Virus record (IMG/VR): IMGVR_UViG_3300008470_000181
Span: 1-40,356 of that record
Length of the DNA: 40,356 nucleotides
From: a virus
Direction: 5' to 3' (one strand)
Shown: one piece after another, positions 1 to 40,356 of the stretch
Layout of the letters: each line of letters begins with the position of its first letter
How positions within the stretch are numbered: the first letter of the stretch is position 1
Made by a program: the position numbers and the translations under genes
The notes under the pieces: generated by a model
Databases searched by the model: none
Told to the model about the DNA's origin: nothing
The model's input: the letters and a program-made list of their open reading frames with translations, nothing else

Positions 1-3000
1 GAGTTCCCGCAATAAACTTTAATCCAGCTTTAACTAATGGGTTATTCTTGCCAAGAGTCTTTATGTATATGTGAGCATACTCATGTATAATAGAGTTTTG
101 AAAAGCACGAGAAGTATCAATTTCAATTCCTTTTTCAACTACCCTTGCTAATGCTTGAGGACCGTATTGAGATATTAATTTATCAACTTCAGTTACAGAT
201 ATATTAGGAAATATTTTTCTAAAATGTTTTTTTATCTTTTTGTAAAGTTTAGGATTTTGATATATTCTATCCTGAATAGTTGAATTAGTAAATTCCTTTT
301 GTTCCTTTATTTGCTCATCTGTATTTTTATCATTACTTATTTCATTCTTTCCTTTAACCTCACTAGCTGGTTGTGCTGGTTGAGTTTCTTCAATTTCAAC
401 TTCGTTCATAAAGTCATCAAAAGGCTTTTCTTTTGTATGGTCTTTAAAGTCTAAATCCATTGAAGTTTGAAGCGCCTTATCTACTGTTGATTCTTTTTTA
501 ACCGTATTAAGCTTTTCGTTTGTTAAAAAAGCATCTGTAAGTATATTTTTTAATTCTTCTTTACTTTTATCGCTAAGTTTGTTTATATCTCCTTTTAACC
601 AAGCCATGAATTTTTTAAACCATTTAAATGCTTCTCCTTTTTGCTTTAATGATTGTTCTCCTATAGCTTGTACTAAAGCTTCCTCACTCCCCCATTTAGC
701 TATAGCTTCCTGAACTAAAGAAGATTCTCTGTTCCAAGCAATATAATGATGTGCATATTCATGATAAATAGTATCATCTGACATTTTAGACTTGTCAAAC
801 AAAACAGACATGGCATCAATGTTGGCCTGACCTTTAATATTACCTTCCTTATCTTGCTGTAATAGTATTTCTTGTTTAGCTTTCTCTTGAGATAAGCCTA
901 CTTCATTCCAAGTGTTGCCATGTTCATCAGTAACTTCATTTACATCATATAATTTATTAAGTATATTAGCAACTCTATTAGTATAGAAAGCTTCAACAGG
1001 TTTAAGTTTTTCTAAACCTTGAGTTTTAAGATCTTGTTTTTGAGTTTTAAGACTTTGTTTTTTATTTTCAAGTCTTTGTAATTCTTTATCTGAATAATCT
1101 AAATCAAAACCGAATGGGGTTTCCTCTTTAAATATCTCTTTTTCTCTCTTTGCATCTAAAAATCCAAGTTCTTCATCTACCTCTCCTATCTTTTTATCAA
1201 TCCTTTTAATTTCATCAGCAACAGTCTGATGACCTTCTACTTTAGCAGCAGTATTACCTGTAGGAAATAATACTTTCTCATATCCTTTCTTAACACTATC
1301 TTGAACTATAGATTCAATAAAGAAATTAACCCAATTACCTTTCTTGTTTAATAGTTGTAAGAATTGATTATCATTTGTTTTTGTGCCAGATTGCCCATTT
1401 AGATAAGAATTTTTAGCTGCAATCATTTCACTACTTTCTATGGAGACACCATTTTTTGTGTAAAATTCAACTGGTTCATTTTGATTCTCATCTGACATGT
1501 ATTTAAGCTTAACACGACTTTCATAAGTAGCACCTTTAAACTTAAACCTATATTCTTCCACACCAAACATTACGTTTTCTTGCGTACCTATATTCAGTAT
1601 ATTAAGAGAATTTGTTAAATTTTTACTATCCCTACCTTTCTGAAATAAATCAGATTGAACTTCAAGTATTCTACGAGTTTTAGAATCAGTATTTCCAAAT
1701 ATACTATTTTCATCTTCTAAATAATTTTTAGCATCTTCTTTAGTAAGGTTCCCGTTTGGATTAGCTTTTATAAAAGCATCTATATCTTCATCTGTTATTT
1801 TTTCTTTAACATCTAATCTATCATCACTTCTAAACCATCCTATACCATTATCAGTACTAAATTGAGCATGTCCTTTAATGCCTGGCGTAATATCAGGTGT
1901 AGCTATTTCATTTTCTGCATAGTTAGTGCCACCCAGAACTGTTAGGTTAGAGTAATATTGAGTTGGTTTAAATTTAGGCTCAGGTATAAACATATTACCT
2001 TGTTCATCAAAATCAGGTTCTATCTGATTATCCTCTACATTAAATCCATGATCTATATGTCCAGCAGTATTAACCTCAACAACAAAACTATTATTAGCAG
2101 CCAAAGACGTTGTAAGCTCATCTAACGTAGGTTCAATTATTTCTCCTGTTTCAGGATTAGTAAAAACAAGATTATCATATACCTCTTGTATTAAACTTTT
2201 TTGTTCTTTAGGTATTTGTAATTCAGCTAGAATTTTATTTAAATCCCAACCATTCTTTTTACCTTTTTCAAATACTTGTTTAGCCTTATCAGAAGTAAGT
2301 ATTTTTACTGATTTTAATGAATAACCAACTTGATTTAATTCCTCCTGATTCATTACTATTTTACCATCGCCAACTTCAAAAGATTTTCCATCTTGTGTAA
2401 ACCCTATGGTAATATCAGGGTATAAAGCTTTCATTTGCTCAAGAGCAAGTTCTTGCGCTTTAGTTAATTTTACATCACTACTTTGTTCTTCAGTTATATC
2501 CGCTACATCTTCTATAGTTTGTTGATCACTTTCGATATTATCTAGTTTCTCTAATCGCCACTTTAAATTCTTAATCTTACGCTCAAGCTTAGGTTTCTTT
2601 TCTTTTATTTTTTCTAAAATCGGACTAGTGCCCTCTTTTATAGAATTATTAGTATTCTCTAAAGCTTCCTCTACCTCTGATAATTCTTTCTCAATAGAGC
2701 TTCTTTCAGCTTCTGACTTTATTTTTGTTGTACCCTTATCAACTCTCTTTCTGTTAGCTTCATCAACTTTAATAAGCACTTCATTCTCAATCCCAGGCAC
2801 AACCACTGAGATATCAGAAGGGTCTACTTTCACTTCAACTATGTCAGTGCTTAGTCCTTGCTTCCCTCTTTCAGATGCAATAAGCTCTGCAGTTTGTTTG
2901 TTTGTTGTAGCTGGGTTATGTCCATCTTGTATAGTTCCGCTTCTGTAAACAGTTATAGTTCCGTCATCATTACGGTCTAATTTATCTACTTCACTCTTTA

Positions 3001-5362
3001 CGAATGCTTTTCCTTCCTCTGTTTCTGCTTCTGCTATAAGGGCATCTTTTTTAGCCTTCGCTTTTTTACCCCCTCCAAGGTCAGTTTGCTTATATTCATC
3101 AACAGCTTTAGTGTAACTTTTAGGAGCTTCTATATCCTCTGTAACTTGTTGCTCACCTTCAGTAGGTGTCTCACCCACCTTCGTTTCAGGTGTAATTTCT
3201 TCTTTAACATCTTGTTTTGTTTCTTCATCTAACTTAACAGCAGCTAATTCAAGCTCTTTAATTGAAGATTTATGTTCTTCTTCAATCTTTTTTAAAGCTT
3301 CTTCTTTCTTAACTACATCTCCATCCTTTATGAACTGGTCTGTAACTTTAGCTATTTTTTCTTCTTTTACTTTTTCTAACTCTTGTATCTTAACTTTATT
3401 TTCAGCTTCAGTAAGTATTTCTGCAGGAGTTTTTGTTTTTGTAGAGCCCTTTTTGTTCTTCTTGGTTTCTCGTTTAGTTTTATCAGAAACATCATCTGTT
3501 ATATTCTTTAATTCTTTAGCAAACTCTTCTTCCTCTATCTCATTGTCAACTACTTTTTGAGCTAAAGCACTAAAACTTTTTAATCTATTTTCATATTTTG
3601 TTTTATTTTTTGTATAGGCTTCTTTATTCTCAACTATCTCAGACAAATCATTATTCATTGCATTAGATATTTCAGCACCCATTTTTCTATTTTTAGCATA
3701 AACGCCATATATAGCCTTTGGAAGATTTTCATCCTTACCAAAAGTATTGTCAATTTTTTCGTTAATTGTATTATGTAGATCTGATATTTGAAAAGCTTGA
3801 TATGATGCTACCCCATCTCTTAGATTAAGACCTCTTGTTGCATTAGCAAACTTAGTCATTTTATCAATGTTAACTTTTGCGTTATCTGCTGCTTTTTGAG
3901 TTATATCACCACTTTGAACCAATTCACTTAAAGAAGTTTGTAATTTTCCTAAATCCTTTTTACCGCCATCTTTTTTATCTACACTTGATTCTATGTAACC
4001 ATAAGCAGTTTCTTGCCTAACGCCACCAACTAAAGCTCTACCACCACCAAGACCACCACCAAGAATACCACCAATCATTCCACTAAACCAAGCATGCTTA
4101 AAAGTCCACCAGCCTTGTTCAGTATTAATGTTTATATCAGAGCCAAACTGACCTTTACCTTTTTCAGTACCTTCAGCAGCACCCATAGTATCATACATTT
4201 GCTTCATTCCTTCCTCAATATATGTTTGAGAAAATTCTTGACCAAACTCAATAGCTGCCCCTGTTGTTATAGGGATTTTCATTGCCCTTATTTTATTACC
4301 TAATCCCGAAACTACACGCTGTTGTAAAAGCATAGCATCATCTACATTTCTTATAGATATATTTTTTAATTCCTCCTTAAGTATTTTTTGAGAAGTTTTT
4401 TGAATAGCTCCTTTAGCAATTCCCTTTCCTATCCACTCTAAAGCCATTCCCTCAGTAGCAGAAACAACTCCCGCTATAGAAAGTGAAATACGTGCTGCAT
4501 CAGCAGGATTAATTTCATTTTGCCTTGCTTGTTTATATATCATAGGGTACATCATATTTGTACCCTGAATCCAATGACCCCATCTTTGAGCCCATTGACT
4601 TGTTTGTCCAACTCTTCCAACTACTCTTCCTGCTTTATTATATTTAATAGCCTTATTTACCATTCCTAGCTTACCAAGACCTTTAGCTACAGCTCCACCA
4701 CCAAGAAAAATACCACCAATAAACCCAAGACCATTACCAAGAGCAACTGTTACTTTACGGTCATAATCTCCTTTATAATAGTCATCACTTAATCTTGGCC
4801 TCAAAGTATCAACAAATCCAGACACAGTATTTACCCAATCTGTTTTCCAGTCCTCTTTCATTTCGTCTTTTGAATCTCCAAAAGCCATAGCAACAGTAGG
4901 GATTAAATTAGCCCAACCCTCTATAGTATTTAATACAATTGAATCATAAATACTTTCTGCAAAATCAGCTATATAACTTTGCGTATATTCTTTACGCTGC
5001 AGTTCATAGCCATCATCATACATGCCACTAGGTTGTGTAGGGTCTCTCCTTTCAGTAACATTACCTAGATTATTGAAAATTTCATTAACAGGCCTTCCCG
5101 TTTCTTCAGCATATTTTCTTACTACATCTCCCAAAGCATTTGACTCTAGGAGTCTTTTTGTATCTTTTGGGTCTAAATAGCTAGTACTCTCATATTCTCC
5201 TTGTGAATCTGAATACCTTTCTTTATCCGCAACAGGTCTAGCATATGAAGTAGATTTTTCTTTTTCAGAACTATTTGTTCTTGAGAAATCTTCAAGCCAA
5301 TCTTCTTGTTCTTTTTCAGAAAGATCCTCGAATAATATTTTTTTAACATCTTTATCTGGCAT
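1..5362 (-). CDS. Giant cargo-type polyvalent protein (3' end outside window)
   Basis: Open from an ATG at 5362 to the left edge (1787 codons, no stop at the ends I translated), so the C-terminus is missing. It lies last in the late module, where crAss-like phages keep huge virion-packaged proteins, and starts 10 nt after the preceding stop. Visible pieces: glycine-rich hydrophobic segments near residues 210-235 and 425-450; a long charged Lys/Glu region around 540-760; an ADP-ribosyltransferase-like segment with YRSG (R807), a Thr-Thr pair and ENEVLI (E859/E861); a segment resembling large-polyvalent-protein domains, with ILEVQSD at about 1232-1238 and a Gly/Pro-Thr-Gly strand near 1367; and two HEYAH motifs (H1534-H1538 at 749-763; H1760-H1764 at 71-85) typical of zinc metallopeptidases. 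I infer an injected or capsid-internal multidomain effector; each domain call is by eye. Confidence 0.8.
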   Translation of the reverse strand, partial: MPDKDVKKILFEDLSEKEQEDWLEDFSRTNSSEKEKSTSYARPVADKERYSDSQGEYESTSYLDPKDTKRLLESNALGDVVRKYAEETGRPVNEIFNNLGNVTERRDPTQPSGMYDDGYELQRKEYTQSYIADFAESIYDSIVLNTIEGWANLIPTVAMAFGDSKDEMKEDWKTDWVNTVSGFVDTLRPRLSDDYYKGDYDRKVTVALGNGLGFIGGIFLGGGAVAKGLGKLGMVNKAIKYNKAGRVVGRVGQTSQWAQRWGHWIQGTNMMYPMIYKQARQNEINPADAARISLSIAGVVSATEGMALEWIGKGIAKGAIQKTSQKILKEELKNISIRNVDDAMLLQQRVVSGLGNKIRAMKIPITTGAAIEFGQEFSQTYIEEGMKQMYDTMGAAEGTEKGKGQFGSDININTEQGWWTFKHAWFSGMIGGILGGGLGGGRALVGGVRQETAYGYIESSVDKKDGGKKDLGKLQTSLSELVQSGDITQKAADNAKVNIDKMTKFANATRGLNLRDGVASYQAFQISDLHNTINEKIDNTFGKDENLPKAIYGVYAKNRKMGAEISNAMNNDLSEIVENKEAYTKNKTKYENRLKSFSALAQKVVDNEIEEEEFAKELKNITDDVSDKTKRETKKNKKGSTKTKTPAEILTEAENKVKIQELEKVKEEKIAKVTDQFIKDGDVVKKEEALKKIEEEHKSSIKELELAAVKLDEETKQDVKEEITPETKVGETPTEGEQQVTEDIEAPKSYTKAVDEYKQTDLGGGKKAKAKKDALIAEAETEEGKAFVKSEVDKLDRNDDGTITVYRSGTIQDGHNPATTNKQTAELIASERGKQGLSTDIVEVKVDPSDISVVVPGIENEVLIKVDEANRKRVDKGTTKIKSEAERSSIEKELSEVEEALENTNNSIKEGTSPILEKIKEKKPKLERKIKNLKWRLEKLDNIESDQQTIEDVADITEEQSSDVKLTKAQELALEQMKALYPDITIGFTQDGKSFEVGDGKIVMNQEELNQVGYSLKSVKILTSDKAKQVFEKGKKNGWDLNKILAELQIPKEQKSLIQEVYDNLVFTNPETGEIIEPTLDELTTSLAANNSFVVEVNTAGHIDHGFNVEDNQIEPDFDEQGNMFIPEPKFKPTQYYSNLTVLGGTNYAENEIATPDITPGIKGHAQFSTDNGIGWFRSDDRLDVKEKITDEDIDAFIKANPNGNLTKEDAKNYLEDENSIFGNTDSKTRRILEVQSDLFQKGRDSKNLTNSLNILNIGTQENVMFGVEEYRFKFKGATYESRVKLKYMSDENQNEPVEFYTKNGVSIESSEMIAAKNSYLNGQSGTKTNDNQFLQLLNKKGNWVNFFIESIVQDSVKKGYEKVLFPTGNTAAKVEGHQTVADEIKRIDKKIGEVDEELGFLDAKREKEIFKEETPFGFDLDYSDKELQRLENKKQSLKTQKQDLKTQGLEKLKPVEAFYTNRVANILNKLYDVNEVTDEHGNTWNEVGLSQEKAKQEILLQQDKEGNIKGQANIDAMSVLFDKSKMSDDTIYHEYAHHYIAWNRESSLVQEAIAKWGSEEALVQAIGEQSLKQKGEAFKWFKKFMAWLKGDINKLSDKSKEELKNILTDAFLTNEKLNTVKKESTVDKALQTSMDLDFKDHTKEKPFDDFMNEVEIEETQPAQPASEVKGKNEISNDKNTDEQIKEQKEFTNSTIQDRIYQNPKLYKKIKKHFRKIFPNISVTEVDKLISQYGPQALARVVEKGIEIDTSRAFQNSIIHEYAHIYIKTLGKNNPLVKAGLKFIAGT

Positions 5363-5372
5363 GTAATTTTTT

Positions 5373-5912
5373 TTATTCGTAGTCTATATCATCAAAAGTA
5401 CCTTTTGCTTGGTCTATTAAAGCTTGGTCTAAACTAACTCCCTCCGGAAGATTCTCTTGAATAGACATTATATCTTGATAAGCTTGGAAATCACTTATTT
5501 CATCAGTTAAAGTCGGAGCATTCCAAAGATGGTCAGTTTTGACATTAATATAACTATCCATTTGAGTTTGAAAAGTAGCTTCATCAAGCTTATTTTGAAT
5601 AGGAATTAAAACTGTACCAGATGCATTTCCACTCCAATCTGTTTCCCAATTATCTGCATGTTTGTTTTTTATTGAAGTATAGGCCATTGTATTTTCAGTT
5701 GGTGAATATTCACTATTCCATGTTGGATCAGGAAGTGTTACATTAGCTTCTATAAATTTGTTTACCTTTCCAGTATTTTCATCCTTTCTTGCTACAATTT
5801 TATCGTAAGATATATCATAAGCTCCTTGAATTTCTATCATATCACCTGTAAATGGGTCTATTCCTTTTTTATTAAAGCTAGGCAAAGTCAGACTCCCATC
5901 TTTTTCTTTCAT
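5373..5912 (-). CDS. Cargo-type virion protein, possible C-terminal part of the upstream gene
   Basis: Unrecognised acidic protein of about 179 aa from the ATG at 5912 (a TTG lies at 5918). It contains FTGDMIEIQGAYDISYDK and ends in an acidic DDIDYE tail. The same frame is open upstream of the ATG to about 5980 and reads like protein (SAHQLGVKEIPFWQNVLQ), which suggests it was once continuous with the 320-aa gene at 5951-6913, now one frame away (-1). If the two were joined the product would be a little over 500 aa. It sits between cargo-type genes, so a virion role is inferred from position only. Confidence 0.6.
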   Translation of the reverse strand: MKEKDGSLTLPSFNKKGIDPFTGDMIEIQGAYDISYDKIVARKDENTGKVNKFIEANVTLPDPTWNSEYSPTENTMAYTSIKNKHADNWETDWSGNASGTVLIPIQNKLDEATFQTQMDSYINVKTDHLWNAPTLTDEISDFQAYQDIMSIQENLPEGVSLDQALIDQAKGTFDDIDYE

Positions 5913-5950
5913 TTGCAATACATTTTGCCAAAACGGAATCTCTTTAACAC

Positions 5951-6913
5951 CTAATTGATGTGCACTTCCTTCCTGTAAATTTTAATAGAAGTATTAACAT
6001 CATGAGTGACCATGGCTTTGTTTTTAAACCTATTAAATGCTGCAGTTTGTTCATCGTTTTTTAATGCTCGCCTTTTTAAAGATAATTCTTGCTGTTTTAA
6101 TTTAAGCTCATTAATATCTCCTGAGTTCCATCTCCAAGCATCTCCACCAGCTTTCTCCATATTACCATAACGCTTAGCTTGTTCTGTCGCGTATTCTTTA
6201 GAAGCTCCTTTACTAAGCATTTTTTCATAAACATTAGATTCAGTAACGTAATTATCTTTCTGATATTTATTACGAGGGTTTTTATACATTCTATTAAAGT
6301 CCTCAATACCCATATTTACTCTTGCTTCAGACCCACTATAGTTTATTTGTTTAATTTTTCCACTCTTATATAAATTATATTGGTCTTGGAAAGACATTTT
6401 TTTAGTTTCAGTTTGTTGATTACCTTCAGCATCAAGAATAGGATTGCCATTTGCATCTTGCATAGGAACAGTAACATCAACTAATTTATGACGTTGATTT
6501 CCTTTAGCATCTTGTTTAAGATAATTTTTAAGGTTAATTGAATTAACACCCGCTTGTTTAACTTCTTCAGATTGCATTACAGAAGTCTTATAATCATTAA
6601 GAGCAGTAATACCACCCGTACTCATATACTTTCTTAAATCTCCATTAGAATTTGCAATTCCTTTAACAATACTTTGACGAGCTCGTTTTTCAGCTTGAGC
6701 CACTCTCTCTTGATCTTCAGGAGTTGTTTTCAGGTTTTGCAACTCCTCCATGTATTTTGCAATGGAAGCTTCAGCTGCAGCAGATTGAGCAACTTTATTC
6801 TGTTGCCTTGCTTCCATTTTTTCCGCAGCCAACAAGTTCATTTGTTTGTCTTGTCGCTTTGTAGCCCAATCGTCTGTACCTCTTAAAGCGCTATATAAAC
6901 CCCAATCTGCCAT
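5951..6913 (-). CDS. Cargo-type virion protein, Lys/Gln-rich, possibly 3'-frameshifted
   Basis: 320 aa starting MADWGLYSALRGTDDWATKR. The sequence is hydrophilic and probably helical or coiled, rich in Lys, Gln, Glu and Ala (for example KQDKQMNLLAAEKMEARQQ), with no catalytic motif I recognise. It follows the 785-aa gene by 27 nt in the late operon. The last few residues (KIYRKEVHIN) look like out-of-frame sequence. One extra A in the AAAA run near 5980 would carry the frame on through LQEGSAHQLGVKEIP into the next gene. Function unknown; placement next to the tail-tip and giant proteins suggests an internal or ejected protein. Confidence 0.7.
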   Translation of the reverse strand: MADWGLYSALRGTDDWATKRQDKQMNLLAAEKMEARQQNKVAQSAAAEASIAKYMEELQNLKTTPEDQERVAQAEKRARQSIVKGIANSNGDLRKYMSTGGITALNDYKTSVMQSEEVKQAGVNSINLKNYLKQDAKGNQRHKLVDVTVPMQDANGNPILDAEGNQQTETKKMSFQDQYNLYKSGKIKQINYSGSEARVNMGIEDFNRMYKNPRNKYQKDNYVTESNVYEKMLSKGASKEYATEQAKRYGNMEKAGGDAWRWNSGDINELKLKQQELSLKRRALKNDEQTAAFNRFKNKAMVTHDVNTSIKIYRKEVHIN

Positions 6914-6940
6914 GTTGTAAATGTATTAAAAATTAATTAA

Positions 6941-9298
6941 TTATTGTTCCTTCTTTTTCGCTTTTAGAAATTTCAGATTCTCTCTAAGATTTTTAAGACT
7001 TTGGGTTTTCTTTTCACTATCTGGTTCACTTTCCCAACCTCTAATATCTTCTTCTAAGAAAGCAATAGGATTTTCTTGATATTTAGCTAAAGTTTCTGGA
7101 TTAGCACTTAACTCTCCCTCATAATCAGCTATCTTATCTTCAGAAGTTTGATCTTCACGAGATACTCTTTCTTCAGTAATAGGAACTTCATCAGCAACAG
7201 TTTCATCAGTTACTACCTCACTAGGAGTTACAACATCTTCGCTACCAGCCTCATCAATAAGGGCAGAGCCAGCTTTATATCCTGAATATATTCCTTCAGA
7301 TGCTAACCTTTCGCTAACTTGTTTTTTTCCAGCCTCATCTAAAGCATCAAAGCTTTCTTTATTTAAACCTAACCCTCTTAAACCTCCATCTATTTCCTCG
7401 TCAGTAGATTTCTTTTCATCTGGAATAGTTTTTCTAACATCAGCACCTTCATAAGTTCCATCCATTATAGACGATAACTTATTGTAAACATTCATTTTAC
7501 CATTATCATCATAAGTAGCAAGAACTTCTTCTGTAATCCCTAAAGTAGCCATTGCTTCTTCTTTTGATTGAGCCATTCTTTTTTGATATGTATCTTCATC
7601 AATTTCTCCACTATCTAATAACCCTTTAATTTCAGATACAGTTTTAAAACCTTCTGTAGCAGTAGGATCGCCTCCTAATGTAGTTCCTTGAGTTATACCG
7701 CCATATGTTTCCTGAAGTAATTTTTCATCATCTTCTATCACTCTTTCAGTAGTTTTTGTAGACTCAACCACTCTATCAGCATTAGCTAGTTCTTGGTCAA
7801 ACATAGACTCTTGCTTATCCCTATCAAGAGTTTTCATATACTCATACATTTGACTGCCCTTTCCGTAAGCTTTTTCATATTGCCTTCTTTCTCTCGCGTT
7901 TTTTGTAGCATCTTGAACTAAAGCAGCGCCAGCTTGTTTAGTCATCATCTTTTGTGTTAAATCATCTTGAAATATTTGACGATTAACTTGTTCATCAGAT
8001 AAAGCACCCCTGTTAAAGTCTGATTTATTTTGCCTACGTACACCCTCATCTCTTACAGCTAACTTACCATACTCATCATATAACTGTCCAGTAGCACGAC
8101 CAAGATTACCAAGAGCAACACCCGCAGAACCACCCGCGAATTTTCCAATATTCTTAACGTCATAACCATAACCTCTATCAGCCATATTTCTTGCGAAATC
8201 TTTTTCAGTATCAGTTAAGCCCATGTTTCTTCTTTGGGTTAACTCATCCATTGAAGTTTGAAACATTGAACCTCTTTCATATACAGGAACTTCTGTATTA
8301 GCTGCTATACCACCCATAACAGCCCTACCAGCATCAGTAATATTATCTACTAAATTCGTATTCTCTTGTTGGTCTGGAGCATAATCATGTACAAATTTAG
8401 GTCTGCTACTAAGATTATTTAATATGTCTTTATTGTCTTGTATTCTTCTTTCAATATCTTGACGAGACTCAGCTTTCTCAACAGTGCCTGTAGTAGTTTC
8501 AACAACCTCATCATCTAAATCTTGTATATTTATTGGGTTGTTACTACCCTCATCAATTCGATAACCACTTCCAGAACTACGACTGCTTGAACTACTACTA
8601 GAACTACTACTAGAGCTACGACCCGTAGGAGCTTCTGCCGTTGAATATTTTTTCAACTTTAAGTACTTACCAAATTCCGAAATTTTCATACCAATAGCAT
8701 CAGCTAAAGATTGTTTTTGAGTTTCAGGCATAGCATTAAATTCCTCTATAGTAGGCAAGCCTGCTTTTATATTTTCTACAGACTCCTGTTGCTTAATGTT
8801 ATTTTCTGAAGCTCTATCAGCATTAACTTTCTCTTGTTCAGACATTTCATAATCATTAGACGATACTCCACCAGATGAGTTTCTTCTCATTCCTTGTTCT
8901 GCAATCTCTTTTTCTTCTGAAGAAAGACCTCCCTTAAACAAACCGGGTCTACCAGCATCAGCTTTAGATAATGCGTCAATTATCGCCGGAGAAGCCTTTA
9001 CACCTGTTATTTTTTCTAATTGTGATGCAATATCTCCTTTATCTTTTTTATCTTTTTTAGCTACGTAATTTTTAGCTCTTAACCATTTCTCAATGTCTTT
9101 ATTAATTAGAGCATCACCTTCCGCTATTAAGTTTTCACCGGGCTCTACGTATTTAATTTTGCCAGATTTATCAGTATACCTACCTTCTCCAGTCGGCAAA
9201 CCGTTTTCATCTAATTTACCTTCCCATGTTCCACCATTGGTAAGTTTATGCGTACCATGTTTATTTACAAAATTCTTTTCTGATTCTTTATTTGCCAT
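6941..9298 (-). CDS. Large low-complexity cargo-type protein with poly-Ser tract
   Basis: 785 aa, mostly hydrophilic and probably largely disordered or coiled. Residues 20-50 contain a MORN-like motif (TWEGKLDENGLPTGEGRYT). In the first third a run of about a dozen serines (encoded near 8580-8615) separates an N-terminal region from a long Glu/Asp/Lys/Gln-rich body. The C-terminus is acidic (DETVADEVPITEERVSRED) and ends in a Lys-rich tail. It starts 2 nt before the preceding stop at 9300-9302. Position after the tail-tip gene fits an internal/ejected protein of crAss-like phages; there is no recognised enzymatic motif. Confidence 0.75.
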   Translation of the reverse strand: MANKESEKNFVNKHGTHKLTNGGTWEGKLDENGLPTGEGRYTDKSGKIKYVEPGENLIAEGDALINKDIEKWLRAKNYVAKKDKKDKGDIASQLEKITGVKASPAIIDALSKADAGRPGLFKGGLSSEEKEIAEQGMRRNSSGGVSSNDYEMSEQEKVNADRASENNIKQQESVENIKAGLPTIEEFNAMPETQKQSLADAIGMKISEFGKYLKLKKYSTAEAPTGRSSSSSSSSSSSSRSSGSGYRIDEGSNNPINIQDLDDEVVETTTGTVEKAESRQDIERRIQDNKDILNNLSSRPKFVHDYAPDQQENTNLVDNITDAGRAVMGGIAANTEVPVYERGSMFQTSMDELTQRRNMGLTDTEKDFARNMADRGYGYDVKNIGKFAGGSAGVALGNLGRATGQLYDEYGKLAVRDEGVRRQNKSDFNRGALSDEQVNRQIFQDDLTQKMMTKQAGAALVQDATKNARERRQYEKAYGKGSQMYEYMKTLDRDKQESMFDQELANADRVVESTKTTERVIEDDEKLLQETYGGITQGTTLGGDPTATEGFKTVSEIKGLLDSGEIDEDTYQKRMAQSKEEAMATLGITEEVLATYDDNGKMNVYNKLSSIMDGTYEGADVRKTIPDEKKSTDEEIDGGLRGLGLNKESFDALDEAGKKQVSERLASEGIYSGYKAGSALIDEAGSEDVVTPSEVVTDETVADEVPITEERVSREDQTSEDKIADYEGELSANPETLAKYQENPIAFLEEDIRGWESEPDSEKKTQSLKNLRENLKFLKAKKKEQ

Positions 9299-9299
9299 C

Positions 9300-10055
9300 T
9301 TATAAATAGTTAAATGTTTCTAAGTTTTGCTGATTTCTTATTCCTCTTTTAGTGTTTTTTAATTTAGCTTCTTCTGCAGATCTTGTTGCAACCATATTTA
9401 CTGCATCACCTATTATTGGAAGATTTTTTGTTATTTTTGCAGCATTTGCAGCTTGTTTAGCCTTTTTTCCAGCCTCTTGTGTAGCTTGAAAATCTTCTAT
9501 TGTTCCTCCTGGATTATCCTCCATATACTTCTGCCAATTAACCATATCTTCTTCACTTAAATCAACTCCACCTACACTTGTAGTAGTAACACCATCAATA
9601 GTCTGCTCAGAATATCCATTATTTAATGCATCCATTGAAGCATCTTTTGCAGTTTGTTCTGATGCAGCAGCCATTGTTTCTGTTCCTGTTTTTGCCGCAG
9701 TTGTTGCCGCAGTTGTTCCTGCAGTTGTTGCCGCAGTTGCTGCCGAAGTTGCTGCCGAAGCTTGACCAAGAGTAATAATGTTCAAAGCCATTTTAGCAGT
9801 AGCACCAAAAGATTGCCATGATTCTGTTTCGGAAGAGTCAATAACTTCACCAGTGTCAGATTCTTTTCCTGCTATATGTTTAGAAGCATAATGTGCAATA
9901 GGATTATTCATTACTGTGTTACCCCACCAATTTTTTGTACCATCAGCCTTGTACCCTAAAGCGGCTAAAGCAGTTTTTTTTAATCCGGTTACAGGATTAA
10001 ATTCTCTATTTCTTGCTTGTCTATTTAATTCTCTTGTATCTGTAAATAATGCCAT
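9300..10055 (-). CDS. Cargo or tail-interior protein with Ala/Thr repeat
   Basis: 251 aa. The N-terminus (TRELNRQARNREFNPVTGLKK) is basic; a hydrophobic Ala/Thr-rich stretch at about residues 95-130 is built of four-residue repeats (AATT/AATS) encoded by tandem 12-bp DNA repeats. A second hydrophobic patch (NLPIIGDAVNMVAT) lies near the C-terminus. Start and upstream stop overlap as TAATG (10053-10057), so it is translationally coupled to the tail-tip gene. The alternation of small hydrophobic residues resembles membrane-penetrating ejection proteins, but this is inference from composition and position. Confidence 0.7.
   Translation of the reverse strand: MALFTDTRELNRQARNREFNPVTGLKKTALAALGYKADGTKNWWGNTVMNNPIAHYASKHIAGKESDTGEVIDSSETESWQSFGATAKMALNIITLGQASAATSAATAATTAGTTAATTAAKTGTETMAAASEQTAKDASMDALNNGYSEQTIDGVTTTSVGGVDLSEEDMVNWQKYMEDNPGGTIEDFQATQEAGKKAKQAANAAKITKNLPIIGDAVNMVATRSAEEAKLKNTKRGIRNQQNLETFNYL
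9700..9759 (+). repeat. Tandem 12-bp repeat inside coding sequence
   Basis: Five head-to-tail 12-bp units of the type GTTGTTGCCGCA (9700, 9712, 9724, 9736, 9748), with a degenerate unit just before. On the coding (minus) strand they give the Ala-Ala-Thr-Thr type repeat of the 251-aa protein. The length keeps frame, so unit gain or loss would change repeat number without breaking the gene. Confidence 0.85.
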
Positions 10056-13000
10056 TATATTCTATTTGAGTTTCTAAAGAATGTTACTAAATTAGTCATT
10101 CTAACTGACTTAAACGAATTGTTTAAAAACTCGAATGTCATTCTTAAATGTTTTCCACGTATACGGTCTTTCTGTATTTTTGTTCTAATAGGAAATCTTA
10201 ATATATCTTCAAGGTATTTTTTTCTTGTATCAACAGAAACATTAAAGAAATAACTTTGAGTTTCAGTCTCCATTAAGAAATTAGTCATAGACTCTGAAGC
10301 TTCTTTATTACAGTTAACCCTAACATCATCAAATATCTTTTGAAGCATTGGACCCATTGCAGATACAGCAGATAAAATCGCCTTATATTCTAATTCGTAA
10401 AAAGTATTCTTTTTAACAGTTGGATATTCTCCATGAATATAAATCTTATTATCTATTCCGACAATATCATTATCATATGACAATACATTATCATTATGTG
10501 ACATAAAAAATGTAGCCTTAAAAGCATGATACCCTTGAAATAAATTTAAGTTTTCATTATAAGATATTGAAAATGGTTCAGGACTTACATCTCTTCTTGT
10601 TACTTGAACAGCTTGCCACAAGTCAGTATTACTAACCCTATACACTTTATAGCACTCACCAGCAAGTACAGTAGCTATTATATCTACACTGCCTCCTATT
10701 AAATTAAATATTCCAAAATCATTTGATGTTAAATCAGCGCAAACATAATATACAGAATTATAATTTTCTTCTGTAAATATATTATCTCCCGCAGGAAAGT
10801 ATATTCCTTGAGTAGGAGAAAACGGAGCAAGTGAATTATAAAAAATAGTTTCATTATTTTCCCAAATAACTGAATTTTGAGTTGACCTAACAGATGAAAC
10901 TATAATAGACGCATTACTATCAATATATTCATTATAATTTAATGACCAAATAGCATCTAAATTGTCATGGTCAAACACACCCGCAATACCTCCCGCCCAA
11001 GCTGGATTATCTAAATTACTAAACATTCCCAAAGCATCTCCACTAAAATCATGTACTCCGTAAGTATCACTTAAACTAACCCTACCGTCTTGAGCAAATC
11101 GCATAATAGATTTCAGGTCAACATTAATCCAATAAGCAGCTTTACCTGAAGAAAATAAACTCCACTGATGTTGATTACCCTCTATAGTAGATACATAATC
11201 TATACCATCAAGTTTATCTCCAATTCCCGTAGTCAAAGTTCCGGCATTAGGAGATTCAATTAAAGCCCTGTCAGAAGCACGAAGTCTACCAAAAGCAGAT
11301 AACTGCCAAGAGTATATTTGATTGAATATATATAATGATGAAGTTATTTCTCCATACTCTCCACTAATATCTCTAAAATCATTTACCTGAAAAGTTCTCC
11401 AAGAATCAACTGGATCGCCATAGACTTTATTTGCACTATATCTCCAACGAACAGGAAATCGAACATTATCACCAAAATTAATTGGCTTAGGCGTATAAAA
11501 CTGAATCAATTCTTCCCTTAGCAAAACAGAGTTAAGGTTAAATTCCTCAATTAACTCATCATCAGTACTAAAATGATAAATTCCATTAAAATCAGAAGTA
11601 AGACCACCTCCAAGATAATTTTCAGAACAACGAGAACCTATGTCGGTATATATAGGGTTATCTTCTGAAGGAGCATTTCTTAATGTATGATTTAATTTAC
11701 TTTCCCAAGGAAACACAAGACCTATATTTACATCTGGATAATAAGGTAATACACCATCATCATCTATTCTTGAATACATTTTTAAAAAACCAAAATAATC
11801 TAAATAACAGTCACCACCCCAAACTTCTACATTGTCATAAACAGCGCTAAGAGGAGTAGTAAAAGTAGAGTTTCCTATTGGCTGAAAATGTCCAGTACCA
11901 TAAAATATGTTTCTTTCTAAAGCACTTAACGACAACCCACCATAAGGAGCAAAATTAGGTCTTACGTAATTACAAATAAACGCTCCCATATTTTCTCCAT
12001 AACCACTCGCTAATGGAGTAGCTTGATACATTGGAGAAAAAGAATTATTAATATCAAAATTTCCAGTTTTATAAAAAATAGTATTTCCTTTACCCCAACC
12101 TCTATGTTCATCAGTGGTTAGCACAGGAGAGTCATATATTTGTCCATCATTATATAACGTAAGAGTTGGATCACCTATATCGTAGTTTGCCTTTGTTGCA
12201 CCCAAACCAAGAGTAAAGGAATTACCTATTTGAGCTTCAGCTAAATATTCTGGATATGGACCAGGGTTTGTAGGACTATCGTGAAATGTATTTTTTGAAT
12301 AATACATTTTATTAACTAAACTATTAAAATGAGAATCATCTAAAAAGACGGAAGTTAAAAACGGTGGTATTCCCGAAGCACCTGCAGGAGGATTATCAGA
12401 ATAACATCCACCCACCAACTTTAATCTATCTTGAGTCTGAACTACAGGAGCTGATGTTAAACCAAAATCTGTATCAGGAGCATAAAAACAATGAAAATTA
12501 GGTCTTATCCCGTATTTTGTAGTATTCCCACTAGAATAAGGTCGAGTAGTACTACCATCATATTCTCCACCATCAAAAACAATATCTCCAACTAAAGTAG
12601 AATTATCAGGAGATAAACCTGTTAATTGATCAATCCACTCTTGAGAAGTAAGAGGTATAATTTTTGTTATAGTACCCATAGCCAAAGCAGGATAAATTAA
12701 TCCTTGAGTTAGAATAACATTATCAAGTTTTGTTCTTACAATTTTAAATCCAGATACAGAGCCCGTAACAGAAGAAAGGTCAAGCCCACTAACTTCTAAC
12801 CCCATTATTCTAATATGAGAAGCATTACTATCTCGAGAACCATTTTTAACCAAAGTAGAAGTATAATCATTAAAATTATTTGTAGGCCAAGCTCCTTCAG
12901 GCAAAGTTCCACCACCCGCAGCAACATTTACAATAGTATCTGTAGCTGTAACTCTATTTGCAGTAAAAGTACTAGAAGATTGTTCAGGAAATTTAATATC

Positions 13001-14410
13001 ACATAAATGAACAGCAAAATAAGGAAACCCTAATTTATCATAAAAAACAATCGCAAACCTATAAGTTTCTCCCCTGAAATATCCCGTATATAAATGGTCG
13101 ACTTGTGTTCCTTTATAATTTTCATAATCATTATCTATAATGTAATCTTCTTCTCCAAATGAACCAGAACCCCAAAGCCTTTTAGTTGTATCTCCAGTTT
13201 GAGGAGAAGCATGAGTAACAGGAGGAGTTGAAATTGAACCAGTACCATTGGGATTATTTACATAATTCCTTGTATCGGAACGCATATCTCTAAATATAGG
13301 CTTGACTGTAACATTATCGAGAATATCTTCTGCATCAAAGTTAATTACAACACCTTCATTTACATTTCCATAATAAAGGGTTGAATCTTTTATATTAAGT
13401 GTCTTAGCGGCTCTTATTCCAGAAAATAAAGCCGCAATTTCATCTAATAGTAATGGCTCTCCCTGATTAGCAACATGATCAAATGTCATTATATCAGAAG
13501 TAATTAATACTTGAGAAAATATATTTGCAGAATTAGTTGTGTTTTCTGTTGTGCTATAAACATAAGCAACCCTAATTTTATCAAACTTTTGGTCAATACC
13601 TTTTATTTCTATCCTATTCCCCTTTGATGTAGTAAGCCCAGAAGTTTCCATTTCATATGTATTCCAATTTGAAGCAGATACTAGGTCAGAAGTAACAAAA
13701 ACTTCTCTTGTTACAGGATACCAAGGAGTATTATATCCATCATCTGTTCCAAGACTATAAGTATATTGATAAACACCAGTTAGAACACCACCATTTATTT
13801 TTTTAACATACTTAATAATTCCCATATCAAATTCTGCTTGAGAATTTATAGAGTGTACACTTATAGTTACAGCAGAATAAGCCGCAATATTTGATGTATT
13901 TCCAATGCTTCTATCATATTTAAAAGTAAATACTCTTGGTTGATTACTGTCATTTTCAACACCATCTACCCAATAAACCCTAATCGTATTGTCGTTTTCA
14001 TATATAAAACGAGCTTCAATTTGATTATTGGGATTAAAATTTAATGTATCTAAATTTGGATCATCTTGGTCATTAAATAAAGTTTTATAAGTTCCATTTC
14101 CTTCATTGTCTATAGAAAATATACCTATTTCTGAATATCCCGATATTGGATTTACAGAAAATATAATACGAATACTACTATTTCCAGCATGACCTATAGG
14201 AACATATTTACTATTATCAGTTCCGTTTCTTGGCAATATAGAAAATGAAAGTTTATTTCCATTTTCAACTTCCCAAGAATAAGTTCCATTTTTATTGTAC
14301 ATTAACCTTCCTCCTATAGAGTAACGGTAAGACTTATTGTTGGATAGCAAGATATCAATATCTTGCTTCATCCCTTCTTGAAATGAATTTATATCTTGCT
14401 TTCCTGCCAT
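10055..14410 (-). CDS. Very large tail-tip protein (muzzle/stabilisation type)
   Basis: 1451 aa, beta-rich, with a start typical of crAss-like phage tail proteins (GKQDINSFQEGMKQDIDILL) followed by NNQIEARFIYENDNTIRVYW and many Asn/Gly/Tyr-rich strands consistent with beta-propeller or repeated beta modules. Length and place (after the ring proteins, before cargo genes) match the crAss-like muzzle protein at the distal tail. The C-terminal part (about 1370-1451) is more helical and charged (FDDVRVNCNKEASESMTNFLME, then basic DRIRGKHLRMTFEF), which may anchor it to the tail hub. Coupled by TAATG overlaps to both neighbours. Family assignment rests on size, order and motifs. Confidence 0.8.
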   Translation of the reverse strand: MAGKQDINSFQEGMKQDIDILLSNNKSYRYSIGGRLMYNKNGTYSWEVENGNKLSFSILPRNGTDNSKYVPIGHAGNSSIRIIFSVNPISGYSEIGIFSIDNEGNGTYKTLFNDQDDPNLDTLNFNPNNQIEARFIYENDNTIRVYWVDGVENDSNQPRVFTFKYDRSIGNTSNIAAYSAVTISVHSINSQAEFDMGIIKYVKKINGGVLTGVYQYTYSLGTDDGYNTPWYPVTREVFVTSDLVSASNWNTYEMETSGLTTSKGNRIEIKGIDQKFDKIRVAYVYSTTENTTNSANIFSQVLITSDIMTFDHVANQGEPLLLDEIAALFSGIRAAKTLNIKDSTLYYGNVNEGVVINFDAEDILDNVTVKPIFRDMRSDTRNYVNNPNGTGSISTPPVTHASPQTGDTTKRLWGSGSFGEEDYIIDNDYENYKGTQVDHLYTGYFRGETYRFAIVFYDKLGFPYFAVHLCDIKFPEQSSSTFTANRVTATDTIVNVAAGGGTLPEGAWPTNNFNDYTSTLVKNGSRDSNASHIRIMGLEVSGLDLSSVTGSVSGFKIVRTKLDNVILTQGLIYPALAMGTITKIIPLTSQEWIDQLTGLSPDNSTLVGDIVFDGGEYDGSTTRPYSSGNTTKYGIRPNFHCFYAPDTDFGLTSAPVVQTQDRLKLVGGCYSDNPPAGASGIPPFLTSVFLDDSHFNSLVNKMYYSKNTFHDSPTNPGPYPEYLAEAQIGNSFTLGLGATKANYDIGDPTLTLYNDGQIYDSPVLTTDEHRGWGKGNTIFYKTGNFDINNSFSPMYQATPLASGYGENMGAFICNYVRPNFAPYGGLSLSALERNIFYGTGHFQPIGNSTFTTPLSAVYDNVEVWGGDCYLDYFGFLKMYSRIDDDGVLPYYPDVNIGLVFPWESKLNHTLRNAPSEDNPIYTDIGSRCSENYLGGGLTSDFNGIYHFSTDDELIEEFNLNSVLLREELIQFYTPKPINFGDNVRFPVRWRYSANKVYGDPVDSWRTFQVNDFRDISGEYGEITSSLYIFNQIYSWQLSAFGRLRASDRALIESPNAGTLTTGIGDKLDGIDYVSTIEGNQHQWSLFSSGKAAYWINVDLKSIMRFAQDGRVSLSDTYGVHDFSGDALGMFSNLDNPAWAGGIAGVFDHDNLDAIWSLNYNEYIDSNASIIVSSVRSTQNSVIWENNETIFYNSLAPFSPTQGIYFPAGDNIFTEENYNSVYYVCADLTSNDFGIFNLIGGSVDIIATVLAGECYKVYRVSNTDLWQAVQVTRRDVSPEPFSISYNENLNLFQGYHAFKATFFMSHNDNVLSYDNDIVGIDNKIYIHGEYPTVKKNTFYELEYKAILSAVSAMGPMLQKIFDDVRVNCNKEASESMTNFLMETETQSYFFNVSVDTRKKYLEDILRFPIRTKIQKDRIRGKHLRMTFEFLNNSFKSVRMTNLVTFFRNSNRI

Positions 14411-15084
14411 TAAAATAAGTTTTTATTAGGTAATGGCATTAACTGGTTCCACATATTAGCAAGATAGTTAAGCTCGTCAGGAGTAGGCATTTCATCATCC
14501 CCTCTTGCTTGAGAGCATAAATCTTTCCATCTTCTTTCTGAATTAACAAATACATGTTGAGGAACCTTTCCATTATAATATCTTCTTGAAACAAGCATAT
14601 ACTGTAAGTAATGAGTAACAGCATCTTCATGAACATGATAAATCATCGGCCACCCTTCTTCGTCTAATTCTACACCCATATAGGCTATAGCTAATGTTTC
14701 TCCATCTAAAGCATTAAAATTAAGACATCCATTATCTATTGAATATACTTGAGCAGATTGAAAATCATTAAAGCCAAATCCATACGCACTATAACTTCCA
14801 GACCTATCAACAGCTAACATTCCAGTATTTATGTTAGCTACATTTTTATTAGCTAAACTCTCATCAGTGAACTTAGGATGTTTTGCGCTTGAATCAGTAG
14901 TTGAAGTTCCTGTATTTATTTTTGTTGGAACACGCTTTTGAACAACACATTGCTCTACAGAACCCATTACACTGTTTTCAGAAATAGCAACATTAAAATT
15001 AATATCAGGATTTTTTCCAATTAAATCAATAGAATCTCCACTAACAACAGATGTATAAGGAAGATTTGAAATAGCCTGAAACAT
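14410..15084 (-). CDS. Ring/tail protein, C-terminal part (apparent frameshift fragment)
   Basis: 224 aa from the ATG at 15084. The C-terminal half (GWPMIYHVHEDAVTHYLQYM, then YYNGKVP and RGDDEMPTPDELNYLANMWN) resembles a conserved virion protein of Bacteroidota phages placed just before the tail-tip gene. The N-terminus lacks the usual start domain, which is present in the next upstream ORF (15105-15593) in another frame. The frame is open upstream to 15138 and reads SLIAIAFNNMFQAI, which aligns without gaps to IIAAAFASLI of the 229-aa protein at 16864-17553. It is therefore probably the distal half of one protein of about 390 aa. Coupled by TAATG to the tail-tip gene. Confidence 0.75.
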   Translation of the reverse strand: MFQAISNLPYTSVVSGDSIDLIGKNPDINFNVAISENSVMGSVEQCVVQKRVPTKINTGTSTTDSSAKHPKFTDESLANKNVANINTGMLAVDRSGSYSAYGFGFNDFQSAQVYSIDNGCLNFNALDGETLAIAYMGVELDEEGWPMIYHVHEDAVTHYLQYMLVSRRYYNGKVPQHVFVNSERRWKDLCSQARGDDEMPTPDELNYLANMWNQLMPLPNKNLF

Positions 15085-15104
15085 ATTATTAAAAGCAATA
15101 GCAA

Positions 15105-15593
15105 TTAAGCTGGAGTGTCGCCGGGAAGAACAATGTAACTATATATATTTGAATAAACATTACCGCAATCATTTGAAACTACCGTAATAGAAATAGTTTC
15201 GCCAGTAGTAAATACACCTATAAATGTTATTCTTATTGTAAGAGGAACACCAGGAACATTTGTAATTTTTTGATTATTATTTATAGTTCCACCTTGAACT
15301 ACATTAGAATTAGCTCCTTTGCTAAAATCTCTAAAACTTCTTTTAGTTATAGTTAATAGTTGATTCTTATACTTAACAGCAATAGGAGAAACAAAGTTTT
15401 TTGGAAGAGAAGCTTTATAGTTTTTAACTTCTATTAAGCATTCATGTCTGTAGTAGGAATTTCTTGAACCAATTTTTGATACTGCTTCTGCAGACCACCT
15501 TGCGAAATCTTCAATAGATTCATTAATGTTTTCAAGGTCAAGATTACCTACAACGTTACCTATAATTCTATTAAGAGATACTTTATGGCTCAT
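15105..15593 (-). CDS. Ring/tail protein, N-terminal part (apparent frameshift fragment)
   Basis: 162 aa. The N-terminal helix-rich domain (HKVSLNRIIGNVVGNLDLEN, DFARWSAEAVSKIG, then LPKNFVSPIAVKYKNQLL) is typical of a conserved connector/ring protein. From about residue 115 a beta-sandwich-like module begins (RITFIGVFTTGETISITVV, then YSYIVLPGDT) but stops after GDTPA. The rest of that module continues in the -1 frame into the 224-aa ORF. The module matches residues about 55-105 of the 229-aa decoration-type protein. Likely lesion, assembly error or recoding; without repair the module would be cut in two. Confidence 0.7.
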   Translation of the reverse strand: MSHKVSLNRIIGNVVGNLDLENINESIEDFARWSAEAVSKIGSRNSYYRHECLIEVKNYKASLPKNFVSPIAVKYKNQLLTITKRSFRDFSKGANSNVVQGGTINNNQKITNVPGVPLTIRITFIGVFTTGETISITVVSNDCGNVYSNIYSYIVLPGDTPA

Positions 15594-15594
15594 T

Positions 15595-16146
15595 CTATTT
15601 TACTTTAAAAATGTAAGTGTCAGATGCTCCTTGACCGTCTTTATAAAGAGAGTAGTCTAAGTAATCGAAACCATTATCAACTTGCTTCATAAACGCTCTC
15701 TTGAACTTTATGTCTGCATCAAAGCGATACTGCCTCCACTTCTTTCCTACATCCCAAAAAATAAAGTGCCAATAACCACCATATTTATTTACATCAAATT
15801 TAACTTTTTTTACGTAAGGTTTACCATTTTCATCCTTGTAAACTTTATAAGTAGATGGATTATACCTTGTACACATAGTTTTTACTACGCGTAAGTTACC
15901 AAATTTGTTTAACCAAACAAACTCATAACCCTTTACCAACTCCCTGAACATTATCTTAAAGTACATTCGCATAATCAAAGAAAACATTCTCCATGTTATT
16001 CTTTTAATCCTTGTAGGATTTTCAGATAAGTTATTTAAGTCCTTATCTATAGATTCTTTAGCTTCATCAAATACTCCTTTTAAAGTAACGAAGCCATGTC
16101 TATCCAAGCTTTTGATTGTCTTGTCTTGCATTATTAAGTTCGTCAT
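15595..16146 (-). CDS. Conserved tail/connector protein
   Basis: 183 aa. Basic and aromatic, with RMFSLIMRMYFKIMFRELVKGYEFVW and YGGYWHFIFWDVGKKWRQYRF, strings I associate with a short conserved structural protein of crAss-like phages. It overlaps the upstream 232-aa gene by 47 nt from the ATG at 16146. A second in-frame ATG at 16131 would shorten the overlap to 32 nt. Probably part of the neck or tail hub, from its place between ring-protein genes; no enzyme motif is visible. Confidence 0.7.
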   Translation of the reverse strand: MTNLIMQDKTIKSLDRHGFVTLKGVFDEAKESIDKDLNNLSENPTRIKRITWRMFSLIMRMYFKIMFRELVKGYEFVWLNKFGNLRVVKTMCTRYNPSTYKVYKDENGKPYVKKVKFDVNKYGGYWHFIFWDVGKKWRQYRFDADIKFKRAFMKQVDNGFDYLDYSLYKDGQGASDTYIFKVK

Positions 16147-16798
16147 TTACAGATTTAGTAGTCCAATTCAATTCTTTTTGAAGTATGTTCTCTAATACAA
16201 ATGTATAAAGACTCATAGGCATTGGATATTCATCTTTACCATCATCCCAACAAACAGCTTCACATCCAGCTTGTGGGAAATAATCTGCTTTAGTTGGATC
16301 TTCAAGTACTCCACGAACATTAATATATAACATATCAGCATCAGCTTCTATTAACTCAACATAAGCCGTATTGCCAATTAAGTAAACCTTACTTCTGAGA
16401 TTTCCAAATCTTGTAGCTGCTTTAAATTTATTTACATCAGCTTTATTGTAATCTAATGGAGTTTGTTTGTCAATCTTTCCAATAAAGATAACTGCTCTAT
16501 TCTTTGGAAAAGAAGCAAACTTAGGTAGATATACTTTCTGTATTTTACAACCCCAAGTAATAGCTGGACAGACACTATCAGTCTTATCAACCTCTTCTAA
16601 AGCAAGAATACCTAAATCTTGTACAAGCTGTGGGTCAATACTTTTACCCATATCAGTTAGCAATTCAATTCCTTTAGCACGATAGTACTGAATCCAGAAT
16701 TTAACTTGCTTTATCTTTAGTAAATCATCATCAGAGTTACCTTGACCTGAACGTGCAATGTTCCTAATATTATATGCGTATTCGTCTAATGTTGCCAT
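16100..16798 (-). CDS. Conserved ring/neck protein
   Basis: 232 aa. It starts ATLDEYAYNIRNIARSGQGN, then DLLKIKQVKFWIQYYRAKGI, an N-terminal helical pattern seen in a conserved crAss-like structural protein. The central part is beta-rich (KVYLIGNTAYVELIEADADM). Two cysteines around residues 179-183 (GCEAVCW) are not an obvious metal site. It begins just downstream of a minus-strand terminator, so it may be expressed by read-through or from its own promoter. Neck/ring role is inferred from position between the connector and tail-tip genes. Confidence 0.75.
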   Translation of the reverse strand: MATLDEYAYNIRNIARSGQGNSDDDLLKIKQVKFWIQYYRAKGIELLTDMGKSIDPQLVQDLGILALEEVDKTDSVCPAITWGCKIQKVYLPKFASFPKNRAVIFIGKIDKQTPLDYNKADVNKFKAATRFGNLRSKVYLIGNTAYVELIEADADMLYINVRGVLEDPTKADYFPQAGCEAVCWDDGKDEYPMPMSLYTFVLENILQKELNWTTKSVNDELNNARQDNQKLG

Positions 16799-16800
16799 AA

Positions 16801-16841
16801 TATAAAAATAAAAAAGGGAGGAGACAATGCCACCTCCCTTT
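16801..16841 (-). terminator. Rho-independent terminator after the decoration-type gene
   Basis: On the minus strand a 9-bp stem (AAAGGGAGG pairing with CCTCCCTTT, loop of 11 nt) is followed by a T-rich tail. It lies 20 nt after the stop of the 229-aa gene and just before the next ATG. This is the clearest terminator in the late module and suggests higher expression of the upstream head genes than of the tail genes. Confidence 0.85.
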
Positions 16842-16863
16842 GATAAACAAAAACTTATTAATC

Positions 16864-17553
16864 TTAAGTATTTACTTGTGTTACAAGTGCTGCTCCTTTA
16901 CCAACAGTTCCATACCAATAGATTTCTGTAGCTACTGCACCAACAGCGTTGATAAACGGAATCGGAGCTTCTGGATTAGCTGCTATACGAACTGTATCGT
17001 ATTCAGTAAGACCAATATCACCAGCATCAACACCTTTGTCTATTAAATCAGACGGTTGTCCTTCTGAATAAACAGTTAGAGTTGAAGCAAGAACTATAGT
17101 TCCGGCAGCTGAATCAGTATATTCATAACCAACTAAACCTCTCTTATCATCACCTTTTTGAGTAACAGTAAGAACACCTAATGCTGAAACAGCTAAAGAA
17201 TAAGGAGAATTTTCTCCCACATCAGCAGAAATTAATGAAGCAAATGCTGCTGCAATAATTGTTACTGTATCTCCAGATACAACTGAATACACATAAGACT
17301 TTCTCCATTGTTGACGATTAGTCAAGTTTGAAGTAATAGTCAATCTGATAGAATCACCACTTGCATAAGTATTTGCAAATGTGAACTCTAAATCACCCGG
17401 TGTTCCACCTATTGGTGCAATTAAAAGCGCCTTTTTTAATGATGTTGACGGAAATTGGAACCCAGGCGAAAGAGTTATAATTCCATTTGCTTCTGTTGTA
17501 TCAAAACCTTCGGTTAAGATAGCGAAATAATTACGTCCTGCGTTTCGCGACAT
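16864..17553 (-). CDS. Putative capsid decoration/auxiliary or head-fibre protein
   Basis: 229 aa, Thr/Ser/Ala/Val-rich, with few Cys and His and low charge, as in beta-sandwich virion proteins. It carries a module with SGDSIRLTITSN, YVYSVVSGDTVTIIAAAFAS and NSPYSLAVSALGVLTVTQKG; the same module, split by a frameshift, is inserted in the ring/tail protein at 14410-15593. The gene has its own 60-nt leader and a strong terminator behind it, which fits a high-copy structural protein. Exact role (auxiliary capsid protein or head fibre) cannot be decided from sequence alone. Confidence 0.6.
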   Translation of the reverse strand: MSRNAGRNYFAILTEGFDTTEANGIITLSPGFQFPSTSLKKALLIAPIGGTPGDLEFTFANTYASGDSIRLTITSNLTNRQQWRKSYVYSVVSGDTVTIIAAAFASLISADVGENSPYSLAVSALGVLTVTQKGDDKRGLVGYEYTDSAAGTIVLASTLTVYSEGQPSDLIDKGVDAGDIGLTEYDTVRIAANPEAPIPFINAVGAVATEIYWYGTVGKGAALVTQVNT

Positions 17554-17615
17554 ATCTTTATTTTTTATTTATTTATTTATATTTAAGGCTTGAATCGTCT
17601 CAAGCTTGTTAAATT

Positions 17616-17894
17616 CTATTGAAAGTTATTTCTACGCTTACTAACCATTACAGGTCTTTTAAACACTGGTCTAACTTCTTCCTTAACCTTTTCTACTTTA
17701 ATAGAATTAGTCTTAGTTGGAGCATCAGCATCAATGTAAGTATTGTACTTTGAATCAAAGATAGCTTTTATTATGTCATCTTTCCTCATTTTCTTAGAAA
17801 TTTTTACCTCAAACTCTGGAGCAATAGCTTTTAATTCAGACACTTTCATATCTGATAATTGCTCCATAGTATTATACTTTTCTTTCTTAGCCAT
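17616..17894 (-). CDS. Small virion-associated protein with Rho-N/SAP-like helix pair
   Basis: 92 aa. Residues about 13-46 (LSDMKVSELKAIAPEF, then SKKMRKDDIIKAIF) have the helix-extended loop-helix pattern of Rho N-terminal/SAP/HeH domains, which bind nucleic acid or proteins. The C-terminus is Lys/Arg-rich (FKRPVMVSKRRNNFQ). Such short proteins are common between connector genes of Bacteroidota phages. It may contact packaged DNA near the portal; this is inference. Confidence 0.65.
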   Translation of the reverse strand: MAKKEKYNTMEQLSDMKVSELKAIAPEFEVKISKKMRKDDIIKAIFDSKYNTYIDADAPTKTNSIKVEKVKEEVRPVFKRPVMVSKRRNNFQ

Positions 17895-17905
17895 AGCTTA
17901 TAGTA

Positions 17906-18544
17906 TTATTCTTGTTGTTGTATTTCGTTTGATTGTAATTGATAACCGAGCTGATCTTGAACTGTAAATAACATTTTTCTAACAGCAATGTTTATAATCT
18001 CCTCATGTGTTCCATCAGGCATTTCTGACTGAACCGTATTGGCTGGAACTGCTTCATCTAAGAATACATTAATAGGAAGTTTTAAATATTTCATTGATAT
18101 ACTAACAGGGTCTGTTTCTGACTGAATATCTACTATGTTATTAGTATTATTGTTATATTCAGTATAACCCGGATTACTATTATCGTGTCTGTTGAAAGGG
18201 TCACTATCATCTTCACCTTCAGTATCTAATTTAATCGGAGATATTCTTCTACTCTTTTCTCCACCACAACCATCAGAAAACACACCTCTTAAGTTTAAGA
18301 TAAAAAGAAAATCAGTTATAGTATCAAGGTTAATTATGTTTGCCGTTATAGCATTAGAAACCCTAACTAAAGGTATCAACTCTTTTCTACGTCTTTCGTT
18401 AAATTCAAATTGACCATATCGAGTTTCCACAAATTCAACTTGCGATAAATTAAAGAACCTATCTTTTTCCGTATTATTAAAGTATGGTGCATCAGCTTTA
18501 TCAATTAACAAATCGGCTGTTTCATGCCACTCAAGTAAAGTCAT
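17906..18544 (-). CDS. Head-tail connector/ring protein
   Basis: 212 aa. The N-terminus (FNLSQVEFVETRYGQFEFNE, then RRKELIPLV) resembles the crAss-like connector that binds beneath the portal. The middle is acidic and Asn-rich (NPGYTEYNNNTNNIVDIQ), perhaps a loop, and the C-terminus has HEEIINIAVRKMLFTVQDQL. It lies two genes after the MCP gene. Ring-protein identity is from order and motif resemblance. Confidence 0.7.
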   Translation of the reverse strand: MTLLEWHETADLLIDKADAPYFNNTEKDRFFNLSQVEFVETRYGQFEFNERRRKELIPLVRVSNAITANIINLDTITDFLFILNLRGVFSDGCGGEKSRRISPIKLDTEGEDDSDPFNRHDNSNPGYTEYNNNTNNIVDIQSETDPVSISMKYLKLPINVFLDEAVPANTVQSEMPDGTHEEIINIAVRKMLFTVQDQLGYQLQSNEIQQQE

Positions 18545-18547
18545 ATC

Positions 18548-19252
18548 TTATTTAAATATCTGTTTACGTAATTTAGGTAATAAATCTTCATTCTCTTTTA
18601 ACCACTCAAGTGTAGTTTCAAACGATGTACCACATAAAGCACCCTCACAAGACCAACGGCCATTTTTTGTAGTGAATACTTTTTTAATAACACCTGTTCT
18701 AATCAACTCTTTTAAAGGTCCTTCAGGATCTTCCCAAGCTTCAAGAACCTCTATTGGTTGCAATTCAGCTTTCTCATATACGGCTCTTTTAACCGCACCA
18801 TATGTAGAACCTTCATTTACTTTAACAAGTAACACACGAGCAAACTTTTTAAGTTCAGTACCACTAAGTTTTTGAATTACTCCATTAACTTTAGCTTCAA
18901 GGTCTTTTTCAATTATAAAGTCATTAGCCTCTTCTTCTTTATTTACTACAATTAGAATAGGTGTTGGACCATCTGTAAAAATAGGATGAAGTTTAGCTTG
19001 CATGTATTCAAGCCTATCGTTCTCATAGGTTAAATTAAGCTTCTTCTTCTTCGTTATTTTTATAATCCTATGATTCCCTTCCTTATCAACAAAAGGACGA
19101 TGAGAGCGTCCACCCTCATCATCCGTTAAGTGATAGTCTCGGAGAACGATTGAACCTGTTCTCTTTGGATCTTTTAATATAATCTCTGCGAATCCAGAAG
19201 TAGGTGCGTCTGTTAATAGACTCTTTACTTCTGCTTTACTTATCTTTTCCAT
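18548..19252 (-). CDS. Conserved head-module protein of unknown function
   Basis: 234 aa, immediately downstream of the MCP gene (49-nt gap) and 3 nt before the connector gene. Charged alpha/beta protein with KLNLTYENDRLEYMQ, a helical Lys/Glu-rich middle and a C-terminal GRWSCEGALCGTSFETTLEW containing two Cys. I do not recognise a family. Position suggests a minor capsid, completion or assembly factor. Confidence 0.7.
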   Translation of the reverse strand: MEKISKAEVKSLLTDAPTSGFAEIILKDPKRTGSIVLRDYHLTDDEGGRSHRPFVDKEGNHRIIKITKKKKLNLTYENDRLEYMQAKLHPIFTDGPTPILIVVNKEEEANDFIIEKDLEAKVNGVIQKLSGTELKKFARVLLVKVNEGSTYGAVKRAVYEKAELQPIEVLEAWEDPEGPLKELIRTGVIKKVFTTKNGRWSCEGALCGTSFETTLEWLKENEDLLPKLRKQIFK

Positions 19253-19301
19253 CTTTTCTTTTCTTTATTGGATTAACAATTATTTTAAAATAGTATTAGA
19301 A

Positions 19302-20675
19302 TTATGCGAATACCAACTGTCCACAAGACAATGGGTTTCTTACAATAATTCCAGACTCACATAATACTTCACAAGTAAAGCTATCACGAGAGTTTGCAGC
19401 GTGCATTGATTTTTGGTCAAACGGGTCAACCATTCCTGCAATGTACTTAACAATCATTCCTCTGTTTATTCCACCAGCTCCTTTCACTTTTCTTTCAATG
19501 TTAGAAACACCGTTAGTGTGACCGAAGTTCAAGAATACCATTCTGAATGACTCTTTAGGATAACCACTAACCGGGTCAATATCATTACCATGTAAGTTTG
19601 GATCATCAAACAATGGGTTTTCAACCAATGTCATTCTATGACCTAAAGCATTATAAGTAGTGAAATTTACACCAATGTTAGTTTCTGCTCCAACTTCAGC
19701 ATCGTAGATAAGGTTTCCATCAGGATATACCAAATCTTTCATAGCTTCATGGAAAGCAACTCTACCACCCGTACCAGTAAATACTAACCAGTGAGCAGAT
19801 TTAACTCCTGTGTTAAGAGATAATTGTGCTAAGAAGTCAGTTAATCTTTTCTCAGTTAATGTACCATTGTATGTATCAACATTGGCAGCATCAATTTGAC
19901 GCAAGATACCATCACCTTTAACAATAGCTTTACCATCGTTTCCGAATAATACTGGATTTCCATTAGCATCCATAGTAGAAGTCGAATACCATGAGTCAAG
20001 CTCTTTTTGGTAGTAAAACTCTTCCATCATCAAGTCTTGGTCAGTAAAGTACCATAAACGTTGACCATTGTTTTCAATCCAAGTAATATCAGTAAGAGCT
20101 GAACCTGTAATAGACTTAGACTTTCTGTTAATACCAATGTGATTGATGTACCAATCTGGATAAACGTGATTTTCGTAACCTCTTTCTGAACCTTCAGGAA
20201 AAGCATTACCAGCAGTGTTAACTGTAAGACCACCAACAACATCAGAAGCTAAGATAGCTAAAGTAAGATCGTTAGTTTGTAACTTAGCAGTAAATGTATA
20301 ACCTCCTGCAGAAGCGATAGGCTCAGACAAAATAACTGCTTGACGACCTGACTTAAATCTTACGATATCGTTAGGGTTCAAATAGTTTTCTTCTACTTCA
20401 AATGTAAAAGAAGATATAGCTAAACCTGTTCCAACACTAACACCAGTTAATGTAGAAGGTCTGTTCAAACGACCTAAGATTGGCCATCTAAATGCATTCT
20501 CTCCAATTAACGCTTCTTTTGCAAAACGGCTTGTACCATCTACAAAATAGTTAAGTGAATATTGTGGATATTGACGAATTAACGTTTTAGCAATTTCCGG
20601 ATATTTTAATAAATTCGCTACTAACGAATTTGACTCTATGGTTTCCTTACCATATGTACCTGAATGATATTTCAT
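19302..20675 (-). CDS. Major capsid protein
   Basis: 457 aa, close in length to crAss-like MCPs. The N-terminus (LLKYPEIAKTLIRQYPQYSL, then FRWPILGR) is the pattern I associate with this MCP family. It has an HK97-like mixed alpha/beta composition and no low-complexity sequence. It follows the scaffold gene and precedes the connector genes. An A/T-rich leader of 27 nt precedes the ATG at 20675. Confidence 0.85.
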   Translation of the reverse strand: MKYHSGTYGKETIESNSLVANLLKYPEIAKTLIRQYPQYSLNYFVDGTSRFAKEALIGENAFRWPILGRLNRPSTLTGVSVGTGLAISSFTFEVEENYLNPNDIVRFKSGRQAVILSEPIASAGGYTFTAKLQTNDLTLAILASDVVGGLTVNTAGNAFPEGSERGYENHVYPDWYINHIGINRKSKSITGSALTDITWIENNGQRLWYFTDQDLMMEEFYYQKELDSWYSTSTMDANGNPVLFGNDGKAIVKGDGILRQIDAANVDTYNGTLTEKRLTDFLAQLSLNTGVKSAHWLVFTGTGGRVAFHEAMKDLVYPDGNLIYDAEVGAETNIGVNFTTYNALGHRMTLVENPLFDDPNLHGNDIDPVSGYPKESFRMVFLNFGHTNGVSNIERKVKGAGGINRGMIVKYIAGMVDPFDQKSMHAANSRDSFTCEVLCESGIIVRNPLSCGQLVFA

Positions 20676-20702
20676 TTTTTCTTTTTTAAATTAATTACAA
20701 CT

Positions 20703-21185
20703 TTATTTCTTTTTACTTGAGCCTCTAAACTTACTTACACTAAATTCGCCTTTCCCATCTGGGCTAACGAAACCTCCACCTTTATCGGCATCAGGGTTGT
20801 GCATATCATTTAGAATCTCAGAACGTCCTTGTTGCAATCCTCCATTACGGGCAGCCTTTAGCAGTGTTTCTCGATTCTTCCACAGCCAAGCGCTTTCCGC
20901 TAAACTTTCATTATCCTTAGTAATATCTTGTAAGAAATTACCATTTGTAATATACTTGTGATGGCTATCCCTAACCTTCCCAAGCGTTTCTTCATCCTTA
21001 GCCATCTTAAATCCAAACATTTCTGTTTGTTTAGATAGATAAGTATTCAGCGATTTAACACTATCTTCTCGGTCTTTTAGTTGCTTTGCATCTTCGTCAC
21101 GAGCACTTTGTGTTATCTCAGAACGTTCATTTTGAATAGAGCTGTTTATCGCATTACGAACCTTAGCTGCTTCTACTTTGAGCAT
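20703..21185 (-). CDS. Scaffold protein, C-terminal part (after in-frame TAA)
   Basis: 160 aa from the ATG at 21185. Helical and charged (INSSIQNERSEITQSARDED, KQLKDREDSVKSL), ending in a basic FRGSSKKK tail of the kind scaffolds use to bind capsid protein. The reading frame is the same as that of the upstream 195-aa ORF, separated by one TAA at 21240-21242 and 18 sense codons (GFKGEQLEEALDTLQDNG). Those 18 residues read as normal coding sequence leading into MLKVEAAKVRNA, so the two ORFs look like one gene of about 373 aa with an internal stop. Without readthrough this part needs its own start. Confidence 0.75.
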   Translation of the reverse strand: MLKVEAAKVRNAINSSIQNERSEITQSARDEDAKQLKDREDSVKSLNTYLSKQTEMFGFKMAKDEETLGKVRDSHHKYITNGNFLQDITKDNESLAESAWLWKNRETLLKAARNGGLQQGRSEILNDMHNPDADKGGGFVSPDGKGEFSVSKFRGSSKKK

Positions 21186-21239
21186 TCCATTATCTTGTAA
21201 AGTATCAAGAGCTTCTTCCAGTTGTTCACCTTTAAAACC

Positions 21240-21827
21240 TTAAGCCTCTAAATCTTTTTTTAACAATTCTTGATCATCAAACTTAAGATAGCTTTGTAAC
21301 GCAGTAATCTTCTTACTTGTTACATTATCTCCACTACTTTCTTGTAGTCGTTTGTTATCAGCTTCCAGTTCTAACATAGCATCCTTAAGCTCTGTCATAC
21401 TCTTAGCGTTTATTCCTAACTCATCTGCAAAAGCAGAAAAGTGTTCATCTGTCAAAGAACCATCAAATTTAACAGGAGTATTATCTACTTCTGTTGTATC
21501 TGTATTATTATTATCTGTTGATACTTCTGCTTGAGTAGTATCATTATCTTCATTACTTTCAGCAACAACAGGAGTTTCTTCTTCTTTTTTAGTAGCTTCA
21601 CTTTCGCTAGAGTTATCATCTGAATAATTATCAGACCAATCAAATGAAGTATCTTCATCATCAGCAGACTCTTTAGTGTCTACTGTTTCTGTCGAATCTT
21701 CTACTAACTCTTCTAAACTTTCTTCAGTAGAATTTTCTACCGAATCAACTATTCCATTACCGAATGCACTTGCGTCAAACTCTTTTGTTTCTTCGCTTAC
21801 ATCACCATCTTTTACTTCTTCTGACAT
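21240..21827 (-). CDS. Scaffold protein, N-terminal part (ends at in-frame TAA)
   Basis: 195 aa. The first 115 residues are extremely acidic and Ser/Thr/Asn-rich (DVSEETKEFDASAFGNG and long Asp/Glu runs), then a helical segment (LTDEHFSAFADELGINAKSM, ELEADNKRLQES) and ELLKKDLEA before the stop. An acidic disordered N-terminus and coiled-coil C-terminus between portal and MCP is the classic scaffold layout. The stop interrupts what looks like continuous protein (see the next ORF, 20703-21185). Confidence 0.75.
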   Translation of the reverse strand: MSEEVKDGDVSEETKEFDASAFGNGIVDSVENSTEESLEELVEDSTETVDTKESADDEDTSFDWSDNYSDDNSSESEATKKEEETPVVAESNEDNDTTQAEVSTDNNNTDTTEVDNTPVKFDGSLTDEHFSAFADELGINAKSMTELKDAMLELEADNKRLQESSGDNVTSKKITALQSYLKFDDQELLKKDLEA

Positions 21828-21870
21828 ATCTTATATGGTTTATGATTAATACAAATATATAAATTTTTTA

Positions 21871-24081
21871 TTACATTTCATTATCTTCTTCGCTTTCTTG
21901 AGCTCGCATCATATCTTCTTGACCCGTAGCAGCCAACATTGTATCATCTAATTTAGCTCGTCTTTCAGCACCTTGCATATCTTCCTTATGCTCCATTGTT
22001 GCTTGACCCAACATACCATCAGCTTCATTTTTCATTCTTTGAACTTCAATATCAGCTTCAGCTTTAATTTGAGCAACCTTAACAGTAACAGAAGTTTTTT
22101 CTTGATTGATTTGATTAGTTTGTTCTTGTAAAGCCATTTGCTGTTGCTCCATTTCTAATGATTGAGCTTGTACGGCTTCAAGACCTTGGACTAATACTGA
22201 TTCTATTTCAGTAGCATTATCTGCATTGACAGCTTTAATAGCAGCCATTGGATCTAAGTTACCTGATGAAGCATATCTATCCATTAACGCTAACATAGAT
22301 TGTTTACGCTGAACTTCTCTACCACTATTCTCAACAAAGATACCGTACTCATCAAGAGCAATAGATTTGTCAATCTTAAAAGTTTGCATACCCATATCTC
22401 CAAAGACATTAGCCATACGACCTTCCATTCCCCAAGCTGGTTTCATTAAAGCACATAGTCCTTGTAACACTTCTCCAACAACCTGATAATGTAAATCAAA
22501 TAACGGAGCAGTAATTAATGTTGATTGCATTACATTCCTTTCAGTAACACCAACTAAATCTCCTGACTTAGTTACACCGGCACGAGCCGCAGATATACCC
22601 GTAAGCTTATCAGCAGTATCTTCAAGCATTATCTTAAGGTTAGTCATTTGACTAACTGATTGAGATAGTGTAAAATCTATTGATTGAAACTGATTAAAGT
22701 TACTCATACCCTCTTGACGAGAGTTTATAAGAATAAGCCCAGAATTTTTAGCATGATACATAACATCTTCCAAAGGAACATTCTTAGGTTTTTGAGATAC
22801 ATCATATACAATAGCTTTAGAACCAGACCTCGCAAGTGCAAGCTCTATTTGATACATTACTATGTTATATAGTATCTGTATATTCTTAAGTGAATCAACT
22901 ACAGACAATGTTTGTCCATTAAAGTTATTTCTAATAGCACCAAAGAAATCTAATGATGTATTAGAATAATTTTCTTCATACCTAACTTGATTAGGCTTTC
23001 TACCCCACTTAATAAGAATTGAATGACCTATCTTAACAGCTTGACGAACATCATTTGTTACCTTAGTAACAATCTTCTCTCCTTTCTTAGCTTTGTAATC
23101 ATCTTTAACTCTTTTATGATAATCAATAGACTCGTCATACTTATTTGGAGATACCTTGTACTTAACAGGCCTAAATGAACGCCATTGAACATCAACAACA
23201 CGAACCTTCATTGACTCTCCATCAGCATGAGTATAATTATCGTATTGAGAGTTTTGTTCTTGATACCAGGCGCTATCTTGACTTTCTAATTCTTCAATCT
23301 CCTCAATCTGTTCTTTGTTTAAATAAAGATTATAACTATCAAGTATTTCATTAACAGTGTACCAATTTTCTACACCTGCGTATTTAGAATCCTTAATATT
23401 TTCTTTATCAGAATCTATATCATACAACATTGACCTTGGGTCACATCGTTCAACATAAGGATCGCCATTCTTTATATATATTCTATAAAACTCTTTTCCA
23501 GTAATCCCTAAATCATAAAAACCTCTTTTAAAGATTTGGTCCATACCCCATTTTTGAGTACAGTAAGTAAGCCCAGTATAAACCATTTCTTCTACATGAT
23601 CTCTAAAGCTCATTTTAGTATAAGTCTCAACATCGGGTGGAATTTCTTCTCCTAAATCTTCATCTGGGATTGGCATACCTATTACCTTTTCTATTTCTCT
23701 ACGAATAGGCTTTAAAATAACTTCAGCTGCAACCTGAGTACGCTTCTCGTTCTTTCTCCGAATAGCATTTCTATTAATCACGTTAACGGTATATTGTAAT
23801 GGTTGTGATATTAACTCACCAGCAAGTAAATCAAGCTTAGGTAGTATAATTGGATAATTAACTAATCTAGCAGGAGCAGTAATACCATACATATCAGTAA
23901 CATACTCAAATTGCTTATTATCAAAATCTCCATTAACAATTAAGTAATTTTCATGGTCATTCTTTCTAGCTGATAAGTATCTTGTGTTTTGTCTGCTTTG
24001 AGCAACAATGGCATCAACTGTATTGCTATGCCATTCCTCATCCTTTTTAGATTCGGGAATATTCTGTCTTGGGAACTCCAT
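21871..24081 (-). CDS. Portal protein
   Basis: 736 aa, within the size range of crAss-like portals. It has an N-terminal wing region (ITAPARLVNYPIILPKLDLL, AGELISQPLQYTVNVINR), a central stem/clip region, and a long C-terminal helical barrel rich in Gln, Glu and Met (VQAQSLEMEQQQMALQEQTN) ending in an acidic tail. It begins 13 nt after the TerL stop. The terminase-portal-scaffold-MCP order supports the call. Confidence 0.85.
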   Translation of the reverse strand: MEFPRQNIPESKKDEEWHSNTVDAIVAQSRQNTRYLSARKNDHENYLIVNGDFDNKQFEYVTDMYGITAPARLVNYPIILPKLDLLAGELISQPLQYTVNVINRNAIRRKNEKRTQVAAEVILKPIRREIEKVIGMPIPDEDLGEEIPPDVETYTKMSFRDHVEEMVYTGLTYCTQKWGMDQIFKRGFYDLGITGKEFYRIYIKNGDPYVERCDPRSMLYDIDSDKENIKDSKYAGVENWYTVNEILDSYNLYLNKEQIEEIEELESQDSAWYQEQNSQYDNYTHADGESMKVRVVDVQWRSFRPVKYKVSPNKYDESIDYHKRVKDDYKAKKGEKIVTKVTNDVRQAVKIGHSILIKWGRKPNQVRYEENYSNTSLDFFGAIRNNFNGQTLSVVDSLKNIQILYNIVMYQIELALARSGSKAIVYDVSQKPKNVPLEDVMYHAKNSGLILINSRQEGMSNFNQFQSIDFTLSQSVSQMTNLKIMLEDTADKLTGISAARAGVTKSGDLVGVTERNVMQSTLITAPLFDLHYQVVGEVLQGLCALMKPAWGMEGRMANVFGDMGMQTFKIDKSIALDEYGIFVENSGREVQRKQSMLALMDRYASSGNLDPMAAIKAVNADNATEIESVLVQGLEAVQAQSLEMEQQQMALQEQTNQINQEKTSVTVKVAQIKAEADIEVQRMKNEADGMLGQATMEHKEDMQGAERRAKLDDTMLAATGQEDMMRAQESEEDNEM

Positions 24082-24094
24082 ATATTATATATAA

Positions 24095-26050
24095 TTAATC
24101 ATCACTAAAATCGTAATCAAAATTAGGACTTCTTCCTGACTTCTGCAAGTTACCATCCGTATCTCTATGAATAGAAACTATAGTTCCATCATTTTTCCTA
24201 CCAAAATGAGGTATAAACATTTTAGCTTCTTTATTTTCTTCTTTCTCATCATACACCTTTCTTTCAGCATCCATAGAGTGAATAAGAGCCATACCAAAAG
24301 CCATAACCCTATCCGTATTCTTTTCACCATATACTGCAAGCTCATTTAAAAGTTTCAAGAAATAGATATCTTCGTGATGTTTTTTAACGTATTCATCTAC
24401 AAGCTCAGTAAGCAATTTCTTCTGGAATGACTTCATGTGAACTCCATACTTATTAGTTGCCTTACTATTTGGAGAATCTGCAGAACGTGGTCGCTCTTTT
24501 AGATATCTCTGCATCTTATTCTTAATAAAGTACTTTAAGAAACCATCATCATTATACTCAACTAATATTCTTGCGTCATAATAGATACACATTTTTAAAC
24601 AGTTCTCATAGAAAGCTTCTTTAGAGTAAGGTCTGTCTGTATAGAACGCAACAGGTAACTCACACACAGTATTTGTATCAACAAATCTTCTATACACACA
24701 CATAGAACCTTTTGACTTAGTATCTTTAGCGTTACCCTTTTTCATTTCCTCCAACTCATCATCAATATGATATGGATCGACTGCAGCAACATGTGCATTC
24801 TTAATTCCATCTAATGGTCGTTCAATCATTTCAAATGGAAACACTTCTTTATTCACATCATTAGCATCAAGGCTCCCATCATCATCCATCCATATTGGCT
24901 TACCCCCAAACACAGTCTTTCCCTCTTTATTCTTTGGCCAATCTAATCTACCCCTCTTAACGATATCAAAATTCTTATTAGTCATGATATTACTTATCTG
25001 ACTATTAATCTTACTTAAATCAAATGGAGTAGCACCCGATTTAAAGAAAGCATGTTCCACTTCTAACGGATTCTCCTGTAAGTAAGAATAGTATGTTTGT
25101 AAATCTCCCGACTCTTTTCTACGTTGAGCTTCTGCCATTACATATGCTTCAGCACCCTTAACATCAGACTTACCAGTACTCATATCAAAGAAACTACCAA
25201 ACACCTTAGAGGCTTTAATGAATACAGGCTTTAGGTTATATCGTTCAGCATTATAAAACATCTCCATGTAATCATCACTCTCAATCTCCATGTTGTTAGA
25301 AGTTCCACCAATGATAGGCGTACCAAAAAACACATCACCCTCTTTAAAACAATCTTCAGAAGATTCAAAGGATCTCTTTAATTTAAGAAACTCACCAGCT
25401 TCCTCAAATACCATGAAGTTAAGTGAAGTACCCCTAAAGGCATTTGGCTTCTCCATTACCCTAAAGTGAATCATAGACTTAGTTCCTCTCTCCATCCATA
25501 TACCATTCTCCTTTTCCTTATATCCAGACATAAAGATTTCCTCATTGTTATGAAGTATCTTATTTCTAAACTGAGGTGGTAGCTCGTTATACGAGAGTAA
25601 CATCTTTTTTCTAAAATCTTGCACGTAATCTTCTTTCTGCGCCCCTAATCCATTTTCCGAATGTGGAAAGCAAGTCCATTCGTGTAGTAGTATATTAGCA
25701 TTCATAAAGGAGAACCCCTTACGTCTTGCTTTTAACACAATAATACCTCTACCGTTTTCTTTAGCTTCATGAACCTCCTGATAGTACTCGTGGTCTTGGT
25801 CACGATACAATGGAGATATCATACTCTTACGTTTCGCGCCTGGGTTTAATCCATGTATCTTAGAGAAGTTTAAATAGAAGTAATAGTTACCCGGAACCCA
25901 AACACCTCCATTAGGTTTATAGCCATTTAATATTCTATCTTTTTGAGTTCTCCAAAATTGAGAATACTCTAAACTACCTTCTTTAAAGCTTTCAAATTTA
26001 TTAATACTCTTATCAAAAAGTACTGGCGAATATTTTTCTGCTGATATCAA
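24095..26050 (-). CDS. terL: Terminase large subunit (ATPase-nuclease)
   Basis: 651 aa. It packages DNA into the prohead by ATP hydrolysis and cuts genome ends. ATPase motifs visible: Walker-A-like KARRKGFS at 107-114, Walker B NFMVFEEAGE at 211-220 with the E216-E217 pair, and the coupling motif FFGTPIIGGTS at 241-251. RNase-H-like nuclease: AAVDPYHID with D425, ILVEYNDDG with E499, and the third acidic site near D580/D594 (TDRVMAFGMALIHSMD). Full length. The start overlaps the upstream stop by 4 nt (ATGA). Best-supported gene in the late module. Confidence 0.93.
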   Translation of the reverse strand: MISAEKYSPVLFDKSINKFESFKEGSLEYSQFWRTQKDRILNGYKPNGGVWVPGNYYFYLNFSKIHGLNPGAKRKSMISPLYRDQDHEYYQEVHEAKENGRGIIVLKARRKGFSFMNANILLHEWTCFPHSENGLGAQKEDYVQDFRKKMLLSYNELPPQFRNKILHNNEEIFMSGYKEKENGIWMERGTKSMIHFRVMEKPNAFRGTSLNFMVFEEAGEFLKLKRSFESSEDCFKEGDVFFGTPIIGGTSNNMEIESDDYMEMFYNAERYNLKPVFIKASKVFGSFFDMSTGKSDVKGAEAYVMAEAQRRKESGDLQTYYSYLQENPLEVEHAFFKSGATPFDLSKINSQISNIMTNKNFDIVKRGRLDWPKNKEGKTVFGGKPIWMDDDGSLDANDVNKEVFPFEMIERPLDGIKNAHVAAVDPYHIDDELEEMKKGNAKDTKSKGSMCVYRRFVDTNTVCELPVAFYTDRPYSKEAFYENCLKMCIYYDARILVEYNDDGFLKYFIKNKMQRYLKERPRSADSPNSKATNKYGVHMKSFQKKLLTELVDEYVKKHHEDIYFLKLLNELAVYGEKNTDRVMAFGMALIHSMDAERKVYDEKEENKEAKMFIPHFGRKNDGTIVSIHRDTDGNLQKSGRSPNFDYDFSDD

Positions 26051-26589
26051 TCTCCTAATCGTTGTTCGTTTTCAAATATTGAAAAGTCATCTGAACCTGT
26101 ACCTTTAATCTGAGAATCCGAATCTTGGTCTTTAATTATCATAGCCTTAAGCTTCCCTCGTGCTTCAGCTGCTTTCTGCATCTTTACCTGCATGTCATTT
26201 AAATCAGCTAAATTATCTTTAGAAGGCTTCATTGATTTAAAGACCTGAGTCATAAGAAACATTTGCTCACTCATTGCATTGTACTGATCAACCATAGGGT
26301 CAAACTGCAACATCTTATATTCATGCCTTGCCTCCATAACAAGTTTTTCCTTAGTCCTCTTTAACGTTCTCTTTCCAAATATGTTCATAGTGAGTCTTTC
26401 TGAACGCTCTTCTTCAGGAAGTCTACGGAATGGAGACTTGTAATCATCCATTGATACAATCCATCTTACCATATTGCTTCCACCGTACTTATCTTTATAT
26501 ACGGCCCATAGCTTTGGCATTAATGAAACTGAATCATCTTGGATAAACACATTACCCTCTTTATCTATTTCGATAAGCTCATTGAACAT
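26047..26589 (-). CDS. Putative small terminase subunit or terminase-associated protein
   Basis: 180 aa. Helical and charged; it contains LWAVYKDKYGG, MDDYKSPFRRLPEEERSERL and MVDQYNAMSEQMFLMTQVF, the last region coiled-coil-like. The YKSPF-RxLPxEER string recurs, from memory, in the gene just before terL of Bacteroidota phages. Translationally coupled to terL by ATGA overlap and to the micro-ORF upstream by TAATG. No helix-turn-helix is obvious, so small-terminase identity rests on position. Confidence 0.6.
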   Translation of the reverse strand: MFNELIEIDKEGNVFIQDDSVSLMPKLWAVYKDKYGGSNMVRWIVSMDDYKSPFRRLPEEERSERLTMNIFGKRTLKRTKEKLVMEARHEYKMLQFDPMVDQYNAMSEQMFLMTQVFKSMKPSKDNLADLNDMQVKMQKAAEARGKLKAMIIKDQDSDSQIKGTGSDDFSIFENEQRLGD

Positions 26590-26711
26590 TAATATCTTTT
26601 CTTATTATTAGAACCTTTTTCTTTCTTGTACTTTTTCTTAACCTTAGCTACTCTTCTTTCTTGTTCTTCAGCTTGCATAGCAAATGCTGCCTTTTGTGCA
26701 ATCTTACCCAT
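26589..26711 (-). CDS. 40-aa basic peptide
   Basis: Short ORF with ATG at 26711 (MGKIAQKAAFAMQAEEQERR) and a very basic C-terminus (KVKKKYKKEKG). It is tightly packed: 1 nt after the preceding stop, and its own TAA overlaps the next ATG. The packing argues that it is real. Possibly nucleic-acid-binding; no family recognised. Confidence 0.55.
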   Translation of the reverse strand: MGKIAQKAAFAMQAEEQERRVAKVKKKYKKEKGSNNKKRY

Positions 26712-26712
26712 T

Positions 26713-26931
26713 TTATTCTGATTTTATATTTAATTCTTTTAAAAGCTCCTTTACAGACCTACGTGCTAAGATACGAACATTTTGTTCTTCCTCATCCATG
26801 AACTCACAAAGAGCTCTATATTGATAATACGTCATATCATCTCCATTAGCGAATTCTACATCTCCCTGATGTAATTCCACAAGCTTTCCGTCTATAGTAA
26901 ACATTGTTGCTGATATTCTTTCTACAGTCAT
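26713..26931 (-). CDS. Small acidic protein of unknown function
   Basis: 72 aa (TVERISATMFTIDGKLVELH and YYQYRALCEFMDEEEQNVRI). A short beta hairpin followed by helices is likely. The ATG overlaps the stop of the upstream winged-helix-like gene (26928-26931). Not recognised. Confidence 0.6.
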   Translation of the reverse strand: MTVERISATMFTIDGKLVELHQGDVEFANGDDMTYYQYRALCEFMDEEEQNVRILARRSVKELLKELNIKSE

Positions 26932-27251
26932 TTTTCTTTTCGTTTTTTGCCAAAGTAGGCATGGTTAAAATAATACTCAAACGATATATCTGATGTAGCA
27001 ATAATCTTATTACTAACTAAATCTTTAATACCATTAAAGAACGACTTCTCCTTTATGTCACAATCAAACATAACTGTTTTCTTTTCGACATAAATCTTAT
27101 TAGCATCCTTTGGAGAATAGGACATCATATATTCTAACATTTTTATTCCGGCCTTACTTAAACCAGAAATAGTATTCATTACTTCAACCGTAATTTCTCT
27201 ATTACATTCCTCGAAAGGATTACCATCTTTATTTAATTTTGTCCTACTCAA
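26928..27251 (-). CDS. Putative winged-helix DNA-binding protein
   Basis: 107 aa. The order helix (EVMNTISGLSKAGIKMLEYM), segment (YVEKKTVMFDCDIKEKSFF) and then NGIKDLVSNKIIATSDISFE resembles winged-helix domains of RepA-like or MarR-like phage/plasmid proteins: a recognition-helix region followed by a beta wing. The tail is basic (GKKRKEK). First or second gene of the late transcript, so a regulatory role is plausible; alternatively a replication accessory protein. Confidence 0.55.
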   Translation of the reverse strand: MSRTKLNKDGNPFEECNREITVEVMNTISGLSKAGIKMLEYMMSYSPKDANKIYVEKKTVMFDCDIKEKSFFNGIKDLVSNKIIATSDISFEYYFNHAYFGKKRKEK

Positions 27252-27606
27252 TCAAAAAACTATTTACTTTACTTACTATATGTTCAAGTATATAAGCTTG
27301 AGCTTCATGATTCTTTGGAGTTAATCCAATACCAACGTGTTCACAAATATACCAAGAAATATGTAATGATTCATGACTTATTACTTCAGATAGGTTTTCA
27401 TGCTCTGTAAACAACATAGCAAATCTTGTTTCTTTGTCGTTACTAAATTGAATTGATTTGGCCTGAGAGTTGTCATTAGTAGCACTTAAATTAAAATCTT
27501 TATTAATAGCAGTTATATTATCAGACATATTATCAGCAATGTAAATAGATATAGGTGCTCCATACAAAGGAAGGTTAAAATTATATCTTATATGTTTTGC
27601 TTTCAT
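27244..27606 (-). CDS. Small zinc-metallopeptidase-like protein (HESLH)
   Basis: 120 aa. Residues 78-82 read HESLH, matching HExxH, followed 19 residues later by E101 in NHEAQAYILE, the spacing expected of a gluzincin-type third ligand. The N-terminal half is beta-rich. Small HExxH proteins of this kind occur in Bacteroidota phages; role unknown, possibly protein processing or an inactive metal-binding fold. It is the first gene of the minus-strand module, starting at the divergent promoter region, and overlaps the next gene by 8 nt. Confidence 0.65.
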   Translation of the reverse strand: MKAKHIRYNFNLPLYGAPISIYIADNMSDNITAINKDFNLSATNDNSQAKSIQFSNDKETRFAMLFTEHENLSEVISHESLHISWYICEHVGIGLTPKNHEAQAYILEHIVSKVNSFLIE

Positions 27607-27675
27607 GAGTACAATGATAGTAAATTAATGTAATAAAAGTACATTAGATTTAATAAATATTTATACATTAGCCAC
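27607..27675. promoter_or_regulatory. Divergent intergenic region, promoters for both strands inferred
   Basis: 69 bp, very A/T-rich, between ATGs that point away from each other (27606 minus, 27676 plus). The string TACATTAG occurs twice in near-identical form (GTACATTAG and ATACATTAG) and loosely resembles the Bacteroidota -7 element TAnnTTTG. Function is inferred from gene orientation; no clear -33 element was seen. Confidence 0.4.
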
Positions 27676-28026
27676 ATGAATGGTAAAAGAAAATATCCAA
27701 TAAGGTATAGACCAAGGACTTGCATAGCAAATTTTAATATACATTACTACCCTCATTCTACACATAAGCTTCTTATATCTAAGAATCAAAGAAAAGTAGC
27801 TAAAGGAATGAAGGATGTTAAAACTATTGTTTGTAGATTGTATCCGATTGTTCTCGATGATGAAGGAGAGTCGCCTACTGAAAATTTAAGAATGAACTTA
27901 ATTAAATTTATCTGGAAAGAAAAGAACATTAAAGATAACTTAGAAAATCATTACGCTGTTGTAAGAGAAATTAATGTTATATCTGAAGGTAGGGTTTGTT
28001 ATAGGTTCGATGAATTTAAACACTAA
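27676..28026 (+). CDS. Small basic protein of unknown function
   Basis: 116 aa starting with a basic aromatic segment (KRKYPIRYRPRTCIANFNIH). The rest is mixed alpha/beta (TIVCRLYPIVLDDEG, MNLIKFIWKEKN). First gene rightward of the divergent region. Its TAA overlaps the next ATG (28024-28028). Not recognised. Confidence 0.55.
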   Translation: MNGKRKYPIRYRPRTCIANFNIHYYPHSTHKLLISKNQRKVAKGMKDVKTIVCRLYPIVLDDEGESPTENLRMNLIKFIWKEKNIKDNLENHYAVVREINVISEGRVCYRFDEFKH

Positions 28027-28238
28027 TGGCTAGTCAAGAAGAAAGAGAATATATAGATGCTATCAATAGTATCAAACAGAACATCCTCTCACCGGGAGAA
28101 AAGACAAGAAGAATTTTAAACTCACGAGGCATTGAATCTCCATCATTGGATGGTTTAATAAAAGTCTCATCAACACCACCAACATGGAAAGTACCAAAGA
28201 AGAAAGTAAAGAAAAAGAACAAGAACAAGAAGAAGTAG
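28026..28238 (+). CDS. Small protein with Lys-rich tail
   Basis: 70 aa: an acidic helix (SQEEREYIDAINSIKQNIL), a Ser/Pro segment and a C-terminal run of Lys/Asn (KKVKKKNKNKKK). Coupled by TAATG to the gene before and overlapping the next gene by 55 nt. Not recognised. Confidence 0.5.
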   Translation: MASQEEREYIDAINSIKQNILSPGEKTRRILNSRGIESPSLDGLIKVSSTPPTWKVPKKKVKKKNKNKKK

Positions 28239-28567
28239 TAATTCCTATCTATCCTCATATTGTATCTTCAAGAGAGAAGAATACATTAGTGTTAGAAACT
28301 AACCTGAGAAAGAAGTACCGTAAGAAATGGTATCTATGGCACTTCTACCGTAAAGCATATGTGCCAGAAGGTAAGACAGACTATACAGCTGCACTTAGTG
28401 GATTCACAAGAGATATATACTTATGCCAAATGTTTGGTAAGATAGATCCAAAAGCTACATACATGAATGGAGATTATGTATTCCAATTAGATATAGACCA
28501 GGAACGTACAGAGAAACAAAGACTGGACCCAAATAGATTTACAACTAAAATGGAAGAAGATGAATGA
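28184..28567 (+). CDS. Small protein of unknown function
   Basis: 127 aa: a Glu/Lys-rich first 18 residues overlapping the previous gene, then a more ordered part (YRKKWYLWHFYRKAYVPEGK, FTRDIYLCQMFGKIDP). A later start cannot be excluded because the first residues are low-complexity. Not recognised. Confidence 0.5.
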   Translation: MESTKEESKEKEQEQEEVVIPIYPHIVSSREKNTLVLETNLRKKYRKKWYLWHFYRKAYVPEGKTDYTAALSGFTRDIYLCQMFGKIDPKATYMNGDYVFQLDIDQERTEKQRLDPNRFTTKMEEDE

Positions 28568-28682
28568 GCTACCAACACTACTTATGTTAGCAACCATTAG
28601 TATTCCCTGCATAATATTAATAACACTACTTATATTATTAAACGTTATTATACCTTACTTAATATTTAACAAAGAAGAGTAA
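28560..28682 (+). CDS. 40-aa single-span membrane peptide
   Basis: ATG at 28560, overlapping the previous gene by 8 nt. Nearly the whole chain is hydrophobic (TLLMLATISIPCIILITLLI and on to IPYLIF), ending NKEE. One, possibly two, tightly packed membrane segments. A small membrane effector such as a holin or superinfection-exclusion peptide is possible but not shown. Confidence 0.5.
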   Translation: MNELPTLLMLATISIPCIILITLLILLNVIIPYLIFNKEE

Positions 28683-28684
28683 AA

Positions 28685-28804
28685 CTAATACCTCTTCCTT
28701 GATTTAACAATCTTCTTAGCAGATTTCTTTGCCTGTTTCTTCGTAGCACCAGCCACCATCTTAGCAGCTACTATACGTTTCTTTAGTTTCCTTTTACCCG
28801 GCAT
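28685..28804 (-). CDS. 39-aa Lys/Arg/Ala-rich basic peptide
   Basis: Minus-strand ATG at 28804, TAG at 28685-28687, 2 nt from the convergent stop of the membrane peptide. Composition resembles histone-H1-like or phage basic DNA-binding peptides (KRKLKKRIVAAKMVAGATKK, KKSAKKIVKSRKRY). It would be transcribed from the adjacent non-coding region. Could be a DNA-condensing or RNA-binding peptide; short length limits confidence. Confidence 0.45.
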   Translation of the reverse strand: MPGKRKLKKRIVAAKMVAGATKKQAKKSAKKIVKSRKRY

Positions 28805-29262
28805 AACACATATCTTTAATGATTAACAATACCCAAATATAATATTTTTTTTATTATCACACAACACACCACATTAATCAACTGATCTATTTATTCAATC
28901 CTTACCACCCCGGCCTGAATCACAAATTCATACTGGATGTAAAGTAGTAGTGAACGTTAAGGGAGTAAAGACTATTATAAAACTACCCGATGCCTTATTG
29001 CAAATGGAAACATACGGGGCCACATTTTCAAAACGAATCCAAAACCAAATCCAAATGTATATCGTATCAAGTTCTTAATTGAATTTGGATTGATATCCTT
29101 ACCTACTACTCATTCAGTACGTTGTTAAGAGCCTAGCGAGTGGAGAGTGTCTTTCGACTGCATTTCTACTACGAACTGAATGTCTTTGGTTGTGTTGCTT
29201 GTGTTCGTGTGTCACTTAGTGTGCGAAGTTATAAGAAATAAACTACAATGTCAAGTAGTTGA

Positions 29263-29339
29263 GTCATAGAACTGTCATAGTTTTGTCACAGTAATGTCAC
29301 AGAACTGTCACAGTATTGTCATATCCTTGTGACTGTATG
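29263..29339 (+). repeat. 11-bp iteron-like direct repeat array
   Basis: Direct repeats of GTCAYAGWAHT type at exact 11-nt steps: starts 29263, 29274, 29285, 29296, 29307, with weaker units at 29318 (GTCATATCCTT) and 29329. A further GTCAAGTAGTT lies 13 nt upstream. An 11-bp period is about one DNA helical turn, so a protein would bind the same face of each unit, as at plasmid or phage origin iterons or clustered operators. Confidence 0.8.
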
Positions 29340-29359
29340 CTTTGTAGTACTTCTTTATT

Positions 29360-29390
29360 CTTTGATTATTATTCATGATGATAATCAAGG
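29360..29390. promoter_or_regulatory. 31-nt imperfect palindrome, operator-like
   Basis: Dyad centred on 29375: GATTATTAT on the left against ATGATAATC on the right, extending outward to CTTT and AAGG with only G-T type mismatches; about 14 bp per arm around a 3-nt centre. It starts 20 nt after the iteron array. Either a dimeric-repressor operator or an RNA hairpin. Confidence 0.5.
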
Positions 29391-29525
29391 AGTTCATACG
29401 CTTCTTAAGGTCAATGTATGATGTTTACGTATTTGCATGTTCGTTATAGATGCTCACTTAGTTAATGTTGTTGTAGGAAAAAACTATGACGAGGTTGTGA
29501 GTAGTTAAGGAGCGTAAGCCTTGAC

Positions 29526-29553
29526 ATCAATCAACACTTCGGTGTTGATTGAT
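29526..29553 (+). repeat. UUCG hairpin family, copy 1
   Basis: Perfect 12-bp stem (ATCAATCAACAC) closed by C(TTCG)G, followed by TATT. No gene starts directly behind it. Member of the family described in the findings. Confidence 0.85.
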
Positions 29554-29588
29554 TATTGTGCATAGATACGATAATCTTACACACCCTT

Positions 29589-29610
29589 GAATGTTGGAGG
29601 TAAAACATTC
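29589..29610 (+). other. Hairpin with purine-rich GGAGG loop
   Basis: GAATGTT pairs with AACATTC around GGAGGTAA. It lies between UUCG hairpin copies 1 and 2; similar GGA-loop hairpins lie after copies 2 and 4. Confidence 0.5.
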
Positions 29611-29620
29611 CGTTTGCAAA

Positions 29621-29648
29621 GTCAGTCAATACTTCGGTATTGACTGAT
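29621..29648 (+). repeat. UUCG hairpin family, copy 2
   Basis: Stem CAGTCAATAC pairs perfectly with GTATTGACTG, extended by one or two outer pairs, around TTCG; then TTATTTAA. No gene starts directly behind it. Confidence 0.85.
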
Positions 29649-29666
29649 TATTTAACTATTACCTTA

Positions 29667-29685
29667 TTGGAGAGAGGAACTCCAA
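29667..29685 (+). other. Hairpin with GA-rich loop (AGAGGAA)
   Basis: TTGGAG pairs with CTCCAA around AGAGGAA, between UUCG hairpin copies 2 and 3. Confidence 0.45.
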
Positions 29686-29691
29686 CGATTG

Positions 29692-29719
29692 TTCAGTCAG
29701 TACTTACGTACTGATTGAA
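29692..29719 (+). repeat. UUCG hairpin family, copy 3 (TTAC loop)
   Basis: CAGTCAGTAC pairs with GTACTGATTG (one G-T pair) around TTAC. Then AATTTTAAAACAAGAGTT and the ATG of a 27-aa peptide at 29736. Confidence 0.8.
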
Positions 29720-29735
29720 TTTTAAAACAAGAGTT

Positions 29736-29819
29736 ATGAAAAATGATAAACTTATGAATATGTGTTACTACACAGTAATAGGATATTTAATCCTTGTATG
29801 TACACTTCTATTAACCTAA
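29736..29819 (+). CDS. 27-aa membrane micropeptide
   Basis: ATG at 29736, 17 nt after hairpin copy 3, preceded by an A-rich leader. The sequence has a short polar start then a hydrophobic span (YYTVIGYLILVCTLLLT). Its layout (hairpin, A/T leader, ATG) is the same as for larger genes in this region, which supports it as a real gene. Function unknown. Confidence 0.4.
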   Translation: MKNDKLMNMCYYTVIGYLILVCTLLLT

Positions 29820-29823
29820 TAAT

Positions 29824-29853
29824 ATTCAATCAATCCTTCTGGATTGATTGAAT
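29824..29853 (+). repeat. UUCG hairpin family, copy 4 (TTCT loop)
   Basis: 13-bp stem with CAATCAATCC pairing GGATTGATTG around TTCT. It lies 5 nt after the stop of the 27-aa peptide. Confidence 0.8.
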
Positions 29854-29862
29854 TTTGTACTC

Positions 29863-29879
29863 GATTAGAGAGGATAATC
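29863..29879 (+). other. Short hairpin with GAGAGGA loop
   Basis: GATTA pairs with TAATC around GAGAGGA, between UUCG hairpin copies 4 and 5. Stem of only 5 bp, so weak alone; listed because the same arrangement recurs. Confidence 0.35.
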
Positions 29880-29889
29880 TAACGTTACA

Positions 29890-29919
29890 AACCAACAAGT
29901 ACTTCGGTGCTTGTTGGTT
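29890..29919 (+). repeat. UUCG hairpin family, copy 5
   Basis: 13-bp stem (CCAACAAGTAC with GTGCTTGTTGG, one G-T pair) and C(TTCG)G loop. It lies 25 nt before the ATG at 29945. Confidence 0.85.
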
Positions 29920-29944
29920 ATTCACAATTATAACCAACTTAGAT

Positions 29945-30130
29945 ATGACTACTGAAAAGATGAATAAACTACGTTTACGTATAGGAAAACTTGTGCGTAA
30001 GTATAATGGGTTAAATGCTCGTAACTTTGAGCTTAAACCAACTGCTGTTGCTTATTTAGGCAACGAAAGAAAAAAAGAGTTGTTGCAAATGAGAATAATG
30101 TTACTTACGTATCATTATCACAATCATTAA
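29945..30130 (+). CDS. Small basic helical protein
   Basis: 61 aa from the ATG at 29945 (TTEKMNKLRLRIGKLVRKYN, then LGNERKKELLQMRIML). A longer frame opens at 29855, but hairpins 4-5 and the GA-loop hairpin would then lie in the coding region, so the start after hairpin 5 is preferred. Not recognised. Confidence 0.55.
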   Translation: MTTEKMNKLRLRIGKLVRKYNGLNARNFELKPTAVAYLGNERKKELLQMRIMLLTYHYHNH

Positions 30131-30134
30131 TAAT

Positions 30135-30160
30135 ACATAGAGTACTTCGGTATTCTTTGT
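30135..30160 (+). repeat. UUCG hairpin family, copy 6
   Basis: AGAGTAC pairs with GTATTCT around TTCG, extended by four outer pairs after one mismatch. It starts 4 nt after the previous stop and ends 29 nt before the next ATG. Confidence 0.75.
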
Positions 30161-30188
30161 TATTCTACTATGAATAACACCTTAAATT

Positions 30189-30377
30189 ATGTCACAAACC
30201 GACACAAGAAAAAGCAGAACCAATAGAGTTCGCAAACCAAAAATGAATCGTGAGAGATTAATCAACGCAAGATTGTGTTACTCTACACGTATTGACGCAG
30301 TAATTGGCAGTATTGCCTTAGTAGAGTTTAATCCAAATAGAATTGGAGCTACTCTAAAAGTTCTACGTCAATCTTAA
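30189..30377 (+). CDS. Small basic protein
   Basis: 62 aa, Arg/Asn/Lys-rich N-terminus (TDTRKSRTNRVRKPKMNRER) then a hydrophobic core (IDAVIGSIALVEFNPNRIGA). Possibly nucleic-acid-binding. Flanked by UUCG hairpins on both sides. Confidence 0.5.
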   Translation: MSQTDTRKSRTNRVRKPKMNRERLINARLCYSTRIDAVIGSIALVEFNPNRIGATLKVLRQS

Positions 30378-30384
30378 ATAACTT

Positions 30385-30417
30385 ACCAACATTGTGGGCT
30401 TGTCCTTCGGTGTTGGT
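30385..30417 (+). repeat. UUCG hairpin family, copy 7 (degenerate)
   Basis: ACCAACA pairs with TGTTGGT, but the loop is enlarged to 19 nt and still contains CTTCGG. Looks like a family member with an insertion. It lies before the 204-aa gene. Confidence 0.55.
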
Positions 30418-30471
30418 TGATTATTAGAAACGCTGACATTTGTTAGCGTGTGATAAACACTACATAAGAAT

Positions 30472-31086
30472 ATGAATACAATTAAATCATTTAATGGTTC
30501 TGCATTATTAGGAAGAACTAACGAATCAGCTCTTAAATCAATGCTATCAGGAGTTGCAACTTTATCATCTGTTACTAACCACGTATCAGCAAAAGGCACT
30601 CAATCTGTAAAATTTACTTTTGATGCAACAGCTCCTGGACAACAAGGACACGATGAATACTTAAGAACTTCTCAAGCTACGTTCTTAACTAAATCTTTAC
30701 AAAAGCTTGTTTACTTACTTGTTCATTCAGATAATGAAGAAGCTAAGACAGCATTTGGACAATTACCTGATGCAGTTACTGTAGTCAATGGAGCTGACGG
30801 ACAACCTATCTACTTTGAAACTAAAGAAGAATTAGAGGGGATTAGAGCAGAATACGGAGAAGATATTGACTTTATGTGGGTAGATGATGATGAATCTACT
30901 GCTCGTTACTGCGTTAAAGTAGCAGACGGAAAAGCTTATTGCGACCAAGTTATTGCAATATTTTCTAAATTAGTTGGTTCTAAATATAGCCTTAAGATTA
31001 GAAAGCCTATTTCAGCACAAGACGCTATAGCATTAAACTGCAAACCTGATAATTTTCAGCGTTTAAAGTCTATTGAATCAGCTTAA
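30472..31086 (+). CDS. 204-aa soluble early protein of unknown function
   Basis: Mixed alpha/beta, slightly acidic (MNTIKSFNGSALLGRTNESA; VKFTFDATAPGQQG; DFMWVDDDESTARYCVKVAD; KYSLKIRKPISAQDAI). It has a 54-nt leader after hairpin copy 7 and is followed 7 nt after its stop by the strongest terminator in the window, so it is probably a monocistronic, abundant transcript. A single-stranded-DNA-binding or host-takeover role would fit but no family is recognised. Confidence 0.65.
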   Translation: MNTIKSFNGSALLGRTNESALKSMLSGVATLSSVTNHVSAKGTQSVKFTFDATAPGQQGHDEYLRTSQATFLTKSLQKLVYLLVHSDNEEAKTAFGQLPDAVTVVNGADGQPIYFETKEELEGIRAEYGEDIDFMWVDDDESTARYCVKVADGKAYCDQVIAIFSKLVGSKYSLKIRKPISAQDAIALNCKPDNFQRLKSIESA

Positions 31087-31093
31087 ATTTACA

Positions 31094-31129
31094 GATACAC
31101 ATCCTACTCGGATGTGTATCTTTTTTTTT
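31094..31129 (+). terminator. Strong Rho-independent terminator
   Basis: Perfect 11-bp stem (GATACACATCC pairing GGATGTGTATC), 5-nt loop, then nine Ts. It ends the 204-aa gene's transcript. It differs from the UUCG hairpins in having a real T-run. Confidence 0.93.
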
Positions 31130-31284
31130 AAAATTGAATACCGATAGTTTGCTGAATTACTATGTGTATGAATACCATATTAAATACGAACAATACTTAA
31201 TTACCGACAGGATAATGAATACTTAGCTTGTTCATGTATTAGAAAGACTCGGATTATTATTTACAATTAAAAAACTTAAAAAAA

Positions 31285-31623
31285 ATGAGTGGAGAAATAA
31301 TTTATTTAGGCTGTATACTATCAATGGCAATTCCTGTTGGATATATAATAATGTTTATAGTAAAATACTACTATATTTCTATTATATGTAGAGAATGGAA
31401 TGAAAAGCTGTATAAGTATAGCCAGCATGTAGAACGTAAGAAAAGTTCAGGAGAACTTAAAAACAATTACCAATATTTAGAAAAAATGTATCTATATCCA
31501 GATGAGGTAGGGATATACGTATTTAAAAATTGGAGGGAGTCTGATCTTATAGCTGATAAGTTTACTTTATTTAATGTAAACTATTACAACGAAAACAAGA
31601 AGAAGAATAGAGAGGTGTATTAG
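31285..31623 (+). CDS. Membrane-anchored small protein
   Basis: 112 aa. Residues about 5-35 form one hydrophobic membrane span (IIYLGCILSMAIPVGYIIMF); the rest is a charged soluble domain (EWNEKLYKYSQHVERKKSSG and a Tyr/Lys-rich end). Preceded by about 150 nt of A/T-rich non-coding sequence after the terminator at 31094-31129 and followed by its own terminator. Possibly an inner-membrane host-interaction protein; not recognised. Confidence 0.55.
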   Translation: MSGEIIYLGCILSMAIPVGYIIMFIVKYYYISIICREWNEKLYKYSQHVERKKSSGELKNNYQYLEKMYLYPDEVGIYVFKNWRESDLIADKFTLFNVNYYNENKKKNREVY

Positions 31624-31635
31624 CCTCTCTTTTTT
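31609..31635 (+). terminator. Rho-independent terminator after the membrane protein
   Basis: AGAGAGG pairs with CCTCTCT (7 bp, 8-nt loop) followed by five further Ts. The left arm overlaps the end of the 112-aa gene. Confidence 0.85.
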
Positions 31636-31705
31636 ATGCAGAGATATTATATAAATATTCTGCAATTTAACACATATACCAACAACTAATAAAAAACAGA
31701 GGATT

Positions 31706-32095
31706 ATGGCACGATTAGCACAATTATTAGAAGAAAAAGGGTTTAAAAGCTCAGAAAGACTTAGAAAAGAATGTGATTTAAGCGATTGGGAGATTGCTAA
31801 AGTACTATTTGACAATTTAATTATAAAAGCCACTAAGAAAGGCTGTATGATTGAAAACAAGACTATTAAAAAGACTGTTAGGAATAACTTTGGCAAGACT
31901 AAAGTTATAAGCAAGACTAAAATTTCAAAGATTAGAATACCTTCTGTTTCTTTGATAGAAAACGGTGTTTTGTTTGACAGTCCTGCTTTGTGGGTTAAAC
32001 CGCTTATCCAGAAAAACAGAGTAATATTCTTTTGGAAAGGTATTTATATAGATGGAGCATCCATCTTTGGAGAATCAATTAATAGATATCAGTAA
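31706..32095 (+). CDS. Small protein of unknown function
   Basis: 129 aa: an N-terminal helical part (ARLAQLLEEKGFKSSERLRK; DLSDWEIAKVLF) that could be helix-turn-helix-like, a Lys/Thr-rich linker, and a beta-rich end (NRVIFFWKGIYIDGAS). Its TAA overlaps the next ATG. First gene of a cluster coupled to 32717. Confidence 0.55.
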   Translation: MARLAQLLEEKGFKSSERLRKECDLSDWEIAKVLFDNLIIKATKKGCMIENKTIKKTVRNNFGKTKVISKTKISKIRIPSVSLIENGVLFDSPALWVKPLIQKNRVIFFWKGIYIDGASIFGESINRYQ

Positions 32096-32463
32096 TGAAT
32101 AGAGTACACGTAACAAAAGATGGAAGTAGATTGTTTATCTCAGAGATGGACGATACCCACTTACAGAGTATGATTAAGTTAATGCTGAGAGGTGTTAACA
32201 AAATAAAGAAACAACTCAGATGTGAAGTCGTTGAGGACAAATTCCGAACAGCCATGTATGGCGAAAAGGATATGTTTGATGAGGACCAGCTGAACGAAAT
32301 GCTTGAGAACTTGACTGATAAACTATATCCTTATTTGGCTGAAATAGCTTTGAGAGGTATTGATATGTCAACAGAGCTTCAAGCTACGTTTGAAAGAGAA
32401 GGTATGAACCTTATCAGAAAAGACGATGATGAAGATTTTCAGATATTGTTAGATCAAATGTAA
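32095..32463 (+). CDS. Small acidic helical protein
   Basis: 122 aa. NRVHVTKDGSRLFISEMDDT at the start, then amphipathic helices (LQSMIKLMLRGVNKIKKQLR; DEDQLNEMLENLTDKLYPYL). Coupled to both neighbours by TAATG overlaps. Not recognised. Confidence 0.55.
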   Translation: MNRVHVTKDGSRLFISEMDDTHLQSMIKLMLRGVNKIKKQLRCEVVEDKFRTAMYGEKDMFDEDQLNEMLENLTDKLYPYLAEIALRGIDMSTELQATFEREGMNLIRKDDDEDFQILLDQM

Positions 32464-32717
32464 TGACTAAAGAAGAGGCAACAGACTTCTTAGCTTGGTT
32501 AAAGGCTAAGGAGTCTGAAAGTCATTTCTTAGCAAGATTCAAGACTTGGAAACCATTGGTTGTAAGCAACCCAGAGTACTATGATAAGAAACGTGAAGCT
32601 CAAATTGTATTAGGAATATTCCAATGGCAAAGGCCATACGAGGAATTAGCTAAGGTACACCCTGGACTAACACCGTTCACTTATCAGAAATACAGAGAAA
32701 AATACAATCTTCAATAA
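32463..32717 (+). CDS. Small helical protein
   Basis: 84 aa (TKEEATDFLAWLKAKESESH; YYDKKREAQIVLGIFQWQRP; TPFTYQKYREKYNL). The last three genes (31706-32717) form a coupled group. The gene's last codons form the left arm of hairpin copy 8. Not recognised. Confidence 0.55.
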   Translation: MTKEEATDFLAWLKAKESESHFLARFKTWKPLVVSNPEYYDKKREAQIVLGIFQWQRPYEELAKVHPGLTPFTYQKYREKYNLQ

Positions 32718-32737
32718 GTGCTTCGGTACTTATTGAA
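32710..32737 (+). repeat. UUCG hairpin family, copy 8
   Basis: 12-bp stem (CAATAAGTGC with GTACTTATTG, one G-T pair) around TTCG, overlapping the stop codon of the previous gene. Then AATTTAAAATATATAATT and ATG at 32755. Confidence 0.85.
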
Positions 32738-32754
32738 ATTTAAAATATATAATT

Positions 32755-32907
32755 ATGAAAAAAATAATATGTAAAATATTTGGACATAAGTGGATGTGCA
32801 TAATGAGGCGCAATTACAAGGATGAATACACTGAACAATACTCAGCTGTATCAACCCATAAATGCACGAGATGTACTCGGCATATATACGAAGAATGGAA
32901 CGCTTAA
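32755..32907 (+). CDS. Zinc-ribbon peptide, DUF1660-like
   Basis: 50 aa: KKIICKIFGHKWMC then KCTRCTR. The M-K-K-x-x-C-x-x-F-G-H-K-W start with a later CxxC is the signature I recall for phage DUF1660 proteins, likely one zinc site (C6, H11 or C15, C37, C40). It starts 17 nt after hairpin 8 and ends 16 nt before the RadC-like ATG. Confidence 0.65.
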   Translation: MKKIICKIFGHKWMCIMRRNYKDEYTEQYSAVSTHKCTRCTRHIYEEWNA

Positions 32908-32923
32908 CTTTAAACTAAAAACT

Positions 32924-33370
32924 ATGGAATTAAAATCATTTGCTAAAGAACTGGAAGCAGTATACACTACGAAAGATGATGTACATAGGATGAAGATAGG
33001 TTCTTCTCAAGCTTTAAGTGAATTTGTAAGGAAAGTATTTCCGGTACAAATAGATTACAGAGAAGCCTTTATGTGTGTATATCTAAATACAGCTAACAAT
33101 ACTATTGGTTTTACAATAGTTGGATTAGGAGGTCTAACAGGAACTATTGCAGACCCTAAGACTGTATTTCAACATGGTTTATTGTGTAATGCAAGAAGTG
33201 TAATACTTGTACTTAATCATCCATCAGGTAATTTAAAGCCAAGTCAATCTGATATTAATCTTACTAATAAAATGATAGATTGTGGAAAGTTACTTGATAT
33301 TACAGTACTTGATCACTTAATAATAACAGAAGAAAGTTTTTTTAGCTTTACTGATGAAGGATTAATTTAA
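32924..33370 (+). CDS. radC-like: RadC/JAMM-like protein with altered metal site
   Basis: 148 aa from the ATG at 32924; a longer frame from 32822 overlaps the zinc-ribbon gene and is not preferred. RadC family core: YREAFMCVYLNT (E47), then VLNHPSGNLKPSQSDINLT with H99, S107 and D110. The usual family motif is HNHPSG; here the first His is Leu (L97), so one zinc ligand of the JAMM metallopeptidase site is lost. RadC proteins are anti-restriction or DNA-repair associated, and JAMM folds also act as deubiquitinase-like enzymes. Because the phage has a PRTRC operon 2.2 kb downstream, it may act with that system, but catalysis is doubtful. Confidence 0.8.
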   Translation: MELKSFAKELEAVYTTKDDVHRMKIGSSQALSEFVRKVFPVQIDYREAFMCVYLNTANNTIGFTIVGLGGLTGTIADPKTVFQHGLLCNARSVILVLNHPSGNLKPSQSDINLTNKMIDCGKLLDITVLDHLIITEESFFSFTDEGLI

Positions 33371-33382
33371 TACATAATAGTT

Positions 33383-33802
33383 ATGAGACAAACGAGTATA
33401 GATTGTTATAATCAAATTAAAGCTGAAGGCTTATTATCTAAAAGAAGATTGGAAGTTTATGAAGCTATTTTAAAATCAGCTCCCTGCTCAAGCGGGGAGG
33501 CTTTTTCAAAAATGCTAACAAGCAGTAATGTTATTTCACAATCCAGAGCAAGATTTACAGAACTAAGAGAATTAGGTGTTATCTATGAAGTTGGAGTTAA
33601 AAAATGTTCTATAACAAACAGAAATGTAATAGAATGGGATTTAACAGATAACATACCATTTGAGTTAGAGAAAAATAAAACTAAAAGTAAGAAAACAAAA
33701 ATAAATGAAGTTTTATTTCTAATAGAAAGACTTGGAAAAGAGTTAACTGAAGGAGAAAAAGTTGAGCTAAGAAAGATTTATCACTTAGTGAAAAAAATTT
33801 AA
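33383..33802 (+). CDS. Winged-helix DNA-binding protein
   Basis: 139 aa. LLSKRRLEVYEAILKSAPCS, SSGEAFSKML, then SQSRARFTELRELGVIYEVG give the helix-helix-recognition helix-wing order common in small phage helix-turn-helix proteins. The C-terminal third is Lys-rich and helical. It starts 12 nt after the RadC-like stop. Likely a transcription or replication accessory factor. Confidence 0.7.
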   Translation: MRQTSIDCYNQIKAEGLLSKRRLEVYEAILKSAPCSSGEAFSKMLTSSNVISQSRARFTELRELGVIYEVGVKKCSITNRNVIEWDLTDNIPFELEKNKTKSKKTKINEVLFLIERLGKELTEGEKVELRKIYHLVKKI

Positions 33803-33803
33803 T

Positions 33804-33835
33804 AATTTAATCAGTACTTCGGTGCTGATTGAATT
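33804..33835 (+). repeat. UUCG hairpin family, copy 9
   Basis: AATCAGTAC with GTGCTGATT around TTCG, extended outward by further A-T pairs into flanking AATTT. It ends 14 nt before the ATG at 33850. Confidence 0.85.
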
Positions 33836-33849
33836 TAAAAATTATAATT

Positions 33850-34089
33850 ATGCAATCACCAGACTATCATTTAAAAGAAACTAAATTGTTTAATGGAAGA
33901 GAAGCTTATATGATAATTGAATCATTACGTACTGAACGTGATGCTTCAGTTAAAATAATAGAAGATATGGAAAAAGATGGTAAAAGACCATTGTTTACCG
34001 TAGACTTTATTAAACAAGAAATAAATCAGCTAATTAAGAAAATTGAAGATAATACAAGAATACATGAAGCTGACAAAGAAAGAGTATGA
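33850..34089 (+). CDS. Small charged helical protein
   Basis: 79 aa from the ATG at 33850, after hairpin 9 (a longer frame from 33829 would start inside the hairpin). QSPDYHLKETKLFNGREAYM; FIKQEINQLIKKIEDNTRIH. Ends in ATGA overlap with the next zinc-ribbon peptide. Not recognised. Confidence 0.55.
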   Translation: MQSPDYHLKETKLFNGREAYMIIESLRTERDASVKIIEDMEKDGKRPLFTVDFIKQEINQLIKKIEDNTRIHEADKERV

Positions 34090-34205
34090 ATGAAGAAATA
34101 GCATGTCCAGACTGCGAAGATGGTACTCAACATTTAAGTAACTATGTATCGCAAGAATGTGATACCTGTGATGGTACAGGTATAATAAAATTAGAAATAG
34201 AATAA
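34086..34205 (+). CDS. 39-aa zinc-finger peptide (CPDC...CDTC)
   Basis: Two CxxC(xxG) knuckles, CPDCEDG and CDTCDGTG, resembling half of a DnaJ-type zinc domain. Four Cys would bind one zinc. The start overlaps the previous stop (ATGA), which supports translation. Role unknown. Confidence 0.6.
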   Translation: MNEEIACPDCEDGTQHLSNYVSQECDTCDGTGIIKLEIE

Positions 34206-34207
34206 CT

Positions 34208-34384
34208 ATGGCAGATTTAAGATGCCCTAATTGTTACGACAATTTAGGAAAAGATAAAGAAAACACTAACCCAGCGTATTGTGGTAATTGTGGAGAAGAT
34301 AACATTTCTAATCCAAGAGGAGATAACTCCGACCATGAATACGAAAAACAAGCTCATAAAGCTTATTATAATAAATATTTATAA
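34208..34384 (+). CDS. 58-aa zinc-ribbon peptide
   Basis: ADLRCPNCYD and YCGNCGED give a CxxC pair on each side (C6, C9, C25 or so, C28), a rubredoxin/zinc-ribbon pattern, followed by an acidic/His tail. It starts 2 nt after the previous stop; the next ATG follows 2 nt after its own. With the two other zinc peptides nearby it forms a micro-cluster. Confidence 0.6.
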   Translation: MADLRCPNCYDNLGKDKENTNPAYCGNCGEDNISNPRGDNSDHEYEKQAHKAYYNKYL

Positions 34385-34386
34385 TT

Positions 34387-34599
34387 ATGTTAATAAACAT
34401 AGCAGTAATTGATTTAAGCGTAAATGGACTATATCTTTATAATGTTCCAAAAGAATTTGATTCTGAACAAATAGAAGAATTTATAACTTCTCAAGGACAC
34501 CGTATGAGTAATTGCTCATGGGGAGAATATAATGGAGGAATAGTTGATTTAAGAGATCATGACTTTACAGTAAAAAACATTACTCAAAATAATGTCTAA
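34387..34599 (+). CDS. Small acidic protein
   Basis: 70 aa (LINIAVIDLSVNGLYLYNVP; FDSEQIEEFITSQGH; SWGEYNGGIVDLRDHDF). Overlaps the next gene by 8 nt. Not recognised. Confidence 0.5.
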   Translation: MLINIAVIDLSVNGLYLYNVPKEFDSEQIEEFITSQGHRMSNCSWGEYNGGIVDLRDHDFTVKNITQNNV

Positions 34600-35023
34600 T
34601 AATAACTATATGTACACCATTCGCATGCACCTTGGAAGAGGTAAACATTGCGGATGGTGGCAAGTAAGAGAATACATAAGTAATAGTAAACAAGGAAAAA
34701 TAGTCGAATACATTGACCCTTCTAAGTTTACTATTATTTTAAGAACATGCTATCTTTATAATAGGGTAGTTCAAGCTGAGAAAATACTGAATGGAGCACA
34801 TAAAGAACCTTGTGCTTGGATATGTGTTGGAAGCTACGTTAAAGAAGATATTGAATTATTTAGCATAGATGATGAACATCCATATCTATTAGAATACAAT
34901 CCAAGAAAAAATAAACATTGGATGGTTTACGGAGATTTCGGTCCACCAGATCCAATAGATAAAGAAGAAATTCAATTTATTTATACTAAAAAAACAAAAC
35001 TATATATATATGACAAAATATGA
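34592..35023 (+). CDS. Conserved-looking protein of unknown function
   Basis: 143 aa, rich in Trp, Tyr and Cys (MYTIRMHLGRGKHCGWWQVR; TIILRTCYLYNRVVQAEKIL; EPCAWICVGSY; EYNPRKNKHWMVYGDF). A compact alpha/beta domain is likely. The string KHCGWWQVR is distinctive but I do not recognise a named family. Overlaps both neighbours (8 and 14 nt). Confidence 0.55.
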   Translation: MSNNNYMYTIRMHLGRGKHCGWWQVREYISNSKQGKIVEYIDPSKFTIILRTCYLYNRVVQAEKILNGAHKEPCAWICVGSYVKEDIELFSIDDEHPYLLEYNPRKNKHWMVYGDFGPPDPIDKEEIQFIYTKKTKLYIYDKI

Positions 35024-35399
35024 TGTTAAATCACCGGATGGTATCTCTATTGCAAGAAGCGGTTATTATAGTACAAAAACCGAAGCTGGAGAAGCCTTAG
35101 AAAAATGGGTAGAAAACTATAGTAGGCAAGGATATTACTCGTCTAACAATGGTAGAATACCATTAGAAGAACTTGCATTACATTGTGAATTAGAAACAAT
35201 TACTATGACAGATAAAGAAGCAGTAGATGAAGCAGTTCAAGAATCATTAGATGATTTATTTAGTGAATTAGTTGACGAATTTCATTTAGAAAATGGAGAT
35301 ATTTCTCCTAATCAAATGCAAAAGCTTGAATCAATTCAAGATGAACTGTCTGAATTACTATTAGCTTATGTTAATCAAAACATAATTGAAAAAGATTAG
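35010..35399 (+). CDS. Small protein, accessory type of Bacteroidota mobile elements
   Basis: 129 aa. TKYDVKSPDGISIARSGYYS, ALEKWVENYSRQGYYSSNNG and RIPLEELALHCEL follow a pattern I have seen in Bacteroidota plasmid and phage accessory proteins (SPDG...GYYSS...RIPLEEL). The second half is acidic and helical. Overlaps the previous gene by 14 nt. About 195 nt of non-coding sequence follows, before the PRTRC operon. Confidence 0.6.
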   Translation: MTKYDVKSPDGISIARSGYYSTKTEAGEALEKWVENYSRQGYYSSNNGRIPLEELALHCELETITMTDKEAVDEAVQESLDDLFSELVDEFHLENGDISPNQMQKLESIQDELSELLLAYVNQNIIEKD

Positions 35400-35523
35400 T
35401 TTGTTCTTCTTTGTTTTGTGTTTGCTTGTGGTTACAATCAACTGATGATAAAATATAAAGCTGGGCGTTAGAGAGCGTTAGACTATAAACACACACAGTG
35501 TAAGGGGCTTAAGATTGTAATAC

Positions 35524-35551
35524 TTCAATTAGTACTTCGGTGCTAATTGAA
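35524..35551 (+). repeat. UUCG hairpin family, copy 10
   Basis: 12-bp stem (CAATTAGTAC with GTGCTAATTG, one G-T pair) around TTCG. It lies 45 nt before the first PRTRC gene. Confidence 0.85.
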
Positions 35552-35596
35552 TTTTACATATATTTACACTGAAAGTTATTAATTAATCCAACACGT

Positions 35597-36295
35597 ATGA
35601 AAACAAATATTTTCGCTACCATAGCGCCATTTCTTGGCTCTATGAATTTAACACTAACGGTTGCTAAAGGTTCAGGAGATACTGTAATAGTATCATTGTT
35701 ACCACAACCAAGAATTAAAGACAATGCTAAAGATAGTGTACAGCCAATGGTTATTAGAGGTACTATTAAGGAACTTGACGAAGAGTTTTTCAATGCTATT
35801 AAAGAACCAATGACTAAAGTTACAGGTATTGTTATTGAAATTGATAATTTTGAAAAAGGTGCTGATAAATTAGCAGAAGATAACAAAGCTAAAGATGCTA
35901 TTAAAGCTGAAGCTAAGAAGAATAAAGATAAAGCTGATAAGATTGTAAGAAAAGCTGAAGATTTATTTGAAGCTAAAGAATTAGATAAAGCTGAAAAAGA
36001 ATTAGCTAAAGCTATTGTTCTTACTCCAGGTACTCCAGCTATAAACAAGCTATCTAATAGCATTAAAGATGCTAAAGAAGCATTAAAGCCTAAAGACCAA
36101 GTAGATATTTTTTCAGCTATTGAAGAAGTAAAGGAACAACTACCTGAATCTCCTAATAAATTAGAAATAGAAAACAATCGTATTGTTCATTCTAATCCAA
36201 TGAGTGAGGCAGAGATAGAAGTATTACAAGATGAGTTAGACGATAAAGCTAACTTCCAAGTTGAATCAGTAAACAATTTTTATTATGAATCTTGA
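35597..36295 (+). CDS. PRTRC system protein E
   Basis: 232 aa. The N-terminal domain (MKTNIFATIAPFLGSMNLTL, SGDTVIVSLLPQPRIKD, MVIRGTIKELDEEFFNAIKE) matches the PRTRC-E pattern as I recall it (TIGR03741): a beta-rich start, then LPxPR-KD and the TxxELDEEF helix. The middle (about 90-150) is Lys/Ala/Glu-rich coiled helix, the end acidic. First gene of the PRTRC operon; its stop overlaps the PRTRC-C start by 11 nt. Molecular role in the system is unknown. Confidence 0.8.
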   Translation: MKTNIFATIAPFLGSMNLTLTVAKGSGDTVIVSLLPQPRIKDNAKDSVQPMVIRGTIKELDEEFFNAIKEPMTKVTGIVIEIDNFEKGADKLAEDNKAKDAIKAEAKKNKDKADKIVRKAEDLFEAKELDKAEKELAKAIVLTPGTPAINKLSNSIKDAKEALKPKDQVDIFSAIEEVKEQLPESPNKLEIENNRIVHSNPMSEAEIEVLQDELDDKANFQVESVNNFYYES

Positions 36296-36494
36296 AGCTA
36301 AAACACTAAAAAGAGTATTCAAATACGGAAAACTTACATTATCAGATCCAGACCCAATTATGGGACCTAAAGATGTAATGCAATTTTATTCAGGACAATA
36401 TCCCGAATTGACTAATGCATCACTTGAAGGCCCATCTATTGAAAATGATGAGATAGTATTTGAATTTGGTAAAACTGTTGGTGTAAAAGGGTAA
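36285..36494 (+). CDS. PRTRC system protein C, prokaryotic ubiquitin-like
   Basis: 69 aa, the family's usual size. KRVFKYGKLTLSDPDPIMGP, DVMQFYSGQYPELTNAS, and EFGKTVGVKG match PRTRC-C (TIGR03738; Prok_Ub fold by established classification). In ubiquitin-like systems the modifier ends in glycine for activation by an E1; this protein ends VGVKG, so the C-terminal Gly is already exposed. Coupled by overlap to E and to the following ORF (TAATG). Modifier function is an inference from family and neighbours. Confidence 0.85.
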   Translation: MNLEAKTLKRVFKYGKLTLSDPDPIMGPKDVMQFYSGQYPELTNASLEGPSIENDEIVFEFGKTVGVKG

Positions 36495-36691
36495 TGGATA
36501 ATAACTTAAACATTATAGACCAATTATGCAAACAGGAATTACAGCCGTTAAAAGGAGAGAAATTGGAAAGTTTCCATCAATCTCTAGGGAGGGTATTGGC
36601 ACAAGAGAGGGAATTTATGTACCTCGTGAACCAAAACGAACCCCAAGAAAGGCAGTTGATACAGTCAAATCAAATAGACCACATTCCTTAG
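36494..36691 (+). CDS. 65-aa ORF overlapping the PRTRC F start
   Basis: ATG coupled by TAATG to PRTRC-C. Protein-like, Gln/Glu-rich helices (NLNIIDQLCKQELQPLKGEK; FMYLVNQNEPQERQLIQSNQ). It overlaps the first 55 codons of the 409-aa ORF in another frame. Either a separate small protein, or the true N-terminus of the F-like protein joined by a -1 shift; in that case its stop (TAG 36689) is where the F frame begins to look protein-like (LDKKEFYNELC). Confidence 0.4.
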   Translation: MDNNLNIIDQLCKQELQPLKGEKLESFHQSLGRVLAQEREFMYLVNQNEPQERQLIQSNQIDHIP

Positions 36692-37755
36692 ATAAGAAAG
36701 AGTTTTACAATGAATTATGCGTACAGTTGAAGCAAGGTAGCTTCGATGTACGCAATAATTTTGTAGCTAACCTATACAAGTGCTTAAAGAATCATCCTGA
36801 TTATCAGAATGACTTAATATTCACTCAAGATATGGAAGTTAACAAAATTGTATCTCTTATAAGGAATAAGATAAATGATTTGCTACCAGAAAACTGCAAT
36901 ACAACTATTGATGTTGATAGGTATGGAGATAATACCATTAGTGTATCATCACATATAGAGCAAGATTTACTCTCTTCTCAAAATGCAATGCCATTAAAAT
37001 GGTTATTGAAATTGAAACGAGAGAATCCTAAGCTGTTTGTTATAGTTAGAAATGTAATATCACTAATCAAAGGAAAGTATAAGATAGATGGACCCGATGA
37101 TGGATTTGCAGAAATGGCTAAAGAATATTTTTTATCAGGATTCATGGAGAATGAAGATGAAGATGAAAATGACTTTAAACACTATTCAAAAGATTTCTTT
37201 GAGCATTGCTCTAAGGAAGAAGTAATGCAACTTCAATCATATTATGACAACAAGTTCTTATGTGAAGTAAAAGCAAAAGATGGTGTCGGACATCTCCTTT
37301 TAGATGAGATAAACGATATCTATAAAATGATTGATGAAGATTGGTTAATGAATCAGATAAACACCTATAACCCAAGAAACGAAATGTATAAAACATTACT
37401 TGATTGGGCTAAACAGGGTATGAATCTATACTTTAATCATAATAATGTAGTTCTTTCTGATATAATTTTTGTAACAGAAGAAGAGTTAGAATGTGGCACA
37501 CCAGTAACAGCAATGGATTTCCTCAAGTTTGAGTGGAATTTTAATTGTGAATATTGGGAACAAGGAATTGAAATGGCTCTTAATGAGCATGCAGGTCAAT
37601 TTGGAGTTATTGAACCACGAAACTTTATTATACTACAAGAAGATAACTACATCAATCATTTTGACGAGAAATATGAGTTATTCGGGAAAGAGCTTGAACA
37701 TTGGTTTGACACCGGTACTGATATTTATCATAAACAAATATGTGAGTGGGAATAA
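36526..37755 (+). CDS. Putative PRTRC system protein F
   Basis: 409 aa from the only upstream ATG, but the first 50 residues are basic and low in order (KRREIGKFPSISREGIGTRE), unlike the acidic rest, so the start is doubtful. Body: LDKKEFYNELCVQLKQGSFD; MPLKWLLKLKRENPKLFVIV; many Glu/Asp-rich helices with Tyr/Phe; end HWFDTGTDIYHKQICEWE. It is in the slot occupied by PRTRC-F between C and B, and of about the right size. No enzyme motif seen; function of F is not known. Confidence 0.6.
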   Translation: MQTGITAVKRREIGKFPSISREGIGTREGIYVPREPKRTPRKAVDTVKSNRPHSLDKKEFYNELCVQLKQGSFDVRNNFVANLYKCLKNHPDYQNDLIFTQDMEVNKIVSLIRNKINDLLPENCNTTIDVDRYGDNTISVSSHIEQDLLSSQNAMPLKWLLKLKRENPKLFVIVRNVISLIKGKYKIDGPDDGFAEMAKEYFLSGFMENEDEDENDFKHYSKDFFEHCSKEEVMQLQSYYDNKFLCEVKAKDGVGHLLLDEINDIYKMIDEDWLMNQINTYNPRNEMYKTLLDWAKQGMNLYFNHNNVVLSDIIFVTEEELECGTPVTAMDFLKFEWNFNCEYWEQGIEMALNEHAGQFGVIEPRNFIILQEDNYINHFDEKYELFGKELEHWFDTGTDIYHKQICEWE

Positions 37756-37757
37756 TT

Positions 37758-38450
37758 ATGGAAATACAAGAAAAATTATACAAACCCGTACAGTTTATAA
37801 CAGTTCATAGGTCAGGAGATTCTTATTATTTGGAGTCAGGGAACATTAATGATGATTTGTCTTTCGGGGCAAGTCATCCATTGATGAAACAAACTATCGT
37901 TGATATAATGGACACTATGTCTGTTGACGTTACCGATAGGCTTCAATTTAAAGGAATGATACCTAAGAATGTTGTTACTGTAAGAAATACTGCTGGAAAC
38001 ACTTTAGTCGCTTGGATAAGCAAACCACAATCAGTAAAAATGTCTTTTACAAAGACTGTTGGTTTGCGTGATATGACGGCTCCTGTTCCTGCTATGCTTT
38101 GGTTGGCTAAAAACGACCATTTATCGGTATTTGCTTTAAAGAGTAATACCATAAACAATAAGACTAAACTATATGTTGCACCATTTCCTAATGTTAGTGG
38201 AAGTGGTTCAGTATGTTGGGGTAGTGGTAAATGGCCAAAAGATGTTCAGTACTATGAAGATTTCATAGAAAAAGTTGAATATGGATTTTGGAATAGTAAA
38301 TTTAGTCACAATATGGAAGGAGTAGTAAGTAAGTCTAAATCTGACTTATATAGATTATGGGATGCCCTTAATGGAGCACCATTTTTTCCTACTCAACAAC
38401 TATTGGAGAGTCCAGAAAGTAATAAAATTAAAGAAAAATTAGGAGTATGA
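37758..38450 (+). CDS. PRTRC system protein B (E2-like)
   Basis: 230 aa from the ATG at 37758 (a GTG 12 nt earlier is in frame). LQFKGMIPKNVVTVRN, TVGLRDMTAPVPAMLWLAKN, DHLSVFALKSN and PFPNVSGSGSVCWGSGKWPK are the core of PRTRC-B (TIGR03737), assigned to a prokaryotic E2-like fold (Prok-E2_D). The single Cys in SGSVCWGS (C153) is where a thioester Cys could be; this is a guess from conservation. Follows F and overlaps the next small gene by ATGA. Confidence 0.85.
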   Translation: MEIQEKLYKPVQFITVHRSGDSYYLESGNINDDLSFGASHPLMKQTIVDIMDTMSVDVTDRLQFKGMIPKNVVTVRNTAGNTLVAWISKPQSVKMSFTKTVGLRDMTAPVPAMLWLAKNDHLSVFALKSNTINNKTKLYVAPFPNVSGSGSVCWGSGKWPKDVQYYEDFIEKVEYGFWNSKFSHNMEGVVSKSKSDLYRLWDALNGAPFFPTQQLLESPESNKIKEKLGV

Positions 38451-38653
38451 AAGAATATAAAGTAGGAAGCGACTATAGGTATTCACAAATACCTGAGAAC
38501 AGTACAGATGATTTAGAGGTAAACGATTATGGCTCTGAACATTTAGGACAGAATGCAATTCACTTAAGATACCATAAAACAGAAACAGATGTTTGGTTTA
38601 TATGGGATGGACAAGCTAATGAAGGTATTTTAAAATGTGTATATAATAAATGA
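38447..38653 (+). CDS. Small acidic protein inside the PRTRC operon
   Basis: 68 aa (YKVGSDYRYSQIPENSTDDL; LRYHKTETDVWFIWDGQANE). It overlaps its neighbours by ATGA on both sides, so it is translated with B and the ThiF gene. Not one of the named PRTRC proteins I know; could be an operon-specific partner. Confidence 0.6.
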   Translation: MKEYKVGSDYRYSQIPENSTDDLEVNDYGSEHLGQNAIHLRYHKTETDVWFIWDGQANEGILKCVYNK

Positions 38654-39414
38654 AACAGAAGATACACTATACTCCTGACTACTTAATTAACACACCTCAT
38701 CCAATTACAGTTAATGTGATAGGAGCAGGTGGTAATGGTTCACAAGTAGTTCAAGGATTAGCAAGAATGCACGTTACTCTACAAGCATTAGGTAAACCGG
38801 GCTTATTAGTCTGTTTATATGATGATGATAAAGTAACAGAAGCGAATCAAGGTAGGCAACTATTCTCCCAAACAGATATTGGAAGATATAAAGCTGAGGT
38901 CTTGATTACAAGAATCAATAGATTCTATGGTACTGGTTGGTTAAATGAGAATTGTAAGTATAATTACAAGCAATACTCATCTACTAATATCGTAATAAGT
39001 TGTGTTGATACAGCTTCTGCAAGACAGAAAATATCACATGTTTGGAAAGATAAGAAAACCTTAAAAGATTGGGAAGTTCCTTATTATTGGTTAGACTTAG
39101 GTAATTCTGCTAAATCAGGACAAGTTATACTTGGTAGTTCAGGAAGTACTGAACAACCAAAGTCTAAAAAATTTGATACAGTAAGAAAATTACCCACAGT
39201 AGATAAAGAATTTGACTTAAAGAGTATTAAGGATGATAATGAACCAAGTTGTTCTATAGCAGAAGCTATCGAGAAACAAGACTTGTTTATTAATCCTATT
39301 GTTTCATATATGGGGTTAAACCTATTATGGAAAGTTCTTAAAGACTATTCTATAGTACATAGAGGATATTACATAAATTTAGAAACAGGAAAAACAAATC
39401 CAATAGGATTGTAA
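38650..39414 (+). CDS. PRTRC system ThiF-family protein (E1-like)
   Basis: 254 aa. Adenylating Rossmann fold: VNVIGAGGNGSQVVQGLARM with the glycine loop at 25-30, acidic DDD58-60 at the second strand end, N66 to R69 (NQGRQ), K81, and D120 in SCVDTASARQ. Near the end is PSCSIAEAIEKQDLFINPIV with C201, a conserved-looking Cys and the best candidate for a thioester. Length matches PRTRC ThiF proteins (TIGR03736). It would adenylate the C-terminal Gly of PRTRC-C; that activity is inferred. Last PRTRC gene before dnaB. Confidence 0.88.
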   Translation: MKQKIHYTPDYLINTPHPITVNVIGAGGNGSQVVQGLARMHVTLQALGKPGLLVCLYDDDKVTEANQGRQLFSQTDIGRYKAEVLITRINRFYGTGWLNENCKYNYKQYSSTNIVISCVDTASARQKISHVWKDKKTLKDWEVPYYWLDLGNSAKSGQVILGSSGSTEQPKSKKFDTVRKLPTVDKEFDLKSIKDDNEPSCSIAEAIEKQDLFINPIVSYMGLNLLWKVLKDYSIVHRGYYINLETGKTNPIGL

Positions 39415-39417
39415 AAC

Positions 39418-39447
39418 AATTAAAGGGTGCTTCGGTGCTCTTTGATT
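39418..39447 (+). repeat. UUCG hairpin family, copy 11
   Basis: Stem with AAAGGGTGC against GTGCTCTTT (three G-T pairs) around TTCG, extended by A-T pairs, with a short T-run behind it. It lies between the PRTRC ThiF stop and the dnaB ATG (18 nt downstream). The T-run means it could also end the PRTRC transcript. Confidence 0.8.
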
Positions 39448-39465
39448 TTTAATACATATAAATAA

Positions 39466-40356
39466 ATGAGTGAACAATTAGATTTTTTTACAGAGAGTAA
39501 CTTTATTGGACAATCAAATGTCGATTTAGAAGAAATTGTACTTGCTACTTTTATTAATTTTCCAGATACTTATTATCAGGTCGCAGACCAACTAAGTATT
39601 CATGAATTTTCTACAATAGAATGTAAGTACATCTACAGTGCGGTAAGAGAGTTATCAAATGACTCAAAAGTTGATATAGTTCTGGTAACAGACTATTTAG
39701 TAAGTAAAAAATATGTTGACTATGTAATGAAAAAAAAGATAGGGTTTGATCTAATCGTTCATCTTAATGAAATATGTGAACGTATTGACAATGATGAGCA
39801 CCTACTTGAGCATATTAAATTACTTAATGGATATGCAAGACGTAGAGCCTTAATGCTACTATCAGATAAAGTAAATGAAAGTTGTAATGATATGATTGAC
39901 CCTATGTTAATTCTTGGTTCTATATCTGAAAAGATAATTGAGATTCAAGAAATGGGAGAAGTTGAAGAATTTGACGTTAATAAAGCCTTAGATAAAGCTA
40001 TTGATTATCAAGATAATCAAGATACAACACATTTTATTAAATCTTATCTTACTGAACTTGACTTACATATTACAGGATTCGAGCCTCATGATTTAGTAAT
40101 TCTTGCAGCAGCTCCATCTATGGGTAAAACTTCATTAGCACTTGAAATATTCAAGAACAACATCCTTAGTGGTGTTCGTGTAGCTATGTTTTCTTTAGAA
40201 ATGAGTGAAACTGCATTAATAAACAGAATTATTGCTTCAGATGCTTTTATTCCATTAAAAAGTATAAGAAATAAGTGTATGTCTCATAAGAATTATCAAA
40301 TGAGAGATGCAACTAAAGAAAAATTAGCTCAAGAAAGATGGTGGATTGATGATAAA
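39466..40356 (+). CDS. dnaB: Replicative DNA helicase, DnaB type (3' end outside window)
   Basis: 297 codons, cut at the right edge. The N-terminal primase-interacting helical domain (about 1-165: VDLEEIVLATFINFPDTYYQ, IHEFSTIECKYIYSAVRE) and then the RecA-like ATPase: Walker A AAAPSMGKTSL at 214-224 (K221, T222) and the next strand MFSLEMS at 241-247 with E245. The start follows hairpin 11 and an A/T leader. Marks the beginning of the replication genes. Confidence 0.92.
   Translation, partial: MSEQLDFFTESNFIGQSNVDLEEIVLATFINFPDTYYQVADQLSIHEFSTIECKYIYSAVRELSNDSKVDIVLVTDYLVSKKYVDYVMKKKIGFDLIVHLNEICERIDNDEHLLEHIKLLNGYARRRALMLLSDKVNESCNDMIDPMLILGSISEKIIEIQEMGEVEEFDVNKALDKAIDYQDNQDTTHFIKSYLTELDLHITGFEPHDLVILAAAPSMGKTSLALEIFKNNILSGVRVAMFSLEMSETALINRIIASDAFIPLKSIRNKCMSHKNYQMRDATKEKLAQERWWIDDK

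Follow-up and report, generated by a model that had tools for sequence, protein, structure and literature searches.

Selection on RNA hairpins in the early gene spacers of a crAss-like phage, and their possible role as cistron boundaries

Gene spacers on the plus strand of a crAss-like phage carry a family of stable hairpins, and it is strongly supported that selection keeps them as RNA structure. The window, by which we mean the whole 40,356-nt stretch of DNA analyzed (IMGVR_UViG_3300008470_000181), contains the 11 copies named in a preliminary description, which span positions 29526-39447 of the plus strand. That description had counted about eleven hairpins, and the observation is confirmed: a stable plus-strand hairpin folds at every one of the 11 places, with MFEs of -8.7 to -18.2 kcal/mol and z scores of -3.9 to -8.8, and at each place none of 200 shuffles was equally stable. 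The TTCG loop that they were said to share is present in eight (29526, 29621, 29890, 30135, 32710, 33804, 35524, and 39418) and is replaced by UUAC at 29692 and by UUCU at 29824, while at 30385 CUUCGG lies in the 3' arm. Ten copies are a simple stem with a 4-nt loop, C(UUCG)G in eight of these, and stem length ranges from 7 to 14 bp. The literal core TACTTCGGTG occurs three times. All 11 copies lie outside genes, save for overlap with a stop codon; those at 29526 and 29620 lie within a noncoding leader, not between called genes. The copies, with one nonmember for contrast, are as follows.

29526 to 29553, plus strand: hairpin 1; 12 bp, UUCG loop, leader region; model score 43.1
29620 to 29649, plus strand: hairpin; 13 bp, UUCG loop, leader region
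29691 to 29720, plus strand: hairpin; 13 bp, UUAC loop; ATG of a 27-aa ORF 15 nt downstream
29824 to 29853, plus strand: hairpin; 13 bp, UUCU loop; 5 nt past the stop of the 27-aa ORF
29890 to 29919, plus strand: hairpin; 13 bp, UUCG loop; ATG 29946 lies 25 nt downstream
30135 to 30160, plus strand: hairpin; 7 bp plus 3 pairs past a mismatch, UUCG loop; ATG 30189 lies 32 nt downstream
30385 to 30417, plus strand: variant hairpin; inner GGG..UCC stem, CUUCGG in the 3' arm and not in the loop; identical hairpin sequence in the related phage L100
32710 to 32737, plus strand: hairpin; 12 bp, UUCG loop; overlaps the stop of 32463-32717; ATG 32755 lies 17 nt downstream
33804 to 33835, plus strand: hairpin; 14 bp, UUCG loop; 2 nt past a stop and 14 nt ahead of an ATG
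35524 to 35551, plus strand: hairpin; 12 bp, UUCG loop; 124 nt from the upstream stop; ATG 35597 (PRTRC gene cluster) lies 45 nt downstream
39418 to 39447, plus strand: hairpin; 13 bp, UUCG loop; 4 nt past the stop of a ThiF-like gene; helicase ATG 39466 lies 18 nt downstream
31093 to 31121, plus strand: nonmember, a classical intrinsic terminator with a T-run (T9); next gene 163 nt away

Chance does not produce such stems at this density. The plus strand of 28601-40356 holds eight TTCG stems of at least 9 bp (seven named copies and one within a gene, the stem at 30135 being shorter), and dinucleotide shuffles of the same region gave none in 200 of 200 cases. Copies were said to be absent from the minus-strand late module, and for TTCG stems of at least 7 bp this was borne out, none being found on the late coding strand (28.6 kb). 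The in-gene stem, a 12-bp TTCG hairpin at 37851-37878, was dropped as a family member: a peptide-motif search found a counterpart in one of six contigs (G003), five of the six covering the gene, while any TTCG stem of at least 6 bp is missing from the site in G001 and G002.

Covariation is one line of evidence for selection on the RNA. In an alignment of 10 copies, 98.3% of cells are paired and 8 of 12 pairs have changed on both sides, as expected from the earlier remark that stems vary while pairing is kept; none of 500 shuffles was as high on any of five measures, and sliding the partner arm abolishes the signal. An alignment of 28 copies behaves similarly (97.6% paired, 8 of 12 pairs changed on both sides, equaled by no more than 2 of 500 shuffles), the percentages paired being inflated in alignments A1 and A2 by their choice on hairpin form, which affects the both-sided changes and the model matches less. 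At one orthologous site in five distant relatives the signal is only mildly above shuffles: double changes occur at 2 of 21 pairs, which 71 of 500 shuffles reach, and the covariation score is equaled by 14 of 500. G-U mismatches outnumber A-C mismatches 51 to 10 in a symmetric search, and therefore selection acts on the transcribed RNA; moreover, the sense strand folds more stably than the antisense strand in 116 of 144 early spacers. Together with the model matches in relatives described below, these results strongly support the earlier suggestion that RNA structure is selected.

The strand asymmetry also bears on a DNA-level role. In phage N4, extruded DNA hairpins are promoters for the virion RNA polymerase, and the functional hairpin is in the template strand. 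Promoters of this kind, or mobile or recombination sites, might be imagined here, as crAss-like phages carry a virion RNA polymerase (PMC8375218) and a 2,971-aa protein of the relative G001 has a DADHDGD motif. However, a template-strand hairpin would hold A-C, not the G-U found on the transcribed strand (perfect stems being identical on both strands), and hairpin position is tied to stop codons; we consider such a role barely credible.

The hairpins are not confined to the window. A model built from 10 of its copies recovered 30 more sense-strand copies in close relatives at an E value of ≤0.01, a count that leaves aside the window's own copies, opposite-strand matches of the same hairpin, and matches above 0.01; in four late-module loci the same model found no match at an E value of ≤0.1. 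A 28-copy model (R2) matched 6 of 17 further records at an E value of ≤0.1, namely, three close relatives (sources of some R2 sequences), G026 (3.6e-7), and G027 and G028 (0.005-0.007); the 11 records without a match include all eight helicase relatives from clades with other hairpins. As controls, 472 kb comprising Bacteroidota loci, crAss001, phi14:2, and FpV4 yielded a single R2 match, at an unconvincing E value of 0.092. Megablast of 15 kb against public phages gave no match, a typed consensus hairpin of 49 nt searched by blastn against phages gave weak matches (best E value of 0.9 among the 20 of 64 records listed), and no Rfam family matched the window at gathering score; one DNA pattern searched in viral contigs matched three contigs. 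Since the exact core GTACTTCGGTRC was absent from all 26 related records, a clade-wide element at first seemed disfavored, a view overturned once spacers were folded without an assumed loop. In relatives, comparable positions are occupied by hairpins with different loops, which vary between lineages and clades (UUCG, UUAC, UCAC, UUCU, and UUCC).

Across the clade, hairpins concentrate in early spacers. Among spacers of 25-120 nt, 98 of 144 early but only 18 of 105 late ones are structured (z<-2; P=4e-16, related contigs not being independent samples). The contrast is sharpest at 41-60 nt (57/68 early versus 0/19 late) and weaker at 61-120 nt (34/54 versus 16/34). This comparison, the folding without an assumed loop, and the mismatch and distance counts cover spacers of 25-120 nt, which sets aside 310 of the 468 early neighbors and 267 of the 386 late ones; hairpins within called genes are also left aside. 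Genes were called from ATG only, longest ORF first, and the late strand was assigned from structural genes or helicase orientation. Only 158 of the 468 early neighbors are separated by 25-120 nt, and 267 by less than 25 nt, so that most early cistrons are not hairpin bounded. Control spacers were structured at z<-2 in 4/10 early and 1/10 late cases in FpV4, 2/8 in the first and 5/14 in the second half of phi14:2, 11/43 in Bacteroidota, and 0/4 on the minus strand of crAss001 at 50-100 kb; the 7/12 in the first half of crAss001 is provisionally attributed to the tRNA cluster in that stretch. Hairpins in phage gene gaps are already known, while the early-gene bias looks new.

The placement of the hairpins points to their possible function. 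The typical order is a stop codon, 4 nt, the hairpin, a 17-nt A-rich start region, and the AUG, with median distances of 4.5 nt from stop to hairpin and 16.5 nt from hairpin to AUG. At least seven copies had been described as lying shortly before a start codon; we count eight, at 14-54 nt (29691, 29890, 30139, 32710, 33804, 35524, 39418, and 30385). In longer spacers the hairpin is closer to the stop than to the AUG. The A-rich start region is common to early and late genes and resembles the initiation sites of F. johnsoniae, which show little structure at -20 to +20 (PMC6847099).

Nearness to the upstream stop codon favors a 3'-end or boundary role. We put forward, at roughly an even chance, that the hairpins are boundary marks of the early/middle transcript that would protect the 3' ends of mRNAs and leave the following start accessible. 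Where the long early transcript is cleaved in its AU-rich gaps, or decays from the downstream side, the hairpin would act as an RNase-resistant boundary that halts 3'-5' exonucleases, leaving the upstream message intact. By folding away the sequence beside the start region, it could also hold the A-rich initiation site, which lacks a Shine-Dalgarno sequence, single stranded. In E. coli, protection of upstream cistrons by intercistronic hairpins is established (PMC5927463). Several points weigh against this reading: a decay barrier gives no reason for fewer hairpins in late spacers, most early cistrons are not hairpin bounded, the first two copies lie in the leader, the copy at 35524 is far from the upstream stop, and the early-late contrast weakens at 61-120 nt.

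The same placement would suit leaky intrinsic terminators that grade early operon expression and that a modified or phage polymerase may later read through. Many hairpins lie 2-9 nt past stops, a terminator scan flags two of the 11 copies (29824 and 35524), and the related phages L103, L109, and L110 have hairpins with T8 tails 16-19 nt ahead of an AUG. We nevertheless regard this explanation as unlikely, if still credible. As the preliminary description held for most copies, long T-runs are uncommon: 64 of 74 near-AUG early hairpins have no T-run of at least 5, and with 10 of 74 having one, a U-tract directly after the stem, as in intrinsic terminators, does not characterize the family as a whole. 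The contrast with late hairpins (6/15, P=0.025) is not clean, because far early hairpins differ little from near-AUG ones (5/24, P=0.51); since T-runs are thus no rarer near the AUG, some hairpins may terminate transcription. The same phage holds a classical T9 terminator far from the next gene (31093), and under termination the next gene's promoter would need to overlap or precede the hairpin. Consensus scans found sigma70-like early promoter sites at chance level and the TTTG..TANNTTTG promoter consensus not above chance.

A second alternative is a translation element: the hairpin may delimit the region of initiation, guard it against mispairing, or alternate with a downstream hairpin to open or close the start site. 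In spacers of 46-65 nt the distance from hairpin to AUG varies little (median, 17; interquartile range, 15-20), and some of the first early spacers hold a second stem.

29551 to 29576, plus strand: candidate second stem GATTATTGTG/TACGATAATC, adjoining hairpin 1; the window MFE prefers another downstream stem
29913 to 29938, plus strand: competing stem GTTGGTTAT/ATAACCAAC, which takes the 3' arm of the hairpin at 29890
30158 to 30179, plus strand: second hairpin TGTTATTC/GAATAACA, ahead of ATG 30189
30430 to 30449, plus strand: second hairpin, ahead of ATG 30472; L100 has a hairpin of different sequence

At three sites the second stems diverge between relatives yet remain complementary: the first has GATTATTAC/GTAATAATC in G001 as its counterpart, the place of the 30158 hairpin is held by TTGTTATTC/GAGTAACAA in G001 and TGATTATTC/GAGTAATCA in G010, and the third pairs TGATGTTT/AAACATCA versus TGATATTT/AAATATCA. 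The stem GTTGGTTAT/ATAACCAAC, identical in sequence in G010 and G001, would cover the start region of the gene at 29946; it is absent from the MFE fold, but when the 5' arm of the 29890 hairpin is omitted, the 3' arm pairs with ATAACCAAC and closes -16 to -8 before the AUG. Against this, the first hairpin is far more stable than the competing stem (-18.0 versus -10.6), alternative stems are in modest excess over shuffles (21 versus 12.6; z, 2.6, redundant rows counted), and the second stem enters the MFE fold in only part of the 11 stretches folded. Late genes share the start context mostly without hairpins, and in long spacers hairpin position tracks the stop and not the AUG. A translation element as the main explanation thus has, in our judgment, a small chance. 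Within the boundary reading, competition between the two hairpins, which sometimes share the first one's 3' arm, may tune translation.

The hairpins might also be sites at which an RNA-binding protein, of phage or host, regulates early mRNAs jointly, much as T4 DNA polymerase acts on a hairpin in its own message. In favor of this, the apical AGURC-UUCG-GURCU recurs at different sites in the closest relatives, and a UACUUC stretch is retained despite a shift in the pairing register. Loops vary, however, and differ between clades. Homogenization within genomes is what a binding protein would predict, and apical arm identity is barely higher within genomes (0.382) than between clades (0.348), in a weak test since arms aligned by loop blur shifted registers. 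We hold such sites to be improbable.

A broader proposal, which we think doubtful, is that early spacers carry a phage-wide RNA code in which, wherever a spacer parts two early/middle cistrons, a hairpin would usually close the upstream one, changing in sequence between lineages but not in position; among the first genes a second, competing hairpin would let the ribosome ending the upstream gene decide whether the next start opens. As late spacers are largely without this code, it would keep the two phases of expression apart at the level of RNA. In the literature that we found, few studies address how crAss-like phages control early and late genes through RNA, and spacer structure that is common in early and rare in late spacers offers a concrete target for its study. 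The hairpins could also help spot early modules in uncultured relatives.

Several known systems invite comparison. T4 promoter stem-loop cassettes (PeSL) join a stem-loop to an early promoter. Intrinsic terminators likewise place a hairpin soon after a stop codon, unlike our T-run-poor near-AUG hairpins (64/74), with a gene start about 17 nt downstream. The SAS/ESAS elements of Cluster K mycobacteriophages (PMC3203893) are also inverted repeats before many gene starts, conserved at related genes and differing in sequence by subcluster, the ESAS being imperfect 17-bp repeats with spacers mostly of 4-13 bp; upstream of starts, the SAS motif GGGATAGGAGCCC was found 0 times at ≤2 mismatches and 3 times at 3 mismatches, versus 2.2 expected. 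The T4 gene 43 translational operator is a hairpin ahead of a start codon whose UAAC loop resembles our UUAC and UCAC variants, but it is a single autoregulatory site whose operator reaches the ribosome site and not a multicopy family (PMC3014915). The protective structures of E. coli are hairpins between cistrons for which an exonuclease block is proposed; they are experimentally mapped and occur in 12% of operons (PMC5927463), whereas ours, predicted from sequence, are frequent among early spacers 25-120 nt long. Closest in form are the phage intercistronic CUUCGG hairpins, which abound in T4 and have a GUUCGG counterpart in phage 7-11 (Tuerk 1988, as cited in PMC8948821). Like these short, intergenic C(UUCG)G stems, eight of our 11 copies fit the pattern (X)2-8 CUUCGG (Y)2-8 with complementary arms, the other three differing in loop or register; unlike the T4-type hairpins as described there, the present ones show an early/middle-strand bias, lie close to stops, and extend across a crAss-like clade. 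The T4 likeness drawn in the preliminary description therefore fits as a comparison, with UUCG a lineage preference and not the defining feature, because comparable positions in relatives hold hairpins with different loops; its interpretation as a whole, in which the hairpins set mRNA ends and stability, define processing sites, or bind a phage protein, is partly supported. Our results would extend CUUCGG phage-mRNA hairpins to phages of, presumably, Bacteroidota, in which translation starts without Shine-Dalgarno pairing.

The record that makes up the window is that of a virus of 40,356 bases, encoding a crAss muzzle and a crAss tail ring protein (Pfam) as well as a terminase, a major head protein and a DnaB-type helicase (PHROGs). 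Its late genes occupy the minus strand of the left 27.6 kb. The plus strand carries ORFs at 27.7-28.6 kb and, beyond a non-coding stretch, again from ~29.7 kb to the end. Head-protein relatives were found at 52 loci of the viral contigs searched, and the large related records examined include G001 (69 kb), G010 (45 kb), G007 (71 kb) and G009 (71 kb). Named phages are distant, with 24-29% head-protein identity among the 40 matches listed of 68.

The hairpins of the window are far above chance and confined to one strand. All eleven copies named in the preliminary description (at 29526, 29621, 29692, 29824, 29890, 30135, 30385, 32710, 33804, 35524 and 39418) were confirmed, with corrections of detail. 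TTCG stems of at least 9 bp number eight on the early strand (11.8 kb), namely seven of the named copies plus an intragenic one, and zero in each of 200 shuffles. The late region holds none on either strand, in keeping with the reported lack of copies in the minus-strand late module. Two features of this region are:

37851-37878, early strand: TTCG hairpin with a perfect 12-bp stem inside the Prok-E2_D gene; a counterpart was found in one of the five relatives covering that gene.
35597-39414: PRTRC-like gene cluster immediately following hairpin 35524, with matches to PRTRC E, a prokaryotic ubiquitin, Prok-E2_D and ThiF.

The proposal that RNA structure is under selection is strongly supported by compensatory changes and by covariance-model matches in relatives. 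In a gap-free alignment of 10 window copies, 98.3% of cells are paired and both sides have changed at 8 of 12 pairs; none of 500 shuffles equalled it on any of five measures, and pairing fell to 25-48% when the partner was shifted by 1-3 columns. With 28 copies from the window and relatives, 97.6% of cells are paired, again with both-sided changes at 8 of 12 pairs, and at most 2 of 500 shuffles did as well on any measure. The suggested covariance-model search, run with the 10 window copies, found another 30 copies on the sense strand at E ≤ 0.01 (G001, G002, G010, L099, L100 and L101); hairpins that this search listed on both strands scored higher on the sense strand. In G007 and G008 it gave eight sense-strand matches at E ≤ 0.013 plus one echo. 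At E ≤ 0.1 there was no match in the late-module loci L009, L010, L065 and L066, nor in G009, G004, L102, L110 or the phages FpV4, crAss001 and phi14:2.

Across the clade, the element is not restricted to UUCG loops. We folded, independently of any motif, every 25-120 nt spacer between codirectional genes, counting those with z < -2 as structured: 105 of 158 early and 21 of 119 late spacers qualified, or 98/144 versus 18/105 once identical spacers were removed (Fisher p = 4e-16). By length, early versus late counts were 7/22 versus 2/52 (25-40 nt), 57/68 versus 0/19 (41-60 nt) and 34/54 versus 16/34 (61-120 nt); long late spacers hold structures too. Since 267 of 468 early gene neighbours are spaced by less than 25 nt (158 at 25-120 nt, 43 longer), the element is present in a large fraction of existing early spacers rather than at most early genes; the 386 late neighbours divide into 251, 119 and 16. 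Loops differ between lineages: among the spacers listed, G008 has C-UUAG-G, G007, G004 and L102 have GAGC..GCUC stems, and G009 has CAAAG..CUUUG stems. Many of the stems in the listed spacers end, by eye, in UCAA/UUGA followed by a UUUUAAA-like sequence.

Such hairpins could in principle be template-strand DNA hairpins of the N4 kind. A symmetric search treating all mismatch types alike yielded 62 early hairpins from the 158 spacers, with 51 G-U, 10 A-C and 27 other mismatches (p about 1e-7; 47, 8 and 20 with duplicates removed), and of 144 early spacers 116 had the more stable fold on the sense strand and 23 on the antisense, with 5 ties. Both the G-U excess and the more stable sense-strand fold argue against DNA hairpins of that type. 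The hairpins are a real, selected, clade-wide RNA element, the function of which we infer.

The 62 early hairpins lie a median of 4.5 nt from the stop codon (IQR 0.25-15.5) and 16.5 nt from the AUG (IQR 12-22). Median stop-to-hairpin and hairpin-to-AUG distances are 4 and 17 nt in 46-65 nt spacers, 14 and 28 nt in 66-120 nt spacers, and 22 and 80 nt in 121-260 nt spacers. As spacers lengthen, the hairpin keeps to the stop codon and not to the AUG. This points to a function at the 3' end of the preceding gene, although the longest class includes true terminators. An A-rich stretch (-10 to -13) and the A at -3 are present ahead of late genes too and resemble the Flavobacterium johnsoniae initiation region, as described in an excerpt of PMC6847099; the leader is thus ordinary, and the hairpin an addition to it.

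A position at gene ends raises leaky termination, a serious rival at least in some relatives, where T8-tailed hairpins stand 16-19 nt ahead of the AUG. T-runs of at least 5 follow 10 of 74 near-AUG early, 5 of 24 far-from-AUG early and 6 of 15 late hairpins; near-AUG early and late differ (p = 0.025), but near and far early hairpins do not separate (p = 0.51), which blurs the contrast. A second count, on folded spacers, gave 15/100 early and 10/21 late. The window also contains:

31093: classical terminator with a T9 run; the next gene begins 163 nt further on.

A competing second hairpin is a lead. In several leader-proximal spacers, another stem is possible directly after the first, main hairpin, and at orthologous sites its sequence differs with complementarity kept: both sides have changed at two pairs between TTGTTATTC/GAGTAACAA (G001) and TGATTATTC/GAGTAATCA (G010), and at one pair between TGATGTTT/AAACATCA (G001, G002) and TGATATTT/AAATATCA (L100). 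At 29890, the two stems have a common 3' arm; folding leaves the start region mostly free when the first hairpin forms, and the second stem closes -16 to -8 when the 5' arm of the first is omitted. Of the 11 stretches folded, only some have the second stem in their minimum free energy structure, because the first hairpin often wins, and the bulk excess of second stems is modest (21 versus an expected 12.6, z 2.6, with redundant rows included).

Further features near the early genes, and one in a relative, were recorded:

29590-29609, 29667-29685 and 29865-29882: small hairpins interspersed with the UUCG hairpins, their loops purine-rich (GGAGGUAA, GAGAGGA), by eye; the last reads TTAGA/TCTAA in the window and TTGGA/TCCAA in G010, a matched change (by eye).
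About 29270-29325 (in G010, the complementary strand at about 1560-1640): short direct repeats following the pattern TGTCACAG(T/A)A, seen by eye in the non-coding stretch ahead of the early genes; they may be replication-origin iterons.
29341-29372: segment TTTGTAGTACTTCTTTATTCTTTGATTATTAT, almost identical in G010 and with a similar counterpart in G001, amid differing surroundings; a candidate early promoter.
G001:C1:51476-60391: 2971-aa protein that may be a giant virion RNA polymerase; it carries SDADHDGDK, presumably a sign of such enzymes, as do, in similar form, large G007 and G009 proteins. Its first 2841 aa gave no Pfam match above cut-off.

What looks new is the early-spacer bias and the host group of the hairpin element. 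Among the open-access PubMed Central matches listed, we found no paper on such hairpins in crAss-like phages; in one listed crAss paper the word denotes protein beta-hairpins (PMC6949934), and excerpts of the crAss001 paper, which describes three transcription modules and a virion polymerase, do not contain it (PMC8375218). According to excerpts of the respective sources, cluster K mycobacteriophages carry inverted repeats of unknown function ahead of starts (PMC3203893, PMC12699233), phage CUUCGG hairpins have varied roles including mRNA stability (PMC8948821, citing Tuerk 1988 and T4 gene 32 work), and intercistronic hairpins act as decay barriers in E. coli operons (PMC5927463).

Follow-up and report, generated by a model that had tools for sequence, protein, structure and literature searches.

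A 40,356-nucleotide stretch of viral DNA (the window) encodes, among its replication genes, a PRTRC-type operon that appears to hold a full set for ubiquitin-like tagging (tag, activating enzyme and transfer enzyme), with E1-like, E2-like and ubiquitin-like protein classes that are well supported by sequence. Comparison of about 190 such cassettes supports protein A, where present, as the protease that matures the ubiquitin-like tag C, and shows the operons often beside replication genes, a hint that replication proteins may be the targets. Operons of this type were first described in 2006. In the window it occupies positions 35597-39414 of the plus strand in the order E, C, small ORF, F-position gene, B, small ORF, ThiF, and the ORFs overlap head to tail with stop/start junctions, followed by the replicative helicase gene dnaB (39466..40356, cut by the window end), which was identified by matches to DnaB families and by synteny.

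Profile searches against NCBIfam and Pfam identified E, C and ThiF as predicted, each above its NCBIfam cut-off. E (232 aa; 35597..36295) scored 52.5 bits against TIGR03741 (cut-off 37.95) and 100.4 bits against PF19556 (cut-off 26), C (69 aa; 36285..36494) scored 78.5 bits against TIGR03738 (cut-off 45.95) and 89.3 bits against PF14454, Prok_Ub (cut-off 25), and ThiF, the E1-like adenylating enzyme (254 aa; 38650..39414), scored 245.8 bits against TIGR03736 (cut-off 144.75). The assignment of the next protein as an E2-like PRTRC B (230 aa; 37758..38450, with a GTG at 37746 as another possible start) held for PF14460, Prok-E2_D (109.9 bits, cut-off 25), but not for TIGR03737, where 96.3 bits lies below the cut-off of 131.45. 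E carries a beta-clamp-binding-like QVDIF motif, which is a lead only. A role for E as a clamp-binding adaptor via QxxLF was considered and kept as no more than that, the enrichment of clamp motifs among E proteins being weak (21 of 156, against about 8 expected).

The gene between C and B (409-aa ORF; 36526..37755) had originally been called F-like, which holds for its position and its membership of a Bacteroidota F-position family (101 loci) but not for PRTRC_F, as TIGR03742 matched neither the protein nor a six-frame translation searched at E<=10. A profile comparison linked its family only weakly to the proteobacterial F (pairwise E 0.001, probability 22%). The protein is mostly helical and fast-diverging, with an AlphaFold2 pLDDT of 80 that drops below 50 over a disordered N-terminus (residues 1-66), and Foldseek found no significant match for the model in the PDB. 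With neither an HMM nor a fold match, its identification as PRTRC_F or a known E3 was rejected. The start of F at the ATG at 36526 is doubtful because the overlap 36526-36691 shows a substitution pattern (16/7/28 over codon positions 1/2/3) that matches the frame of the first small ORF rather than that of F; coding of F is supported only downstream of about 36670-36692. This small ORF (65 aa; 36494..36691), whose start overlaps the stop of C, has an excess of third-position substitutions and a frame that is conserved in two other loci (L003 and L004). The second small ORF (68 aa; 38447..38653), with a weak match to DUF7848, is probably an accessory insertion outside the conserved cassette, because it is absent in a close relative (L002) whose ThiF is 98% identical. 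The original prediction of seven coupled ORFs stands as to coordinates and overlaps, but this ORF and the start of F have to be set apart from it.

The window is confirmed from its genes as a divergent crAss-like phage, as had been proposed, because the minus strand of the 40-kb contig encodes TerL, a portal protein and a major capsid protein, and this TerL is related to those of Crassvirales (about 25-28% identity). The DNA is that of a virus of gut-type bacteria. A 69-kb relative in IMG/VR has the same operon, with a ThiF that is 78% identical and a TerL that is 95% identical, and the association of operon and phage is therefore not an assembly accident. Proteins A and ParB had been reported as not seen, and model searches agreed: neither TIGR03734 (ParB) nor TIGR03735 (A; DUF2016 + JAB) had a match in the window or the 69-kb relative, the search for A lacking a positive control among the control genomes, and there is no room for an A gene between B and ThiF. 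An upstream neighbour (32822..33370, plus strand; PF04002, 9e-35) encodes a RadC-like JAB protein that is not a confirmed part of the operon. It was rejected as a missing deconjugase, since it occurs in the four longer contigs of the window clade and in few other PRTRC loci, and its first JAMM histidine is leucine in the window (LNHPSG, against HNHPSG in relatives).

The suggestion that the window holds a reduced form did not survive comparison with relatives. Many proteobacterial operons, on plasmids and in phages, have the order E-C-F-B-A-ThiF, often after ParB, whereas the Bacteroidota operons and the window clade have E-C-F-B-ThiF. A is also absent from some gammaproteobacterial plasmids and one Pelobacter plasmid. 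The window ThiF falls in the Bacteroidota clade of the ThiF tree (clade support 100/99), and the operon fits a group that we define here as Bacteroidota A-less PRTRC-type operons, with no A and a C protein that stops at its terminal glycine. As judged from these relatives, Bacteroidota operons normally lack A and ParB, and the window operon is not degenerate.

In alignments with homologues, the E1 site residues, the E2 cysteine and the terminal glycine of the tag are intact in the window operon. G25, R69, K81, D120 and Cys201 of ThiF (Cys201 codon 39250-39252) are kept in nearly all of 185 homologues, and the solved sequences nearest to ThiF are the NEDD8 and ubiquitin E1s, followed by Cap2. 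The putative catalytic residue of B is Cys153 (codon 38214-38216), a position that is cysteine in 179/179 homologues. The stretch PFPNVSGSGSVCWG of B resembles the E2 signature HPN...C. The AlphaFold2 model of B is confident (pLDDT 91), but Foldseek returned no significant match for it in the PDB, either to an E2 or to any other fold, so that structure does not confirm the E2 fold. A downstream histidine is present in 170 of the 179 homologues, and cysteine and histidine together fit what Iyer et al. 2006 (PMC1779556) described for this family of E2-like proteins. C ends in GVKG directly at the stop codon (Gly69 codon 36489-36491). The terminal glycine is found in 160 of 161 relatives and conservation ends after it. 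Exceptions at this position are L174 and L197, from operons without A, whose C proteins end in TKA, and L086, whose C protein is truncated. The tag of the window ends in KG, not GG.

Protein A consists of DUF2016 and Prok-JAB, and the JAMM motif of this deubiquitinase-fold protease is present in 59/59 sequences. Where the end of C could be read (162 operons), 45 operons had both A and a tail past the terminal glycine of C, nine had A and no tail, 108 had neither, and none had a tail without A. The tail comprised at least 10 residues in 41 of the 45 proteins and reached about 100. The sequence of C is nearly invariant up to the glycine and has no consensus beyond it, and the tails form eight groups without detectable mutual similarity. 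Counted over 35 ThiF clusters (60% identity), the association gave a Fisher p of 5e-6, which takes no account of deeper relatedness. The ThiF tree implies at least three changes of A and about seven of the tail, the latter always on branches with A; both are clustered on the tree, and an underpowered independent-pairs sign test gave p values of 0.5-1. A further 38 viral loci, of which three repeat contigs used before, were scored as a second set with models frozen beforehand, and the sole tails, GTKGR in three loci, all occurred with A. Cyanobacterial plasmids that carry a JAB gene also have a C protein that runs past the glycine, by 2 aa in Oscillatoria and, in Nostoc, by a whole domain that resembles the product of the separate next gene in Oscillatoria. 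Collectively, this pattern supports a role for A as a tag-maturation protease, in agreement with the prediction by Iyer et al. 2006 (PMC1779556) that the JAB protein processes and removes the tag. By the same rule, the C protein of the window phage would be encoded ready for use and the absence of A is expected.

A relative of the window ThiF is encoded by 95 viral contigs. Terminase or portal genes, searched with two Pfam families only, were found in 15 of 39 contigs tested (13 above cut-off), and one contig (L099) carries a crAss-type TerL. The isolated Burkholderia phage BgVeeders33 has a full operon, including A, next to a complete set of virion genes. Besides plasmids and bacterial genomes, in which PRTRC cassettes are widespread, the operons recur in several unrelated phage groups. 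The statement that the cassette is known mainly from plasmids and integrative elements is thus accurate for the literature that we found, but not for the many viral contigs and the isolated phage.

As predicted, dnaB lies directly 3' of ThiF, and does so in 7/7 loci of the window clade; DnaB neighbours occur in seven ThiF clusters overall. In eight viral contigs and one genome (L099, L100, L102, L103, L104, L112, L114, L120 and L047), dnaN lies about 8-110 nt before E, a group that spans nine ThiF clusters. A Pfam check of these dnaN neighbours verified six of the seven tested, L114 falling below the cut-off. The gene also lies beside the operon on a Sutcliffiella and an Aeromonas plasmid (L186 and L188), and in L009 it shares 4 nt with ThiF; none was found in the window-clade contigs examined. 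An ssb-like gene, named from its sequence, lies upstream in 41 loci from 18 ThiF clusters. In the second set, dnaN was found shortly before E in three loci (L197, L200 and L215) and dnaB at most 3 kb downstream in seven (L200, L215, L218, L219, L220, L222 and L224). This linkage of PRTRC operons to replication genes is suggestive only, because replication genes commonly adjoin any cargo on phages and plasmids, but the immediate same-strand adjacency of dnaN and E in several lineages appears more specific. We found no earlier report of phage-borne PRTRC operons, of the relationship between A and the tail or of linkage to dnaN or dnaB in literature that included few subscription papers, and priority is uncertain.

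The best explanation for these observations, which we put forward at somewhat under even confidence, is that the operon encodes a dedicated ubiquitin-like conjugation cascade within the phage replication module that attaches C to replication proteins. ThiF would adenylate the C-terminal glycine of C and hold C as a thioester on Cys201 before passing it to Cys153 of B, which would attach it to a lysine of the target proteins. E and the F-position protein may provide target or E3-like specificity. The thioester relay and conjugation are probable. The likeliest targets would be phage or host proteins of replication or recombination (clamp, helicase or SSB class), a proposal that we regard as tentative. 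In relatives with A, the JAMM protease would cut the tail of the C precursor and might also remove C from targets. The window phage would encode an already mature C and has no dedicated A, and the modification would therefore be long-lasting or reversed by another enzyme. Tagging during replication, one of the functions originally suggested, is thus the idea that the genomic context supports best, with conjugation and targets both inferred. A broader version would make PRTRC the prokaryotic counterpart of the control of PCNA by ubiquitin and SUMO, in which conjugation of C to the replisome (DnaN, helicase or SSB) would direct replication or recombination, A would both mature and remove the tag, and the branch without A (Bacteroidota and phage) would encode a mature tag; in this full form we consider it unlikely.

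Other readings of the same evidence were weighed. The phage might tag host or competitor proteins, or disturb host E1/E2-based immunity, for defence, counter-defence or superinfection exclusion. The patchy mobile distribution and weak matches of the PADLOC E1-E2 and BilD models to the ThiF domain would fit such a role, and Iyer et al. 2006 (PMC1779556) raised addiction, or protection from invasive replicons, as a speculation. However, the remaining proteins of the operon have marginal PADLOC matches or none, the cassette lies in a replication module beside dnaB or dnaN in many lineages, and the same operon type is core-like on plasmids beside ParB, which leaves this reading with a low probability; for counter-defence, which had been suggested at the outset, this analysis found nothing in favour. 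C could instead be a ThiS/MoaD-like sulfur carrier on which ThiF makes a thiocarboxylate, from which the phage would profit through modification of a nucleotide, a tRNA or a cofactor. ThiF does belong to the ThiF/MoeB family and C is a small beta-grasp protein with a terminal glycine, but that terminus is KG rather than GG, a separate E2-like protein with an invariant cysteine is present, no rhodanese or sulfurtransferase was seen in the operon, and the JAMM protease tracks the tag tail, making a sulfur carrier distinctly improbable.

A ThiF-B-C complex could also act without stable conjugation, assembling or loading replication proteins through non-covalent contacts or transient thioesters. 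This would suit a lineage that lacks A as a dedicated deconjugase and an F protein that is helical and fast-diverging, but the strict retention of the E1 cysteine, the E2 cysteine and the terminal glycine points to covalent transfer, and we rate it very unlikely. It is scarcely credible that the operon is a bacterial cassette carried by the phage by accident or binned with it in error: plasmids and bacterial genomes often contain PRTRC, but here virion genes share the 40-kb contig, the 69-kb relative pairs the operon with a 95% identical TerL, and the complete phage BgVeeders33 has an operon of its own beside capsid, portal and tail genes.

No function for PRTRC is described in the titles and abstracts searched. 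Its repeated placement with dnaN, ssb and dnaB yields a testable hypothesis of replisome modification for this function-unknown cassette, for which the isolated phage BgVeeders33 is a workable system, and the relationship between A and the tail indicates which C proteins are suitable for direct use in experiments.

Among known systems, the PRTRC system itself (TIGR03734-TIGR03742; for example, Cupriavidus plasmid pMOL28) shares with the window the order E, C, B, ThiF and an F-position gene between C and B, whereas the window lacks ParB and A, has an F without a TIGR03742 match and a B below the TIGR03737 cut-off, and is phage-borne beside dnaB. Operon type 6d of Iyer, Burroughs and Aravind 2006 (PMC1779556) combines Ub-like, JAB, E1-like, E2-like and alpha-helical proteins; the window matches it in a Ub-like protein with a terminal glycine, an E1-like protein, an E2-like protein with a downstream histidine and a helical protein, but has no JAB gene in the operon, and the parts of that account covered here mention neither the correlation of A with the tail nor phage carriers of 6d. 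CBASS Cap2/Cap3, Bil and related E1-E2 defence systems share the E1-like adenylation domain and the logic of tag transfer, whereas the E1 and E2 of the window are separate proteins and its operon contains no cGAS or other defence partner gene. The JAB and ThiF pair of Steigviridae (crAss001 gp77-gp76) also places an E1-like gene in a crAss-like replication module, but it includes a JAB protein, has no recognised Prok_Ub or E2 and belongs to a different E1 lineage; proteins beside the pair were considered as E2 candidates and gave no significant profile match. BgVeeders33 (OK665841) carries a phage-borne E-C-small ORF-F-B-ThiF operon like that of the window, but with A (DUF2016 + Prok-JAB), a C protein with a 62-aa tail after TKG, and Mu-like tail genes. 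The plasmid operon of Tunicatimonas pelagia (NZ_CP120684) resembles the window in its A-less E-C-F-B-ThiF order, a C protein ending in GIKG and a ThiF that is 45% identical, and differs from it in being plasmid-borne with no adjoining dnaB.

Substitutions between the window and its relative L003 are distributed 16/7/28 over codon positions 1/2/3 where the small ORF overlaps the F-position ORF (36526-36691), which fits the frame of the small ORF and not that of F. Together with the lack of a normal start codon for F immediately downstream of the small ORF, this pattern makes it possible that, within window 36494-36760, F is reached by programmed frameshifting or starts in an unusual way. Between the genes for the E2-like protein B and the E1-like protein ThiF lies a 68-aa ORF (window 38447-38653) that has weak similarity to DUF7848 and no counterpart in the close relative L002. 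Upstream of the operon, a RadC-like JAB protein (window 32822-33370) carries the JAMM motif LNHPSG, in which Leu replaces the first histidine, whereas HNHPSG is retained in the corresponding proteins of the compared loci L003, L004 and L094.

Among the compared loci, dnaN, the sliding clamp gene, is directly 5' of PRTRC E in L099 (5764-6879), L100 (6319-7446), L103 (6197-7342), L104 (1404-2537), L112 (5944-7227), L114 (5194-6498) and L120 (5462-6802), and the clamps of L112 and L120 feature a cysteine-rich N-terminal extension. In Burkholderia-type phage contigs (L123-L170), most of the tails that follow the terminal Gly of the ubiquitin-like C protein measure 60-100 aa; the tails form several unrelated groups, each starting right behind a near-invariant RRAVGTKG. 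In two operons without the JAMM protease A, L174 (3316-3519) and L197, C ends in TKA rather than TKG.

Ubiquitin-like proteins are also encoded on cyanobacterial plasmids (L184, 2836-3284; L185, 2605-3042). In Oscillatoria the protein carries a tail of 2 aa and a separate gene follows downstream, while the Nostoc protein is fused to a C-terminal domain of the same kind as the product of that separate gene. A cGAS-like and SAVED gene pair adjoins the Oscillatoria operon.

The gene preceding the JAB-ThiF pair of Steigviridae phages encodes a PCLGSG stretch with a faint, non-significant E2 likeness. This pair, a JAB metalloprotease and a ThiF/E1 protein, is located within the replication module of these crAss-like phages (L010, 5223-9436; L190, 1567-6050); its carriers include crAss001 (gp76-gp77) and Kolpuevirus, and ThiF is also present in DAC15 and many PhiCrAssBcn phages of the same family.
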